Positions 1 to 64,000 of a stretch of DNA of 64,000 bases are shown here, one piece after another. How positions within the stretch are numbered: the first letter of the stretch is position 1; each line of letters starts with the position of its first letter. The notes under the pieces are model-generated. The model saw only the letters and a program-made list of their open reading frames with translations. It was not told where the DNA came from and made no database searches. The stretch is taken from assembly GCA_947175295.1 (NCBI GenBank), contig CAMWMK010000001.1, positions 1 through 64,000 on the forward strand, written 5' to 3'. The stretch is from an uncultured Porphyromonadaceae bacterium. Lineage in GTDB: Bacteria; Bacteroidota; Bacteroidia; Bacteroidales; Muribaculaceae. Position numbers and translations under genes: made by a program.

Positions 1-1685
1 AGGCCGTCTTAGCCGTGGTTGGTGTTGCCGTGGGACTTGATGTCGGATCTGTTAATGTGGCGGCTCTGATATTATTAGGAGTGGCGGGTGTAGACGAGGG
101 TGGCGTCGACATAGTGCTCGTTAAACTGTCCGCTGTAGCTGAGGATGTTGTCCCATACCCATGATTTGTCTTTGCGGAAATAGTTGTAGCCGTTGGCCGA
201 AGCGAGATAGCCGGCCACTGCGGAGTCGGTATAGTAGGCGTCAGCGTCCTCGATGGCTACGCCCGACATCTCGCGTACGTAGTAACCCTCATGGGTGAAG
301 TAGTCACGTTCCGTGTTCTGAAGGGTGAAGCTGCCGTTCATGCGGAACTGAAGTCCTTTCACCCATGGACATTTGAGGATAAGGTGTCCCTTAAGGCTGG
401 TGGTGTTGTAGATGTCGTGGTCGTCGATGGTGTTGGAGAGCACGCTCCAGAGCGGGTTGAGTCGGTAGGCGCCCTCATTGACGGGATACTTGTTTACTTC
501 TCCGTTCTGGCGGGTAGGCTGTCCGTAGGGGCTGAGGCGTGTGGTCTGATAGAGGTCGTAGGTAGTCGGGCCTGAATAGTTGTTGTGTGAATAGTTCATC
601 TGGGCTCCGAGCTGCAGCCAGTCGGTTACGTCGGAAGTAAGGCGTGTGTTCATCACGAAGCGTTCGTAGTCGTCGCCTATCACTACGCCTTCCTGCTTTG
701 TATAGGATCCCGATGCGTAATAGTTGACTTTACTGTTGGCGCCCGATACTGATACTGTGTAGTTCTGCATAAGGCCCGTACGGGTGGAATAGTCAAACCA
801 GTCGGTGGTCTGTCCTTTCTTGTAATTTTCATATTCGAACTTGCTCATCCATGTAGGGTCGGCGTTTTCGTCGAGGCCTGCGAGGATATTGTTCTTTCTG
901 ATGTAGTCTGCCGGGCTCAGGAGGTCGGGCTTTGAGGCGGCGTTAGACCATGCCCATGAAGTGGAGAGTGTGATGAGGGGCTTGCCCTCTACTCCTTTCT
1001 TGGTAGTGATCATGATTACGCCGTTGGCGGCCTGCGAACCGTAGGCCGCAAGGGAAGTAGCGTCCTTGAGTACGCTCATCGACTCTATGATTGAGGGATC
1101 GATGTCGCGGAGAGCTCCCTGGAAGATGACGCCGTCGAGCACGATAAGCGGGTCGCTGCCGCCGTTGATCGATTTCTGTCCGCGCACTACCATGGAGGGC
1201 ACCTGTCCTGCACCCTGCTGCTGCGATACGGTGATGCCTGTCACTGTCCCGCGAAGGGCGTCCATTGCGTTGGAGGTGGGAATGAGGGAGAGGGGAGAGT
1301 CTGCGACCTTTACGGTCGAAACCGAACCTGTGAAGTTCTTTCTCTGCATGGAGCCGTAGCCTACTATCACTACTTCATCAAGCTGCTGGTTGTCTACGAG
1401 CATGGTGACCTTTAGATCCTTCTGGCCGTTGATCTTTATCTTCTGGGCGAGATAGCCGATGTAGCTGACTGAGATCACGTCTCCGTTGCTTACATTAAGG
1501 GTGAAGTTGCCGTCAAGGTCGGTGGCTGTGCCGTTGGAAGTGCCTTCCACCATGATGGTGGCTCCGATGATGCCTTCACCGTTTTCGTCCAGCACCGTAC
1601 CATGCAGGGGATACTGCTGGGCTGTCATCGTGGCTGTCCCTATCAATAGGAGGAAGAGCCACAGAAAGAAGAGTTCTTTTCTCAT
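1..1685 (-). pseudogene. SusC-like TonB-dependent outer-membrane transporter, interrupted and partial
   Basis: The reading frame starts at the ATG at 1683-1685, which opens a signal peptide (MRKELFFLWLFLLLIG). A longer frame back to 1841 exists but would precede the signal peptide. It reads through a CarboxypepD_reg-like domain (residues about 25-105), a TonB-box-like segment (DEVVIVGYG), a plug domain ending TTKKG and the start of the barrel. It stops after 537 codons at tandem TAA codons (77-72). SusC proteins are usually about 1000 residues. Beyond the stops the same frame still reads SusC-like sequence (SDIKSHGNTNHG), then hits another TAA at 11-9 before leaving the window. I infer a decayed transporter whose SusD partner would lie further left. 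Its intended substrate is unknown; the neighbours suggest side-chain glycans. Confidence 0.8.
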
Positions 1686-1786
1686 TAGTGTTAGATAAGT
1701 GGTTAATGTATTATTATTGTTAGGTTGATTTCCGTGTCGGTTGACGCGGTCATGACTTGTGTCATGAAGCCACGGATTGAACGGCA

Positions 1787-1794
1787 CAAAATTA
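1787..1794 (-). promoter_or_regulatory. -7 box of the interrupted susC
   Basis: The minus strand reads TAATTTTG, matching the Bacteroidetes -7 consensus TAnnTTTG, about 100 bp before the start codon at 1685. No convincing -33 TTTG was found at the usual 19-bp spacing. Confidence 0.45.
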
Positions 1795-2048
1795 CTCAGA
1801 TAAACTGTTGTGAGGTCGGAAAAATCCGTCAAATTACGCACTTTAATATGTCAGATGTGTCATTTGACATATTTTTACATATCTTTGCAATATTTTTAAC
1901 CCCTTGGCCCCTCGTATATGGGTGTATGGGAGTGTTTATGGCCTAACTCTAAGTATTGCCGTTGGGCCGGAGGAGCTTTATATGAGGTTTTGACATATTT
2001 TCGCTTTGCTTTGAATGATTACAATGCTGATAATTTAAATAAATGTGC

Positions 2049-2056
2049 TAACTTTG
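2049..2056 (+). promoter_or_regulatory. -7 box of HTCS 1
   Basis: TAACTTTG matches TAnnTTTG and lies 28 bp before the ATG at 2084. Transcription would start near 2063, downstream of an in-frame ATG at 2045, so the start at 2084 is preferred. Confidence 0.5.
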
Positions 2057-2083
2057 CAATGGGAACTTAAATTTAATACCGAA

Positions 2084-5000
2084 ATGAAATGTTTTCTGCT
2101 GACCTTGTATTGTCTGGCTATGGCATTAGTGTCTTCTGCGATGGGCCTGCCTTCCTATCAGCGCATAAGTCTTAATCATGACGATGGGCTGTGTGATGAC
2201 TATGTCCGTTATATAAGCCAGGACGCCCATGGATACGTATGGGTGGTGACCAATCATGGACTCAACAGATTTGACGGCAACAGCTTTAAGAGGTTTACCA
2301 AAGAAAACTCAGGCCTGACTACGAGTGAACTCAATTGCGTGCTGCAGGATCCTGAAGACGACGATCTGTTGTGGATAGGTTCCAGGTTTGATGGCCTTTT
2401 CTGCTACAGTCAATCCACTGGGAAGATCACTCCCGTCGACGTGCCTCTTAACACGTCTGACATCACGGCGCTTTCCGTATCCTCCGACAGTCAGATATGG
2501 ATCACTCATTACAACAGTCCTCCTGAGAAGTTCAATCCGTCTACCAGGGAACTCCAGCGCATCTTCAGTTCCGATCCGGAAGGATTTCCTTATAGGATTT
2601 GGTGTTCGGTAGAGGATCCATCCGGTAGGTATATGTATTTAGGTCATGAATCCTTCGGCATGACCAGGATAGACTTGACTACTAAGAAGTATGAGGAGTT
2701 CCCTTGTTTCGGTACGGATTTGGATGAGAGTAGGAAAGGATCCGTATATTCCCTTTATGCAGCTTCCGGCGGCTATGTCTGGGCGGGAACGGATGAGGGT
2801 GTGTATATTTTCGATCCATTCAGTCGTGTATTCAGCCGACCAGGAGAGATGTCGGATTCCAAGGGCCTGCCGATTGGGCCTGTCAAAGCCATTCATTCGA
2901 TGTCCGACGGCACGGTATGGGCCGGGACGTCAAGCGGCATATCCTTGTTTTCCCCTTCTGGAAGAAAACTGAATGCGGCGGAGATCGGCAGGATACCGGG
3001 CCGCTCCACGCCTGTCGGTTTTCGGGAACTCTCTTCTTCTGCTCCTTCCGCCATCTTCGAGGATGGATATGGCAACAAATGGGTAGGCTATAACGGGCAT
3101 GGACTCGACGTCCTCAATCCTGCCTTAGGACCGGTATCCTTCTATTTTTCTACTGCCGACGATGGAAAATCTCTTTATGATACCCCGGTATGGAGTGTGA
3201 GGGTCTCATCTGGAAAGGATGTATGGATAGGAGGGGAGCGCCTATTGACGAGAGTGTCGGGCGATTCCCACAGGTCCTACACTCTGCTCCATCAGCGGTT
3301 GACCCCGGTCAGGTGTATTTATGAGGATGATGAGGAGACTGTATGGGTAGGCACCTCAAATTCCGGTGCTTTCCGGATGAAGAAGGGGGAATCAGGTTTT
3401 TCACCTGTTAAGGACATCGATAATGAAGTTAGGGATTTTGTTGCCATGCCGGGATTCGGAATGCTGGCGGCTACCCACAACGGCATCTATAAGATCGGGA
3501 GGGATGGCGTTGCCGCTCCATCAACGCTCTTCAATGGTCAGATGTCGGATTTTTATGCTACGTCTTTATTGCTGGCTTCAGGGGGAACACTTATAGTGGG
3601 GACCTTCGGTCATGGAATACTGGCTTTTGATTCAAGCGGACACCGGTCGGCATTGCTTGATAAGCGTGATGGCCTTCCCTCAAGCACAGTCAACGATATT
3701 AAGGAAGGTCCCGACCATAGGATATGGATTGCTACCAGAGACGGATTGGCCATTTGCGATCAGTCGGGATTGAAACTGGAGAAAGTGATACGTACCGACG
3801 ATGGTGTTCACTCCTCCAATTTCAAGGCGATTGAATTCGGACGTGACGGTAGGGCCTGGATAAGCGCTGAAGACGGGATAGCATGCTATAGCATCGCAGC
3901 CGACAGGCTTTCCTTCTTCCACAAAGCCAATAAGGCATTATTGGGTAGCTTCATTGAAGGCGCGTCTGCCGTGACTCCGGGCGGAAACATTCTGTTCGGT
4001 TCGCTCAACGGTATGAAGGTGCTCGACCTTGATTTTGCGTCTTCTGTCTCGGCTTCCAGCAATACAAGGGTGACTGAAATGCTTGCAAATGATTCAAAAG
4101 GCATCGATCATGACATAGAGATCAGTCTCCCTGTAAATTCCGGTCGGATGAGTATCCCTTACAATCTCAACACATTTACTTTGAAATTCAGCGATCCGGA
4201 TATCTCGACCGACATAAATTCCGAGATAAGATACAATATGAAGGGTGTCAACGATGTGTGGACCAATTCAGAGGGTCGTAACGAGGCAGTCTACCGTAAC
4301 CTTAAACCCGGAAAATATGAATTCAGGATAAGCACAAGATATTTCGGAGGCGAATGGTCTGATCCTGAGACTATTCTGACCATCGACATCACTCCTCCGC
4401 TTTATCTTACATGGTGGGCGAAGACTTTCTATGTACTGGTCGCCCTGATGATATTGGCGGTAGTCATGTATTTCTACCGTTACAAGTCTGATCTTGAGAA
4501 GAATCTTGAGACTGAGAGGGAAAACAGTAGGGTCGATAGATTGCTCAACGAAGAGAAGCTGATGTTCTATACCAATGTCACTCATGAACTTCGCACTCCG
4601 CTGTCTCTTATTATCGGGCCCATAGAGGATATGGTCAATTCTACCGATATATGCGATGAGAATCGTAGGAAACTGCACACGATAAGGTCGAGCGCGATAC
4701 GCCTGTTGAATCTGATCAACAGCATTCTTGAATTCCGTAAGACCGAGACATGCAACAGGCATCTGGAGGTCACCTATGGAAATATGGCAAACGTCGTGAG
4801 GGAAGTGGCCTTGCGTTTCAAGGAGCTTAACAACAATCGCCATGTATCTTATGTGATTGATGTAGCCCGTATGGAAGGCCGCGATGTGTATTTTGATTCC
4901 GAGATAATAACTACGGTTCTTAACAACCTGATAGGTAATGCCGCGAAATACACAAGACAGGGGGAGATCTCAGTGTCGCTTAAGTCTGAGAATGTGGACG

Positions 5001-6184
5001 GAATCGAATACGTCGATCTCATAGTGGCCGACACAGGCGAAGGAATATCTGACGACGAACTTCCACATATATTTAAAAGGTTTTATCAGGGGGCCCACAA
5101 TAGAAAAGTGGCTGGTACCGGAATCGGCCTTGCATTGGTGAAGAACCTTGTGGAGATTCATGAGGCTTCAATCTGCGTGAAGTCTGAAATAGGGAAAGGC
5201 AGCACGTTTGTAGTGAGGTTTGTAGCTGATAACTCCTATCCCTCTGCCCGGCATAAGGATGCGGATGTGGCAGGTGATGAATCTCGTGGCTCTTTGGAGG
5301 ACGCTGCCGGTATGGATTCTAAGGAAAGTCGGCTGACGGTGTTGGTGGTGGAAGACGATGAGGATGTCAGGGCATATATAGAGACTTCATTGTCATCTAC
5401 CTATCATGTGGTGACTGCAGAAGACGGAGAGAGGGGTTGGGAGATAGTGAGGAAGATTGTTCCCGATGCCGTGGTGAGCGATATAATGATGCCGAAGATG
5501 AATGGAATTGAATTATGCAGGAAGATCAAGGATGATTTTACGCTGAATCATATTCCGGTGATTCTCCTCACTGCGAAGGATTCCCTTCTTGATAAAGAGG
5601 AAGGGTATGAATCAGGTGCTGACTCCTATATCACCAAGCCGTTCAGCTCGAAACTCCTTCTGTCGCGCATACGCAACATAATAGAGGCCCGCCATAGGCT
5701 GTCGATCCGCTACATAAATATGAAGGCGGCTGAAGCTGAAGTCCCGGCTGATTCGGAATGTCCCGCTCCCTCTGACGTTCTCCATGATGAAGACTTTGGC
5801 CCGCAGGAGTCGGATATGCTGTCGAATGGAGACTGCACTCGCGATCTCCCGCCGGCCGATAAGGAATTTATCGATAGATTCAGAAGATTGATAGAGGAAA
5901 ATATAGAGCAGCAGGAACTCGACATCGCTTTTCTCACGGATAAGATGTGTATGAGCCATTCCACTCTATATAGGAAAGTGAAAAGCATTACAGGCCTTAC
6001 ACCTAATGAATTTACAAGAAAGATCAAGCTCGCACGCGCAGTGGAAATCCTTCGCTCGGGAGAGCATGACATAGCGAAGGTGACGGTCATGACCGGATTC
6101 AACAGCCCTTCCTATTTCCGGAGGGTGTTCAAAAAGGAATATGGCTTATCTCCGAGCGAATATATTGAGCAGACTATTGACTAA
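2084..6184 (+). CDS. Hybrid two-component system sensor/regulator (HTCS 1)
   Basis: Single-polypeptide sensor kinase and transcription activator spanning the inner membrane. In order: signal peptide (MKCFLLTLYCLAMALVSS); periplasmic two-bladed Reg_prop beta-propeller with repeated GYVWVVTNHGLNRFDG-type blades (about 25-680); Y_Y_Y domain (about 700-765); membrane helix (about 772-800); HisKA with phospho-acceptor His834 in THELRTP; HATPase_c (NLIGNAAKYT, DTGEGIS, GTGIGLALV); receiver with Asp1133 in VVSDIMMP; C-terminal AraC-type DNA-binding domain ending SPSEYIEQTID. Length 1366 aa is normal for the family, and all phosphorelay residues are present. The start is set at the second ATG because it opens the signal peptide. 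It lies divergent from the broken susC and 11 bp upstream of the GH43, so it probably controls this small module. The ligand is presumably an oligosaccharide, but its identity cannot be read from the sequence. Confidence 0.93.
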   Translation: MKCFLLTLYCLAMALVSSAMGLPSYQRISLNHDDGLCDDYVRYISQDAHGYVWVVTNHGLNRFDGNSFKRFTKENSGLTTSELNCVLQDPEDDDLLWIGSRFDGLFCYSQSTGKITPVDVPLNTSDITALSVSSDSQIWITHYNSPPEKFNPSTRELQRIFSSDPEGFPYRIWCSVEDPSGRYMYLGHESFGMTRIDLTTKKYEEFPCFGTDLDESRKGSVYSLYAASGGYVWAGTDEGVYIFDPFSRVFSRPGEMSDSKGLPIGPVKAIHSMSDGTVWAGTSSGISLFSPSGRKLNAAEIGRIPGRSTPVGFRELSSSAPSAIFEDGYGNKWVGYNGHGLDVLNPALGPVSFYFSTADDGKSLYDTPVWSVRVSSGKDVWIGGERLLTRVSGDSHRSYTLLHQRLTPVRCIYEDDEETVWVGTSNSGAFRMKKGESGFSPVKDIDNEVRDFVAMPGFGMLAATHNGIYKIGRDGVAAPSTLFNGQMSDFYATSLLLASGGTLIVGTFGHGILAFDSSGHRSALLDKRDGLPSSTVNDIKEGPDHRIWIATRDGLAICDQSGLKLEKVIRTDDGVHSSNFKAIEFGRDGRAWISAEDGIACYSIAADRLSFFHKANKALLGSFIEGASAVTPGGNILFGSLNGMKVLDLDFASSVSASSNTRVTEMLANDSKGIDHDIEISLPVNSGRMSIPYNLNTFTLKFSDPDISTDINSEIRYNMKGVNDVWTNSEGRNEAVYRNLKPGKYEFRISTRYFGGEWSDPETILTIDITPPLYLTWWAKTFYVLVALMILAVVMYFYRYKSDLEKNLETERENSRVDRLLNEEKLMFYTNVTHELRTPLSLIIGPIEDMVNSTDICDENRRKLHTIRSSAIRLLNLINSILEFRKTETCNRHLEVTYGNMANVVREVALRFKELNNNRHVSYVIDVARMEGRDVYFDSEIITTVLNNLIGNAAKYTRQGEISVSLKSENVDGIEYVDLIVADTGEGISDDELPHIFKRFYQGAHNRKVAGTGIGLALVKNLVEIHEASICVKSEIGKGSTFVVRFVADNSYPSARHKDADVAGDESRGSLEDAAGMDSKESRLTVLVVEDDEDVRAYIETSLSSTYHVVTAEDGERGWEIVRKIVPDAVVSDIMMPKMNGIELCRKIKDDFTLNHIPVILLTAKDSLLDKEEGYESGADSYITKPFSSKLLLSRIRNIIEARHRLSIRYINMKAAEAEVPADSECPAPSDVLHDEDFGPQESDMLSNGDCTRDLPPADKEFIDRFRRLIEENIEQQELDIAFLTDKMCMSHSTLYRKVKSITGLTPNEFTRKIKLARAVEILRSGEHDIAKVTVMTGFNSPSYFRRVFKKEYGLSPSEYIEQTID

Positions 6185-6195
6185 AACGATTTGAT

Positions 6196-7347
6196 ATGAA
6201 GAATGGAATATTTAAAGCTTCAGTAGTGGGGGCATTGCTGGGAATTACTGCTTCGGGCTGCTCTACGGCATCCAGGGAGAAGACTGATCCCCAGATGCCG
6301 CTGCTTCTCGGCGAGACGCTCCTTGCCGACGACAGCGTCCACGTGAATGCCCACGGCGGAATGATAATGGAGAAGGACGGTGTGTTCTACTGGTATGGCG
6401 AGCACCGCGGCGACGGCACACCCGGAAGCATGCAGCAGGGGGTGTCGCTCTATACATCCTCCGATCTGCGCAACTGGAAGAACCGCGGCATTGTGCTGCA
6501 GCTTCTCGACTCCGTAGGGCATCCCTTGGAACTCGGGTGCAAGATCGAGCGCCCCAAGGTGGTCTACAATCCGACAACGGGGAAATACGTCATGTGGTTT
6601 CACCACGAGCTTAAAGACCGCGGATATGCGGCGGCACAGGCCGGAGTGGCGGTAGCCGACACTCCGGAAGGTCCGTTTGAGTTTATCAGAAGCGCGCGCG
6701 TGAACCCAGGTGTGTACCCAGAAAACCTGAGCGAGGAAGACCGCAATGCGGCTTGGGATCCGGAAATGGAATGGTGGTCCGAACCATGGTATGGGCAGCT
6801 GCGACAGGGCAGCTTCGTGAAGCGCGACCTCGACGGCGGACAGATGGCCCGCGACATGACCATCTATGTAGACAAAGATGGAAGGGCATACCATATATAT
6901 TCATCGGAAGACAACCTCACACTCCAGATAGCGGAACTCGATCCGACTTATACCGACCACACCGGCCGATATATACGTGTGGCTCCCGGCGGCCACAACG
7001 AGGCGCCGACACTAATGGAGCACGACGGCACTTACTGGATGATCACTTCCGGCTGCACCGGCTGGGCGCCAAACGCCGCACGTCTGCTCCGCGCCGACTC
7101 CATAATGGGTGAATGGACACAGCTTGATGTGAATCCGGCAAGGGGAGAAGGAGCCGAGACCACTTTCGACACCCAGGGCACCTATATAATGAAGATAGGC
7201 GACAGCTTCACTTTCATGGCCGACAGATGGAACCCCGAAAACCTCGGCGATTCTCGCCATGTATGGATTCCAGTGAAGTTTGACGAATCAGGCAATCCCT
7301 ATCTCGAGATGCCAGTCGATACTGAGACAGTCACGGCCGAGCCCTGA
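6196..7347 (+). CDS. GH43 family lipoprotein, GH43_24-like (possible exo-beta-1,3-galactanase)
   Basis: Five-bladed propeller glycosidase of 383 aa with a lipoprotein signal (LGITASGC), probably periplasmic because no acidic export signal follows the cysteine. It lacks the usual GH43 base aspartate near the N-terminus (NAHGGM instead of a DP motif). It does have Glu118 in IERPKV, Glu269 in HNEAP and Gln327 in DTQGTYIM. In subfamily 24 exo-beta-1,3-galactanases the aspartate is likewise missing and two glutamates plus a glutamine form the active site, so I favour that assignment. GH43_34 remains possible. It follows HTCS 1 after 11 bp and probably forms a unit with the GH105-GH154 downstream. 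Substrate assignment to arabinogalactan side chains is inference. Confidence 0.75.
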   Translation: MKNGIFKASVVGALLGITASGCSTASREKTDPQMPLLLGETLLADDSVHVNAHGGMIMEKDGVFYWYGEHRGDGTPGSMQQGVSLYTSSDLRNWKNRGIVLQLLDSVGHPLELGCKIERPKVVYNPTTGKYVMWFHHELKDRGYAAAQAGVAVADTPEGPFEFIRSARVNPGVYPENLSEEDRNAAWDPEMEWWSEPWYGQLRQGSFVKRDLDGGQMARDMTIYVDKDGRAYHIYSSEDNLTLQIAELDPTYTDHTGRYIRVAPGGHNEAPTLMEHDGTYWMITSGCTGWAPNAARLLRADSIMGEWTQLDVNPARGEGAETTFDTQGTYIMKIGDSFTFMADRWNPENLGDSRHVWIPVKFDESGNPYLEMPVDTETVTAEP

Positions 7348-7348
7348 T

Positions 7349-7410
7349 TGGTTTAGGAGGTTTAGGAAGTTTAAGGGGTTTATGGGGGAGGATGTTTAGG
7401 AAGTTAAAAT
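7349..7410. repeat. GTTTAGGA intergenic repeats
   Basis: GTTTAGGA occurs at 7351-7358, 7360-7367 and 7394-7401 in a G/T-rich spacer between two hydrolase genes. It looks like slippage-prone low-complexity DNA; no coding or terminator structure is apparent. Confidence 0.5.
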
Positions 7411-7442
7411 TTTGAACTAAAAATTATATAATCTAACCTTAC

Positions 7443-9755
7443 ATGAAGATAAAGACACTGATAACGGGGACTGCGCTTTTAGCAGCAACCGCCTTTTCAG
7501 CTTCGGCGGCGACCACAAAGGAGTCGAAGGCCGTGCGCGACATCATCACCAAGGTCAACGACCACTGGCAGGCCACCCATCCTGCCGAACACAACGCCTT
7601 CTGGGACGAAGCCGCATACCATACCGGCAATATGGAGGCTTACTCCATCACAGGCAACCCCGAATGGCTCGACTATTCGCAGAAATGGGCGGAACACAAC
7701 GGATGGAAAGGCGCCAAAGGCACCGACCGATCCAAATGGAAATACAACTACGGCGAGACCGACGACCATGTGCTCTTCGGCGACTGGCAGATATGCTTCC
7801 AGACATATGCCGACCTCTACAACATCCTTCCTGACGACCGGCGCATCAAGAGGGCTAAGGAAGTGATGGAGTATGAGATGTCGACTCCGCAGTCTGACTA
7901 TTGGTGGTGGGCCGACGGCCTATACATGGTGATGCCGGTCATGACTAAGCTCAATAAGATCACCGGCAACAAGAAGTATCTCGACAAACTCTATGAATAC
8001 GTGCTGGTCAGCGACAGCATCATGTACGACCCTGAGGAGGGGTTGTATTACCGCGATGCGAAATACGTATATCCCAAGCACAAGAGCGCCAATGGAAAGA
8101 AGGATTTCTGGGCACGCGGCGACGGCTGGGTGCTCGCCGGACTCGCCAAGGTGCTCAAGGATGCTCCCGCCGATTGGGAACACCGGAAGTTTTTCGAGGA
8201 TAAATACCGTAAGATGGCCGATGCCGTAGTGGCCTGCCAGCAGCCCGCCGGCTACTGGAGCCGCTCAATGTATGACGAGGAGCATGCTCCCGGTCCGGAA
8301 ACAAGCGGAACGGCTTTCTTCACCTACGGCTTGCTCTGGGGTATCAACAACGGCTATCTTACGGATCCGAAATATCTTGATGCGGCACAGAAGGGTTGGA
8401 ACTATCTCTCGAAGACCGCCCTTCAGAAAGACGGATCCGTAGGCTATGTGCAGCCCATCGGCGAGAAGGCCATTCCGGGCCAGGTGGTAGACCGCAATTC
8501 CACCAGCAACTTCGGGACGGGCGCCTTCCTTCTGGCAGCCAGCGAATACGTGCGCATGCTTGAGAAGGAAGCCAGCGAAGACCGTGCCTACTGGGCGAAG
8601 CTGGCCTACGACATGGCGGCTCCCATCCTGAAAAACATGGCGGAGGGTAAGCTGCAGGAGAATATGCTCGTGGAGGTAAGCCCCAACTGGGACGGCCGCA
8701 ATAAGAAAGTGACCTATATGGAGGCTTTCGGCCGCCTCATGGCAGGAATCGCTCCCTGGCTCGCCCTTCCCGACGACGACACCGAGGAAGGAAAGATGCG
8801 CAGGCAGCTCCGTGAATGGGCACTGAAGGCCTATGCCAATGCTGTGGATCCGAACAGCCCCGACTGCCTGCTATGGTCGGGAGAGGGACAGGTGATGGTG
8901 GATGCGGCATATATCGCCGAATCCTTCCTGCGCGCCTATGATGCCCTCTGGGAACCCCTTGACCAGACTACAAAAGACCGCTACATCAAGAACTTCACCA
9001 ATATCCGCCACATAGATCCTCCCTATACCAACTGGCTCCTCTTCTCCGCACTCATCGAGAGCTTCCTCGCCAAGAGCGGCGCCGACTGCGATGAATATCG
9101 CGTGAACTCGGCCATACGCAAGGTGGAGGAGTGGTATGCCGGCGACGGCTGGTATTCCGACGGTCCGGACTTCGCCTTCGACTACTACAGCAGCTACGTG
9201 TTTCATCCCATGTATCTCGAGACCCTGAAGGCCATGCAGGAGGCCGGGAAGCGCAACCGCATAGACTATCAGAAGTATTATGACAGAGCCTTGAAGCGCG
9301 CCCGGAAATACAGCATCGTGCTTGAGCGCTTCATCTCTCCTGAAGGAACGTTCCCCGTCTTCGGCCGCTCGATACCTTACCGCATGGCCACCATGCAGCC
9401 CCTCGCCCTCATGGCCCTCTATGAGAAACTTCCGGAAGGCCTGAGCAACGGCCAGGTGCGAGCAGCGCTGACGAAAGTAATGCACAATATGTATGACGGC
9501 AAGGAGAACTTCAACGATGGGGGCTACCTGACGATAGGCTTTGCAGGGCGTCAGCCCAACATCGCCGATTGGTATACCAACAACGGCTCCCTCTATATGA
9601 CCTCCCTCTCGCTCCTGCCGCTCGGCCTTCCCGCCACGCATCCTTTCTGGAGCGACGCTCCGCAGCCCTGGACCAACAAGAAGGCCTGGGGCGGCCAGCC
9701 CTTCCCGAAAGACCACATCTGGAAAGACACCATCCGCACCTCCGACCGCTATTGA
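7443..9755 (+). CDS. GH105-DUF2264 (GH154) two-domain glucuronidase
   Basis: Secreted 770-aa protein (signal peptide MKIKTLITGTALLAATAF, cleavage near SASA) with two (alpha/alpha)-barrel units. Residues about 30-380 match GH105/GH88 unsaturated uronyl hydrolases: WWADGLYM with catalytic-type Asp158, RGDGWV with Asp227, and SGTAFFTYGLLWGI. Residues about 385-760 match DUF2264, now GH154: MEAFGRLMAGIAPWL, WYSDGPDFAFDYYSSYVF and PVFGRSIPYR. GH105 removes 4,5-unsaturated glucuronate or galacturonate left by lyases. Characterised GH154 members are exo-beta-glucuronidases acting on arabinogalactan side chains. One polypeptide could therefore remove both saturated and unsaturated terminal uronates. 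It faces the convergent GH115 gene across a terminator. The two assignments are by motif only; which uronic acid each half takes is unknown. Confidence 0.85.
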   Translation: MKIKTLITGTALLAATAFSASAATTKESKAVRDIITKVNDHWQATHPAEHNAFWDEAAYHTGNMEAYSITGNPEWLDYSQKWAEHNGWKGAKGTDRSKWKYNYGETDDHVLFGDWQICFQTYADLYNILPDDRRIKRAKEVMEYEMSTPQSDYWWWADGLYMVMPVMTKLNKITGNKKYLDKLYEYVLVSDSIMYDPEEGLYYRDAKYVYPKHKSANGKKDFWARGDGWVLAGLAKVLKDAPADWEHRKFFEDKYRKMADAVVACQQPAGYWSRSMYDEEHAPGPETSGTAFFTYGLLWGINNGYLTDPKYLDAAQKGWNYLSKTALQKDGSVGYVQPIGEKAIPGQVVDRNSTSNFGTGAFLLAASEYVRMLEKEASEDRAYWAKLAYDMAAPILKNMAEGKLQENMLVEVSPNWDGRNKKVTYMEAFGRLMAGIAPWLALPDDDTEEGKMRRQLREWALKAYANAVDPNSPDCLLWSGEGQVMVDAAYIAESFLRAYDALWEPLDQTTKDRYIKNFTNIRHIDPPYTNWLLFSALIESFLAKSGADCDEYRVNSAIRKVEEWYAGDGWYSDGPDFAFDYYSSYVFHPMYLETLKAMQEAGKRNRIDYQKYYDRALKRARKYSIVLERFISPEGTFPVFGRSIPYRMATMQPLALMALYEKLPEGLSNGQVRAALTKVMHNMYDGKENFNDGGYLTIGFAGRQPNIADWYTNNGSLYMTSLSLLPLGLPATHPFWSDAPQPWTNKKAWGGQPFPKDHIWKDTIRTSDRY

Positions 9756-9772
9756 AAATCATTATTACATGA

Positions 9773-9805
9773 AAGCCTCCCCTGAAGAAAAATCAGGGGA
9801 GGCTT
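9773..9805. terminator. Bidirectional terminator between convergent genes
   Basis: A perfect 13-bp stem (AAGCCTCCCCTGA at 9773-9785 with its complement at 9793-9805) and an A-rich 7-base loop lie between the convergent GH105-GH154 and GH115 genes. Confidence 0.8.
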
Positions 9806-9820
9806 GTGTTGTATTGGTCC

Positions 9821-12406
9821 TTATCTCACTCTCCTGTGGTTTGATTCCTTTCCGAAGAGATAGGCCGGCTCATAGCCACCGAGGTCTATTACGATCTTTT
9901 CGAATACGATTCCCGGGTCGAGGGGTCTTACTTCAAGAATCGTCTCTCCGGTCTTGGCTGCTTTGACCGGTATGCTCTTCTCCACGACGCGACGTGCTAC
10001 GGTAGGATAGAATACGTTGTAGATGTTCTGCGGATCCTCGTTTAGGTCGGAGTTGAAATTGATTTCCACTGGTTCTCCGCCTTCGAATCCTACGGTATAC
10101 CTATGTCCCTCCTTTCGCTGGAATGCCAGAGTCGACTTGGTGACCACATGCACCCTCACGCTGTCGGTACCATCCGGAATCGAGACTGCATATCTCAATA
10201 CGGCTCCTTCCGGACTCTCCGTATACGGACGCACCGCAACTCCGCTGAGTGTACGGCCCATGTCGGGAAGCACCTCCCATTTTGCGGAGGAAGACGGATC
10301 CACGGCCTGGTTGAAATGCTCAGCCTCAATCACTATGGCTCCTTCAGAGGGCATGAAGACATAGCCTCCGGCCGTTGGAGTCTGCGTGTCGAGTGTAAAG
10401 GTCTCGGGAAGTATCTCGGCTGGGAAGGCGTCGTTCCAGCTCGTATAGCCGATATGTTTCTGAGTCATCATTCCGTCCCATTTCCCTCCGGCTATCTCCT
10501 TGTTGTAGCTCTTCATGAGGTCTGCGTCGCGGTCGAAGCATCGCTTCACTTCCGCCGCCCAATAGTTGGCTTCCGGCAGTCCATTCTCATAAGCCGCGTG
10601 GTTCATGGCCTGCGCGTAATACATCTGATAGAGGTTGCCCATCAGCTGCAGCGGAAAAAGTATCAGCTCATTGTAGGCATCTTTCCGCTCCGGATCGAGC
10701 GTCAGATACTGGCGTAGCGCTTCTGCTTCAAGACGCATGTAATCGTCGGCCACCTGCTTCCACTCCCCGGAATGCAGGCTGTAGGTGTTGCGGTCGAGCA
10801 TCTCCGGAGTGACGCGCCCGTTGTATTTGCAGAGGAGATTGAATATCCTTGTGGCCTCCTTCGCCTGGTCTGGTCCTAACTGCTGCTCGAAGAAGCGGAG
10901 GGTATGGCCTAAGAGATTGTCGGCGGTAAACTGCTTTGGATTCCATGCCATATCGAGGAAGAGAGTGATGGGATATTCCATAGGCTTCAGGTCGCCTACG
11001 TTTAGGATCCATAGCTTATCCACTCCATAGTCGTAGGTCAGCTCGAGCTGCTCCCACATGTTCTGTATCGGAGTGCAGTTTAAGAGTTTGCTGTTGCGTG
11101 GAGCCCCTACATAGTCCACATGGTAGTACATTCCCCATCCTCCGGGATGCTTGCGCTCCTCTGCGTCTGGCAGACGGCGCACATTGCCCCAGTTGTCGTC
11201 GCAAAGGAGATATATCACGTCGTCGGGAGCGCGCAGCCCTGCGTCGTAATAGTCGAGCACTTCCTTATATAGGGCCCACACCTGTGGAGTCTCCTTGGCT
11301 TTCTTTCCTGTTTCCTTGGCGATTATCTTCCGTTGATTATCAATCACCTTCTTAAGTAGAGCTACATCGGCCTCCTCGCTCATCGCCTCGTCTCCGTCGC
11401 CGCGCATGCCTATGGTCACAACGTCTTCCGTATCCTTCATCCTCTTTATCCCTTCAATGAAGAATCCATCGATGGTCTTCTGGTTTGTCGAGTAGTTCCA
11501 TGCCCCGTAGTCGTTGCGGTGTCTTGCCCATTCCTGATGGTTGCGGGCCATGGGCTCATGGTGGGAAGTACCCATGACGATGCCCATCTCGTCGGCGGTC
11601 TTCATGTTTTCAGGGTCATCGGCGTAGAAGGCCCAGCTCCACATCGCGGGCCACATGAAATTGCCACGCAGACGGAGGATGAGTTCAAACACTCTGGCAT
11701 AGAAACGGTGGTCGCCATAGTTGGTGCCGTAAGTGTTCTTTACCCAGCCAGTGAGGCATGGAGCCTCATCGTTGAGGAATATGCCACGGTATTTCACCGC
11801 GGGTTCTCCGGCCGTGTATGTTCCGGGAGCGATATAGAGGCTCTCATGTCTGTCAGGGGAGACATCGGCCCAGTCATACCATGGCGAGACGCCTATCTGT
11901 TCGGAAAGCTCATAGATGCCGTAGATCGTGCCTCTTCGGTCGCTTCCTGCTATCACGAGTGCTTCCTTCACTCCGGGATATGGATTCTCCACGGTAGTCA
12001 TCACGTATTTCTCGAATTTCCCTTTCAGGTCGGCTTCATTGAGCTTCTTCTTTCTGTATAGGTCTTTGATAAGCGGACTTTCCGATGATGCCGCCACTAT
12101 GATGCGCTCGGGAAGGGAGGCTCCATCTGCCTTGGATGCTTTGACGATCATTGCGTCCGTCCCGCACACTTTACCGAAGTCTTTGGAAAGGTTTTCCGCA
12201 GCTGTGGCAACTCCCTTCAGGTCGTCGGGATCGATCAGGATCGGAGTAGGGGAGGGTTTGGTGTCCATGGAAGTGATCAGTGGAAAATATCCGTCAAGGT
12301 GTGTGGTTGAAGTGATGCCCTGATGGTCGATCGCTGAGGCGCTCTGCTCTGTCAGCAGGCTGGCTGTCAGTACTGCGAATGTCTTGATGAGTGTCTTTAT
12401 GGTCAT
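9821..12406 (-). CDS. GH115 xylan alpha-1,2-(4-O-methyl)glucuronidase
   Basis: Secreted 861-aa enzyme (signal peptide MTIKTLIKTFAVLTASLL) that in this family removes glucuronic or 4-O-methylglucuronic acid from internal positions of xylan. Typical GH115 stretches are VKYRGIFLNDEAP, LRLRGNFMWPAMW, GIVMGTSHHEPMARN, ITIGMRGDGDEAM-like VVTIGMRGDGDEAM and YLLCDDNWGN. A C-terminal beta-sandwich (about 700-850, EGAIVIEAEHF onward) matches the domain used for dimerisation and substrate contact in this family. Length is normal. It is transcribed divergently from HTCS 2, and two TTACGAA sites precede it, so HTCS 2 is the probable regulator. Presumed periplasmic. Confidence 0.95.
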   Translation of the reverse strand: MTIKTLIKTFAVLTASLLTEQSASAIDHQGITSTTHLDGYFPLITSMDTKPSPTPILIDPDDLKGVATAAENLSKDFGKVCGTDAMIVKASKADGASLPERIIVAASSESPLIKDLYRKKKLNEADLKGKFEKYVMTTVENPYPGVKEALVIAGSDRRGTIYGIYELSEQIGVSPWYDWADVSPDRHESLYIAPGTYTAGEPAVKYRGIFLNDEAPCLTGWVKNTYGTNYGDHRFYARVFELILRLRGNFMWPAMWSWAFYADDPENMKTADEMGIVMGTSHHEPMARNHQEWARHRNDYGAWNYSTNQKTIDGFFIEGIKRMKDTEDVVTIGMRGDGDEAMSEEADVALLKKVIDNQRKIIAKETGKKAKETPQVWALYKEVLDYYDAGLRAPDDVIYLLCDDNWGNVRRLPDAEERKHPGGWGMYYHVDYVGAPRNSKLLNCTPIQNMWEQLELTYDYGVDKLWILNVGDLKPMEYPITLFLDMAWNPKQFTADNLLGHTLRFFEQQLGPDQAKEATRIFNLLCKYNGRVTPEMLDRNTYSLHSGEWKQVADDYMRLEAEALRQYLTLDPERKDAYNELILFPLQLMGNLYQMYYAQAMNHAAYENGLPEANYWAAEVKRCFDRDADLMKSYNKEIAGGKWDGMMTQKHIGYTSWNDAFPAEILPETFTLDTQTPTAGGYVFMPSEGAIVIEAEHFNQAVDPSSSAKWEVLPDMGRTLSGVAVRPYTESPEGAVLRYAVSIPDGTDSVRVHVVTKSTLAFQRKEGHRYTVGFEGGEPVEINFNSDLNEDPQNIYNVFYPTVARRVVEKSIPVKAAKTGETILEVRPLDPGIVFEKIVIDLGGYEPAYLFGKESNHRRVR

Positions 12407-12431
12407 GATGCGATTTGATTTTTTACGTATG

Positions 12432-12439
12432 CAAAGTTA
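12432..12439 (-). promoter_or_regulatory. -7 box of the GH115 gene
   Basis: The minus strand reads TAACTTTG, matching TAnnTTTG, 25 bp before the start codon. No clear -33 element is present, as is common for activator-dependent promoters. Confidence 0.6.
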
Positions 12440-12489
12440 GTGAAAAATCCTGTATTGCCGTCTTGTAAAGCTTCTCTATGGTGTCTGTA

Positions 12490-12517
12490 TTCGTAACTTC
12501 CACATTAGTTTTCGTAA
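12490..12517 (-). promoter_or_regulatory. Candidate HTCS operator, two TTACGAA direct repeats
   Basis: On the minus strand GTTACGAA occurs twice, at 12517-12511 and 12496-12490, exactly 21 bp apart (two helical turns) and about 50 bp upstream of the GH115 -7 box. The same TTACGRA half-site recurs before the GH43/xus operon at 17050 and 17060, which suggests a shared HTCS 2 binding motif. Confidence 0.5.
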
Positions 12518-12566
12518 CCAAACAGTGCCTTTATGTAAATAGTGGACATTTGTTGAAAAAAAATGC

Positions 12567-12595
12567 TTGTATATCGTATTTTTTTTGTAAATTTG
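12567..12595 (+). promoter_or_regulatory. Promoter of HTCS 2
   Basis: A -33-like TTG at 12567-12569 and a -7 box TAAATTTG at 12588-12595 are separated by 18 bp, close to the Bacteroidetes consensus. The start codon at 12659 lies about 60 bp downstream. Confidence 0.55.
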
Positions 12596-12658
12596 CAAAA
12601 TCGTAACCTACATCATTGATTAAAATCATAGTAACCTTAGCATTATACCGTTCTGTAC

Positions 12659-15600
12659 ATGCGACGCATAATATTGCTGATCATCATATTGTTGACGATG
12701 ATTCCGGTGTCCGTCAGATGCCGGGCCGTCCAGCGTACCGGGCGCCTCTTCAGCGACCCGGTGGTAGTAGCCGGAAACTACACCGGTTTTTGTCAGGACA
12801 AGGAAGGCTTTATCTGGATAGGCTCCAACAGAGGTCTTCTTCGTTTCGACGGAAATACGTATGATCTCTATCGGCATGACGATTCCAGCCCCGGATCCCT
12901 CAGCGACAGCCGCATCCTCGGAGTGATATGCGACAGTAAAGGGCGTGTATGGGTGGCCACTGCCAATGGTCTCAACCTCTATCGATCATCGTCAGACGAT
13001 TTCCTGACCATCGCGCTCCCTTCAGAGGATTTCTACGGCTATATTATCGGTCTCGCAGAGCAGTCAGACGGGACTGTCACTTTTGTAGTGTCGGGCGTCG
13101 GCATATATGTGGTGAGCGATGATGCAGGCGATCCTGTTGCAGTGAAATACTACAGCGGCGACATGGAAAAGGATGTCAACACCATAACATGCGGTCCCAA
13201 TGGCCGTATCTATATGGGGACTAACGACGGACGCCTTAATATCATGGCTTCCAACGGAACGATCAATTCCGTCAATGTCTCTGACGGCGACTATATCCAG
13301 GCATTGGCGATGGAGGCAGACGGCAACGTCCTTGTCTCAACGCTGTCTGACCTGTATCGGCTCGATTCCTCCGGCGGAAAGTTGTCACGCCTGAATGTCG
13401 ATGGTTCTATATCCATTGAGAGTCTTTCCAATACGGCAGGCAACGCAGTCTATATCGCTACCTCCGGTCAAGGCCTTTGGCGCATCGCTGCCGGGGATGA
13501 CACCGCATTGAAATGCACGGATATCTACAGCCCCTTCATGAATATAGATACAGCCAGGATCGGTTCGGTATATAACGCTCCAGACGGAACCCTCTGGCTT
13601 GGCTGTGACTATAGGGGCATAGTGATGGTTCCGCAAAAATCGATTCCTTTTATCTATAGGAAGCTTGACGCTTACTATCCCGACTTCGACGGAGGCTTCA
13701 GCGCGCTCGGAATGTGGAACGGCAATGTCATAGCCTGCCTCGACAAAGGGCGCATCCTGATGCTCGACCAGTCGGGGAAGGTGGTCATGTCTGCTGTCGT
13801 TCCCGGTGCCGACAGGATCACCCACATAGAGGTGATGGATGGCGATAAAGCCATCATAAGTGTGGTCGACAACGGCTTATGGCTGCTCGACCTACGCAGC
13901 GGAAAGGTAAGTAAATACCTCGATATTCCCGGGAAATACACTTGTTTATTCACTTCCCGGGGACTTTCAGGTGAATTGTTCGTAGGTGTCCATGGTATCG
14001 GTCTGATGCGATATAGAGAGGCCACTGGAGAGAAGGAATGGATTCCGTATAAGTCGGCTGGCAATACGTTTACCAATCCATATGTCACGTGCCTCACACG
14101 AAGCGGCGACAGATTATGGATCGGCCTCTTCAGCGGCATAGCATGCTACGACCTGAAAAAAAACAGGATGATAGAGATTGAGCAGGATCCGTTTCTGAAA
14201 GGAGCCACTTTTGCGATAGTGCCGTGCCTTACGGATTCAAGCGTGTGGGTCGGTACGAGCCACGGCCTCATACATTTCGATCCTGCGAAGGGGGTAATAG
14301 AGAAATTCACTACAAAAAACGGCTTGAGCGACAATGATATCCGTGGCATAGTCCGCGACCGTAAAGGAGGGAAGTGGATCGCCACCATGCATGGACTCTC
14401 TTATGTGCCCGCCGACAACGACACCATACTATCGTATTATGGTGGCAACGGCCTGGTGGAGACTTCGTTCAACCATATAGGATTCTCCCGCGAAGACAAC
14501 AGGATTTATATGGGAAGCGATCTGGGCATCACGTCTTTCGTGCCCGACTCGCTTCCGGCTCCCGGATTCGGCAGCGGAGTGAAGGTATCGGCTGTCTTCA
14601 TCAATGGAAAGCGCATAGCCCCTTATGCCAATAAGAAAGGATGTGAGGCTGTCCCCGGCAATGGCGGATGTCCTATGTCGTTGAAGCTGCCCTATCGCGA
14701 CAATGCCTTGACCTTCAGGCTTTCCATGATGGACTACCGCGATGCCTCCAACGTAAGGTATATGTGGCGTCTCAGCAAGAAGGAGCAATGGATCACAGGC
14801 CCTCCGGGTGAAAACACAATCAATCTTCCCCATCTTGATCCCGGCACATACGATCTGGAGATATGCGCGCTTGAAAATAATGTGACGTCTCCGGTGAAGA
14901 GGATACGAATAGAGATTTCGTCGCCCTGGTATCTTACTGTCTGGGCAAAACTTGTCTATCTGGCCATATTCCTGTCTATGGCGGCGCTTGCCTTCATGGT
15001 ATTCAAGAAGAAAAAGGAAGAGGAGGCTAATGAAGACAAGATAAAGTTCTTTATGGATGTCTCTCACGACATCCGCTCCCCGATGACCCTTATCATGAGT
15101 CCGCTTGAGACTATGCTCAAGGAGAACCACGATCCCGCACTTACGGCTAAGCTCAACGTCATGCACCGCAATGCGCAGCGCGTGATGAACCTTGTCAATC
15201 AGCTTCTTGATATCAGGAAGCTTGATAAGGGAAAGATGCGGCTGGCTTGCAGGATGACCGATGTGAAGGCATTCGTAGGGGAACTCGTTGAGCTATTCCG
15301 GCCTCAGGCAGCTGATAAGGGGCAGACTCTGTCGATGACCGGGCTATGCGACCCCGGAGAGGTATGGCTCGACCGCGACAATTTCGACAAGATAATGGTC
15401 AATCTCATATCCAACGCCATAAAGTATACTCCAGACGGAGGAAAGATAGATGTCGCCGTCGATACCGTGACCGACGGCACGCTTGGCCGGTGTCTGAAGG
15501 TGAGTGTGACGGATACAGGAATCGGACTCGACGACAAGGCGTTGTCTAAAATGTTCGAGCCGTTCTATCGCGTGCGGGAAAGCCATGCCGCTGCTACGAT

Positions 15601-16642
15601 GGGATTCGGCATAGGTCTCGATCTCTGCAGGCGCATTGTCGAGCTTCATCATGGGACTATCTCCGCAGCAAACCGCAGCGACGGAGTGAAAGGCAGTGTC
15701 TTCACCGTATTGATTCCTCTTGACGAAGGCGCCTATGCCGAAGGAGAGCTCATCGAGGGCACGGCAGCCGGTTCGGATGCCGGCAAGCACCTGATGGTGG
15801 CCGGTGCGTCCCCTGCAGGGGACCTGCCGTCGAGGTCTGCGCCCTCGACGGCAGGTAATAAAATCCTCGTTATCGACGACGATTCCGAGCTTCGCGGATA
15901 TATAGCTTCTCTTTTAGGCCGCTATTATAAGGTGAAGGAGGCATCCGACGGAGTCGAGGCCCTGAAGATAGTAGCCGACTGGAAGCCTGATATTGTGGTC
16001 AGCGATGTCGTGATGCCCGAGATGGATGGTCTCACACTGCTGAAGCGCCTTAAGGCGAATACGGAGACCAGCCACATTCCGGTAGTGCTTCTAAGCTCTA
16101 AGACGGCTGTAGCCGACCGTATGGCTGGCTGGGACAAGGGAGCCGACGGCTACCTCGGCAAACCCTTCAATACAGAGGAACTTGAGGCTCTCGTAGACAC
16201 ATTGATAGAAAACCGGCTGAGGATGAAGGGCAAGTACTCCGGAGCGCAGGACACGGAAGGAAAGATCGATGCTCCTGAGATGAAGGGTAACGATGAAGTG
16301 CTTCTTGACCGCATCATGAAGGAAATCAACGCCCATATCGATGATCCGGACCTTAATGTGGAGCGTCTGTCGTCGGAAGTAGGTGTGAGCCGGGCTCATC
16401 TGCATCGTAAGATGAAGGATCTCATAGGCATGACCCCGAGCGACTATATACGCAATATCCGGCTGAAGCGCGCTTGTGAGCTCCTGAAGCGGCCTGACAT
16501 CGAGGTGACGCAGGTGGCCTACAGGATCGGGTTTACTTCGCAGCCTCATTTCTCATCGCATTTCAAGCGCTATACCGGTTTTACTCCCTCCGAATACAGG
16601 GAGAAATGCCTTGCCGGCGCCACGCCCGACGTGAAGTTCTGA
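12659..16642 (+). CDS. Hybrid two-component system sensor/regulator (HTCS 2)
   Basis: 1327-aa HTCS. Signal peptide (MRRIILLIIILLTMI); periplasmic propeller repeats (EGFIWIGSNRGLLRFDG, GRVWVATANGLNLY) to about residue 665; Y_Y_Y domain; membrane helix about 756-784; HisKA with His803 (SHDIRSP); HATPase_c (NLISNAIKYTPDGG, DTGIGLD, GFGIGLDL); receiver with Asp1116 (VVSDVVMP); AraC-type C-terminus ending near TPSEYREK. All phosphorelay residues are intact. The kinase-receiver linker (about 1040-1066) carries an extra Ala/Gly/Ser/Pro-rich stretch encoded by palindromic DNA (15808-15856). It is divergent from GH115 and precedes the GH43/xus operon, so it is the likely xylan sensor of this locus. 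Regulated genes are inferred from shared upstream motifs. Confidence 0.94.
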   Translation: MRRIILLIIILLTMIPVSVRCRAVQRTGRLFSDPVVVAGNYTGFCQDKEGFIWIGSNRGLLRFDGNTYDLYRHDDSSPGSLSDSRILGVICDSKGRVWVATANGLNLYRSSSDDFLTIALPSEDFYGYIIGLAEQSDGTVTFVVSGVGIYVVSDDAGDPVAVKYYSGDMEKDVNTITCGPNGRIYMGTNDGRLNIMASNGTINSVNVSDGDYIQALAMEADGNVLVSTLSDLYRLDSSGGKLSRLNVDGSISIESLSNTAGNAVYIATSGQGLWRIAAGDDTALKCTDIYSPFMNIDTARIGSVYNAPDGTLWLGCDYRGIVMVPQKSIPFIYRKLDAYYPDFDGGFSALGMWNGNVIACLDKGRILMLDQSGKVVMSAVVPGADRITHIEVMDGDKAIISVVDNGLWLLDLRSGKVSKYLDIPGKYTCLFTSRGLSGELFVGVHGIGLMRYREATGEKEWIPYKSAGNTFTNPYVTCLTRSGDRLWIGLFSGIACYDLKKNRMIEIEQDPFLKGATFAIVPCLTDSSVWVGTSHGLIHFDPAKGVIEKFTTKNGLSDNDIRGIVRDRKGGKWIATMHGLSYVPADNDTILSYYGGNGLVETSFNHIGFSREDNRIYMGSDLGITSFVPDSLPAPGFGSGVKVSAVFINGKRIAPYANKKGCEAVPGNGGCPMSLKLPYRDNALTFRLSMMDYRDASNVRYMWRLSKKEQWITGPPGENTINLPHLDPGTYDLEICALENNVTSPVKRIRIEISSPWYLTVWAKLVYLAIFLSMAALAFMVFKKKKEEEANEDKIKFFMDVSHDIRSPMTLIMSPLETMLKENHDPALTAKLNVMHRNAQRVMNLVNQLLDIRKLDKGKMRLACRMTDVKAFVGELVELFRPQAADKGQTLSMTGLCDPGEVWLDRDNFDKIMVNLISNAIKYTPDGGKIDVAVDTVTDGTLGRCLKVSVTDTGIGLDDKALSKMFEPFYRVRESHAAATMGFGIGLDLCRRIVELHHGTISAANRSDGVKGSVFTVLIPLDEGAYAEGELIEGTAAGSDAGKHLMVAGASPAGDLPSRSAPSTAGNKILVIDDDSELRGYIASLLGRYYKVKEASDGVEALKIVADWKPDIVVSDVVMPEMDGLTLLKRLKANTETSHIPVVLLSSKTAVADRMAGWDKGADGYLGKPFNTEELEALVDTLIENRLRMKGKYSGAQDTEGKIDAPEMKGNDEVLLDRIMKEINAHIDDPDLNVERLSSEVGVSRAHLHRKMKDLIGMTPSDYIRNIRLKRACELLKRPDIEVTQVAYRIGFTSQPHFSSHFKRYTGFTPSEYREKCLAGATPDVKF
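15808..15856. repeat. Back-to-back palindromes inside the HTCS 2 coding sequence
   Basis: A perfect 16-bp palindrome (15808-15823) abuts and shares two bases with a 14-bp perfect stem (15822-15835 with 15843-15856) around a 7-base loop. They stay in frame and encode an Ala/Ser/Pro-rich part of the linker between kinase and receiver. The sequence resembles a mobile palindromic repeat that has become part of a gene. Confidence 0.65.
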
Positions 16643-16759
16643 CCTTTTTTACTGATTCGTATCTATTGTATTCAGATTTGAATGTGCATGAATCGTGAAG
16701 CAATATATCGTTTACATTCAGAAACGTCTGTTTGCGGGATTCTTTGTAATTTTGCAACC

Positions 16760-16905
16760 GTAAGATGGATGTCGTTTTTAAGCCCCGGCCTTAAGGCGGC
16801 GTCTAATGAAATTGATTGGAATTAGTAAAGATTGATTATAGGTTTAGTTATTAGGTAATGGCTGCGGCCCGAGATGCGCGATGCATGTCGGCCGCAGCTT
16901 TCTTT
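16760..16905 (+). ncRNA. Possible small RNA or leader transcript
   Basis: A promoter-like TAATTTTG (16747-16754) is followed about 110 bp later by a perfect 9-bp stem (GCTGCGGCC at 16861-16869 with 16890-16898) and a T-rich tail (tttcttta). No start codon with a sensible frame lies between them. A short terminated RNA of about 145 nt would fit, but conservation cannot be judged from one sequence. It could instead be the 3' end of the HTCS 2 transcript. Confidence 0.3.
16861..16905 (+). terminator. Intrinsic terminator downstream of HTCS 2
   Basis: Perfect 9-bp GC-rich stem with a 20-base loop followed by TTTCTTTA. It would end either the HTCS 2 transcript or a small RNA started near 16760. 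Confidence 0.6.
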
Positions 16906-17049
16906 ACGTAGGCATCCATGCGGTCGTCGGTGTCGTGCGCGCTCGTCGTAGACTCCGGGAGATACGTTCTGGATTTTTACTTGCCGATTATGGCCTGTAA
17001 AAATGTCGCATTGGTAATCTATTGAAAATAAATGTATTGAAAAATCATG

Positions 17050-17110
17050 TTACGGATTCTTACGAAAATGAGACGCAATTCCGATACGATGTGACGAATA
17101 GTGACGATAT
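17050..17110 (+). promoter_or_regulatory. Phased half-sites upstream of the xylan operon
   Basis: TTACGGA (17050) and TTACGAA (17060) are 10 bp apart. The 10-bp tandem GTGACGAATA and GTGACGATAT (17091-17110) follows 32 bp later. All are spaced near helical repeats and lie about 40-100 bp upstream of the -7 box at 17148, as expected for an HTCS activator array. Confidence 0.5.
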
Positions 17111-17147
17111 AGAAATGTCTGCGCGCGTATATATCGGAGAAGTTGAC

Positions 17148-17155
17148 TAATTTTG
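17148..17155 (+). promoter_or_regulatory. -7 box of the GH43/xus operon
   Basis: TAATTTTG matches TAnnTTTG, 40 bp before the GH43 start codon. There is no recognisable -33 element, consistent with activator dependence. Confidence 0.6.
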
Positions 17156-17194
17156 CATCCGTTAACCTGACAATTCAACAACACAACAACTCAT

Positions 17195-18916
17195 ATGGCA
17201 AAACTCACTGACATCGCAATCGCTCTAAGCGCACTGACCTTTATGACGGCCTGTTCCGCCAATAAGTCAGGAATTGCCCCTCAGAGCTCGGTGGCGATAT
17301 TCGACTCATTCAGCTATGAAGGCGACGACGATTTCTACAAGACAAATCCCCTTCCTGACGAAAGCTCCTATTTCAATCCGGTGCTCGCAGGATGGTATTC
17401 CGACCCTTCGCTCTGCACCAACGGCAACGGCGACTATTTCCTCGTGACATCTACCTTCACCTTCTTCCCGGGTGTCCCCATTTTCCATAGCCGAGATCTC
17501 GTCAATTGGGAGCAGGTGGGCCATGTGCTGACCCGGGAGTCTCAGCTTGTCAATCTGGAGAAGCAGCACGTAAGCGGCGGTATATTCGCGCCCGACATCG
17601 CCTACAATCCCGCGAATCAGACATACTATATGGTGACCACCAATGTCGGAGCCGGCAACTTCTTCGTAAAGACTCAGGATCCTTTCGGAGAATGGAGCGA
17701 CCCCATCATGCTTCCTGAAGTGGCAGGTATTGATCCGGCTTTCTTCTTCGATGAGGATGGAAAAGGATATATCGTCAACAATGACGACGCGCCGGAGGGT
17801 AAACCTGAATATGACGGCCACCGTACTGTTCGTGTGGTGGAGTTCGACCCTGCTACCGACAAGTGTGTAGGCGAACGCCGCATCGTAGTCAATAAAGGGT
17901 GCCGTCCGGAGGAAAAGCCCATTTGGTGTGAAGGTCCCCATATCTATAAGGAAGGGGGCAGCTACTATCTGATGACGGCTGAAGGCGGCACCAGTTCCTG
18001 GCATAGCGAGGTCATCTACAAAGGTCCGACTCCGTTTGGCCCGTTCTCTCCATGGGAAGGAAATCCCATATTGACTCAGCGCACGCTCGACCCGTCACGC
18101 GACAATCCTGTGACCTGCGCCGGCCATGCCGATATGGTGAAGACTCCGGAAGGAGACTGGTGGGGTGTCTTCCTTGCATGCCGCCCGGTAGAGGGAGGTA
18201 AGGAGAACCTCGGCCGCGAGACATTCCTCATGCCGGTCAACTGGACTGCCGACGGATGGCCTCGTTTCGTAGAGAACGGAGAGACTGTTCCCCTTCTCGG
18301 AAGCAAGCCGGGAGTGAAGAGGGCTGAAAGGCTCACTTTCGGCAACTACAGCCGCAAAGACGAATTCAACGACTCCACTCTCGACCATGAATGGATGACA
18401 CTCCGCGGCCCGGCCGCCGACTACTATTCCCTCACTCAGAATCCGGGCCACCTCACTGTGAAATGTGCCGATGTCAAGTCGAGCGAGAAAGCTGTGCTTC
18501 CTTATGTATGCCGCCGCCTTTGCCATCACAGTTTCAACTGCTGCACGCATATGACGTTCATTCCCGAATCTGACAGCCAGCTCGCCGGAATGCTGGTGCT
18601 TAAAGACGAGACCCACCAGTATCTCCTCGCGCGTACGAAAAAGGGTGATTCCCATAAGCTCGAGGTGCGAAAGATTGCTGAAGACGGTATCCATACCTTG
18701 GCGGAGATACCAGTCGACGCTTCCCTATCCGATGTTGACTTCAAGATTTCCGGCGACGGGCGGAACTATGGATTCCACTATTCCACCGACGGAGGAAAGA
18801 ACTGGGAGATGCTCGCTGATGAAGTGGATGCCGGTTTCACTTCCACAGCCGAGGCCGGTGGCTTCACCGGCACCGTCGTAGGTCTCTACGCCTCCAATGC
18901 GGAGAATATAGATTGA
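17195..18916 (+). CDS. GH43 beta-xylosidase/alpha-L-arabinofuranosidase with C-terminal beta-sandwich
   Basis: 573-aa lipoprotein-type enzyme (FMTACSAN lipobox; no acidic export signal, so probably periplasmic). The catalytic triad of GH43 is visible: base Asp70 in WYSDPSL, pKa-tuning Asp180 in GIDPAFFFD and acid Glu246 in WCEGPHIY. Residues about 390-573 form the GH43_C2/DUF1349-like sandwich typical of xylan-active subfamilies. Members release xylose or arabinose from xylo-oligosaccharides; the exact specificity is not deducible. It is the first gene after the operator region and is followed after 35 bp by the xusA-type susC, so it may lead the operon. Confidence 0.9.
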   Translation: MAKLTDIAIALSALTFMTACSANKSGIAPQSSVAIFDSFSYEGDDDFYKTNPLPDESSYFNPVLAGWYSDPSLCTNGNGDYFLVTSTFTFFPGVPIFHSRDLVNWEQVGHVLTRESQLVNLEKQHVSGGIFAPDIAYNPANQTYYMVTTNVGAGNFFVKTQDPFGEWSDPIMLPEVAGIDPAFFFDEDGKGYIVNNDDAPEGKPEYDGHRTVRVVEFDPATDKCVGERRIVVNKGCRPEEKPIWCEGPHIYKEGGSYYLMTAEGGTSSWHSEVIYKGPTPFGPFSPWEGNPILTQRTLDPSRDNPVTCAGHADMVKTPEGDWWGVFLACRPVEGGKENLGRETFLMPVNWTADGWPRFVENGETVPLLGSKPGVKRAERLTFGNYSRKDEFNDSTLDHEWMTLRGPAADYYSLTQNPGHLTVKCADVKSSEKAVLPYVCRRLCHHSFNCCTHMTFIPESDSQLAGMLVLKDETHQYLLARTKKGDSHKLEVRKIAEDGIHTLAEIPVDASLSDVDFKISGDGRNYGFHYSTDGGKNWEMLADEVDAGFTSTAEAGGFTGTVVGLYASNAENID

Positions 18917-18918
18917 GA

Positions 18919-18951
18919 ATTTTTTCCATTATACTTTAATATTTAATAGCG
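18919..18951. repeat. AT-rich leader repeat, copy 1
   Basis: The segment containing TTTTTTCCATTATA (18920-18933) directly before the susC start is closely similar over about 33 bp to 44269-44301, downstream of the minus-strand GH43. It may be a duplicated fragment of an operon leader. Confidence 0.4.
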
Positions 18952-21900
18952 ATGAAAAATGTAAAGAAACCATTTCGCTGCATCGCGTTGCTGATGGTCA
19001 TGCTTCTGGCCGGGTCGATATCGGCCTGGGCGGATACTGTCAAAGGCAATGTGGTCGATGAGTCGGGCGAACCGCTCATCGGCGTGACTGTCAGAGTAGA
19101 CGGCACCTCCATTGGTACGGCTACCGACATGGATGGCAACTACACCATCAACGTACCTAACATCAAGAAAGACCACCTCATTTTCGGCTATGTAGGAATG
19201 GCTGACCAGAAGATAGCGGTCGGCGGCCGTAAGGTCGTAGACGTGGTCATGAAGGAAGACTCCGAAATCCTCGACGAAGTAGTGGTGGTCGGCTACGGCC
19301 AGCAGAAAAAGGCGTCGGTGGTGGGAGCCATCACTCAGACCACAGGCGAGGTCCTTGAACGCGCGGCAGGCGTGCATGACATCAGCGCCGCCCTTACCGG
19401 CAACCTCCCCGGTGTCGTCACCGTCCAGTCTTCAGGCATGCCGGGCGATGAATCCGCGAAGATCACCATCCGCGGTGCCTCTTCCTGGAACAACAGCGCC
19501 CCCCTTGTCCTCGTCGACGGTATCGAACGCGAGATGAGCAGCGTCGATGTCAGTTCGGTGAAATCGATCTCCGTACTTAAGGACGCATCCGCAACCGCGG
19601 TCTACGGTGTGAAGGGCGCTAACGGCGTGATCCTAATCACGACCAAGCGCGGTCAGGAAGGACGCGCAAAGATCGATGTAGGCTTCACCGCGACCATGAA
19701 GACCATTTCCAAGCTTCCCGATAAGATGGATTCATACGACGCTCTTCTTTGGAGAAACAAGGCCGTGATGCACGAGCTTCCCATCATGGGGTCTTCCTGG
19801 TCATACATGACTCCGCTCGCTGTGGCCGACAAATACCGTAATCCTGCAAATCTTGAGGAGTCTGAGCGTTATCCCAACGTAGACTGGAAAGACTATCTTT
19901 TCAAAGACCATGCGATGTCTTACAACGGCAACGTTTCGATCAGCGGCGGTACGAAGTTCGTACGTTATTTCGCAGTGATCGACTTCGTGAGCGAGGGCGA
20001 TATGTTCAAGGACATAGACAACGGACGTGGATATGACACCGGCTTCGGCTACAACCGCATCAACGCACGCTCCAATCTCGACTTCTCCCTTACTCCGACC
20101 ACTACCTTCAAGGTGAACCTTGCCGGTTCCACCGCGCAGAGGCGCTCCACATGGCCGAGCGACGGCAATTCTTTCGACCAGAGCAACTGGAACAACCAGC
20201 AGGTATGGGCCGGTGTCTACAACATCGCCCCGGACGTATTCCTCCCTATCTATTCCGATGGCTCTTTCGGCTACTATCCGTCGTTTAAGTCGCAGGTGGC
20301 CAACTCCGCGGAGCAGCTCGCCATGGGCGGCGCGTTCAAGACCACCGATACTTCCATCACTACCGACTTCGTACTCAACCAGGACCTGAAGTTCATCACT
20401 CCCGGCCTCAACCTTATGGGTATGATTTCATGGGACAACCGATTCCGTGAGGCATCACGTGGCATCAACGACCTTAACAACAGTCCTCAGCACAAATGGA
20501 TCGATCCTGAGACCGGTATGGTCCAGACCGAGACCAACTACGACAAGACCACGATGTTCGACTATATGCCGGGCAACAAGTGGAGCACACAGGGCGGAGA
20601 AGTGCAGAACTGGAACACTGTCCGCAACATGAACTATCAGGTGCAGCTCAACTGGGCACGCGAGTTCGGCAAGAACGATGTCGGCGCCACTGCCGTATGG
20701 ACACGTCAGGAAGTGGCTACCGGCTCGATGATCCCTATCCGCCGTGAAGACTGGGTGTTCCGTCTGACCTACAACTTTGACGACCGCTATTTCGTGGAAT
20801 ACAACGGCGCCTACAACGGCTCCGAGAAATTCGGCAAGGGCTTCCGTTTCGGCTTCTTCAACTCCGGAGCTATCGGTTGGCGTCCGTCGGAGGAGAAGTT
20901 CTGGAAGGCCGCAGGGCTCGACAACTGGTGGCAGGAACTTAAGATACGCGCTTCCTACGGCGAAATCGGCGACGACTCAGGCGCTCGCTTCCTCTACATG
21001 GACCAGTGGGCCTATGGCGGCAACACCAAGATGGTCACTACAGGCTACGGCGACAAGGCGACACCGGGAGTATATACAGATGGCTCCATCTACTCCTACT
21101 ATCGCCAGAGCGCGCTCGGAAACCCCGATGCCCACTGGGAGAAGGTGAAGAAGATGAACCTCGGTATCGACTTCTCGTTCCTCAACAGCATGTTCTCCGG
21201 TACGGTCGAGCTCTTCAAGGACAAGCGTGACGACATCCTCATCAGCGGCGGCGACCGCTCTATGCCCTCTTACTTCGGCCAAACTCCTCCTACCGCCAAC
21301 CTGGGTAAGGCTACAGTGTCAGGCTATGAATTCGAACTCCGCTTCAACAAGCCTATAGGCAGGGACATGCGCATCTGGGCCAACCTCAATATGACTCATG
21401 CCGCGAATAAGATTACATTCCGCGACGACCCGGAGCTAAAGCCCGACTATCAGAAGCAGGCGGGATTTGCCATCGGCCAGACCCACTCCCACATCAGCGG
21501 AGGATTCCTCAACTCGCTTGATGAACTCTACGGAGCCCCCAGCCATGACATCAACAACGAAAGCCGCCTTCCCGGCGATTACTATATCGTAGACTTCAAC
21601 GGCGACGGCATTGTAGACGAGAAGGACTCAGCTCCTTACGGATACACCGGCACTCCGCAGAACACCTACAACGCCACCATCGGATATGAATGGAAGGGCT
21701 TCAGCTGCTTCGTTCAGTTCTATGGCGTGACCAACGTCACCCGCGACGTGGGCCTGACATCATTCAGCCACAACACCGACAACGTCTACAACCTCGGTTC
21801 GTGGTGGAACGGCTATGACCTCGACGGCGATGTGCTGCTGCCACGCTGGTATTCGCAGTCAAGCTCCTACAGCAACGGTACGCAGTATCTCTACGACGCT

Positions 21901-22122
21901 TCCTACGTCAGACTGAAAAACGTCGAGGTGGCCTACACATGGAACGGCGGCTGGATCAAGAAGCTCGGAATGAACAACCTTAAGGTCTACCTCAACGGCA
22001 ATAACCTCTGGCTCTGGTCGCGCATGCCCGACGACCGCGAATCAAACTTCGCGGGCTCCGCAGGTTCCGGCGCTTATCCTACACTCCGCCGTTTCAACTT
22101 AGGCATCAAGTTCAACTTCTAA
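18952..22122 (+). CDS. xusA: SusC-like TonB-dependent xylo-oligosaccharide transporter (XusA type)
   Basis: 1056-aa outer-membrane transporter. Signal peptide to about residue 27 (SISAWA), CarboxypepD_reg-like domain (about 29-105, VKGNVVDESGEPLIGVTV), TonB-box-like DEVVVVGYG (about 111-119), plug ending ANGVILITTKRG, then a 22-strand barrel ending with an aromatic residue (GIKFNF). Length is typical. It is the first of two SusC/SusD pairs followed by a XusE-like gene and GH10, the order described for the Prevotella and Bacteroides xylan (xus) core. It should import oligosaccharides released by the surface GH10, together with the SusD-like lipoprotein encoded 16 bp downstream. Confidence 0.93.
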   Translation: MKNVKKPFRCIALLMVMLLAGSISAWADTVKGNVVDESGEPLIGVTVRVDGTSIGTATDMDGNYTINVPNIKKDHLIFGYVGMADQKIAVGGRKVVDVVMKEDSEILDEVVVVGYGQQKKASVVGAITQTTGEVLERAAGVHDISAALTGNLPGVVTVQSSGMPGDESAKITIRGASSWNNSAPLVLVDGIEREMSSVDVSSVKSISVLKDASATAVYGVKGANGVILITTKRGQEGRAKIDVGFTATMKTISKLPDKMDSYDALLWRNKAVMHELPIMGSSWSYMTPLAVADKYRNPANLEESERYPNVDWKDYLFKDHAMSYNGNVSISGGTKFVRYFAVIDFVSEGDMFKDIDNGRGYDTGFGYNRINARSNLDFSLTPTTTFKVNLAGSTAQRRSTWPSDGNSFDQSNWNNQQVWAGVYNIAPDVFLPIYSDGSFGYYPSFKSQVANSAEQLAMGGAFKTTDTSITTDFVLNQDLKFITPGLNLMGMISWDNRFREASRGINDLNNSPQHKWIDPETGMVQTETNYDKTTMFDYMPGNKWSTQGGEVQNWNTVRNMNYQVQLNWAREFGKNDVGATAVWTRQEVATGSMIPIRREDWVFRLTYNFDDRYFVEYNGAYNGSEKFGKGFRFGFFNSGAIGWRPSEEKFWKAAGLDNWWQELKIRASYGEIGDDSGARFLYMDQWAYGGNTKMVTTGYGDKATPGVYTDGSIYSYYRQSALGNPDAHWEKVKKMNLGIDFSFLNSMFSGTVELFKDKRDDILISGGDRSMPSYFGQTPPTANLGKATVSGYEFELRFNKPIGRDMRIWANLNMTHAANKITFRDDPELKPDYQKQAGFAIGQTHSHISGGFLNSLDELYGAPSHDINNESRLPGDYYIVDFNGDGIVDEKDSAPYGYTGTPQNTYNATIGYEWKGFSCFVQFYGVTNVTRDVGLTSFSHNTDNVYNLGSWWNGYDLDGDVLLPRWYSQSSSYSNGTQYLYDASYVRLKNVEVAYTWNGGWIKKLGMNNLKVYLNGNNLWLWSRMPDDRESNFAGSAGSGAYPTLRRFNLGIKFNF

Positions 22123-22138
22123 CATTATGCAACCAATC

Positions 22139-24085
22139 ATGAACAGATATATAAAATTCTTTGGAGCCATCGCGTTGGGAATGACCCTGACAGCCGGAAT
22201 GACTTCTTGCGAGGACTATCTCGACAAGGAGCCGGATTCAAACGTCTCTTCCGACACTCCCTTCAAGAATTTCACCAATATGCAGGGATATGTGGAGGAG
22301 ATCTACAACTGCATCCCTGACAAGGCCAAGTGCTACTGGACTTCATCATGGAATCTCGGCGACGACGAGGTCATGAATCCACAGGCGGAATCAGACCGCG
22401 TAATCCAGACCCAGATCGACCTCGGAAACTTCTATGCCTGGCAGAGCAACAACCAGTTCTGGTTTGCCGCGAATAAGTCAGGACTCGACCCGACCTCCAA
22501 CGACGCTTTCAACCATCGTCTCGCGGGCCATGCCTGGTATTGCATCGCCAAGGCCAACAAGGGCATACAGGAGATCGACAACCACTTCACCGGCACTGCT
22601 GAAGAGAAGAACCTCATACTCGGTCAGCTCTACTTCTTCCGCGCATGGTGGCACTTCGAGATGATGCAGTTTCTCGGTGGTCTTCCCTACGTGGATATGG
22701 TGTTTTCGGCTACCGAGTCGCCGCGCCTGGAGCGCCTTTCCTATCTGGAATGCGCCGACAAGGCAGCCGCCGACTTTCAGAAGGCTGCGGAGCTCCTTCC
22801 CGTAAACTGGGACAACACCACTGCCGGAAAGAACACACTCGGCAAAAACGAGCTCCGCATCAATAAGATCACGGCCCTCGCTTACCTCGGCAAGAACTAT
22901 CTTTGGGCCGCCAGCCCGCTTATGCAGCATGGCGCTCAGACAGGTGGCGGTCAGACCTATAGCTACAGCGAAGACTATGCCCGCAAGGCTGCCGACGCCT
23001 TTGGCGAGATCATTTCGCTCGTGGAGTCCGGACAGACGCAGTATGAGTTCGCTTCGTTTGACTACGACAACATCTACGACCATAAGAAGGCTTCCGGAGT
23101 CGACAACAGCTACAGCGAGCTCTTCTTCACTTCAGGCAGAAGCTGGGAGCAGCCCGGCGGCAAGGAGGCTCTCCTCCGCGGTCCTTCCGCAGGATGGTCA
23201 TATACCCGCTATAACTTCAGCCGTACCTTCGGACCCAACCAGCTTTGCGCACAGGACAACCATATCCATCAGCCTACTGCAAACTATGTGGCCAACTACG
23301 GCATGGCCAACGGTCTTCCTATCGACGATCCCGAATCAGGATGGGATCCCAAGCACCCCTTCAAGGGTCGCGACCCGCGTTTCTACCATGACATCGTGTT
23401 CGACGGTGTGAAGTATATCAATGCTGAGCCGGATGCAGCGGATAAGGCCATGAAATATGCCGGCCTCGCTACGGGCGGCTCCATGCGTGCCATCACCAAC
23501 GCTTCGCGTTCGGGCTATTTCTATCAGAAACTCGTACCCCACACATGCCAGAAGTATGATTCCGGCTCATCCGACGACTACGGTCCCAACCCACACAGCT
23601 ATATCCCCTATATGCGTCTTGCCGACGTCTATCTGATGTATGCCGAAGCTACTGCGGTATTCGGCGGACAGCAGGGCAAGTCGGGCAAGTGCCAGCTGAC
23701 TTCAGTTGACGCCATCAACAGGCTTCGCGACCGCGTGGGCGCAGGCCATGTAGCCGATAAGTATACCGGCAACGCATATATGGATGAGGTGCGCCGCGAA
23801 CGCGCCGTAGAGCTTGCCTTCGAAGGCTTCCGTTTCAATGACCTTCAGCGCTGGCTTCTCCTCACCGAGCCGAAATACTGCGTCAAGACATCTCAGGAGT
23901 TCATCCGTGTCTCGGGTGTCGACGAGAAGTTCTACGCTGAAAACGATCCCGCCGAGGCCGAAGTGGCTGAGTTCCGTGAAGAAGTGATACTGACACGCAA
24001 CTTCGATACGAAGCACTACTGGTTTCCGCTTCTCCGTGATGACACCTACATCTATGCAGGTTTCGAGCAGAATCCGGGATGGTAA
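22139..24085 (+). CDS. xusB: SusD-like surface glycan-binding lipoprotein (XusB type)
   Basis: 648 aa from the ATG at 22139, which opens a compact lipoprotein signal (MNRYIKFFGAIALG, lipobox MTSC). An ATG four codons earlier (22127) is an alternative start. The acidic SCEDYLDKEP after the lipid cysteine fits Bacteroidetes surface export. SusD hallmarks follow: the TPR-like helical region with EKNLILGQLYFFRAW, and C-terminal VRRERAVELAFEGFRFNDLQRW, ending in EQNPGW. It should cap the XusA barrel and deliver xylo-oligosaccharides. Confidence 0.93.
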   Translation: MNRYIKFFGAIALGMTLTAGMTSCEDYLDKEPDSNVSSDTPFKNFTNMQGYVEEIYNCIPDKAKCYWTSSWNLGDDEVMNPQAESDRVIQTQIDLGNFYAWQSNNQFWFAANKSGLDPTSNDAFNHRLAGHAWYCIAKANKGIQEIDNHFTGTAEEKNLILGQLYFFRAWWHFEMMQFLGGLPYVDMVFSATESPRLERLSYLECADKAAADFQKAAELLPVNWDNTTAGKNTLGKNELRINKITALAYLGKNYLWAASPLMQHGAQTGGGQTYSYSEDYARKAADAFGEIISLVESGQTQYEFASFDYDNIYDHKKASGVDNSYSELFFTSGRSWEQPGGKEALLRGPSAGWSYTRYNFSRTFGPNQLCAQDNHIHQPTANYVANYGMANGLPIDDPESGWDPKHPFKGRDPRFYHDIVFDGVKYINAEPDAADKAMKYAGLATGGSMRAITNASRSGYFYQKLVPHTCQKYDSGSSDDYGPNPHSYIPYMRLADVYLMYAEATAVFGGQQGKSGKCQLTSVDAINRLRDRVGAGHVADKYTGNAYMDEVRRERAVELAFEGFRFNDLQRWLLLTEPKYCVKTSQEFIRVSGVDEKFYAENDPAEAEVAEFREEVILTRNFDTKHYWFPLLRDDTYIYAGFEQNPGW

Positions 24086-24119
24086 TGGAGTATAAACTAA
24101 CCTTACTGTAAGAAAACTT

Positions 24120-26957
24120 ATGACAACAAATTATAATAAGATCCTCCCGATGGTAGCTTTAGCGGCAATGTGCGTCCCTCAGGCGGCGGCCGCCAACGAC
24201 GAGGCCGCGGATTCTGTGGCCGGCTACAAGGTGCATCTGCCTTTCCGCACTGTGGAGAGCGGCGATATGCTCGGCGGTGCAGAAGTGCTCGACCTGGAGA
24301 AGCTGATGGAGGTCAACTATATCAACGATATCAATACCGGAACCATCTCCGGCTACGTCTCCGGTTTCAACGGCAACTCCCTCTGGGGTATGGATGCGGA
24401 CAACGAGGGTTTCCTCGTGCTTATCGACGGTGTGGTCCGCGATATGAACAACGTCATCTCCACCGAAGTGAAGGACATCACCTTCATCAAGGGGGCCGCC
24501 GCTACGGTCCTTTATGGCGCGCGTGCCGCAAAGGGTGTGATCTACATCACTACCAAGCGCGGCGAGAACGCACCCCTTTCCATCAATGCACGCGTCAATA
24601 CCGGATGGCATGTGGCCAAGTCTACTCCCGAATACTTAGGCTCGGCTGAATACATGACCCTCTACAACCAGGCCCTTGCCAACGACGGCCTCGCTCCACG
24701 CTATTCGGCAGAGGACATCTATAACTATGGAAGCGGCGCGAATCCCTACCGCTATCCCAATCTCAACATGTATTCCGGCGACTACCTGAAGAAGGCCTAC
24801 AACCGCACGGACGCATCCGTTCAGATCTCAGGCGGCAACGAGCGCGCACGCTACTACACAAACATCAACTATTTCCGTCAGGGCGACTATCTTAAGGTAG
24901 GGGAGGCAAAGCACAACTTCACCGACCGCTTCAGCGTACGCGGCAACATCGACGTCGACATCACCGACTTCATCAGTGCCTACGTCAACGCAAGCGCCAC
25001 TTTCTACGGGGCGCGTAGCGCCAATTCCAACCTCGGCAGCTATTGGTCGCAGGCGGCTTCCCTGCGTCCCAACCGCTTCACTCCCTTCATTCCCGTGAGC
25101 CTTGTCAATACGGGAGCGTTGAGCTCGATGGAGCTGCTCGGAAGCACTACCAATATCTACGACGGATGTTTCCTCGGTGGCACACAGATCGACAAGACAA
25201 ACATTTTCGCCGACTACATGGCTGCCGGCTATAATAAGTATACAAGCCGCCAGTTCCAGTTCGATACCGGTGTCAACGTCGACCTCGGCATGGTGACAAA
25301 GGGTCTTACCTTCAACACCAAGTTCGCTGTAGATTATGCTACTTCCTACACTACGAGCTACAATAACTCCTACGCGGTCTTCATTCCGGAATGGAGCCAG
25401 TACAACGGTGTGGATGAGATCACTTCCGTCACTATCGAAGGCAAGGACGAGCACTCCGGCAAGCAGAACATCGGCGGCTCCTCAAGCCGTCAGACCATGT
25501 ACTGGTCCGGCCAGTTCGACTATGCCCGCACATTCGACGACGTACATAACTTCCATGCCCTTGCAGTCGCAGCCGGATGGCAGCGTACGTTATCCGGCCA
25601 ATACCACCGCACGAGCAGCGCCAACATAGGCTTCGAGGCCGACTACAACTACGACCGCCGCTACTATGTGGATCTCGCTGTGACCGGCGTCCACTCGTCG
25701 AAGCTCGCTCCCGGACACCGTCAGGCATGGTCGCCGGCCGCTACCATCGGATGGCGCCTGACAGGCGAGGAATTCCTTCAGGACAACAGCGCCATCAACG
25801 AACTCATGCTCTCCGCTTCAGGCGCAATCCTGCATCAGGACATCGACATCGCGGACTACTATATGTATACCGCCAACTACACCAACGGCGGATGGTACAG
25901 CTGGGCGGTCGGCGGCACATCGGCTGCCTATCCCAAGCGCGGCAACAACGAAGACCTCAACTTCATCAATCGTAAGGAATTCACCGTTGGCCTACGCGGC
26001 GAGCTCGCCAACCGCATGATCGACTTCAACGCGATGTATTTCCTTTATAAGACCGAAGGCCTCATCAGCAATCAGTCCACTAAATTCCCGAGCTACTTCT
26101 CTACTTACTATCCCGAGGCTTCATTCGTGCCTTATGTCAATATGAATGACAACAAGCGCACCGGTTTCGACTTCGCTGTCAATTTCAAGAAGAACTTCGG
26201 AGAGTTCGACCTTAAGGTGGGTGTCACAGGCACTTACTACGACACCAAGGCCACGAAGCGCGACGAAGTATATGAGAACGCTTACCAGTATCGTCAGGGA
26301 CACATCGTCGACGGCATCTGGGGCTACAAGTGCCTCGGATTCTTCCAGACCGATGAGGAGGCCGCCTCTGTCGACCAGTCCGCCCTCGGAAGTTCCGGCC
26401 TTAAGGCAGGTGACCTCAGATACGCCGACCTGAACGGCGACGGCAAGGTAGACCAGAACGACCAGACATTCCTCGGAAAGGGCGGATGGTATGGCAGCCC
26501 GTTCTTCATGGGTGTCAACCTTCAGATGTCGTGGAAAGGGTTCACGCTCTTCGTGCATGGCCTTGGAAACTTCGGAGGACACGGCACACTCAACGGCAAC
26601 TCCTACTATCAGATGTATGGCGAGAACAAATATTCCGAGATGGCACGCGAGTGCTGGACTCCGGAGACAGCCGCTACAGCGACCCTTCCCCGCCTGACCA
26701 CTACCAACGCAGCCAACAATTACGTGACCTCCGACTTCTGGATGTACAGCACAGACCGCTTCGACATCGATAAGATACAGCTGACCTACGACTTCCCGAA
26801 GTCGATCATCAACGGTCCCGTGGTCAAAGGCCTTCAGGTCTATGTAAGCGGAGACGACCTCGTGACATTCGGTAAGAACCGTAAGATCCTCGAGATGAAT
26901 GTGGGATCCGCTCCCCAGTCTCGTTTCTACAACATCGGTGCCCAGATAACTTTCTAA
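24120..26957 (+). CDS. xusC: Short SusC-like transporter without CarboxypepD_reg domain (XusC type)
   Basis: 945-aa outer-membrane protein with signal peptide (LAAMCVPQAAA). After a short linker (VAGYKVHLPFRTVESGDMLGG) it enters the plug directly (FLVLIDGVVRDMN, GARAAKGVIYITTKRG), then the barrel, ending GAQITF. It lacks the CarboxypepD_reg domain and any recognisable EVVVVGYG TonB box. This matches the second SusC of xus loci, so the shortness is a family trait rather than truncation. The paralogue at 55616 has the same architecture. Probable role is transport paired with the next SusD, perhaps of differently sized or decorated oligosaccharides. Confidence 0.9.
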   Translation: MTTNYNKILPMVALAAMCVPQAAAANDEAADSVAGYKVHLPFRTVESGDMLGGAEVLDLEKLMEVNYINDINTGTISGYVSGFNGNSLWGMDADNEGFLVLIDGVVRDMNNVISTEVKDITFIKGAAATVLYGARAAKGVIYITTKRGENAPLSINARVNTGWHVAKSTPEYLGSAEYMTLYNQALANDGLAPRYSAEDIYNYGSGANPYRYPNLNMYSGDYLKKAYNRTDASVQISGGNERARYYTNINYFRQGDYLKVGEAKHNFTDRFSVRGNIDVDITDFISAYVNASATFYGARSANSNLGSYWSQAASLRPNRFTPFIPVSLVNTGALSSMELLGSTTNIYDGCFLGGTQIDKTNIFADYMAAGYNKYTSRQFQFDTGVNVDLGMVTKGLTFNTKFAVDYATSYTTSYNNSYAVFIPEWSQYNGVDEITSVTIEGKDEHSGKQNIGGSSSRQTMYWSGQFDYARTFDDVHNFHALAVAAGWQRTLSGQYHRTSSANIGFEADYNYDRRYYVDLAVTGVHSSKLAPGHRQAWSPAATIGWRLTGEEFLQDNSAINELMLSASGAILHQDIDIADYYMYTANYTNGGWYSWAVGGTSAAYPKRGNNEDLNFINRKEFTVGLRGELANRMIDFNAMYFLYKTEGLISNQSTKFPSYFSTYYPEASFVPYVNMNDNKRTGFDFAVNFKKNFGEFDLKVGVTGTYYDTKATKRDEVYENAYQYRQGHIVDGIWGYKCLGFFQTDEEAASVDQSALGSSGLKAGDLRYADLNGDGKVDQNDQTFLGKGGWYGSPFFMGVNLQMSWKGFTLFVHGLGNFGGHGTLNGNSYYQMYGENKYSEMARECWTPETAATATLPRLTTTNAANNYVTSDFWMYSTDRFDIDKIQLTYDFPKSIINGPVVKGLQVYVSGDDLVTFGKNRKILEMNVGSAPQSRFYNIGAQITF

Positions 26958-26969
26958 CAACCCGACAAA

Positions 26970-28751
26970 ATGAAAAATATAATAAAATATTTCGCTGCGG
27001 CTTCGATCATGATGGGCCTTGCTTCGTGCGACGACCTCTTTGAGCCTGCCAATGAGAACATCAAGGATGAGAACTCGATGATCACTGAGCCGAACTATGC
27101 CGACGCGATCCTCGGCAGCGCGTATATCCTGATGCCTTATCCAAGCAGTTCTGAAAACGATGTCGCTACCGACGACGCTGTGTCGAATCAGCTCGATAAC
27201 TCATATCTTAAGATAGCCGGAGGCGCATGGAACTCACAGACCGGTGTATCCGTCAACAACTGGCGCGACCGCAACGCTTCAATACAGTACTGCAATCTCT
27301 TCCTTGAGAAGGTAGACGAGGTGGCTTTCTCGACAACTCCTGAAATCAACGAGATGTTTCAAGACCGCCTGAAAGGCGAAGCCTACGGCCTGCGCGCACT
27401 CAATATGCTTTACCTCCTTCAGAACTACGCAGGCAAGACCGCTTCCGGCGAACTCATGGGTGTGCCTGTCTGGACTGAGTCATGGAACGCTACCTCCAAC
27501 CTCAATGTGCCGCGCAACACATTCAGGGAGTGCTTGGCGCAGCTGCTCGACGATGTTGACAAGGCTGTGGCTCTCCTTCCCCTTGACTTCAAGGATGTCA
27601 GCGATGCTGAAGTTCCCGATAAGTATAAATCAAAAGGCGTCAACGCCGCTGTCTACAACCGGGTGAACGGCGCTACGACTGCACTTCGTCTTTCCGGCCG
27701 CATTGCGGAAGCAATCGGCTCACAGGCCGCGCTTCTCGCCGCAAGTCCCGCTTTCTCCGACCAGTCGGGAGTGGACTGGGCTGAGGCCGCCAACCGTGCC
27801 GGCAACGTACTGAAGCGTATCGGCGGCGTGGCTGGAATGCCCCAGAAGGGTCATCTCTGGTATACGGCCGAGGAAATCGGCAACAGCGTGACGGCATCAG
27901 TCAATCATCCCGAAGTGATATGGCGCGACGGCGCTTCCGAAAGCTCCTCGCGCGAGGAAGACAACTTCCCCCCGACACTCTACGGCAAAGGACGCGTCAA
28001 TCCTACCCAGAACCTTGTCGATGCCTTCCCGATGGCCAATGGTTATCCCATCACTGATTCCCGCTCCGGATACAATGCCAATGATCCCTACTCCGGTCGC
28101 GACCCTCGTCTTGGTGCATACGTGGTGGTCAACGGCAGCACTTTAGGCGTAAACAACAGCGTGATCCACACAGGCACTGACGCCGGCAACAACGACGGCA
28201 TCAATCAGGAGGCGGAATACTCCACCCGCACCGGCTACTACATGCGCAAGCTCCTCCGCAGCGACGTGAACCCCAACTCCACCAACAAGGTAGAGAAGTA
28301 TCACTACACCACCCGTATCCGTTTCACAGAGATATTCCTCGCATATGCTGAGGCGGCCAACGAGGCATGGGGCCCGACAAACGGCGGCAGCTACGGATTT
28401 TCTGCCTACGACGTGATCAAGGCCATCCGTAAGCGCGCGATGGGCGATGCAATAGGCGACGACCCGTATCTGGAATCGGTAAAGGGCAACAAAGACGAGA
28501 TGCGCAAGCTCATCCGCAACGAACGCCGACTCGAACTCTGCTTCGAGAATAAGCGCTTCTGGGACCTCCGCCGCTGGAACTCCAACATAAGCGAACTCAA
28601 CGAAGCGGCACAGGGCATGGAGATCACAGGCTCTTCATATAAGAAGATCGAAGTGGAAACCCGAAACTATAAGGAATATATGATCTATGGTCCACTCCCG
28701 TACAGCGACGTGCTGAAGTTCAGCGCGCTTGAGCAGAACGCGGGTTGGTAA
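26970..28751 (+). CDS. xusD: SusD-like surface glycan-binding lipoprotein (XusD type)
   Basis: 593 aa. Lipoprotein signal MKNIIKYFAAASIMMG with lipobox LASC, followed by acidic DDLFEP, as in surface-exposed members. SusD features: RLKGEAYGLRALNMLYLL, YAEAANEAW, and C-terminal IRNERRLELCFENKRFWDLRRW ending EQNAGW. It follows XusC by 12 bp and should form its lid. It shares this architecture with the protein at 58445. Confidence 0.92.
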   Translation: MKNIIKYFAAASIMMGLASCDDLFEPANENIKDENSMITEPNYADAILGSAYILMPYPSSSENDVATDDAVSNQLDNSYLKIAGGAWNSQTGVSVNNWRDRNASIQYCNLFLEKVDEVAFSTTPEINEMFQDRLKGEAYGLRALNMLYLLQNYAGKTASGELMGVPVWTESWNATSNLNVPRNTFRECLAQLLDDVDKAVALLPLDFKDVSDAEVPDKYKSKGVNAAVYNRVNGATTALRLSGRIAEAIGSQAALLAASPAFSDQSGVDWAEAANRAGNVLKRIGGVAGMPQKGHLWYTAEEIGNSVTASVNHPEVIWRDGASESSSREEDNFPPTLYGKGRVNPTQNLVDAFPMANGYPITDSRSGYNANDPYSGRDPRLGAYVVVNGSTLGVNNSVIHTGTDAGNNDGINQEAEYSTRTGYYMRKLLRSDVNPNSTNKVEKYHYTTRIRFTEIFLAYAEAANEAWGPTNGGSYGFSAYDVIKAIRKRAMGDAIGDDPYLESVKGNKDEMRKLIRNERRLELCFENKRFWDLRRWNSNISELNEAAQGMEITGSSYKKIEVETRNYKEYMIYGPLPYSDVLKFSALEQNAGW

Positions 28752-28775
28752 CATTCATAAATTAACTGAAACGAC

Positions 28776-29846
28776 ATGACTGATTTTAAGAACGGCCTCA
28801 TCGGAGGCTTTGGAATACTTCTCGCCCTCTCCGCCGCTTCCTGCAAGAACGGCAACAACGACTTCCCTGACTACGATGGAGGCATCACCGCATATTTCGC
28901 TAATCAATATCCCGCTACGATCGTAGTGCTGGGTGAATATCCCGAGGGTGATAACTCCGACAATCTGGAACACAAGATCAACATCTATGCGACTCAGGGC
29001 GGAGCTTACGAGCCGAAAGACCTCAAGATAGATGTAGTGGTAGACAACAGCCTTGTCTCCGACCTCTACTTCCCCGACGGATCTCCTGTCAAGGCCATGC
29101 CGGAGAATTATTACTCTCTTGAGAGCAATACCTTGACACTAAGCAAAAAGCATAAGGAAGACAAGACTCCTCTCTTCGGCACTAAGGTGCAGCTTACCGA
29201 TGCTTTCTTCAATGACCCCGCTTCCGTAAAGGAGACATATGTGATTCCCGTGAGGATGGTGAAGGCCATCGGAGCCGACAGGATCCTGACCGGCACTCCG
29301 GCCATACCTGATTCCAATCCCGCTCTGACTGACGCATCCGCGTGGGACGTACAGCCCAAAGACTTCACCCTTTATTGCGTGAAGTATGTCAATCCCTGGG
29401 CCGCAAGCTACCTCCGCCGCGGTGTCGACCAGATCACTGACGCGGTGGCAGGCAGCAGCACTGATGTTCGCCACGAGCAGTATATAGAGAAGAACGAGGT
29501 GGTCTACCTTACTACTGAATCGATGACGGAAGTGCTCTTCCCGCTTTCCACCGTAGTGCCTGACGGAGAGTCGGTCAAGACACTTACCTGCGACTTGATG
29601 CTCAAGTTCAGCGGCGATGACTGCACTGTCTCCACATCCACCGAAGGCATGACAGCTACCGGTAGCGGCAAGTTCGTCAAGAAAGGCGACAAGAACTTCT
29701 GGGGCGACAAAGACGCTCACGACGTGCTCTATCTTGACTATCAGGTAGACTTCGGTCCCCGGCAGTTCAGCACGAAGGATACGCTCGTGGTTCGCTCGCG
29801 CGAGATAGCTCCGATATTAGATTTCAATCCCGTCTATAAAAACTGA
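28776..29846 (+). CDS. xusE: XusE-like surface lipoprotein (DUF1735/DUF5627 type)
   Basis: 356-aa lipoprotein (ALSAASCKNGNNDFPDYDGG, acidic after the cysteine, so probably surface-exposed). The N-terminal immunoglobulin-like DUF1735 region (about 30-180) holds FANQYPATIVVLG and YVIPVRM; the C-terminal beta domain starts after KYVNPWAASYLRRG. It occupies the place of xusE between the second SusD and GH10 in xylan loci. The family is thought to be a surface glycan-binding protein; no catalytic motif is visible. A homologue lies at 60227. Confidence 0.82.
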   Translation: MTDFKNGLIGGFGILLALSAASCKNGNNDFPDYDGGITAYFANQYPATIVVLGEYPEGDNSDNLEHKINIYATQGGAYEPKDLKIDVVVDNSLVSDLYFPDGSPVKAMPENYYSLESNTLTLSKKHKEDKTPLFGTKVQLTDAFFNDPASVKETYVIPVRMVKAIGADRILTGTPAIPDSNPALTDASAWDVQPKDFTLYCVKYVNPWAASYLRRGVDQITDAVAGSSTDVRHEQYIEKNEVVYLTTESMTEVLFPLSTVVPDGESVKTLTCDLMLKFSGDDCTVSTSTEGMTATGSGKFVKKGDKNFWGDKDAHDVLYLDYQVDFGPRQFSTKDTLVVRSREIAPILDFNPVYKN

Positions 29847-29854
29847 TCATCACC

Positions 29855-32050
29855 ATGAAATTCAATAGATATCATCTGGGTCTCGCCCTTCTTCCGATGC
29901 TTGCCGGCTGTGCTGACTATATCGACACAGACAACTACATCGTGGAGAAACCCGCTTCAATCGCGGAGTTCGAGTACCTTAACGACTACAAACCCCTCAA
30001 GGAATACGTCAACCGCAGCGCGCATCCCGGCTTCACGCTGGGAACAGCGCTCAGCGTAGACGACTATCTGAAGCAGGGTAGCGTCTATCTGCTGACCAAC
30101 TCCAACTTCGACATGATGACAGCCGGCAATGCCATGAAGTATGCTTTATGCGTTTCCGACAACGGCACCATGAATTTCGATAAGGTGCGCAGCTTCGTCG
30201 ACGCCGCAAGAAACGTCGGAATGCAGATCTACGGACACACACTGCTCTGGCACTCACAGCAGAACAATAAGTGGCTCAACAGCCTTCTCGCCGACAAGGA
30301 ATTTGACTTCGATCCTGACGCGAAGAACGAGGTGGTGGACTTCGAGCTCGACTTCTCATCGCTCAGCGAATACACCTACTGGCACCAGTCGCCTGACGCT
30401 ACCGTCTTCTCAATTGAAGGCGGCTGCCTGAAGATCGACAATCCGGCTGCTGTCAACTTCTGGGAGGTGCAGTATTTCACTTTCGACAACGTCAACCTTC
30501 AGAAAGATGTGGAGTATCAGCTCACAGTTGAGCTCAAGGCTACCGCCGAGGGCGCTGTGCAGGGCAATGTAGGCGGATGGAGCGACAATGCGGGTATCCG
30601 CATTCCCTATTCGACCGATTGGGAGACGAAGACCATTACCTTCACCTCAGCTACCGATGGTGGAACACATGGACTTTTCCAGACCGGCGACCTTGTGGGC
30701 ACTATATGGTATAAATCAATCAAGATCTCCCATCTCGAGGCTCCCGCAATGGAGATAGGGGTCTCACTGATGTCGGGAGGCGACGCCGACAAGGGTGAAA
30801 GCGCCAACATCATCGCCCGCGAACACGGCAATTCAGATATTTCGGCAAGAGTGGTAGACGATCCCGCGGGCACGGGCAAGGTGTATGAGTGTAACTACAA
30901 CGCCAATCCTTCCGAAGCGTGGGACTCTCAGCTCTTCATCTCTTCCAATGAGCCTCTTGAGGCCGGAACCAAAGTGCACGTGAAGTTCCGCTACCGCGCT
31001 ACTGACGCCCGCTCCATCGACACGCAGGCACATGGCGCTCCCGGAAGCTACCACCATTGGCAGTTTATCGGTACGCTCAACGCTACTACCGACTGGCAGG
31101 AACATGAATACACCGGCACCATCTCCGGCGATCAGGCCGGATCGGATGGTTGCTCCGCAATTGCATTCAACCTCAGTTCGCAGCCTGCCGGCGGTACGTT
31201 CTACATCGACGATGTGGTGTTTGAGAAGATTGTCTCCGCCAATACGATTCCGTTGACTCCTGAGGAGAAGGCAGAGGTGCTTGACGCCGAGCTTGGACGC
31301 TGGATAAAGGGTATGATGGACGCTACCGGAGGATATGTGAAGGCTTGGGACCTCATGAACGAAGGCCTCGCCGACACATGGGGCGACATAGACCTGAAGC
31401 ATCAGTCTACCGTACCTGACGCAAATGCATTCTACTGGCAGGACTACCTCGGCGACATGTATGTGCGCAACGCCGTGAAGTATGCGCGCCAGTACTACGC
31501 CGAGCAGGAAAACGCCAACCCCGACGACCTTAAGCTCTTCATCAACGACTATAACCTTGAAGCCACCTACAACAACAACGACAAGGCGAAGAGCCTCGTC
31601 AAGTGGATAGCCAAATGGGAGGAAGACGGAGTGACACGGATCGACGGCATCGGCTCGCAAATGCATATCAGCTACAGCTGCAATCCGACCGAGCAGAAGA
31701 AGCGCGAAGAGGGCGTGGTCAACATGCTCAAGATCCTTGCCGCTTCCGGCAAACTCATCCGCATCACAGAGCTCGACATGGGCATCGACGATGAGAACGG
31801 CAACGCCATCCAGACAGCCGACGTTACTCTCGAGCAGCACAAGGCAATGGGTGAATACTACCGATTCATAATCAATAAGTATTTCGAGCTCGTTCCCGTC
31901 GAGCAGCAGTTCGGTATCTGCCATTGGTGCCAGACCGACAGTCCTGAAGGCTCAGGCTGGAGGGCAAACACTCCCGTGGGTCTCTGGAACCTCAACCTTC
32001 AGCGCAAGCCTACCTACGGCGGATATGCCGACGGACTCGGCGACAACTGA
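29855..32050 (+). CDS. xyn10C: Surface GH10 endo-beta-1,4-xylanase with inserted carbohydrate-binding modules
   Basis: 731-aa lipoprotein (LAGCADYIDTDNY, acidic, probably on the cell surface). The GH10 barrel is split: residues about 35-150 contain GHTLLWHSQ; two beta-sandwich CBM4/22-like modules occupy about 159-460; the barrel resumes with acid/base Glu503 in WDLMNEGL, INDYN, IGSQMHIS, nucleophile Glu639 in ITELDMG and ICHWCQTDSP. Insertion of CBMs into the GH10 barrel is the arrangement known for Prevotella and Bacteroides surface xylanases. It makes the first cuts in xylan that feed the SusC/D pairs. The second inserted module is closely related to the C-terminal module of the next gene. 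Confidence 0.94.
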   Translation: MKFNRYHLGLALLPMLAGCADYIDTDNYIVEKPASIAEFEYLNDYKPLKEYVNRSAHPGFTLGTALSVDDYLKQGSVYLLTNSNFDMMTAGNAMKYALCVSDNGTMNFDKVRSFVDAARNVGMQIYGHTLLWHSQQNNKWLNSLLADKEFDFDPDAKNEVVDFELDFSSLSEYTYWHQSPDATVFSIEGGCLKIDNPAAVNFWEVQYFTFDNVNLQKDVEYQLTVELKATAEGAVQGNVGGWSDNAGIRIPYSTDWETKTITFTSATDGGTHGLFQTGDLVGTIWYKSIKISHLEAPAMEIGVSLMSGGDADKGESANIIAREHGNSDISARVVDDPAGTGKVYECNYNANPSEAWDSQLFISSNEPLEAGTKVHVKFRYRATDARSIDTQAHGAPGSYHHWQFIGTLNATTDWQEHEYTGTISGDQAGSDGCSAIAFNLSSQPAGGTFYIDDVVFEKIVSANTIPLTPEEKAEVLDAELGRWIKGMMDATGGYVKAWDLMNEGLADTWGDIDLKHQSTVPDANAFYWQDYLGDMYVRNAVKYARQYYAEQENANPDDLKLFINDYNLEATYNNNDKAKSLVKWIAKWEEDGVTRIDGIGSQMHISYSCNPTEQKKREEGVVNMLKILAASGKLIRITELDMGIDDENGNAIQTADVTLEQHKAMGEYYRFIINKYFELVPVEQQFGICHWCQTDSPEGSGWRANTPVGLWNLNLQRKPTYGGYADGLGDN

Positions 32051-32076
32051 TTTACCTACCTGATGAATACCTGAAT

Positions 32077-32112
32077 CTCGCCGGAAGTCAGTAAAGTCCG
32101 GCTTCCGGCGAG
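32077..32112 (+). terminator. Intercistronic hairpin after the surface GH10
   Basis: Perfect 11-bp stem (CTCGCCGGAAG at 32077-32087 with 32102-32112) and a 14-base loop, without a T-run. It may stabilise the upstream mRNA or partly attenuate transcription rather than end it. Confidence 0.5.
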
Positions 32113-32156
32113 CCAATAACAACCTTCATAATCATCTTTATTAAATTTCATCAACC

Positions 32157-33299
32157 ATGAAGAGATTTCTACTCATTGCCTCTGCCGCCATCATCGCAGC
32201 AGGCGCTTCCGCCGAGACAAGGAATGTTCTCGCTGAAATGTATCCGGGTTCCGCCTCCCTTATCGGATGGGGTCTTGAATCAAGCCGCGAAGTTGTCACT
32301 GAAGATGGCCGTGAAAGCCTTAAGGTGACTAATCCTTCAGCAGGTCAGAGCTGGGAGGCTCAGATAGCCTACGACGCTGAATTTACCGAAGGCACCACCT
32401 ACTATTTCACTTTCGACGTGAAGGGCGACGCGGGCACGATCACTTCCGGATTCCAGCAGACCAACGGCTATGCCGGATGCGGCAACTTCAGCAATTTCGA
32501 GATCAAGTCTGACTGGAATACAGTCACCATCAAGGGCACGGCAGGCACTTCCGAGAATGGCGATCCCAACCGCTGGGTGGCCAATATCGGTGACTATACA
32601 GGCACCTTCTACATCTCCAATATGTCGCTCTATACTTTGGAAGAAGGAGGTGAGACTCCCGTGGATCCCGGTCAGGGATGGTCGTCGATCATAACGGGTG
32701 GAAATGCTGCCGACGGCGAGACTTCATCGATTCAGGCAGGCTGGAGTGGTCCGGCGAAGGTAGTGGCCAATCCTGCCGGTGCGGGCAATGTATTCGAGTC
32801 TCCCATCGCCGCCGATCCCGCGAATGCCTGGGATTCGCAGCTCTTCATCGTCTTCAACGAGGCCCTTGAGGCCGGTGCGAAGTATAAGGTCAGCTTCGAC
32901 TACTACTGCACCGACTCCCGATCCATCGACGTTCAGGCCCAGGGCGATATGGGCGCCTACCATCACTGGACCTGTGGCTTCTCGGCCCTTAGCGCCAAGC
33001 CGGAATGGCAGTCTGTAAGCCTCCCTGAATATGAGGTGACGGCGGAAATGGCCGGAGCCGACGGCTTCAAGACCATGGCGTTCAATCTCTCTTCCGCTCC
33101 GGCAGCCGCTACATTCTACATCAACAATGTGATTGTGGAGAAAGAGGCATCTACAGCTGTCGAGGCCGTAGCTTCCGCAAAGGCCGCCATGACCGGTGTC
33201 TACAACCTTAACGGCGTCAAAGTGCTCGACAACGCTCAAGACCTCAATGCCCTTCCGAAGGGCATATATATCGTAAACGGCAAGAAAGTCGTTCGCTAA
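32157..33299 (+). CDS. Free-standing carbohydrate-binding protein with two CBM4/22-like modules
   Basis: 380-aa secreted protein (signal peptide MKRFLLIASAAIIAAGASA, no lipobox). Module 1 (about 22-160) resembles a CBM4/22 sandwich. Module 2 (about 172-325; AWDSQLFIVFNEALEAG, TDSRSIDVQAQG, YHHWTCGF) is plainly homologous to the second module inserted in the GH10 upstream (AWDSQLFISSNEPLEAG, TDARSIDTQAHG, YHHWQF). No catalytic domain is present. The C-terminus (GVYNLNGVKVL to GIYIVNGKKVVR) is a short beta-rich tail common on secreted Bacteroidales proteins and resembles type IX sorting domains. Probable xylan-binding accessory protein. It sits between two hairpins, so it may have its own expression level. 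Confidence 0.8.
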   Translation: MKRFLLIASAAIIAAGASAETRNVLAEMYPGSASLIGWGLESSREVVTEDGRESLKVTNPSAGQSWEAQIAYDAEFTEGTTYYFTFDVKGDAGTITSGFQQTNGYAGCGNFSNFEIKSDWNTVTIKGTAGTSENGDPNRWVANIGDYTGTFYISNMSLYTLEEGGETPVDPGQGWSSIITGGNAADGETSSIQAGWSGPAKVVANPAGAGNVFESPIAADPANAWDSQLFIVFNEALEAGAKYKVSFDYYCTDSRSIDVQAQGDMGAYHHWTCGFSALSAKPEWQSVSLPEYEVTAEMAGADGFKTMAFNLSSAPAAATFYINNVIVEKEASTAVEAVASAKAAMTGVYNLNGVKVLDNAQDLNALPKGIYIVNGKKVVR

Positions 33300-33320
33300 A
33301 ATTAGTCATAAACCATCCTG

Positions 33321-34521
<1,201 letters not shown>

Positions 34522-34537
34522 GTTATACCCCATACAG

Positions 34538-35410
34538 ATGAATATACTGAATAAACTGCTATGTTCCGCTGCCGCCATAGCATCGGCTCTCTCTATTCAG
34601 GCGGCCGACCCGAACTTCCATATCTACCTATGTCTCGGCCAATCCAACATGGAGGGCAATGCCCGTGTGGAGCCGATTGACCGTCAGGACGTCCCGGAGC
34701 GTTTCCGGATGATGGCTTGCGTGGACTTCTCCGAGCCTCAGCGCACTCAGGGGGAGTGGTATGTAGCCGCTCCGCCGCTCGTACGCGAACAGACCGGCCT
34801 AACTCCTATGGACTATTTCGGACGTATGATGACATGCAACCTTCCCGAAGACGTGCGGGTAGGAGTGGTGGGTGTAGCGATCGGTGGCTGCAGGATAGAG
34901 CATCTTGATAAGGATTTCGATCCGACTGCCCTTGCCGATGAGGCCGATTGGTTTAAAAACTATATGAAGGCTTACGACGATGCCCCTTATGCGCGTCTGG
35001 TCGCCTGCGCTAAGAAAGCGCAGGATGCCGGAGTCATCAAAGGTATACTTCTACATCAGGGAGAGTCGAATACCGGCGACCCGGAATGGTGGAATAAGGT
35101 GCATAAGATCTATGATGATCTTATCACCGACCTCTCTCTCGAACCAAATTCAATCCCCCTCATCGCGGGGGAAGTAGTGGCTTCGGATATGGGAGGATCT
35201 TGCGGGGCGATGAATTCCATAATAGGCAATGTTCCGGAAGACTTCCCGATGGCTCATAGTGTTTCTTCAGCCAATCTTCCCCACAACGGCGATGGCCTCC
35301 ACTTCACGGCCCACGGCTACCGGGTGCTCGGATGCCGCTATGCCACTGAGATGCTCGCAACCATGGGTGTCACCGATCCGATCGTTCCCTATACTGAAAA
35401 CGGTAACTAA
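34538..35410 (+). CDS. CE6 acetyl-xylan esterase (SGNH-type, SASA family)
   Basis: 290-aa secreted esterase (signal peptide MNILNKLLCSAAAIASAL, cleavage after SIQA). The block CLGQSNMEGNA carries nucleophile Ser36, GVAIGGCRIE supplies the glycine block, HQGESNTG is the third block, and DGLHF gives Asp252-His255. This matches CE6 acetyl-xylan esterases, which remove O-acetyl groups from xylose. An ATG at 34493 is in frame but overlaps the upstream gene and precedes the signal peptide. Confidence 0.88.
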   Translation: MNILNKLLCSAAAIASALSIQAADPNFHIYLCLGQSNMEGNARVEPIDRQDVPERFRMMACVDFSEPQRTQGEWYVAAPPLVREQTGLTPMDYFGRMMTCNLPEDVRVGVVGVAIGGCRIEHLDKDFDPTALADEADWFKNYMKAYDDAPYARLVACAKKAQDAGVIKGILLHQGESNTGDPEWWNKVHKIYDDLITDLSLEPNSIPLIAGEVVASDMGGSCGAMNSIIGNVPEDFPMAHSVSSANLPHNGDGLHFTAHGYRVLGCRYATEMLATMGVTDPIVPYTENGN

Positions 35411-35457
35411 CACTATTGGATTTGTAGCCATGTATAGGATGACTGAATAATTATCAT

Positions 35458-35465
35458 TATCTTTG
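35458..35465 (+). promoter_or_regulatory. Possible internal -7 box before the GH97 gene
   Basis: TATCTTTG matches TAnnTTTG; an RNA starting near 35472 would exclude the ATG at 35467 and favour the one at 35494. No clear -33 element; possible secondary promoter within the operon. Confidence 0.35.
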
Positions 35466-35493
35466 CATGACTTCAATTAACCGATTCAAACAT

Positions 35494-37440
35494 ATGAAAA
35501 GACAATTTTTGATTTCCTTATCCCTTATAGGAGCGTTTTCCGCTGTGGCTGAGAGCTATGATGTGGTTAGCCCCGATGGCAAGACTGTAGTGACCGTCTC
35601 CGACGATGGCCTCGAGCCATCGTATTCCGTAAGATACAACGGCACCGACTTCCTGCTCAGATCTCCACTCGGCCTGAAGACCAATATCGGTGACTTCACC
35701 GCCGGACTCAATATCGGGAAAGTGCGTCCTGCAAAGCGCTCCGATTCCTACGCGCTGAACAACATCAAGACCGGAAAGGTAGACTATGAGGCCAATACAT
35801 CCGACTTCACCTTCTGCCGCGAAGACGGCACTCCGGTCTTCGAGTTCCAGGTGGAGGTAAGCGACAACAACGTGGCCTACCGCTATGTGATGCTGCCGCA
35901 GAAGGAGACGCTCTGCTGCGTAGTGGAGAGCGAAGCCACAGGCTTTGTGATGCCTGATGGAACCACTACATTCCTTTGTCCGCAGATGAATCCCATGACA
36001 GGATTCGCACGCACGGCCCCAAGCTACGAGACCAACTACGACCTTGACGACTCTATGGGTAAGAACGGCTGGGGCAACGGGTATGTATTTCCCTGTCTTT
36101 TCAAGAACGGCGACCACGGTTGGACCCTAATCTCCGAGACAGGATTGGCGGGTGACTATGTGGCCTCGCATCTTGCCAATAAATCCGGCAACGAATACGG
36201 TATAGCTTACGCCGTGGCGGCCGAAAACAATGGTTTTGGTTCCACAGGCGCGCAGATCGCACTTCCGGGAGGCACCCCCTGGCGTACTGTAACCGTAGGC
36301 GAGACACTCGCTCCCATAGTGGAGACGACGATACCATTCGACGTGGTGCAGCCGCTTTACGAACCGTCAAAGGAATATGACTACGGCAAAGGAAGCTGGA
36401 GCTGGATCATTAAGATGGATCCGAGCTGCAACTTCGAGGAGCAGAAAAAATACATAGACTTCTCCGCGGCAATGGGCTGGGATACGGTTCTGGTCGATGC
36501 CCTGTGGGACTCTCAGATCGGCTACGAAGGCATTGAGAAGCTGGCCGCCTACGGAAAGCAGAAAGGTGTGGACCTATATCTATGGTATAACTCCAACGGC
36601 TCATGGAACGATGCTCCCCAGGGACCGCGCGGAGTGATGAACGATATCGTAAAGCGTCGTAAAGACATGAAATGGATGCAGGAAAACGGTATCCGTGGCA
36701 TAAAGGTGGATTTCTTCGGTGGCGACAAGCAGGAGACCATGCGCCTCTACCATGATATCCTCGCCGACGCCAACGACCACGGCATACTCGTGATCTTCCA
36801 CGGTTGCACCCTTCCGAGGGGATGGGACCGCATGTATCCCAACTTTGCGGCGGCTGAGGCGGTGCTTGCAAGTGAAAACCTCCATTTCTCACAGGCGATG
36901 TGCGACGCGGAGGCAAAGAATGCCGCCACCCATCCATTCATCCGAAACGCTGTAGGAAGCATGGACTTCGGAGGAAGCGCCCTCAACAAATGGTATAACT
37001 CCAAGAACGAACCGGGACGTGGCAGCGAGCGCAAGACTTCAGACGTATTCGCCCTTGCTACCGCAGTGCTCTTCCAGAGTCCCGTGCAGCATTTCGCGCT
37101 TGCTCCCAACAACCTTGAGGATGCACCGGCTTGGGCGATCGACTTCATGAAGGCAGTGCCTACGGAGTGGGATGAGGTGAAATTCATCGACGGCTATCCC
37201 GGCAAATACATCATTCTGGCGCGTCGAAGCGGCGACGACTGGTATGTGGCCGCCATCAATGCGGAGGAGACTCCGCTCAAGGCTGAGATCGAACTCCCCG
37301 GCTATAAGGCCGGGGAAGAAATTGCATTTTACAGTGACGACAATAACCTCAACGGCTCCCTTAAGAGCGTAAAAGCCGACAAAAAAGGCAGGATAAAGCT
37401 CAACATCCCTCAAAATGGCGCCACCCTCCTCAAATACTGA
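35494..37440 (+). CDS. GH97 glycosidase, retaining (alpha-galactosidase-like) type
   Basis: 648-aa secreted enzyme (signal peptide MKRQFLISLSLIGAFSAV). N-terminal beta-supersandwich (about 20-270), catalytic barrel (about 280-560), C-terminal sandwich. Asp406 in GIKVDFFGGD sits where the retaining branch of GH97 carries its nucleophile; inverting alpha-glucosidases such as SusB use glutamates elsewhere. Retaining members include alpha-galactosidases. That would suit removal of terminal galactose from complex glucuronoarabinoxylan. The first ATG at 35467 overlaps the possible -7 region, so the second is preferred. Confidence 0.87.
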   Translation: MKRQFLISLSLIGAFSAVAESYDVVSPDGKTVVTVSDDGLEPSYSVRYNGTDFLLRSPLGLKTNIGDFTAGLNIGKVRPAKRSDSYALNNIKTGKVDYEANTSDFTFCREDGTPVFEFQVEVSDNNVAYRYVMLPQKETLCCVVESEATGFVMPDGTTTFLCPQMNPMTGFARTAPSYETNYDLDDSMGKNGWGNGYVFPCLFKNGDHGWTLISETGLAGDYVASHLANKSGNEYGIAYAVAAENNGFGSTGAQIALPGGTPWRTVTVGETLAPIVETTIPFDVVQPLYEPSKEYDYGKGSWSWIIKMDPSCNFEEQKKYIDFSAAMGWDTVLVDALWDSQIGYEGIEKLAAYGKQKGVDLYLWYNSNGSWNDAPQGPRGVMNDIVKRRKDMKWMQENGIRGIKVDFFGGDKQETMRLYHDILADANDHGILVIFHGCTLPRGWDRMYPNFAAAEAVLASENLHFSQAMCDAEAKNAATHPFIRNAVGSMDFGGSALNKWYNSKNEPGRGSERKTSDVFALATAVLFQSPVQHFALAPNNLEDAPAWAIDFMKAVPTEWDEVKFIDGYPGKYIILARRSGDDWYVAAINAEETPLKAEIELPGYKAGEEIAFYSDDNNLNGSLKSVKADKKGRIKLNIPQNGATLLKY

Positions 37441-37458
37441 TAATCAATTATTAAAATT

Positions 37459-37502
37459 CATGATGCATCATGATAAAACATGATACATCATGATATATCA
37501 TG
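37459..37502. repeat. CATGATnnATCATG palindrome array, copy 1
   Basis: Three 14-bp units CATGATNNATCATG (37459-37472, 37479-37492, 37489-37502); the first and third are perfect palindromes. The array lies 38 bp before the transporter gene and is repeated almost identically at 40209-40252. It could be an operator, a processing signal or a repeat element. Confidence 0.7.
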
Positions 37503-37539
37503 AATAACCCCGCAACTGACAACTAACTGAAAATAACCC

Positions 37540-38955
37540 ATGGAACCCATCTCAACCAGCCAAAACTTAGAATCGAAAGGATTCTACAAGGTCTCGATGC
37601 TAAAGTGCATCGGGTTTGGTTCGGGCGACCTTGCCCAGAACCTGATCTATCAGACCATAAGCATGTATCTGCTTTTCTTCTATACCAACGTCTATGGTCT
37701 CGACCCGGCGGTCGCCGCCGTGATGTTTCTTATAGTCAGGATCATAGATGTGATATGGGATCCATTGGTGGGCACTTTCGTCGACAAGCATGAGCCCCGG
37801 CTCGGTAAATACCGTTCCTACCTTATTCTGGGCGGTATCCCCTTGACCGGCTTCGCCATCCTCTGTTTCTGGAATGGTTTCTCAGGCTCGCTCCTCTACG
37901 CCTACATCACATATGTAGGTCTCTCCATGTGCTATACCCTCGTCAATGTACCATACGGCGCCCTCAATGCCTCCCTCACCCGCGATACGGCCGAGATCAC
38001 GAAACTTACTTCCGTACGTATGTTCATGGCGAATGTCGGCGGCCTGGCAGTAGGTATGGGTATTCCTATCGTGCTGAAGATGTTCGACCCTGCTGAGACC
38101 GAAGACATGTCGACCCATGACTCCGCGTGGCTCGCCACCATGACCATCTACGGCCTCGTAGGTCTCGCCCTGCTTTTCTTCTGCTTCTTCCAGTGCAGGG
38201 AAAGGGTTGTGATGGACAGATCCGAAACTGAAAACGTTAAGGTTTCCGACCTCTGGATGGAATTCGTTCACAACCGTCCGCTCCGCGTGCTCGCCTTCTT
38301 CTTCATCACTGCGTTCGGAATGATGGCGATTGCCAACTCGGCAGGTGCCTACTACATCAACTACAATATGCACGGCAATGCCGGGGAACTCTCCATCTTC
38401 ATGGGACTCGGCTCCATCCCTGCCTTCATCTTCATGCCTATGATTCCGGCCATAAAGAAGAGGGTAGGAAAGAAGGGGATGTTCAATATCTTCCTCGTCA
38501 CCGCCATCGTCGGCATGACCCTCCTCTATATCGTGACCATGGTGCCTTTCCTCAAAAACATATGGCTCGTCTATATAGCTCAGTTCATCAAGTCTACAGG
38601 AGTCATCGTCGCTACGGGCTACATGTGGGCCCTCGTCCCGGAGGTGATTTCATTCGGAGAGTATACCCATGGCCGCCGCATATCAGGAATCGTCAACGCC
38701 TTGACCGGTATCTTCTATAAGGCCGGAATGGCTCTCGGAGGCGTAGTGCCCGGACTTGTACTCGCCTTCGTGGGTTTCGACAAGGATGCCGCTGAGCAGA
38801 CGGTATTCGCACAGCAGGGTATCCTCTGGCTCGTAGCCGTCATTCCCGCCTTGCTGCTTATCCTCGCGATGGTGATCATCTCCCGTTATGAACTCAGCGA
38901 TGAGCGCATCGATGAAATAAACCGTGAGATTGAAGCACGTCACAATAAAGACTGA
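37540..38955 (+). CDS. GPH-family (MFS) sugar:cation symporter
   Basis: 471-aa inner-membrane protein with about 12 hydrophobic segments. It begins in the glycoside-pentoside-hexuronide pattern (FGSGDLAQNLIYQTISMYLLF, RIIDVIWDPLVGTFVDKHEPRLGKYR), continues with YTLVNVPYGALNASLT and VPEVISFGEYTHGRRISGIV. The family imports xylosides, xylo-oligosaccharides, melibiose and similar sugars with a cation. Between the GH97 and a GH10 in a xylan operon, it most likely moves short xylo-oligosaccharides from periplasm to cytoplasm, where the GH43 at 40321 (no signal peptide) could act. Confidence 0.92.
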   Translation: MEPISTSQNLESKGFYKVSMLKCIGFGSGDLAQNLIYQTISMYLLFFYTNVYGLDPAVAAVMFLIVRIIDVIWDPLVGTFVDKHEPRLGKYRSYLILGGIPLTGFAILCFWNGFSGSLLYAYITYVGLSMCYTLVNVPYGALNASLTRDTAEITKLTSVRMFMANVGGLAVGMGIPIVLKMFDPAETEDMSTHDSAWLATMTIYGLVGLALLFFCFFQCRERVVMDRSETENVKVSDLWMEFVHNRPLRVLAFFFITAFGMMAIANSAGAYYINYNMHGNAGELSIFMGLGSIPAFIFMPMIPAIKKRVGKKGMFNIFLVTAIVGMTLLYIVTMVPFLKNIWLVYIAQFIKSTGVIVATGYMWALVPEVISFGEYTHGRRISGIVNALTGIFYKAGMALGGVVPGLVLAFVGFDKDAAEQTVFAQQGILWLVAVIPALLLILAMVIISRYELSDERIDEINREIEARHNKD

Positions 38956-39029
38956 TGGAAGGGCAGATTGCCCAATATTAATACACAACACATCCATATC
39001 CTCTAACTGAATCACTGAATCACAAAATC

Positions 39030-40163
39030 ATGAAAAAACATCTATTCTGCTATTTTGCATCCGCCCTTCTCGCTGCCTCCTGTTCTTCCGCTAAGGAAGG
39101 GCAGCAGGTGGCTACGGTCAAAGACCATTTCAAGGACGACTTCCTTATCGGAGCCGCCATCCCTGTCCGTCACATCAACGGGGAAGACCCTAAGGCCGAT
39201 TCCATAGTAAGCCTTCACTTCAATTCAATCGTGGCTGAGAACTGTATGAAAAACGAAGTCCTTCAGCCCCGCGAAGGGGAATTCTTCTGGGATGACGCCG
39301 ATAAGTTCGTGAAATACGGTGAAGACCGGGATATGGCCATCATCGGACATACTTTAATATGGCATTCACAGCTTGCTCCATGGTTCACGGTGGATAAGGA
39401 CGGCAATGATGTAAGTCCCGAAGTCTTGAAGCAGCGCATGAAAGACCATATATATGCCGTGGTAGGCCGCTATAAAGGCAGGGTCAAAGGCTGGGACGTG
39501 GTCAACGAGGCGATAGAAGACGACGGCAGCTACCGGAAATCGCCCTTCTATCGGATCCTCGGCGAGGAATACATTCCCCTCGCTTTCCAATATGCGCATG
39601 AAGCGGATCCTGAGGCCGAACTCTACATCAACGACTACTCCATGTTCAATCCCCGCAAGCGCGAGGCTTACGTGAGGATTGTCAACGACCTTAAGAAGCA
39701 GGGTCTCCGCATCGATGGCATCGGAATGCAGAGCCATATAGGTATGGACTATCCCGCTCTTGATGAATATGAGAAGAGCATCGTGGATTTTAGCGGCACA
39801 GGCTGCAACGTCATGATTACCGAACTCGATATGTCGGCGCTCCCCACCGTGCAGATGAGCGCTGATGTGGGTTCGATGGCGAAGATGAGTCCGGAAGAGC
39901 GAAAGGAAGCGATGAAGAAATTCGACGTATATCCCGACGGCCTCCCCGAAGAGGTCAGCAAGCAGTGGAACGACCGCATGGCTCAGGTCGTGGCACTCTA
40001 CAAGAAGCATGCCGACAAGATATCGCGCGTCACATGGTGGGGCACTACCGACGGGATGTCGTGGAAAAACGGCTTCCCCATCCCCGGACGCACCGACTAC
40101 CCCCTCCTCTTCGATAGAAATTATAATCTGAAGCCCTTCATGGCAGAAATAATTGAGAATTGA
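39030..40163 (+). CDS. Single-domain GH10 endo-beta-1,4-xylanase
   Basis: 377-aa lipoprotein ([12 protein letters not shown]; no acidic cluster after the cysteine, so probably periplasmic). Compact GH10 barrel: [29 protein letters not shown], acid/base Glu160 in [21 protein letters not shown], nucleophile Glu265 in [15 protein letters not shown]. All expected catalytic residues are present and there is no binding module. It would shorten imported xylo-oligosaccharides, complementing the CBM-bearing surface GH10 at 29855. Confidence 0.95.
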
Positions 40164-40207
40164 GAATTAAGAATTGAGAATTTTAGAATTGAGAATTTTA
40201 GAATTAT
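40151..40207. repeat. GAATTGAGAATT slippage-type repeats
   Basis: AATTGAGAATT-like units recur four to five times from the last codons of the GH10 through the spacer, running directly into the palindrome array. The pattern suggests replication slippage and variable length between strains. Confidence 0.55.
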
Positions 40208-40208
40208 C

Positions 40209-40252
40209 CATGATGCATCATGCTACAACATGATATATCATGATAAATCATG
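40209..40252. repeat. CATGATnnATCATG palindrome array, copy 2
   Basis: Units at 40209-40222 (same 14-mer as copy 1), 40229-40242 and 40239-40252, in the same order and spacing as the array at 37459-37502. It precedes the GH43 gene by about 70 bp. An open frame starting at 40240 inside the array is not considered the true gene start. Confidence 0.7.
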
Positions 40253-40257
40253 AATTC

Positions 40258-40320
40258 CACCTCCCAACAACCCACCAACCCAACAACCAAAAAACCCACC
40301 AACCCAACAACCCAACCCCA
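40258..40320. repeat. CCAACAACC low-complexity tract before GH43
   Basis: C/A-rich DNA made of repeated CCCAACAACC and CACCAACC units immediately upstream of the GH43 start. It would translate to a Thr/Pro/Asn-rich string in the extended frame, unlike a GH43 N-terminus, so it is read as leader DNA. Confidence 0.5.
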
Positions 40321-41295
40321 ATGCTACACCCCGAAAAAAGATACCTTTTCCCTGCCGACTATATGGCAGACCCCAGCGTACACATCTTCAATGGCCGGCT
40401 CTACATCTATCCTTCCCACGACTGGGAGTGCGAGAACGTGGAGAACGACAACGGCGACCAGTATGTGATGAAAGATATGCACGTACTCTCGATCGACGGC
40501 GATCCCATGACCGGCAAGGTGACCGACCATGGCAAGGCCCTCGACATCGCCGACATCCCATGGGCCGGACGGCAGCTTTGGGATTGTGACTGCGCTGAAA
40601 AAGACGGCAAGTACTACCTTTACTTCCCTCTCAAGGACAAGAACGACATCTTCCGTATCGGAGTAGCCATAGCCGAACGTCCCGACGGTCCGTTCGTTGC
40701 CGAACCCGATCCCATACGCGGCAGCTACTCCATGGATATCTGCGTTCTGAAAGACGGTGATGAATATTACCTTTATTTCGGAGGCCTATGGGGAGGCCAG
40801 CTTCAGCGCTATAAGGACAACAAGGCCCTCGAAAGCGCCTATCTTCCGGAAGGCGACGAGCCCTCACTTCCAAGCCGCTGTGTCCGTCTGGCCAAGGATA
40901 TGCTTCAGTTTGCGGAGGAGCCTCGTCCCATCCTGGTAGTGGATGATAATGGAGAGCCGCTTAAGGCCGACGATCCGCACCGTTTCTTTGAGGCCTCATG
41001 GGTGCATAAGTACAACGGAAAGTATTATTTCTCTTATTCTACGGGCGACAGCCATCTGCTTTGCTACGCAGTAGGCGACAATCCTTACGGACCCTTCGTA
41101 TATCAGGGTGAGATACTGACCCCGGTAGTAGGATGGACCACCCATCACTCCATAGTGGAATATGAGGGTAAGTGGTATCTGTTCCATCACGACAGCGTCC
41201 CCTCCGGAGGAAAGTCATGGCTGAGGAGCCTCAAGGTCTGCGAACTAACCTACGACAAGGACGGCCGCATCCAGACCATCGCCGGCATCGACTGA
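40321..41295 (+). CDS. GH43 (subfamily 1-like) beta-xylosidase/arabinofuranosidase, no signal peptide
   Basis: 324-aa single-domain GH43 beginning MLHPEKRYLFPADYMADPSV, the normal start for this group. An in-frame extension to 40240 runs through low-complexity DNA and was rejected. Catalytic residues: Asp17 (MADPSV), Asp139 (SYSMDICVL), Glu224 (FFEASWV). The absence of a signal peptide points to a cytoplasmic enzyme finishing xylobiose or arabinosyl-xylose imported by the symporter encoded two genes upstream. Xylose versus arabinose preference cannot be read from sequence. Confidence 0.9.
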   Translation: MLHPEKRYLFPADYMADPSVHIFNGRLYIYPSHDWECENVENDNGDQYVMKDMHVLSIDGDPMTGKVTDHGKALDIADIPWAGRQLWDCDCAEKDGKYYLYFPLKDKNDIFRIGVAIAERPDGPFVAEPDPIRGSYSMDICVLKDGDEYYLYFGGLWGGQLQRYKDNKALESAYLPEGDEPSLPSRCVRLAKDMLQFAEEPRPILVVDDNGEPLKADDPHRFFEASWVHKYNGKYYFSYSTGDSHLLCYAVGDNPYGPFVYQGEILTPVVGWTTHHSIVEYEGKWYLFHHDSVPSGGKSWLRSLKVCELTYDKDGRIQTIAGID

Positions 41296-41302
41296 TATGG
41301 GA

Positions 41303-41322
41303 AGGCGGTTTCCCAACCGCCT
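41303..41322 (+). terminator. Small hairpin after GH43
   Basis: AGGCGGTT-TCCC-AACCGCCT forms an 8-bp stem just past the GH43 stop. There is no T-run; it is probably an mRNA 3' structure rather than a full terminator. Confidence 0.35.
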
Positions 41323-41347
41323 CGTGCCGGTAAAAGGTAACTAATAC

Positions 41348-41378
41348 GAAGACCCTCCTAAAGAAAAGGAGGGTCTTC
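41348..41378 (+). terminator. Hairpin between GH43 and GH31
   Basis: Perfect 12-bp stem GAAGACCCTCCT (41348-41359) with 41367-41378 and an A-rich 7-base loop, 18 bp before the GH31 start. It lacks a following T-run on the plus strand, so partial termination or attenuation is more likely than a full stop. Confidence 0.5.
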
Positions 41379-41396
41379 CATCATATGAAATGACCC

Positions 41397-43811
41397 ATGA
41401 AGAAACACATCTTATACCTCCTCCTCACATTAATGAACATATCGGCGCAAGCCGCTGCCCCCGTCATTGACTTTGTCACCCCTACCATAGCAAGGGTTCG
41501 CTGGACCCCTGATGGCACTGTCACCGACAATGCCACAGGAGTCTGCGTCTATAAGAAATATCCTGTGGATGTAGACGTGACGAAATCCGGCAACCTCTCC
41601 ATCTACGCGACGGACTCACTCGAAGTCACGGTCGATGGCAGGGGAGGAGTGACATTCATTGACCCGATTGCAAAAAGAATATTACTGAGCGAATCCGTAA
41701 ATGTCCCGCGGAAATTCGAAAGGGTTGCTCAAGAGAAGATAATCTACGACGAAGCCTCAGCCCATATGGAGGAGACCGCCAACGGCAAGGTGACGGTGAA
41801 GGATATACTCAGGCGTGATACGCTCGGGATGAAGCAGCGCTTCGCAATCACGTTCGATATGTCGGCCGGAGAGGCCCTCTACGGGCTTGGCCAGCAGATG
41901 GAAGACTACGTCAACCTTCTCGGCAAGACCCTGTATCTAACCCAGCACAACCTGAAGATATTCATCCCGATGATGGTGTCTACTGCCGGTTATGGCCTGC
42001 TTTTCGATGCCGGATGCTCAATGAAGTTCGACAGCAAAGACAAAGGACAGGGAATGAAGATAGGGGAGGTCTCCTCCGGTTTTGAGACCACTCTTGAGAT
42101 GGAGGCGGCCAACACTGTAGACTACTATTTCATCAAGGGTGGGATGCCGGAAGATGTGGTGGCGGGCTATCGATATTTGACAGGCAATGTGGCTATGATG
42201 CCTCGGTATATGTTCGGCTATGTGCAGTCAAAGGAACGCTACGTATCATCCGACGACATCGTCAATACCCTTAAGGAATACCGCCGTCGCCATGTCCCGA
42301 TAGATGTAATCGTACAGGACTGGAACTACTGGCCGCAGGGCTGGGGCTACATGAAGATGAACCGCGAGCACTATCCCGATCCTAAGGCCCTCGCCGACTC
42401 TGTGCATGCGCTTGATGCCAAACTGATGGTCAGCATCTGGGCCAACCCTCAGTACTGCCCGGAAGAGGAGGATTTCAGAAGCAAAGGGCTCATGCTTGAG
42501 CATTCCGTCTACGATGCCTTCAGTCCCGAAGGTCGCGACCTATACTGGAAATATGCCGAAGAGGAATTCTTCTCAAACGGCTTCGATTGCTGGTGGTGTG
42601 ACAGCAGCGAACCTCTCGACGGCGACTGGAACCGTATGCCGGAACCGGAAAACGGACGTCCCTATTCCTGGGACGACCATGAGCGCCGCTGGCGTCTCAA
42701 CGATGCCGTTCTCTCCGAGGCGTTGGGGGCCGGGCGGGCCTGCCTATACTCACTCAACCACGCCAAGGGAATCTACGAGCATCAACGAGCCGCTACCGAC
42801 AGAAAACGGGTGGTCAACCTTACACGCTCATCCTTCGCAGGGCAGCAGAGATACGCTACGGTTTCCTGGAACGGCGACACCTTTGCATCATGGGATTCAT
42901 TCAAGAAGCAGATTCCCGGCAGCTTAAATTATTTCGCATCGGGAAATCCTTATTGGACTACCGACATAGGTTGCTTTTTCGTAAAGACCACTCCGAGATG
43001 GTTCTGGAAAGGGGAATTTCCAGACGGGGTCAATGATGACGCCTACAAGGAATTCTATACACGTATGTTCCAATGGGGCACATTCCTTCCCATACTGCGT
43101 AGCCATGGCACGGAGACACCCCGCGAGATATGGCATTTCGGCGAGGAGGGCTCTCCGTATTATGACGCAATACTCGGAATGATCCGACTCCGCTATTCCA
43201 TGCTCCCCTACATCTACAGCATGGCCGATGCTCAGACCCGAAGCGGTTACAGCATGGCGCGTCCTCTTGCGTTCGACTTTCCGGACGACCGCAATGTTTT
43301 CGACATCAAGGACCAGTATATGTTTGGCGACATAATGGTCTGCCCCGTCACGGATCCCGGGGTCAAGTCGCGCTCAGTCTATCTCCCTAAATCCGAAGCA
43401 GGATGGATCGACTTCTGGACCGGCACGAGGTTTGTCGGAGGTGAAATGATAGAGGCTGATGCTCCACTTGACCGTCTCCCCCTCTTCGTCAAGGCCGGAA
43501 GCATAATCCCCACCACGGAAGCAGTTGAATACAGCGGAGCCTCTGCCGGCAAGCCCCTTGCAATCGACATCTATCCCGGAAAAGACGCTCACTTCACACT
43601 CTATGACGATGCCGGCGACACCTACGACTTCGAGAAGGGAGAGCTGACCCGCATAGGCATGCACTGGGACGACAGCAGAAACACCCTGACCATAGATGAA
43701 GCCGACGGCACCTACCCTGATGCCCCTGCCGCAAGAAAGATGACCATCCGTAAGGGCTACACATCCAAGACCATCACCTACAAAGGCAAAAATACCAAAA
43801 TAAAATTATGA
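41397..43811 (+). CDS. GH31 glycosidase, probable alpha-xylosidase-type
   Basis: 804-aa secreted enzyme (signal peptide MKKHILYLLLTLMNISAQA). N-terminal beta-sandwich with GEALYGLGQQMEDYVNLLGK, then the barrel: PRYMFGYVQSKERY, VIVQDWNYWPQGWG, nucleophile Asp402 in WWCDSSEP, and the distal beta domains (RPLAFDFPDDRNVF, GDIMVCPV). The overall form fits the GH31 group containing alpha-xylosidases and relatives. In xylan loci GH31 enzymes are thought to remove alpha-linked xylose or galactose decorations. It is the last gene of the plus-strand xylan block; specificity is inference. Confidence 0.87.
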   Translation: MKKHILYLLLTLMNISAQAAAPVIDFVTPTIARVRWTPDGTVTDNATGVCVYKKYPVDVDVTKSGNLSIYATDSLEVTVDGRGGVTFIDPIAKRILLSESVNVPRKFERVAQEKIIYDEASAHMEETANGKVTVKDILRRDTLGMKQRFAITFDMSAGEALYGLGQQMEDYVNLLGKTLYLTQHNLKIFIPMMVSTAGYGLLFDAGCSMKFDSKDKGQGMKIGEVSSGFETTLEMEAANTVDYYFIKGGMPEDVVAGYRYLTGNVAMMPRYMFGYVQSKERYVSSDDIVNTLKEYRRRHVPIDVIVQDWNYWPQGWGYMKMNREHYPDPKALADSVHALDAKLMVSIWANPQYCPEEEDFRSKGLMLEHSVYDAFSPEGRDLYWKYAEEEFFSNGFDCWWCDSSEPLDGDWNRMPEPENGRPYSWDDHERRWRLNDAVLSEALGAGRACLYSLNHAKGIYEHQRAATDRKRVVNLTRSSFAGQQRYATVSWNGDTFASWDSFKKQIPGSLNYFASGNPYWTTDIGCFFVKTTPRWFWKGEFPDGVNDDAYKEFYTRMFQWGTFLPILRSHGTETPREIWHFGEEGSPYYDAILGMIRLRYSMLPYIYSMADAQTRSGYSMARPLAFDFPDDRNVFDIKDQYMFGDIMVCPVTDPGVKSRSVYLPKSEAGWIDFWTGTRFVGGEMIEADAPLDRLPLFVKAGSIIPTTEAVEYSGASAGKPLAIDIYPGKDAHFTLYDDAGDTYDFEKGELTRIGMHWDDSRNTLTIDEADGTYPDAPAARKMTIRKGYTSKTITYKGKNTKIKL

Positions 43812-43815
43812 ACCT

Positions 43816-44014
43816 GTAAGTAGCTCGCAAAAATTAATTATATGATAAATGTGAGATAATCTTGAGTCAGCTTGGCTGCGGAGCGAACGAGCTTAGCGAG
43901 CTAAGTGAGTGAGCGACAATGCCAAGATGGCCAAGATTAGCCGCATTTATCATATAAAGATTTTCCAGACTACTTTGTATTGATATTATCGTTTAATTTT
44001 TGTGAGCTACTTAC
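43816..44014. mobile_element. MITE-like element with nested inverted repeats
   Basis: 22-bp terminal inverted repeats (43816-43837 and 43993-44014) differ at one base. Inside them is a perfect 14-bp pair, TTATATGATAAATG (43838-43851) with 43944-43957, and the pairing continues imperfectly through TAATCTTG. The centre is rich in GAGCGAACGAGC-like motifs. No coding capacity. The size and structure fit a miniature inverted-repeat element or a large structured RNA; no clear target-site duplication was found. Confidence 0.55.
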
Positions 44015-44046
44015 TATCCTAAATTTTAAAATCAGAGGTTTACAAC

Positions 44047-44085
44047 AAGAGAGGCGCAGATATCACATCTACGCCTCTCTTTCTT
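44047..44085. terminator. Terminator at the end of the xylan block
   Basis: Stem AAGAGAGGCG (44047-44056) with CGCCTCTCTT (44072-44081), extended inward past one mismatch, followed by TCTT. It lies between the GH31 gene and the convergent GH43. Confidence 0.7.
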
Positions 44086-44182
44086 AACTGAATTCGTTGA
44101 CTTGATTTTATAGTGCAGACTCTATATATTTGTGCATTTCAGTTTCGTGTCATGCAACATGTCGACATCCGTTGGAACGTAG

Positions 44183-44230
44183 GGACGCACGGTTCGTGCG
44201 TCCGCGCTCGACAGTGTTCGTCCGACACTG
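44183..44230. repeat. GGACGCACG palindromic intergenic repeat
   Basis: A 9-bp perfect stem (GGACGCACG at 44183-44191 with 44195-44203) and a second stem CAGTGT/ACACTG (44212-44217 with 44225-44230). The TGCGTCC core also appears beside the palindromes inside HTCS 2 at about 15805, suggesting a dispersed REP-like family. Confidence 0.5.
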
Positions 44231-44268
44231 AAAATGCATATTTACTTTCTGCCCGAACTATAAGTTAG

Positions 44269-44301
44269 ATTTTTTCCATTATATTTCAATATTCAGTTGC
44301 G
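44269..44301. repeat. AT-rich leader repeat, copy 2
   Basis: Shares TTTTTTCCATTATA (44270-44283) and most of the following 20 bases with 18919-18951 in front of the xusA-type gene. It is followed by a second TTCAATATTCAG unit. Confidence 0.4.
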
Positions 44302-44313
44302 TTCAATATTCAG

Positions 44314-45936
44314 TCAATGATTGTAGGATACCATGTCGGTGCTTTGAGGTGTTTTTGAATATTCAAAATAATCGATGTCTACGTATCCTCCCGGCTTTAC
44401 GGTAGCGTAATTGTAGATGGCGAAGCGGGTGCCCATGAAGAGTCGTTTGTAATCAAAGCGCATCTTGAAAGGTTTTCCTATCTCAATCCACTTGTCACCG
44501 TCAAGGCTATAGCTGAAATATGCCATATCTTGTCCGAGTCTGAAATCGGCGTCTATCTTCAGATAGATGTTTCTCTTTTTCAGCAATACTCTCTCTTCTT
44601 CGGTATCGTCAGTGCCGACGATGACTTTTTCATTGCCATCCAGATTTACAACCGAAGAATGGCTGACGAGGTAGGAGCGTCCGTTTTCTTTTTTGACGGA
44701 AAGAAGGCCTGAGTGTCCGTTGAAGGCTCCGAATCCGGCTACATCGCCGTCCTTCATATGTGAAATATCGATTTTTACGCAGCCGTGGCATTCCGGTCCC
44801 TCCATACGCTGGCTTATGGTGTTGGGAGCTTCATAGAGGTTTCCTACTACCCTTCCTGTATGCAGTCGCAGATGTCCCGGACGCTCAGTGAGCGACCAAC
44901 GGGAATTGTCGGGATTATGGTTCCATTGCCATTGCACTGCCAGGGTGGGAGAGTCGAAATGGTCGGTTGCCGATAGAGAGGTATGTGCGCTATCTGATGA
45001 GGCGACCTCCACTTCCGCAGGCACTTCTCGGTTCTCGTCTCCCAGCATGGGCCATCCTTCTTCCCATGTGCATGGCATGAGAGTCAGCACTCGTCCTACT
45101 CCTCCTCGGTCCTGGAATATGACTCCCCACCAGTTGTCGGCTCCGTCATCTACTATGCAGCCTTGCCCGACGTATGGAAATCCTGCGAACTGGCTCTGTA
45201 GGATTACCTTTTTCTCATATGGGCCCGTAATGTGGTCTGCTCTGTAGCAGACCTGTCTTCTTGGTTTGCCCTGAGGCCAGGAGATGGCAAGTATGTAGTA
45301 TTTTCCATCGTGCTTGACTACGCGGCTCCCCTCAAGAAGACCGGTCTCTTCTTCGTCTGGCACGATTACAGCCATATCTATTCCGTCTTTTTTTACGGCT
45401 GAGAGGTCATGCTCGAGTTCCTTGAGCTTGATGGTGCCGGATCCGGAAAAGACATATACTCTTCCGTCGTCATCGAAAAAGAGCGACGAGTCGTGGAAAT
45501 GGTCGCATCGCGAGACGAGCGTCCATTCTCCGGCGGGATCAGTAGCAGTGTAGACAAACGACCTGTAGGGCTGGTCGTTGGGTGAGAACAGCACATAAAA
45601 TCTGCCGTCGGCATATCTAAGTGATGTAGCCCACTGTCCACGCCCGTAGACGCTTCCCTCAAGTAGATCATAGCGGGGATTGTCTTCTATGCGGTCGAAT
45701 ACATACCCCGCTATCTCCCAGTCGGCGAGATTACGTGATTTCATGACCGGGCATCCGGGCATCAGATGCATCGTTGTGCTGACCATATAATACCAGTCGC
45801 CTACATGGATCACGTCGGGATCGGGAACATCGGCCCAGATCATAGGATTGGAGATCCTGACTGTTGGGGCTGAAGCGAGTCTGATACCGCCCGACATCAT
45901 AGATAGGGCGAGGGTCAGCAATAAGGATTTGCGCAT
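44314..45936 (-). CDS. GH43 (subfamily 12-like) arabinofuranosidase/xylosidase with C-terminal beta-sandwich
   Basis: 540-aa secreted enzyme (signal peptide MRKSLLLTLALSMMSGG). GH43 residues: Asp39 in DVPDPDVI, the Asp in CDHFHDSSLFFDD, and the acid Glu in GLLEGSRVV. Residues about 330-530 form the concanavalin A-like GH43_C2 domain seen in xylan-active subfamilies. It lies 143 bp downstream of HTCS 3 on the same strand, with its own -7 box, and is presumably part of the HTCS 3 regulon. It would remove arabinose or xylose side groups; the exact linkage is unknown. Confidence 0.88.
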   Translation of the reverse strand: MRKSLLLTLALSMMSGGIRLASAPTVRISNPMIWADVPDPDVIHVGDWYYMVSTTMHLMPGCPVMKSRNLADWEIAGYVFDRIEDNPRYDLLEGSVYGRGQWATSLRYADGRFYVLFSPNDQPYRSFVYTATDPAGEWTLVSRCDHFHDSSLFFDDDGRVYVFSGSGTIKLKELEHDLSAVKKDGIDMAVIVPDEEETGLLEGSRVVKHDGKYYILAISWPQGKPRRQVCYRADHITGPYEKKVILQSQFAGFPYVGQGCIVDDGADNWWGVIFQDRGGVGRVLTLMPCTWEEGWPMLGDENREVPAEVEVASSDSAHTSLSATDHFDSPTLAVQWQWNHNPDNSRWSLTERPGHLRLHTGRVVGNLYEAPNTISQRMEGPECHGCVKIDISHMKDGDVAGFGAFNGHSGLLSVKKENGRSYLVSHSSVVNLDGNEKVIVGTDDTEEERVLLKKRNIYLKIDADFRLGQDMAYFSYSLDGDKWIEIGKPFKMRFDYKRLFMGTRFAIYNYATVKPGGYVDIDYFEYSKTPQSTDMVSYNH

Positions 45937-45985
45937 GTGTCTTAATGGTATTTGTGTTTCGGTAAAAGGTTAGGGATTCACAATG

Positions 45986-45993
45986 CAAAATTA
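45986..45993 (-). promoter_or_regulatory. -7 box of the minus-strand GH43
   Basis: The minus strand reads TAATTTTG, 49 bp before the start codon. Further upstream, ATGTTACA on the minus strand (46072-46065) matches the dyad arm at 50139-50147 near the HTCS 3 promoter. Confidence 0.5.
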
Positions 45994-46079
45994 GCTTTTC
46001 CTAAAAGAATCTTCATCTATCTTTATGCCAAATCCTTATAGTTATGTAGCCGCATTTATGAATTTGTAACATATCCTTT

Positions 46080-49000
46080 CTAATCCGCAACATCCGCTGC
46101 ATTTTCCTTTACCGGAGCCGCATCGTCTCCGGTCTCCTTTGCTATATATTCGCTTGGTGAGCAACCGTAATATTTCTTGAAGGATTCCGAGAACTGTCCA
46201 GGACTGGAGAATCCGACGGAATATCCCACCTGGGATATATTGGTGTTCCTCTTCAGGAGCATTTCGGCCGCGCTCTTAAGCCTGACGCTTTTTAGGAAGT
46301 CGCGGGGAGCCAGGCCTAAGAGAGCTTTCATCTTTCGGTGAAGATGCACCCTGCTGAGTCCTACGGATTCAGCCAGCTCTTCCACTCCGAATTCCGAATC
46401 GCCTATGTTTTCGTTGATGGCTTTTGTGATTCTTTCGAGAAGTAGTTCATCGTTGCCTTTAAGCTCGACTTTGTCGATGTTCCCTTCTATTTTCTCTCCA
46501 TGGCTGAAGCGTCCCTTCAGACGTATGCGCCCTGAGATCAGGCTTGCACAAAGCTGCCTTAGTTCCTCGATGCGGAATGGTTTCGTAAGATAGGCGTCGG
46601 CTCCTTTTTCCCATCCCGACATCCTCGTATCGAAGTCTTCGGAAGTGGTCAGAAGGATGATGGGGATATGGGCTGTATCGGCGTTGCTGCGTATCTTCCT
46701 GAGGAGTTCGAAGCCGTCTGATTTAGGCATCATGATGTCGGATACAATCAGGTCGATATTCTTCTCAAGCGCTATGGCATATGCCTCTTCGCCATCGCTT
46801 GCGGTGATCACCTTATATGAGTTGCCGAGTTCTTTCTTCAGATAGTTGCGTATCTCGTCGTCGTCATCCGCTATAAGTATGCGGTGGCTGTGGTTTCCTT
46901 TCCTGCAATTATCCTCCTCCGGCAAAGCCATGCTCTCATCCGCTTCAATGTATCTTTTAGGCGTTTCTATGTCTGGGGTATCCCTTATATCCTTATCTTT
47001 GAGATGCGCTCTTCCTAATGGAAGCGTCACGTCAAACCTGGCTCCGCTTCCGTCGTTTCTGTTGAAAGCGCGAATCGTGCCTTGGTGCATGTCGACGAGC
47101 ATTTTCGAAAGATTGAGGCCTATGCCGAATCCATTGCTTTTACGGTCTACTTGATAGAAGCGGTCGAAGATGTGCTTGAGGTTCTCCGGAGGTATTCCTG
47201 ATCCGGTATCGGCCACTTCCACGAGTGCCTGCTCCTTTCCGTCAGGTCCTGTCGTTTTGCGCAGGGTCACGTCTATTGACCCTCCGTCGGGAGTGAACTT
47301 GAGCGCGTTGCCGATGAGGTTTACAATCACCTTATCGAAGTTGTCCGGATCTATATATGCGTCTATCCGGCCGTCGGGGGCCGAGAAGGAAAGGTCTATT
47401 CTCCTTGTTTCGGCCTGCAGCCTGAATTCATCAATGATAAGTCCGATATATTCCTTCAGGTCGGTCTCTGAGAATAGAAGGTTCATCTGGCCTTTCTCAA
47501 TTCTCCTGACGTCGAGCATCTGATTGACCAGATTAGTGATGCGGTAGCCGTTGCGCTGTATCATCCTGAAGGTATTGGCTTTGTTTTCGTCCTTTTCTTC
47601 TCTTATCAGAGATGTCAGCGGGCTTGTTATCAAGGTGACTGGCGAGCGGAGCTCATGTGCGAAATTATACAGCATCTTGAATTTCTCCTCAGCCATTTCC
47701 TCTTTTCGGCGCTGCTGTCGGTAGCGGCGAATCACATACCATACAGTTGCGGTTATTAGGAGGATGACTATGGCATAGACGGTTTTCGCCCATATGGTCA
47801 GATACCAGGGTGGAAGTATCCTTATGAGTATTGAGGTGGCTGGAGAAGTCTGGCCGTTGTCAGTGGCCCTGATTTCAAGGATATAGCTGCCGGGCTCCAT
47901 ATAGTTGCAGACCACTTTGTTGTCGCCCGGAGGATTGATGTGCCATTCCTTATTGAGCGAGGGAATCCTGTATTCGAAGCAGATACTTCCGGAATTGAGG
48001 AAGTCGAATGTTGAGAATTCAAGTGAGAATGTGTTCTGGAAATAATTCAACAGGACTTCTGCGGATATGTCTTTGTCGGAATCGGCATAGGAGATTTCCG
48101 TATTTCCTTCGTTCCTGCTGCTGAGGTTGATGCGCGTGAGTATCGGCGGAGAAAGCGGTCTGGTGTCGTTGATAGCGTCCGGATAGAATGCGGTAAGGCC
48201 TTTGAATCCGGCTGCGAAAAGCTTATCGCCTGAAGTGCGCAGAAGCATTCCCTTTCTGTAGTCTCGTTCTCCGAGACCGTTGCCTGTAAGATAGCTGACG
48301 GTTTTGTTGTCGGCATATCTGATTCTCGACAGTCCGTTGTTGGTAGTACACCAGATGTCTCCGTTGTTGGCTTGCTCTATTCCGCATATGATGTTTCCCG
48401 GCATTCCCTGCACAGGGCCGTAGTGGTCCATGCGGTCTTCATCCGGAAAGAGATGATAGAGGCCGTTGTTGGTGCCTATCCATATGGTCTTGTCCTTTGC
48501 CGGCAGTATGTCGTAGACTATATGCGACCGAAGGGTCTTTACCGAATTGTTTTCGGTAAATCTATTGGTGTCGGGATTGAAGATGTCGATGCCGTTGAAG
48601 TGTCCGAGCCATACTTCTCCGGAGTATCCCGGAGCTATTACGCTGATCCAGTCGTTGCCAAGATGGGCCGGGGTGGCCATAGCGGTGGCTTCAGTCACGG
48701 AAATCCATTTGCCTTCGCTGTTACGGTATTTAAGGCCTTCTCCTGAAATGGAGGCATAAAGCCTTCCGGAATTGTCTTCGGCTATCGCGAGTATATCTTT
48801 GGAGCTTATCCTGTCAAGAAGTTCAGGTCCGTGTTCGGAATACCTCATTATTCTTCCGTCGTCATATCCCAGTAGGATATGTCCGTTGCTGGTCGTGCAT
48901 GATGAGGTCACGCGTCCTTTCGACTGAAAGGTGGCTTTGTGATTGAGGTCATGGTCAAACACCATTATGCTCCAGTTGCTTAGGGCCACTGCTATTCCTT

Positions 49001-50024
49001 TCCCGTCAGTTGAGGGGAATATAGTCTCTGTCTTGACGGATGGGGCCGTAGGGATTTCCCTGAAATTAAAAAGCTCCGGAGCCGTTGGTTGCATAGCGAG
49101 TCCCCCCTTTCGTGTGCCTGTCCATATATTGCCGTCTCGGTCTTCAAGCATGTCGAGTATTCCCTCCCCTTTTAGTCCGGCGTAGCTATCTTCAGGATAC
49201 ATGGTATCGTCCTCCATCCTGAAGACACCGTTTTCCAATGTATGGATCAGTATGTTTCCTTTGGAGTCTGTAAGGAATTTGATGTTGCTCCATCCCTGCG
49301 TGCCGTCAAGATGCCTGAACTCCTGTTTTGATGCGTCCCATAGATATATGTCAGACAGTGTCGACACATATAGGTTGTTGTTGCGGTCGTATGCGATGTC
49401 ATGTACAGCTTTTGGGAAAACCGTCGAGTAAAGTTTATTGAGGTTCTTGTCCAATGCCAGGAGTCGGCCGTCTCTTGCTCCTATCCATATTCGGTTGAGT
49501 GGATCCATCTTTATGAGATGGGAATATTTGGTCCCGATGAGTCGGTTGAGCGATTCAAGGGGTGTGGCTTTCATCGTTTTTGTGTCGACCGAATAGGTTC
49601 CGAAGCCAGCGCTGACGATAAGGAGTTCATTGTCGCTTCTCTGAATGATTGATCTTACTGATAGTGGATGTGTTTCCGGAAATGCCACGCTCTCGAATTT
49701 TCCGCTACCTTGCTCATATCGCTGCAGACCTTTCCCCGAACCTACCCATAGGTTTCCTTCCGCATCGTTAAATAGAGATTCCACGATATTGCTTTTAAGA
49801 GAAGTGGAATCTTCGGGATTGTTGGTGAAGGTGACGTTGGTCCATCCGTCGAATCGGTTGAGGCCGTTGTCTGTGCCGATCCATAGGAATCCTTTGGAGT
49901 CCTGTATGATATGAGTTATTTCGCGTGATGTCAGATTGCGCAGGTCATATCTGACGAGGGCTGATATCTGCATTGCAGACACCATTGTTAAGATAAGCGA
50001 GATGAGAATTCTGACATGGGTCAT
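46080..50024 (-). CDS. Hybrid two-component system sensor/regulator (HTCS 3)
   Basis: 1314-aa HTCS. Signal peptide (MTHVRILISLILTMVSAM); propeller blades (GFLWIGTDNGLNRFDG, GNLWVGSGKGLQRYE) to about residue 650; Y_Y_Y domain; membrane helix about 740-768; HisKA with His790 (AHELRSP); HATPase_c (NLIGNALKFTPDGGS, DTGSGIP, GFGIGLNL); receiver with Asp1096 (IVSDIMMP); AraC-type C-terminus (SPSEYIAKETG). All phosphorelay residues are intact. It is divergent from the second xus locus and upstream of a GH43 on its own strand, so these are its probable targets. It resembles HTCS 2 in architecture, but the ligand is unknown. Confidence 0.94.
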   Translation of the reverse strand: MTHVRILISLILTMVSAMQISALVRYDLRNLTSREITHIIQDSKGFLWIGTDNGLNRFDGWTNVTFTNNPEDSTSLKSNIVESLFNDAEGNLWVGSGKGLQRYEQGSGKFESVAFPETHPLSVRSIIQRSDNELLIVSAGFGTYSVDTKTMKATPLESLNRLIGTKYSHLIKMDPLNRIWIGARDGRLLALDKNLNKLYSTVFPKAVHDIAYDRNNNLYVSTLSDIYLWDASKQEFRHLDGTQGWSNIKFLTDSKGNILIHTLENGVFRMEDDTMYPEDSYAGLKGEGILDMLEDRDGNIWTGTRKGGLAMQPTAPELFNFREIPTAPSVKTETIFPSTDGKGIAVALSNWSIMVFDHDLNHKATFQSKGRVTSSCTTSNGHILLGYDDGRIMRYSEHGPELLDRISSKDILAIAEDNSGRLYASISGEGLKYRNSEGKWISVTEATAMATPAHLGNDWISVIAPGYSGEVWLGHFNGIDIFNPDTNRFTENNSVKTLRSHIVYDILPAKDKTIWIGTNNGLYHLFPDEDRMDHYGPVQGMPGNIICGIEQANNGDIWCTTNNGLSRIRYADNKTVSYLTGNGLGERDYRKGMLLRTSGDKLFAAGFKGLTAFYPDAINDTRPLSPPILTRINLSSRNEGNTEISYADSDKDISAEVLLNYFQNTFSLEFSTFDFLNSGSICFEYRIPSLNKEWHINPPGDNKVVCNYMEPGSYILEIRATDNGQTSPATSILIRILPPWYLTIWAKTVYAIVILLITATVWYVIRRYRQQRRKEEMAEEKFKMLYNFAHELRSPVTLITSPLTSLIREEKDENKANTFRMIQRNGYRITNLVNQMLDVRRIEKGQMNLLFSETDLKEYIGLIIDEFRLQAETRRIDLSFSAPDGRIDAYIDPDNFDKVIVNLIGNALKFTPDGGSIDVTLRKTTGPDGKEQALVEVADTGSGIPPENLKHIFDRFYQVDRKSNGFGIGLNLSKMLVDMHQGTIRAFNRNDGSGARFDVTLPLGRAHLKDKDIRDTPDIETPKRYIEADESMALPEEDNCRKGNHSHRILIADDDDEIRNYLKKELGNSYKVITASDGEEAYAIALEKNIDLIVSDIMMPKSDGFELLRKIRSNADTAHIPIILLTTSEDFDTRMSGWEKGADAYLTKPFRIEELRQLCASLISGRIRLKGRFSHGEKIEGNIDKVELKGNDELLLERITKAINENIGDSEFGVEELAESVGLSRVHLHRKMKALLGLAPRDFLKSVRLKSAAEMLLKRNTNISQVGYSVGFSSPGQFSESFKKYYGCSPSEYIAKETGDDAAPVKENAADVAD

Positions 50025-50050
50025 GATGAATGGCTGTATGGTTACGTCTG

Positions 50051-50081
50051 CAAAGGTAACATTTTATTTTGACTCCTCAAA
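50051..50081 (-). promoter_or_regulatory. Promoter of HTCS 3
   Basis: On the minus strand a -33 TTTG (50081-50078) and a -7 box TACCTTTG (50058-50051) are separated by 19 bp, the textbook Bacteroidetes spacing; the start codon at 50024 lies 27 bp downstream. Confidence 0.75.
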
Positions 50082-50138
50082 GTCCCCTGCGTCCTGAAAA
50101 TATTGCAGAAAGGGGTGAAACACAACAAAAAGACCTCT

Positions 50139-50168
50139 ATGTTACATTTGCCGTAAAGTATGTAACAT
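50139..50168. promoter_or_regulatory. ATGTTACAT/ATGTAACAT dyad, candidate operator
   Basis: Perfect 9-bp inverted repeats with a 12-bp gap (arm spacing 21 bp, two helical turns), about 58 bp upstream of the HTCS 3 -33 element. The TGTAACAT core recurs at 46065-46072 before the GH43 of the same strand. Confidence 0.4.
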
Positions 50169-50373
50169 GTCTTATGAAGCTCTTGGCTGTGTGCGTAGGT
50201 CCGGTATGGTTACGGTGGAATGGGAGGAAGACTGTGAGGGCTGGGAAGGAGATTGCGGGTAGGATGTCCGTGATATGGCCTTTTATGTAAGGTAATGTAT
50301 GGTTTGTATGGATTTATATAAGAATGCAGGAAAGTTTTTGTTTAGGATAAGATGTTGATATTCAATATGGTGA

Positions 50374-50382
50374 TTACGGATT
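50374..50382 (+). promoter_or_regulatory. TTACGGATT element of the second xus locus
   Basis: TTACGGATT lies exactly 98 bp upstream of the -7 box (50472). The same 9-mer lies 98 bp upstream of the -7 box of the first xylan operon (17050 and 17148). Candidate shared activator site. Confidence 0.5.
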
Positions 50383-50471
50383 TGTATTAATTTTGGAGAT
50401 TTTTCCCGGTATGTGATACATAATGCGCACCATTTGAATCATAGAGTAAACCGCAGGATGACGATTCGACG

Positions 50472-50479
50472 TAACTTTG
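50472..50479 (+). promoter_or_regulatory. -7 box of the second xus locus
   Basis: TAACTTTG matches TAnnTTTG, about 80-90 bp before the susC start. There is no -33 element at normal spacing, as expected of an activated promoter. Confidence 0.55.
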
Positions 50480-50557
50480 TGGCCACAAAACCGAAACATC
50501 AGAGTTTGGCTTGCACCGAATCTAACGACCATGAAATTTCCATTAACAATCTAAATA

Positions 50558-53500
50558 ATGACAGCGATGAAAAATGATCACAGACTGCTTCATTGCATTG
50601 CTTTGTTGCTAATCTTCATCATGACTTCAGCCCTTGGCGCGAGAGCCGACACAGTCAAGGGTAATGTGACCGACGACACCGGAGAGCCGCTCATCGGCGT
50701 GACCGTTATGGTGGTCGGTCAAAAGGGCGGCACAGTGACCGACCTTGACGGCGACTACTCGATAGAAGTGGCCAATCTGGGAAAGGCTGAGCTACGCTTC
50801 ACCTATGTTGGTATGGAGACCCTGACCGTGAAGGTCAATTCCCGCCGGCAGGTGAACGTGGAGATGAAAAGCGCAGACTCCACACTTGATGAGGTTGTGG
50901 TGGTAGGCTACGGACAGCAGAAGAAAGCTTCCGTCGTAGGCGCTATCACGCAGACTTCCGGTAAGACCCTTGAGCGTGCCGGAGGTGTCTCCAGTGTGGG
51001 AGCCGCTCTCACCGGCAATCTTCCCGGTGTGATCACCATGGCCTCGTCAGGTATGCCCGGCGAAGAGGATCCGCAGATCATCATACGCTCGGCATCCACT
51101 TGGAACGGCAGTGATCCCCTTATTCTCGTCGATGGTATCGAGCGCGATATGGCCTCCGTGGATATCTCTTCAATAGAAAGCATATCTGTGCTTAAGGATG
51201 CCTCCGCTACTGCCGTATATGGCGTGAAGGGCGCCAATGGCGTGATCCTCATCACTACCAAACGCGGCAGTGAAGGCAAGGCGGTAGTCACGGCAAAGGT
51301 CAACATGACCGCGAAGGTTGCCTCGAAACTCCCCGCTAAATTCGATGCATACGATACGTTCTATCTGATGAACAATTCCATCGAGCGCGAAGCCGCGCTC
51401 AACGACAAAGGCTGGGGCGACTACACTCCGGCTGCCATTATCGATAAATACCGCAATCCTGCTGACGCCGAGGAATGGGACCGTTATCCCAATACCGACT
51501 GGGAAGACGCCCTCTTCAAGAAAAGCGCCTTATCCTACAATGCTTCCGTGTCGGCATCCGGAGGAACGAAGCTTGTCAGATATTTCGCTTCTGCCGATTT
51601 CACCCACGAGGGCGACCTTTTCAAGCAGTATGACAACCACCGCGGCTATAAGACCGGATTCGGATACAACCGTATAAATGTACGCTCCAATCTTGATTTC
51701 TCACTGACGAAGACTACCGAACTGACAGTAAACCTCTTTGGCTCTAACGCCACCCAAAAGACTCCATGGGACTACAACGGCGATGGAAACTCCTACTGGG
51801 GCTCCGCCTATAAGTCAGCTCCTGATGCTATGCGTCCGATCTACTCAAACGGCATGTGGGGATGGTATGCTCCCCGCGACGCCGACGTGCCCAACTCGGT
51901 AAGGATACTGGCGACAGGCGGTGATAAGACCTCCACCAACACCCGTATAAACAGCGACCTCGCATTGGTGCAGAAGCTTGACTTCGTGACAAAAGGACTG
52001 AGCTTCCGTGCAAAACTGGCTCTTGACTATAAATTCCTGGAGGAAAACAGAGGTATCAACGACCAGTATCACGAAGGTCAGCTTTATTGGGTCAATCCTA
52101 CCGACGGCAGCCAGCATCCAAAGAATCCTGATCCGCAGACAGGCCTTGATGTGACCGTAAATCCCATTCTCTGGGGTCATCAGGCGGGTGCAGTGAATGT
52201 CAATCAAACATTCAGAAGGGTCTATTACTCATTCCAGTTCGACTATAACCGTTCGTTCGGCCAGAATGAGGTCAGCGCACTCGCTCTTTTCAGCCGTGAG
52301 AAGACCACAGGCGGCAGCTCTTTCCCGGTATACCGCGAAGACTGGGTGTTCCGCCTGACTTACAACTGGGCCTACCGATATTTCGCTGAGTTCAACGGTG
52401 CTTATAATGGATCCGAGAAGTTCGGTCCGAAAAACCGCTTCGAGTTCTTCCCCTCCATGTCGATCGGATGGATGCTTTCCAACGAGCCTTTCATGGAATG
52501 GGCTCGCGCAAACAACTTGCTTACCACCTTGAAAATCCGCGGATCGATTGGTAAGGTCGGAGACGACCATGCCGGAGACCGCCATCTTTATCGGACCCAA
52601 TACAGCTATGGGGGCAACATCCAGATGGGAACCATCAATCCTCAGAACTCTCCATATACCTTCTACATCATCTCTCGTCTCGGCAATGAGAATATCTCAT
52701 GGGAAAAAGTTGAGAAGCAGAACATCGGTGTCGACTATTCGTTTATTGGAGGCATGTTCGCAGGTTCGGTCGATTTCTTCCGCGACAAGCGTACCGACAT
52801 CATCCTGACAGGAGGCGACCGCACATCCATTCCCTCATACTTCGGAGCGGAAGCCCCTACGGCTAACCTCGGCCGTATGGACAGCCACGGATACGAACTT
52901 GAACTCCGCTTCAACAAGCAGATAGGCAGGAACATGCGAGTATGGACCAATCTCAGTATGACGCATGCCACCAACGAAGTAAAATTCCGCGACGACCCAG
53001 CCCTAAAACCCGATTATCAGAAATACGCAGGCCATGAGTGGGGACAGGTGACGAGCTATATCGACCACGGCAACTTGACTTCATGGGATGATGTGCTCGG
53101 AAGTACTGTCTGGAACACCGGCAACGACTTCAAGCTCCCGGGCGACTACAACATCATCGACTTCAACGGCGACGGCGTGATCAACACCGAAGACAAGGCT
53201 CCCTACGGATATTCCACAACTCCACAGAACACCTACAACGCTTCGGTAGGATTCGAATGGCGCAACTGGAGCATCTTCGCTCAGTTCTATGGAGTCTCCA
53301 ACGTAATGCGCTACGTGAAATATCCTACTTTCCGCTCCACTGCCCACGTGGCTTACGACGAGGGTGAATACTGGACTCCCTTCAATGGTGCATATCTCCC
53401 TCAGCCACGCTGGGGAACCACCATCGATGAATGTGCCGACGGAACACGCTATCTCTACGACGGCTCCTATATCCGCTTGAAAAACGTTGAGATATCCTAT

Positions 53501-53677
53501 GAGTTCCAAGGAAGATGGATGGCTAAGGCCGGTCTTAAGTCACTGCGCCTATACGTCAACGGCAACAATCTCTTCATGTGGACAAAAATGCCCGACGACT
53601 GTGAGCGTGGCGGTTCCGGCGACGGTGTGTATCCTTCCTTCAAACGATTCAATGTCGGCATAGACCTGACCCTCTGA
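50558..53677 (+). CDS. SusC-like TonB-dependent transporter, second xus locus
   Basis: 1039-aa outer-membrane transporter. Signal peptide from the ATG at 50558 or the one at 50567 (MKNDHRLLHCIALLLIF), CarboxypepD_reg domain (VKGNVTDDTGEPLIGVTV), TonB-box-like DEVVVVGYG, plug (ALTGNLPGVITMASSGMPG, KGANGVILITTKRG) and barrel ending GIDLTL. It is strongly similar throughout to the protein at 18952 (shared VVVGYGQQKKASVVGAITQT), so the two arose by duplication or are recent paralogues. It heads the second xus-type locus, divergent from HTCS 3. The imported sugar is presumably a xylan-derived oligosaccharide. Confidence 0.92.
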   Translation: MTAMKNDHRLLHCIALLLIFIMTSALGARADTVKGNVTDDTGEPLIGVTVMVVGQKGGTVTDLDGDYSIEVANLGKAELRFTYVGMETLTVKVNSRRQVNVEMKSADSTLDEVVVVGYGQQKKASVVGAITQTSGKTLERAGGVSSVGAALTGNLPGVITMASSGMPGEEDPQIIIRSASTWNGSDPLILVDGIERDMASVDISSIESISVLKDASATAVYGVKGANGVILITTKRGSEGKAVVTAKVNMTAKVASKLPAKFDAYDTFYLMNNSIEREAALNDKGWGDYTPAAIIDKYRNPADAEEWDRYPNTDWEDALFKKSALSYNASVSASGGTKLVRYFASADFTHEGDLFKQYDNHRGYKTGFGYNRINVRSNLDFSLTKTTELTVNLFGSNATQKTPWDYNGDGNSYWGSAYKSAPDAMRPIYSNGMWGWYAPRDADVPNSVRILATGGDKTSTNTRINSDLALVQKLDFVTKGLSFRAKLALDYKFLEENRGINDQYHEGQLYWVNPTDGSQHPKNPDPQTGLDVTVNPILWGHQAGAVNVNQTFRRVYYSFQFDYNRSFGQNEVSALALFSREKTTGGSSFPVYREDWVFRLTYNWAYRYFAEFNGAYNGSEKFGPKNRFEFFPSMSIGWMLSNEPFMEWARANNLLTTLKIRGSIGKVGDDHAGDRHLYRTQYSYGGNIQMGTINPQNSPYTFYIISRLGNENISWEKVEKQNIGVDYSFIGGMFAGSVDFFRDKRTDIILTGGDRTSIPSYFGAEAPTANLGRMDSHGYELELRFNKQIGRNMRVWTNLSMTHATNEVKFRDDPALKPDYQKYAGHEWGQVTSYIDHGNLTSWDDVLGSTVWNTGNDFKLPGDYNIIDFNGDGVINTEDKAPYGYSTTPQNTYNASVGFEWRNWSIFAQFYGVSNVMRYVKYPTFRSTAHVAYDEGEYWTPFNGAYLPQPRWGTTIDECADGTRYLYDGSYIRLKNVEISYEFQGRWMAKAGLKSLRLYVNGNNLFMWTKMPDDCERGGSGDGVYPSFKRFNVGIDLTL

Positions 53678-53710
53678 ATCAAGGGTGTCAGTATATTTTT
53701 CTAACGATTC

Positions 53711-55582
53711 ATGAAATTGCAGATTATGAATATCTCTAAATACATAATAACGCTGGCTCTTGTCGCCGCATCAATAGGCGCGACTTCCTGCTCCGACTAT
53801 CTCGACAAGGCTCCCAACAGCGACATAGATGAGTCGGTTCCATACCAGAACTTCCGTAATTTCCAGGGATTCGTGGAGGAGCTTTACGATCGCATCCCGG
53901 TTATCTCCAACAACGAATACCACACTACCTTCAATTATGGCGAGGAAGACTATTGGGAGCCGCAGGAGACACGCCTGTTCGCCCGCAGCGTTGACTACGG
54001 CGACTTCTGGGGATTCACCACTTGCTACTATTCATATCCCAACACATATGATGATCCTAAAAACAACCCACGCCGCTACAAGGCAAACCTCTGGGAAAAC
54101 GCCTGGTATGCCATAAGGAAGTCCAACATAGGACTCTCCAAGCTTGATGGTCTTGTAGACGCAACTGCTGAAGAACGCGACCTTATCGAGGGTCAGCTTT
54201 ATTTCTTCCGTGGACTGTTTCATTATCTCGTAATGGAATGGTGGGGAGGTGTACCCTATATCGACCGCGCTATCGGACCGGACGAGACCATCACGCTGCC
54301 ACGGGAGACGTGGCAGGCCTGCGCTGAGAAATGCGCGGCTGATTTCCAGAGGGCATCGGAGCTGCTTCCGGTTGACTGGGACAGTACTGCCGCAGGAAAG
54401 GCCACACTCGGCAACAACAACATGCGCGCCAACAAGATCATGGCGCTCGCCTACAAGGGAAAGGTGCTTCTATGGGCAGGAAGCCCCCTTATGAACTGGG
54501 ATTCCCACGAGCGAAACAACGCCTATGCCGTCTACGATGAGGATTTCTGCAGGCAGGCCGCAGAGGCCCTCGGACAGGCTCTGAAGCTGACAGAGCAGAC
54601 CGGACGCTACTCGCTACTTCCCATAGACCGCTTCAACGACCTTACACTCGTGTATAACTCAAAGGCTCTTCCCGGCGGCACTGAGACCATACTTCAGGAG
54701 AACATCCGCGACTATAGCGGTCGCTGGTCTTGGAACATGAACACCGACTTCCGTCCGCAGACGCATATAAGCGCAGGTGTCAAGTGCTGGCCTACAGCCA
54801 ACTATTCCAACTATTTCGGTATGGCAAACGGCTATCCGATCGAGGATGCAGCCGTAAAGGACAGTGAGGCCGGATATGATCCCGAATACCCTTGGCGCAA
54901 CAGAGATCCGCGTTTCTACAAGACATATGTATTCGACGGCGAATTCTGTGGCGAAGGTGGTCAGGGACTTGAGGCTACTCTCTTCACCGGCGGAGCGGAC
55001 CGCGAAGGGGCTAATCCGCAGAAGGGTTGTTATACAGGTCTGTTCAATGCCAAGCTCTCCCTTAAGAACTGCCATAACGGCAATGTCCGCGACCAATGGG
55101 CTTGCGTGCTTTCGCTGATGCGTCTTGCCGATGTATATCTCCTTTATTCCGAGGCTACGGCAGTGGGATATGGAGTGAAGCAGGCTTCTTCGGCTTATGG
55201 CCGCACCGCAGAGGATGCGATCAATGTAGTCAGAGACAGGGCGCAGGTGGGGCATGTCTTGCCGAAGTTCACTGATTCCAAGGACAGTTTCCTCAGTGAG
55301 ATCCGCCGCGAACGAGCCGTTGAGCTCGCATTCGAGGGAATGCGCTTCCACGATCTCCGACGATGGATGCTCATCACGCAGCGTCCTTATACGCTGAAGA
55401 CTGCCTTTCAGTTCGACAGAGGTCCTGGATTCTCTCAGAATTCTACCGAAAACAAGGTGCTCAACCTTCGTGAAGAGGTTTTGCGTGAGCGCAATTTCAC
55501 AAGCCGCCATTATTGGCTTCCCCTTCCAAATAAGAACGACACATACCTCTACGAGGGTTTCGAACAGAACCCCGGTTGGTAA
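53711..55582 (+). CDS. SusD-like surface lipoprotein, second xus locus (first pair)
   Basis: 623 aa; an alternative start at 53726 (MNISKYIITLALVAAS) gives a tighter lipoprotein signal. Lipobox ATSC followed by SDYLDKAPNSDIDE, acidic and surface-type. SusD motifs: RDLIEGQLYFFRGLFHYLV, IRRERAVELAFEGMRFHDLRRW and terminal EQNPGW. Clearly paralogous to the XusB-type protein at 22139. Forms the lid of the preceding SusC. Confidence 0.92.
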   Translation: MKLQIMNISKYIITLALVAASIGATSCSDYLDKAPNSDIDESVPYQNFRNFQGFVEELYDRIPVISNNEYHTTFNYGEEDYWEPQETRLFARSVDYGDFWGFTTCYYSYPNTYDDPKNNPRRYKANLWENAWYAIRKSNIGLSKLDGLVDATAEERDLIEGQLYFFRGLFHYLVMEWWGGVPYIDRAIGPDETITLPRETWQACAEKCAADFQRASELLPVDWDSTAAGKATLGNNNMRANKIMALAYKGKVLLWAGSPLMNWDSHERNNAYAVYDEDFCRQAAEALGQALKLTEQTGRYSLLPIDRFNDLTLVYNSKALPGGTETILQENIRDYSGRWSWNMNTDFRPQTHISAGVKCWPTANYSNYFGMANGYPIEDAAVKDSEAGYDPEYPWRNRDPRFYKTYVFDGEFCGEGGQGLEATLFTGGADREGANPQKGCYTGLFNAKLSLKNCHNGNVRDQWACVLSLMRLADVYLLYSEATAVGYGVKQASSAYGRTAEDAINVVRDRAQVGHVLPKFTDSKDSFLSEIRRERAVELAFEGMRFHDLRRWMLITQRPYTLKTAFQFDRGPGFSQNSTENKVLNLREEVLRERNFTSRHYWLPLPNKNDTYLYEGFEQNPGW

Positions 55583-55615
55583 ACATTACGTCTCACATTT
55601 TTATATGAATCATCA

Positions 55616-58429
55616 ATGAATACTAAATTTCATATAGGCCTGACGGCTCTCGCTCTTTCGCTCTTCATCTTTCCGGCCTGGGCGGCAGACGAGACGCAGG
55701 ACAGCTTGGTAAACATAGCTTTCGGCAAGATTGACAGGAGAGACGTGATCACTGCCTCATCATTTGTCAACATCAGCGATATAAGCAAAAAGAACGCCAA
55801 CAACAGTCCGCTTTCTGACGTAGCTACCCATGTAGGAGGCTACAACGGCAATATTTGGGGGCAGGCACCTCTGGTGCTCATCGACGGTGTGCCGCGTGAT
55901 GCGTCGCTCGTAAAGGCTTCGGAGGTGGAAAGCGTCTCTATCCTTAAGGATGCGGCCGCCGTAGCCCTCTACGGTAGTCGGGGGGCTAAAGGAGTCGTAC
56001 TCATCACTACGAAAAGGGGCTACGTGGCTCCCATGAAAATCGATGTGCGGGCAAACGTTGGAGCTATGCTTCCGAAGTCATATCCGAAATATCTTGACGC
56101 GGCCACATACATGAGTCTCTACAATGAAGCTTGTGCCAACGACGGCAAGTCGCCGCTTTATGACCAGGCTACAATCTACAACACTGCGATTGGTACGAAT
56201 CCCTACAGATATCCGGACGTGGATTTCTATTCTTCCGACTATCTGCGCGATTTCGTGACGACGGCCGACATCACAGGCGAAGTATACGGCGGAACGGAGA
56301 AGACAAAGTATTATCTGAACTTAGGTGTGGATTACGCCAACGACCTCATTAAGTACGGCGAGCACCATAAGTCAAATACATTTAACTTCAATGTGCGCGG
56401 CAATGTCGACATGACTATTGCGAAATGGCTCACCGCTACCACCAATGCCGCCATCATTGTAAGCGATAGTTATAGTGGCCGTGGAGATTTCTGGGGAGGT
56501 GCGGCTAACCTGCGTCCCAACTGGTTCTCACCCTGGCTTCCTGTGAGCATGATGGATCCGAACAATGCATCTATTCAGGACTACATCAATACGAGCACCC
56601 ATCTTGTAGGTGGACAGTATCTCCTTGGCGGTACTACTTCCGATCAGACAAATGCTTTCTCCGAGGCGTTGGCTGCAGGATACACGCGTCAGAAATACCG
56701 TAAGTTCCTTTTCGACCTTACCTTGAACGCCGATCTCTCCGGCCTTACCGAGGGTCTCTCTTTCAAGGCCGCCTATAGTGTGGACTACAACGCCCACTAT
56801 TCCGAGGCTTATGCACAGCCTTATGCTGTCTATAAGCCTACATGGGCCAATACCAATGGAAAGGATATCATCATCGGTCTTGACAAGATTAACGAGGACA
56901 AGTCGTCAACTAATGAGTACGTAGGACAGTCTACCTATCATCAGACAATGATGTTCAGCGCTCAGTTCGACTATGCCCGTTCATTCGCCGAAGCCCACAA
57001 CGTCAACGCAACTCTGGTAGGATGGGGTTATCAGCAGCACTTCTCCGCCGATGGCGGACATTCGAGCGAAGGCGGCTACCATCGTCCGAGCAATGTCAAT
57101 GCAGGCTTGAGATTGGACTATAACTACCGTCATCGCTATTATGCCGACCTCACGGGCGCATTTGTCCACTCCTCCAAGCTTCCCGAGGGTAGGCGTAACG
57201 CGTTCTCTCCGGCAGTCTCGATAGCATGGCGCCTATCCAACGAGGATTTCATGAGTGGATCGCGTACATGGCTCGACGACCTCAAGATTATGGGCTCCTA
57301 TGCCAACCTCCATCAGGATATAGACATCAGCGACTGGTATCTATACATGGCTGACTACCAGTTCTCCCCATCGAGCGGTTGGTTTCAGTGGGCCGACGGT
57401 ACCGTAGGTGGGTCTACCTCCACTTCAAAGAGAGGTTCCAACGACAGGCTTTCATTCATAACCCGCAAGGAATTTCGCTTTGGCCTCGACGCATCGCTCT
57501 TCGACGGTCTTCTTTACTTGAATGCCAACTGGTTTAATCAGACCACCAACGGCCTCCTTACCCAGGGTTCCAGCACGCTCTATCCATCATTCTACAATTC
57601 AGGCACAGGCAACTTCCTTCCCTATATCAACTACAACAGGGATGAGCGTACCGGTGTGGACTATACGTTCAATATCAAAAAGGAGTTCGGCGACTGGAAA
57701 TTCTCTCTCGGTCTCACTGGAATGTACTTTGATTCAAAGGCTAAGCTACGCGACGAGGTGTGGGAGGAAGACTATCTTTACCGGCAGGGTCACGCTCTTG
57801 ACGCTTCCTGGGGATATATATGCGAGGGGTTCTTCCAGTCTGAGGAGGAGATCGCTTCTTCTCCAAAGCAATCTTTCGGCGGTACCGTACGCCCCGGCGA
57901 CCTTAAGTACAGGGATATAAACGGTGATGATGTGATAGACTCTAAAGACCAGGTGGATCTTGGAAAGATGGGATGGAGTTCCTCTCCTTATGTCTACGGA
58001 CTCAACCTGACGGCACAATACAGGAAATTCACCCTTTACCTTTCCGGTACCGGCGTGAGCGGCAGTAAATTCTACAAAAACGACAGCTACTACTGGCTAC
58101 GAGGTACAAGCAAATACTCCGAGATGGCTCTCGGACGCTGGACTCCGGAGACTGCGGCCACTGCTTCCTTCCCGCGCCTGACCACTGAAAACGGCGACAA
58201 TAACTACCAGAACTCTACTTTCTGGATTGCCAAGGGGGATTGCTTCCGCCTCGACAACCTCCAGCTAACGTATGACATCACTCCGGGTAAGGGTTTTATC
58301 CACGGCATAAGCTTATATGCCGGTGCCTACAATCTCTTTACTATCTCTAAGGAGCGTGAGCATCTGGAACGAAGCCTCTATGGTCCGCAGTTCCGCACCA
58401 TCTACATAGGTTGCAAACTTAACATGTAA
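55616..58429 (+). CDS. Short SusC-like transporter without CarboxypepD_reg domain, second xus locus
   Basis: 937 aa. Signal peptide (LALSLFIFPAWA), short linker VNIAFGKIDRRDV, then plug (PLVLIDGVPRDASLVK, YGSRGAKGVVLITTKRG) and barrel ending GCKLNM. Like its paralogue at 24120 it has no CarboxypepD_reg domain and no EVVVVGYG TonB box, confirming that this is a fixed feature of the second SusC of the pair. Confidence 0.9.
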   Translation: MNTKFHIGLTALALSLFIFPAWAADETQDSLVNIAFGKIDRRDVITASSFVNISDISKKNANNSPLSDVATHVGGYNGNIWGQAPLVLIDGVPRDASLVKASEVESVSILKDAAAVALYGSRGAKGVVLITTKRGYVAPMKIDVRANVGAMLPKSYPKYLDAATYMSLYNEACANDGKSPLYDQATIYNTAIGTNPYRYPDVDFYSSDYLRDFVTTADITGEVYGGTEKTKYYLNLGVDYANDLIKYGEHHKSNTFNFNVRGNVDMTIAKWLTATTNAAIIVSDSYSGRGDFWGGAANLRPNWFSPWLPVSMMDPNNASIQDYINTSTHLVGGQYLLGGTTSDQTNAFSEALAAGYTRQKYRKFLFDLTLNADLSGLTEGLSFKAAYSVDYNAHYSEAYAQPYAVYKPTWANTNGKDIIIGLDKINEDKSSTNEYVGQSTYHQTMMFSAQFDYARSFAEAHNVNATLVGWGYQQHFSADGGHSSEGGYHRPSNVNAGLRLDYNYRHRYYADLTGAFVHSSKLPEGRRNAFSPAVSIAWRLSNEDFMSGSRTWLDDLKIMGSYANLHQDIDISDWYLYMADYQFSPSSGWFQWADGTVGGSTSTSKRGSNDRLSFITRKEFRFGLDASLFDGLLYLNANWFNQTTNGLLTQGSSTLYPSFYNSGTGNFLPYINYNRDERTGVDYTFNIKKEFGDWKFSLGLTGMYFDSKAKLRDEVWEEDYLYRQGHALDASWGYICEGFFQSEEEIASSPKQSFGGTVRPGDLKYRDINGDDVIDSKDQVDLGKMGWSSSPYVYGLNLTAQYRKFTLYLSGTGVSGSKFYKNDSYYWLRGTSKYSEMALGRWTPETAATASFPRLTTENGDNNYQNSTFWIAKGDCFRLDNLQLTYDITPGKGFIHGISLYAGAYNLFTISKEREHLERSLYGPQFRTIYIGCKLNM

Positions 58430-58444
58430 TTATCCGAAAGCAGT

Positions 58445-60202
58445 ATGAAAAAACTATTATATGCAATGGTGGCTGTAGCTTCCCTCGGACTCACAAGCTG
58501 CGACGACCTCTTTGAGCCTGCCAAGCAGAACTTCAAGGATCTAAGCCAGATGGAGACGGAGCCTGACTTCGCTATGGGATTCCTGACAAGAGCCTATAGT
58601 TCCCTCTCCGGCTACTATACCAATACGGAGTATGCCACAGACAATGCCGTAGTGAACCAGAACAGTGAAGGTTTCCGCACTATGGCTACCGGCGGGTGGA
58701 CATCGTCTTCCTGGACCGGCATCAACGAATGGTCGGGATCTTATGCAGGCATACAGTATATCAACCAGTTTCTCTCCAAAATAGACGATGTGGAGTGGAG
58801 CGCCGATCCCGAGAGGCGTGAGATGCTTTCTGTGCGTCTACGCGGAGAGGCCTACGGTTTGCGTGGAATCCTCCACTATCAGCTTCTGCGCGCCCATGCC
58901 GGTTATGACGATGCCGGTCAATTGCTTGGTGTGCCGTATCTTGAAAGCTATCTCGGTGCCAACGACGACATGAATGCCGCTATGGCGCGTCCTTCTTTCA
59001 AGGAATGTGTAGAGAAAATAAAGGCCGACCTGAATCGTGCGATAGAGATACTTCCTCTCGACTATGAGGATATGGACGAAGTGCCGGCCAAATACACTCA
59101 ATATACTGATGATGTGGCTATTTACAACCGAACGATGGGATCGCACTTCCGCCAGCTTGTCAGTGGACGTATCGCTCAGGCATACATCTCACGCCTCAAT
59201 CTTCTCGCTGCAAGCGACGGATTCGGGAATTCCATTTCCTGGACGGAGGCGGCCGAGGCTTCGGCTGTCCTGCTCATGGAGAACAAGGGTATTGATGGCG
59301 TGAAGGCCGGTGCCTACGAGTACTATGTTGCCGGTATCGCCGACAATCTTCAGGAAGGCGTCAATCCCTCTGAGATCATCTGGCGTGAGAATGTGGCTGA
59401 CAACAACAATACGGAATCAGACAATCTTCCTCCAAGCCTCAACGGAAACGGCCGGATGAATCCCTCTCAGAATCTTGTCGACGCTTTTCCGACTGCAAGC
59501 GGATATCCCATTGGAATTGCCGACGACTACGATGCTGCCGATCCCTATGCCAACCGTGATCCCCGGTTGAGTGCCTACATAATCTACAACGGAAGCACTC
59601 GGGTCGGTGTCGACAATGTCACGGTCTCTACTGTTGCCGGTTCCACTGATGGTATCGGCGGCGTAGAACAGCGTTCTTCACGTACTGGCTACTACATGAA
59701 GAAGCGACTGCGTATGGACGTGAACTGCACGGCAGGTTCCACCACCACTAAGCCTCACTATACCCCCCGCGTGCGATACACCGAGATTTATCTCAACTAT
59801 GCTGAGGCGGCCAACGAGGCCTACGGACCAAAGGCCGACGGCGGCAATGGTTTCTCTGCCTACGATGTGATAAAAGCCATCCGTCAGCGTGCAGGTATCG
59901 GCGCTGCAAACGGTGACGCATACCTTGAGGAGTGTGCCGCTTCCAAGGAAAAGATGAGGGATCTTATCCGCAACGAGCGTCGCATCGAGCTTTGCTTTGA
60001 GAACTCTCGTTTCTGGGATCTCCGTCGTTGGAAACTCGACCTCAACGAAACCGTCAAAGGTATCGACTGGCAGGCTGACGGCACATATAAGATCATTGAT
60101 GTCGAGACGCGTGACTTTGAAGACTATATGGCCTATCCTCCCATTCCTCAGTCAGAGATACTTAAATACAGCAATCTCCAGCAGAACATGGGCTGGCATT
60201 AA
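58445..60202 (+). CDS. SusD-like surface lipoprotein, second xus locus (second pair)
   Basis: 585 aa. Lipoprotein signal MKKLLYAMVAVASLG with LTSC and acidic DDLFEP. SusD motifs RLRGEAYGLRGILHYQLLRA, YAEAANEAYGP, IRNERRIELCFENSRFWDLRRW, ending LQQNMGWH. Paralogous to 26970. Partner of the short SusC 15 bp upstream. Confidence 0.92.
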   Translation: MKKLLYAMVAVASLGLTSCDDLFEPAKQNFKDLSQMETEPDFAMGFLTRAYSSLSGYYTNTEYATDNAVVNQNSEGFRTMATGGWTSSSWTGINEWSGSYAGIQYINQFLSKIDDVEWSADPERREMLSVRLRGEAYGLRGILHYQLLRAHAGYDDAGQLLGVPYLESYLGANDDMNAAMARPSFKECVEKIKADLNRAIEILPLDYEDMDEVPAKYTQYTDDVAIYNRTMGSHFRQLVSGRIAQAYISRLNLLAASDGFGNSISWTEAAEASAVLLMENKGIDGVKAGAYEYYVAGIADNLQEGVNPSEIIWRENVADNNNTESDNLPPSLNGNGRMNPSQNLVDAFPTASGYPIGIADDYDAADPYANRDPRLSAYIIYNGSTRVGVDNVTVSTVAGSTDGIGGVEQRSSRTGYYMKKRLRMDVNCTAGSTTTKPHYTPRVRYTEIYLNYAEAANEAYGPKADGGNGFSAYDVIKAIRQRAGIGAANGDAYLEECAASKEKMRDLIRNERRIELCFENSRFWDLRRWKLDLNETVKGIDWQADGTYKIIDVETRDFEDYMAYPPIPQSEILKYSNLQQNMGWH

Positions 60203-60226
60203 TACTGCAATAATCTGATCAATCTT

Positions 60227-61261
60227 ATGAAACGTAAATTTATATTTCCCGCATCCCTTGCCGCACTGGCTTTGCTTTCAGGTTGCCATAACGGAGACAA
60301 CGAATTCTCCGATTTCGACTATCAGACAGTGTATTTTGCCAATCAGTACGGCATGCGCACCATAGAACTCGGTACTGACGAAAACGTTGACCTTACTTCC
60401 GACAACAATCATGAGGTAAGCATTGTCGCAGCCTGGGGTGGAGGCTACAGCAACAAGAAGAACGTGCTCATCGACTACGTGGTGGATCCTTCGATTGTTG
60501 ATGGATTCTACTTCAAGGATTCCGACCAGCTCGTTGAGGTGATGCCTTCCGACTACTATACTATCGACGCGAATCAGATCCGTATACCTTCAGGACAGAT
60601 CAATGGCGGAGTGAAGGTGCGTCTGACAGACAAGTTCTTCGCCGACAGAAAGGCAGTGGGCAACTGCTATGTGATTCCGGTGCGCATGACGGATGTATCC
60701 GGAGCCGACAGGATTCTTACCGGCACTGCAACAGAGGAAAATCCGGTGCTTACAAATGATGCTCATTGGTCGGTACAACCCAAGAATTTCATGCTTTTCG
60801 GAGTCAAGTTTGTCAATCCATGGCATGGCCAGTATCTCCGCAGAGGCGTAGATGACGCCTCTGTTGAAGGACAGGCATCCAGGATTGTCCGCCACAGCCG
60901 GTATGTTGAGAACGACGAGGTCGTGGACCTATCTACTTCCGCCTACAAGGAAGATGTGTTGCCTGTGACTGTAAAGGATGCTCAGGGTGCCGGACATACA
61001 GTGGATGTGGTGCTATCGTTTGCTGATGACAATTCCTGTACGCTTTCTTCCGGTACGGAGGGCGTAATGGTCTCCGGCTCCGGTAAGTTTGTGGCCAAAG
61101 GGGAGAAGCAGAGCCTCGGAGGCAAAGACCGCGATGCCATCTATCTGGACTATATCATGGATCTGCCAGGCCTAAATATGAAGCTTGGGTCGAAAGACAC
61201 TCTCGTGCTCCGTACCCGGAATGTCTACGGCGCCCAGGCGTTCAGCATTGAAAGAAAATAA
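60227..61261 (+). CDS. XusE-like surface lipoprotein, second xus locus
   Basis: 344-aa lipoprotein (LLSGCHNGDNEFSDFD, acidic after the cysteine). The DUF1735-like N-terminal domain contains YFANQYGMRTIELG and CYVIPVRM; the second domain begins after FVNPWHGQYLRRG. Paralogous to 28776 at every landmark. No catalytic motif; a surface glycan-binding role is inferred from its fixed place before a GH10-type gene. Confidence 0.82.
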   Translation: MKRKFIFPASLAALALLSGCHNGDNEFSDFDYQTVYFANQYGMRTIELGTDENVDLTSDNNHEVSIVAAWGGGYSNKKNVLIDYVVDPSIVDGFYFKDSDQLVEVMPSDYYTIDANQIRIPSGQINGGVKVRLTDKFFADRKAVGNCYVIPVRMTDVSGADRILTGTATEENPVLTNDAHWSVQPKNFMLFGVKFVNPWHGQYLRRGVDDASVEGQASRIVRHSRYVENDEVVDLSTSAYKEDVLPVTVKDAQGAGHTVDVVLSFADDNSCTLSSGTEGVMVSGSGKFVAKGEKQSLGGKDRDAIYLDYIMDLPGLNMKLGSKDTLVLRTRNVYGAQAFSIERK

Positions 61262-61280
61262 CCCTCAATAAATTGTAATT

Positions 61281-62921
61281 ATGAAAAAGTTGTTTATCTA
61301 CGCTCTGCCCGCACTTTCCTTGGCAATGGCTTCCTGTGCCGACGGCTATGAGGGTGATTTCAAGATGGACAAGCCGGAGAGTGTGGCTCTCGACGAGCGG
61401 ATTGCTTCCTATGCTGTGCTTCCGGAATATGCATCAAAAGCCGGTGTCTCACTTGGTGTGGCGGTAGATCCTTCTGACTTTGCGGCTCAAGGACTGGCCT
61501 ACAGTATCGTAAAGACAAATTTCAGCGAGGTGGAAAGCGCTGTAAGCATCACTCCGTCCGCTTTGATGACAGAAGAGGGTGCCTATGACTTCACTCCTCT
61601 TTCGGCTCTTGTCGAGACTGCCGGCAAAGCTGGAGTCAGAGTTTTCGGACCCGCTCTCTGTTCTGATGTCAACATATCGGCCTCTTATCTTAATTCTCTG
61701 CTTGCCGATGTAGTGATTCCTTATCAGCCATGGAACGAGGAGATATTGGTATATGATTTTGAGGATGACGCGGTAGGCACTCCCTATGCCTCGCAGAAGA
61801 AAGCCGCCGGAAGCGTAAATGTCGCTGTGATGGACGATCCTCTCAGCCAGCAGGGAAAGGTGCTTGGTGGCACCAAGTTGACTATGGATGTGCCACTCGT
61901 AGAAGTAACGCTTCCCGAGGGGTCGACCCTTGCCGATGTCTCGAGAGTGACTTTGAAATGCCTATTGCTTGAAGGCACTCCTACGTCCGCAAGGATTCAG
62001 GTAGAGGCTTCCGGTCTCAACGATAAGGCCAATCCTTATCTGAGCAAAGGCAGATGGGAGGAGTATATCTTTGATCTCTCAAACATTAAATTCAAGGAGG
62101 CCGAACTTAAGGTCAATAAATTCAAGCTTGCCGTTGGTGCTTATGGGTCAGGTATTAGCTGCTGCATCGACGACATCACGATACGTCTTGAGCATCCCAT
62201 CGGTGATGACACTGTAATCGTTAAGACTCCTGAGGAAAAGACCGGAATCATCCATGGTGAGCTCTATAGGTGGATCGATGGTATTACCGACATCTGTGCC
62301 GGTTCCGTAAAGGATTACGTCATCAAGGATCAGCCTCTCGAATCAGGAAATGCCGGGTTCCTGTGGAGTGATTATCTTGGTACTGAATATCTTGCAGATG
62401 TGCAGAAGGCAGTTGTTGCCAAAGTTGGAAGTGATGCTGTATTCTATGTCGGCCAGAACATTGCCGTCAGCGATGCAGTTGCGGCGGATGTGGACGCACT
62501 CAAGGCTGAGATTCAGACTCTCGAACGTCAGGGTGTGAAAGTAGATGGTGTCAGTATCGTACTCAATGCCTCATACTACCTTGACGCGTCGTCTCAGACA
62601 GCGGCGGAAGCCGGCACTGTGGCTTTAATCAGCAGCCTTGCATCGCTTGGCAAGCCGGTAAGGCTATCATCTCTTAAGATCAATGTGATTAATGAGAACG
62701 GCATGCAGGCCAACCCTGTCAATCTATCGGTAGAGCAGCGCAAGGGGATAGGGGAGTACTATGGCTTGATGATAAGCACATTCCTTTCCGCGCTTGGCGA
62801 CGACGCTAAAGGCATATCTTTCTCATCCGTGCTTAACACCCCAACGGACACGGCCCCTTGGCAGCAGAACGGCAACCGCTCCTTCGTCTACGAAGGTATA
62901 GTGAAAGGCCTATCCAAATGA
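61281..62921 (+). CDS. GH10-derived surface lipoprotein lacking catalytic residues (pseudoenzyme)
   Basis: 546-aa intact frame. Lipoprotein signal MKKLFIYALPALSLAM with SCADGYEGDF, surface-type. By position and sequence it is the counterpart of the surface GH10 at 29855: YLNSLLAD, GELYRWIDGI, GVKVDGVSI, and VEQRKGIGEYYGLMIS align with YGHTLLWHSQ-flanking, GRWIKGM, VTRIDGIGS and LEQHKAMGEYYRFII. Every active-site block is changed: LWHSQ to CSDVN, WDLMNEGL to YVIKDQPL (acid/base Glu to Gln351), QMHIS to VLNAS, ITELDMG to LSSLKIN (nucleophile Glu to Ser464), CHWCQT to SFSSVL. One beta-sandwich module (about 153-310) is inserted instead of two. It cannot be a normal xylanase; a glycan-binding role is inferred. 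Confidence 0.85.
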   Translation: MKKLFIYALPALSLAMASCADGYEGDFKMDKPESVALDERIASYAVLPEYASKAGVSLGVAVDPSDFAAQGLAYSIVKTNFSEVESAVSITPSALMTEEGAYDFTPLSALVETAGKAGVRVFGPALCSDVNISASYLNSLLADVVIPYQPWNEEILVYDFEDDAVGTPYASQKKAAGSVNVAVMDDPLSQQGKVLGGTKLTMDVPLVEVTLPEGSTLADVSRVTLKCLLLEGTPTSARIQVEASGLNDKANPYLSKGRWEEYIFDLSNIKFKEAELKVNKFKLAVGAYGSGISCCIDDITIRLEHPIGDDTVIVKTPEEKTGIIHGELYRWIDGITDICAGSVKDYVIKDQPLESGNAGFLWSDYLGTEYLADVQKAVVAKVGSDAVFYVGQNIAVSDAVAADVDALKAEIQTLERQGVKVDGVSIVLNASYYLDASSQTAAEAGTVALISSLASLGKPVRLSSLKINVINENGMQANPVNLSVEQRKGIGEYYGLMISTFLSALGDDAKGISFSSVLNTPTDTAPWQQNGNRSFVYEGIVKGLSK

Positions 62922-63011
62922 TTCTGTCGACTCTCTGCATTGTTTCCTCGACCTCCATCCTTGAAACAACTCTATAACAATACTATTTATTAACCTTAAA
63001 AAATTTTTCTT

Positions 63012-64000
63012 ATGGAATTTCATTATCTGAAATCCTTGTCAGCGGTTGCGCTGGCCGGCATTTTTGCAGTCAATGCATATGCCGAGACTCTCTCCGAAGA
63101 GTTTATCGTAGATTTCACTCAGAAGGAAGCTGGCTTCAAGCTTAACTCTTTCTGGGGCGGTCCTAACGACAACATGCAGGTAGTGGCTACCGATGAAGGC
63201 AATCTTCTGCTGATCAATGGTGTGACTATCGGTGAGGATGGAACTCCGGCAGTCAATGACGCAGGGTATCCATCTTGGAGCACAATGGCTCGCTATGAAG
63301 GTCTGACTCTTCCTTCGGGATTCAACTTCTCCAACGTGCTTCTGATTGAGGTGGAATACAAACCTACACAGCCCGACAATGTGCCTTTCGCGATTCAGCT
63401 CAGAAATGCCACCAATCCCCTCTATTATGCGGAGGAAGTGGCCGTAGATGAGTGGAATACACTGGCTTTCGACCCGTCTGAAATGACCGTGGGAGACGAT
63501 AATGCCCCTTACTCAGGCAATCTGTCGAGCTTCGATTTCTGTATGGGTGCCAACGGATCTTCCAACTACTACATCAAGCAGGTGACTTTCTATCTCGAGA
63601 AGGAAGTGACACAGCGTGAGAAAGACGAAGCGGCCCTTGACAAGTCTACTGCTAAGTGTGTTGAGTTTGATTTCGATGGTTATGAAGTGTCGGGTGAAGT
63701 CGATGGTGCTTTCTCTTCCCCCTATCTCGGCTCTAACGGCGGCGGTATCAACCGTCCTGATATGATTATAGACAAGGGGCCGGATGGCTACGACAACAAC
63801 TGCGCCCACATCATATATCAGGGCTGGACCCAGATCTTCATCACCGAGGCTGTTGTGGTTCCCGAAGGATACACATTCGACGATCTCCGTCTGGTGGAAT
63901 ATGATATCTATGAGACGGATATTCCCGGTGTAGACTATACCAAACCTGATGAGCAGGCTTCCGGCAGAAACGGCGCTCCCATCCTGAAGATGAAGGAATC
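63012..64000 (+). CDS. Secreted beta-sandwich protein, 3' end outside the window
   Basis: The open frame from ATG 63012 has no stop before the window ends (329 codons visible). Signal peptide MEFHYLKSLSAVALAGIFAV, cleavage near AYAE, no lipobox. Two beta-rich regions: about 25-195 (SFWGGPNDNMQVVATDEGN, ending YIKQVTFYLEKE) and about 215 onward (CVEFDFDGYEV, YLGSNGGGINRPD). The first has the look of a carbohydrate-binding sandwich. It takes the place that the free-standing CBM protein has in the first xus locus, so a glycan-binding accessory role is likely. A catalytic domain beyond the edge cannot be excluded. Confidence 0.7.
   Translation, partial: MEFHYLKSLSAVALAGIFAVNAYAETLSEEFIVDFTQKEAGFKLNSFWGGPNDNMQVVATDEGNLLLINGVTIGEDGTPAVNDAGYPSWSTMARYEGLTLPSGFNFSNVLLIEVEYKPTQPDNVPFAIQLRNATNPLYYAEEVAVDEWNTLAFDPSEMTVGDDNAPYSGNLSSFDFCMGANGSSNYYIKQVTFYLEKEVTQREKDEAALDKSTAKCVEFDFDGYEVSGEVDGAFSSPYLGSNGGGINRPDMIIDKGPDGYDNNCAHIIYQGWTQIFITEAVVVPEGYTFDDLRLVEYDIYETDIPGVDYTKPDEQASGRNGAPILKMKE

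Follow-up and report, generated by a model that had tools for sequence, protein, structure and literature searches.

A candidate GH98-type complex-xylan locus with a GH10 pseudoenzyme in an uncultured Muribaculaceae bacterium

Layout of the locus and its paralogous copy upstream

Within the first 64,000 nucleotides of contig CAMWMK010000001.1 from an uncultured Muribaculaceae bacterium (the window), profile searches identified at 46080-64000 a hybrid two-component sensor (HTCS), a SusC-SusD-SusC-SusD-XusE importer series, a GH10-like gene and a gene for a secreted protein. The contig (C1) runs on to 108,666 bp, past the window end at 64,000, and the following genes were considered:

44314-45936, minus strand: GH43 with a C-terminal GH43_C2 domain (Pfam GH43 1.5e-39, GH43_C2 1.1e-39)
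46080-50024, minus strand: HTCS (Reg_prop, Y_Y_Y, HisKA, HATPase_c, Response_reg, HTH_18)
50558-53677, plus strand: SusC-like TonB-dependent transporter, pair 1 (TIGR04056, 795 bits)
53711-55582, plus strand: SusD-like lipoprotein, pair 1 (SusD_RagB, 1.6e-39)
55616-58429, plus strand: SusC-like transporter, pair 2 (TIGR04056, 473 bits)
58445-60202, plus strand: SusD-like lipoprotein, pair 2 (SusD_RagB, 9e-49)
60227-61261, plus strand: XusE-type lipoprotein, BT_3987-like with DUF5627 (match to PDB 3n91, 8.2e-128)
61281-62921, plus strand: GH10 pseudoenzyme lipoprotein, a candidate surface glycan-binding protein (Pfam GH10, 1.3e-5)
63012-64000, plus strand: secreted two-domain beta-sandwich protein, first 329 of 482 aa in the window (gene ends at C1:64460)
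C1:64570-67743, minus strand: GH98, 570 bp beyond the window edge and convergent to the importer operon
C1:67981-78358, plus strand: two GH43-CBM6, GH31, GH95 and GH127, just after GH98

The HTCS and the importer operon are divergent, with 533 bp between them. The GH43 gene at 44314-45936 follows the HTCS gene on the minus strand after a gap of 143 bp, and the two are probably co-expressed. Each importer gene is paralogous to the gene in the same position of a first copy located upstream, with the SusC starts of the two copies 31.6 kb apart. In locus order, identities to these counterparts are 52% (SusC), 39% (SusD), 41% (SusC), 46% (SusD) and 43% (XusE). A recent locus duplication was ruled out, since the paralogs are only 39-52% identical; judged from this sequence divergence, the duplication is old. 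The XusE-type protein of the second locus also matches PDB 3n91 with a higher score than its first-locus counterpart (429.5 vs. 246 bits).

The first locus encodes GH10 enzymes that retain their catalytic residues, and we take it to be an example of the xus core (xusA-E and xyn10) of Prevotella and Bacteroides. The second locus shares with this core the order importer, XusE, GH10-type gene. However, the GH10 slot of the core holds an active xylanase with two CBM4 modules, whereas in the second locus it is occupied by a pseudoenzyme carrying a single inserted domain. A Bacteroidetes-type promoter consensus gave one match in the window, against a mean of 0.51 expected, i.e., chance level, and no match in L004.

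The GH10 pseudoenzyme and the enzymes past the window edge

Both catalytic glutamates of the GH10-like protein are gone, the acid/base residue being replaced by Q and the nucleophile by S. In total, all 12 cleft positions checked are replaced, i.e., both glutamates and 10 further positions that are invariant in 21 relatives. The fold itself is retained in the predicted model (mean pLDDT 75.8), whose barrel, formed by residues about 36-148 and 312-546, superimposes on the GH10 xylanase 1us2 with Z 21.8 (VIA) and an rmsd of 3.7 over 299 residues; the Pfam GH10 score is 25.1 bits against a cut-off of 22.1. Purifying selection on the protein is strong (mean dN/dS 0.076 over 15 pairs, for which dS is saturated). 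It looks like a binding protein, and with the whole cleft lost rather than the nucleophile only, the single beta-sandwich domain inserted at about residues 150-308 is predicted to have taken over ligand binding.

Conservation lends mixed support to the inserted domain being special. Its conservation exceeds that of the C-terminal half of the barrel in all five closest relatives and in G117, roughly matches it in G078, falls below it in G315, and is far below it in G130 and G191, both of which align poorly and have longer inserts. In the type B pseudo-GH10s described below, it is no better conserved than the barrel half.

Judging by the structure predicted for a close ortholog, the secreted protein encoded next consists of two jelly-roll domains that resemble CBM22 and CBM15 (Z about 10-11). 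This 482-aa protein and the GH98 are possible type IX secretion cargo. The 482-aa protein ends in a C-terminal tail also found on other, unrelated secreted proteins, and SprA, a type IX component, is encoded in the genome. Neither this protein nor the GH98 had a Pfam sorting-tail match at E 0.001.

Beyond the window edge, the GH98 of this genome retains the catalytic Glu/Asp pair (E145, D254) present in all 17 aligned sequences. It carries a C-terminal tail. It also lacks a lipobox, is convergent to the importer operon, and shares only 36% identity with the lipoprotein GH98s that relatives encode within the operon, so it does not descend from them directly in place. For both GH43-CBM6 proteins, the best solved relatives are annotated as xylosidases. 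The GH95 has 4ufc as its closest solved structure and keeps the Thr370/Asn372/Asn374 motif, and the excerpts of PMC4491172 link this Thr to L-galactose in a xylan-acting enzyme. The best solved relative of the GH127 gene product is 5opj, and its family is either GH127 or GH146.

An earlier note, drawn from the window sequence, had described a duplicated importer order about 31 kb away, a GH10 pseudoenzyme in the enzyme slot, a secreted beta-sandwich protein as the next gene, and a dedicated HTCS, all of which agree with the analysis above. Its claim that the locus has no recognisable enzyme does not hold, given the GH43 inside the window and the GH98, GH43-CBM6, GH31, GH95 and GH127 genes starting 570 bp past the edge; this false reading, caused by the window edge, is corrected here. 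An absence of enzymes holds only for the co-directional operon at 50558-64460, because the nearest enzyme gene, GH98, is convergent, and not for the locus as a whole. Catalytic genes just past the edge in the same operon, which the note had named as evidence against its reading, are there in substance though not to the letter, because the GH98 gene of this genome is convergent and hence outside the operon.

Likeness to PUL-XylL, distribution, and competing readings

Judged by family content and by the 3n91 and 4ufc matches, the nearest counterpart among known systems is PUL-XylL of Bacteroides ovatus ATCC 8483. With PUL-XylL as described in the excerpts of PMC4491172, the present locus shares two tandem SusC/D pairs, a 3N91-type lipoprotein, an HTCS, a GH10 that is inactive in B. 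ovatus and predicted to be so here as the next gene (in B. ovatus by locus number), and GH98, GH31, GH43, and a GH95 with the L-galactose Thr. The same excerpts describe BACOVA_03431, adjoined by BACOVA_03430 (3N91), as a surface-located GH10 that lacks activity but binds xylan; it has lost its nucleophile, has a disrupted -2 subsite, and belongs to a PUL with GH98, GH31 and GH95. The present locus differs in its Muribaculaceae host, in its convergent GH98 with a C-terminal tail and without a lipobox, in the additional two-domain beta-sandwich protein and GH127, and in the loss of both catalytic glutamates from the pseudo-GH10, compared to the nucleophile loss reported for B. ovatus. GH97, GH115, and esterase genes are here located in or upstream of the first locus, and the genes annotated at C1:17,000-78,400 include neither a GH30 nor a GH3; in the excerpts of PMC4491172, GH30_8 is a group-one member gene missing from group-two PUL-XylL loci. 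PUL 43 of Bacteroides xylanisolvens XB1A (PMC4855328) also shares two susC/D pairs, an HTCS, GH43s, GH95, GH115 and a GH10-type gene, but its GH10 (BXY_29300, with tandem CBM4) is an active xylanase, and it includes a GH5 and no GH98. In these respects it is closer to the window's first copy than to its second.

Across 247 family genomes, a full-length pseudo-GH10 and a GH98 were found in the same five. In a genus sample of 111 genomes, all 12 carriers of the pseudo-GH10 also encode GH98 (Fisher test, uncorrected for relatedness), and two further genomes (G299 and G307) have GH98 without a full pseudo-GH10; one nucleophile-less GH10 (L033, in G195) occurs in a genome without GH98. All four relatives outside the genus encode a lipoprotein GH98 within the operon, immediately after the pseudo-GH10, and sister loci are flanked by GH115 and acetyl-xylan-esterase genes. 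On gene content, the complex-xylan set of a dead GH10 binder and GH98 is thus also present in a rare subset of Muribaculaceae. A literature search covering few subscription journals found no GH98 xylan loci in Muribaculaceae and no paper for PDB 9h6f/g/h, and no GH98 was found in the excerpts of PMC7815789.

With a probability of roughly 80%, we consider 50558-64000 to hold the importer and binding-protein genes, one half of a GH98-type complex-xylan locus that works like PUL-XylL. From sequence, we infer that its target is a heavily decorated cereal-type xylan, and of the options raised in the earlier note, a differently decorated xylan is the one favored, as the locus carries the same GH98/GH95/GH31 combination as the complex-glucuronoarabinoxylan PUL of B. 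ovatus. The pseudo-GH10 would hold highly decorated xylan at the cell surface as a glycan-binding protein, its barrel serving as a scaffold and its inserted beta-sandwich probably providing the binding site, and the 482-aa protein would add secreted binding capacity. The GH98, which would be exported by a putative C-terminal sorting tail instead of a lipid anchor, could make the few backbone cuts that decorated xylan permits, after which the two SusC/D pairs would import large fragments and GH43, GH31, GH95 and GH127 would remove side chains in the periplasm, with ordinary GH10 xylanases supplied by the first locus. The gene set of an uncommon, experimentally established way of using the cereal xylans with the heaviest decoration is thus found in Muribaculaceae as well.

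The same genes could be read differently. A second importer that does nothing but scavenge fragments set free by neighbors or through the first locus, an option raised in the earlier note, with the downstream enzymes forming an unrelated unit, would fit the enzyme-free operon, the convergent orientation of the next gene, and the intact GH10 enzymes of the first locus. Yet enzyme genes begin 570 bp past the edge, GH98 accompanies the pseudo-GH10 cassette in every genome sampled with the full version (5/5 in the family, 12/12 in the genus), and it follows the pseudo-GH10 co-directionally in five of five type B genomes as well as within the operon of the four outside relatives, so that this reading is unsupported and improbable.

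Even less likely is that the GH10-like protein has remained an enzyme, with a changed mechanism or specificity: the retained fold, the strong purifying selection, and an acid/base Glu kept in four relatives are compatible with this, but the replaced cleft is not easily reconciled with it, and its B. ovatus counterpart bound xylans and showed no activity on them (PMC4491172, excerpts). A beta-galactan or host glycan as the target comes to mind because the first characterized GH98 enzymes were endo-beta-galactosidases, a family history also given in the excerpts of PMC4491172. We regard this as very unlikely as well, since both SusCD pairs, XusE and the GH10-fold protein have their paralogs in a xylan locus, and the xylosidase-like GH43-CBM6 relatives, the L-galactose-linked Thr of GH95, and the genes adjoining sister loci all argue for xylan instead.

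Two versions of the candidate binding-gene block

Behind nearly the same transporters, the genus harbors two old and unalike blocks. Version A comprises pseudo-GH10-A, the 482-aa protein and usually a 356-aa protein, while version B comprises pseudo-GH10-B, a protein of about 390 aa, and a second GH98. One breakpoint between the two lies directly behind the lipoprotein signal, the other where the convergent GH98 ends. Most flanking genes are 84-95% identical between A and B genomes, and the convergent GH98 is 76% identical.

The pseudo-GH10 and the genes after it therefore appear to be a block exchanged by recombination behind the same transporters. Tentatively, and with somewhat less than even odds, we propose an exchangeable surface-binding cassette, in which recombination, bounded by the retained lipoprotein-signal segment on one side and by the end of the convergent GH98 on the other, has swapped A and B, retuning in each strain which decorated xylan is captured while the transporter is unchanged. 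What is new here is the pair of versions with their breakpoints. If the swap holds, it would provide a natural experiment in which the transporter is fixed while surface binders and GH98 vary, making what sets glycan specificity in SusCD systems directly testable.

In the tree, A and B form one well-supported branch, yet very long branches part them. Type B as a fast-diverging copy of A within the genus was rejected, given these long branches next to flanking genes that are mostly 84-95% identical. The A and B pseudo-GH10s, together with the dead GH10s of G441 and G195 (on long branches), may descend from one shared loss of catalysis.

Gene layout and enzymes of the second xus locus

The window covers the first 64,000 of the 108,666 bases of its contig, CAMWMK010000001.1 (C1), and the second xus locus, read across that edge, comprises the following genes:

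44314-45936, minus strand (that of the HTCS): GH43, inside the window, 143 bp behind the HTCS gene
46080-50024, minus strand: HTCS regulator, divergent from the importer operon, with 533 bp between
Starts at 50558, 53711, 55616, 58445 and 60227, plus strand (opposite the HTCS): SusC, SusD, SusC, SusD and XusE
61281-62921, after XusE, divergent from the HTCS: GH10-like lipoprotein (pseudo-GH10)
63012 to C1:64460, crossing the window edge: secreted protein of 482 aa
C1:64570-67743, minus strand: GH98, next gene after that of the 482-aa protein
C1:67981-69375, plus strand: GH43-CBM6
C1:69397-70740, plus strand: GH43-CBM6
C1:70911-73370, plus strand: GH31
C1:73457-75967, plus strand: GH95
C1:75980-78358, plus strand: GH127

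Gaps of 33, 33, 15, 24, 19 and 90 bp separate the genes from the first SusC to the 482-aa protein, a spacing that fits a single operon. An earlier note on this DNA had described a same-order xus duplication with its own HTCS, and both points were borne out: each importer gene pairs one to one with the first copy (18952-29846) at 39-52% identity, the duplication being real and old, and the HTCS adjoins the importer operon divergently. The headline of that note, a locus with no recognisable enzyme, proved to be an edge effect. With enzyme genes from GH98 to GH127 beyond position 64000 and a GH43 behind the HTCS within the window, what stands is that the importer operon itself is enzyme-free, in a locus that does have enzymes. 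We consider it likely, at a probability of about 0.8, that, within a complex-xylan locus, this second copy is the arm for capture and import.

The best solved match of the GH95 is 4ufc, which we take to be BACOVA_03438, and the enzyme carries the T-x-N-x-N motif corresponding to Thr370, Asn372 and Asn374 of the 4ufc chain. The GH98, the only one found in this genome assembly, retains E145 and D254, aligned with the Glu and Asp of the GH98 structure 9h6f; both residues are kept in all 17 aligned GH98 sequences. Their spacing in 9h6f (106 residues, counted on the alignment) equals that of Glu361 and Asp467 in BACOVA_03433 (PMC4491172).

The closest known system is PUL-XylL, the complex-xylan locus of Bacteroides ovatus. 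Its description (PMC4491172) links the Thr and Asn residues of the GH95 motif to L-galactose, and presents the PUL-XylL GH98 as a surface endo-xylanase active on complex corn xylan only, the GH31 as an alpha-xylosidase, the GH95 as an alpha-L-galactosidase, and BACOVA_03431 as a surface GH10 that lacks activity but binds glucuronoxylan and corn xylan; in the same paper, BACOVA_03430 (PDB 3N91) bound none of the xylans tried. XusE of the second locus matched 3n91 far more strongly (429.5 bits) than XusE of the first (246 bits), which makes the second copy the one that resembles PUL-XylL. The first locus, which contains an active CBM4-GH10, a second GH10, GH97, GH31, esterases and GH43, is closer to a classical xylan locus. 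The second locus is of a kind already known, and represents a variant differing from PUL-XylL in host, in a convergent, tail-bearing GH98, in a putative extra binder and in an apparently exchangeable cassette. What makes it of interest is this apparent cassette exchange, together with a GH10 cleft stripped of all checked residues, and not the original enzyme-free claim.

The GH10-like lipoprotein and its association with GH98

The Pfam match of the pseudo-GH10 covers only an N-terminal GH10 piece (25.1 bits). Its predicted model (10 sequences, mean pLDDT 75.8, pTM 0.61) is a GH10 barrel split by one beta-sandwich, and superposes on Cellvibrio Xyn10C (1us2) over 299 residues (Z 21.8, rmsd 3.7). 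Catalytic residues were compared across alignments that included 17 dead GH10 rows. The earlier assignment of a pseudoenzyme to the enzyme slot is upheld at the level of sequence, the catalytic Glu pair being replaced by Q and S: the window protein shares with its six nearest orthologs a Q at the acid/base, the nucleophile being S or V. Four relatives outside the genus retain the acid/base E with N, N, N and D as nucleophile, and four proteins of type B, the second of two unalike versions within the genus, have N at both positions. All 12 cleft positions without variation among 21 CBM4-type GH10 relatives (20 for the last two, where one row ends early) are lost in the window protein; their subsite labels follow GH10 structures. 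Mean dN/dS across six genus copies was 0.076 (15 pairs; dS is saturated, at 1.5 to 2.4, for pairs with the window copy), next to 0.121 for the 482-aa protein, 0.045 for SusD2b and 0.049 for SusC2b, values at which the pseudo-GH10 is, to judge by substitution pattern, maintained and not in decay.

Among 247 family genomes, full-length pseudo-GH10 and GH98 above cut-off were each found in the same five (G000, G078, G117, G130 and G191; G012 fell below the cut-off and was left out). In the genus sample (111 genomes), type-A pseudo-GH10 occurred in seven genomes and type B in five, and GH98 in 14, including all 12 carriers. The other two are G307, 67% complete, and G299, which is 95% complete with two GH98 genes and hence a true exception. 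Fisher p-values were 1.4e-10 (family) and 2.3e-14 (genus), not corrected for relatedness. GH98 occurred in 7 of 393 order-sample genomes and, according to PMC4491172, in only 5 of 260 Bacteroidetes genomes. Full-length pseudo-GH10 was not found in five order-sample GH98 carriers (G354, G467, G619, G621 and G714), so GH98 can occur without it. A GH10-type protein was present in 6 of 11 stretches picked from order-level matches; five retain both Glu, and one, from another family (G441), is dead, with D at both catalytic positions, within a xus locus (L099:7146-19000). In G441 the dead GH10 is followed by a GH43, and a GH98 57-58% identical to that of the window lies on another contig (L100:640-3795). 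Coupling in the reverse direction is countered by the genome G195, in which no GH98 was found despite a nucleophile-less GH10-like protein (L033, contig C49; 519 aa; E at acid/base, N at nucleophile), possibly an independent pseudoenzyme.

Apart from one titled 'Paenibacillus sp.' (JAMPHR010000001.1), the records of named relatives were Muribaculaceae or 'Porphyromonadaceae'. The exception carries a Bacteroidota xylan locus and matches family genome G191, and its title appears to be wrong.

The 482-aa protein and its C-terminal tail

The 482-aa protein had no Pfam match at E 0.001 and no solved relative in a sequence search at E 1. The predicted model of an 85% identical ortholog (L060; mean pLDDT 76.5) shows two jelly-roll domains, in line with the secreted beta-sandwich protein proposed earlier. 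Its top VIA match was the CBM22 tandem 4xup (Z 11.3, yet rmsd 20.4 across both domains), followed by the Xyn10B CBM region 2wys (10.9) and the xylan-binding CBM15 1gny (10.4); since a complex I assembly protein, ephrin receptors and others scored nearly equally (Z 9-10), these matches give the fold, not the ligand.

Among the 247 family genomes, the body of the protein was confined to three, G000, G078 and G117, each of which also carries GH98 and pseudo-GH10. The final ~45 residues (last 45 codons of L004:1012-2457) are common to unrelated secreted proteins of the family, with some match in 63 of the 247 genomes, and may be a sorting signal outside the Pfam models tried. The same tail is found at the end of the neighbouring 356-391-aa proteins and, in G296, of the second GH98; the window GH98 has a related tail. 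Because the SprA translocon was also found in the genome, type IX secretion is a probable route of export.

Synteny and possible replacement of the pseudo-GH10 block

G117, G078, G130 and G191 share the order SusC-SusD-SusC-SusD-XusE-pseudoGH10-GH98, the GH98 being a lipoprotein on the same strand (the second SusD of G078 is missing from the listing, presumably masked by an overlapping frame); a relative of the 482-aa protein comes next in two of the four, and a GH127 is nearby in all. In type A, all three genomes with a long enough contig (G297, G298 and G315) have pseudo-GH10, 482-aa protein, a 356-aa protein missing from the window's locus, and convergent GH98. Type B (G295 and G296 examined in full; G302, G316 and G329 via match positions) has a different pseudo-GH10, 26-28% identical to type A, a different secreted protein, and an additional GH98 that is co-directional and precedes the convergent one; in three of the five genomes the contig also includes the convergent gene.

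Between G298 (type A) and G295 (type B), DNA similarity breaks off at pseudo-GH10 codon 43, the same point as against G296, and returns where the convergent GH98 ends. Protein identity between G298 and G295 runs from 94.9% (SusD) and 84.3% (XusE) to 27.8% (pseudo-GH10), then 76.0% (convergent GH98), 94.4% (esterase-like) and 92.8% (GH115). The first 38 residues are equal at 23-33 positions between the type-A and type-B proteins of the genus (12 pairs listed), but at just 7-10 between the G117 type-A protein and B; in the tree, A and B share a single supported branch (100/99), yet are mutually distant. Together, the breakpoints, shared first residues and distance are the traces expected if a gene block had been replaced downstream of a retained lipoprotein signal. 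Regulators seem to have been exchanged too: in G298 and G312 the HTCS fronting the locus resembles the one at 12659-16642 of the window (39-40%) more than the one at 46080-50024 (31%). Gene exchange in such loci has a precedent in the swap of GH98 for GH5_21 among B. ovatus/xylanisolvens strains, described in PMC4491172.

Elsewhere on the contig, the first locus encodes a free-standing CBM4-type protein (32157-33299) 38% identical to part of the adjoining GH10 (29855-32050); the matching part is presumably the CBM region inserted in that GH10. A GH88-DUF2264 fusion (7443-9755) lies upstream of that locus between a GH43 and a GH115, and a further SusC/SusD pair (C1:93097-102000) stands behind a pectinesterase-like gene and an AAA-ATPase.
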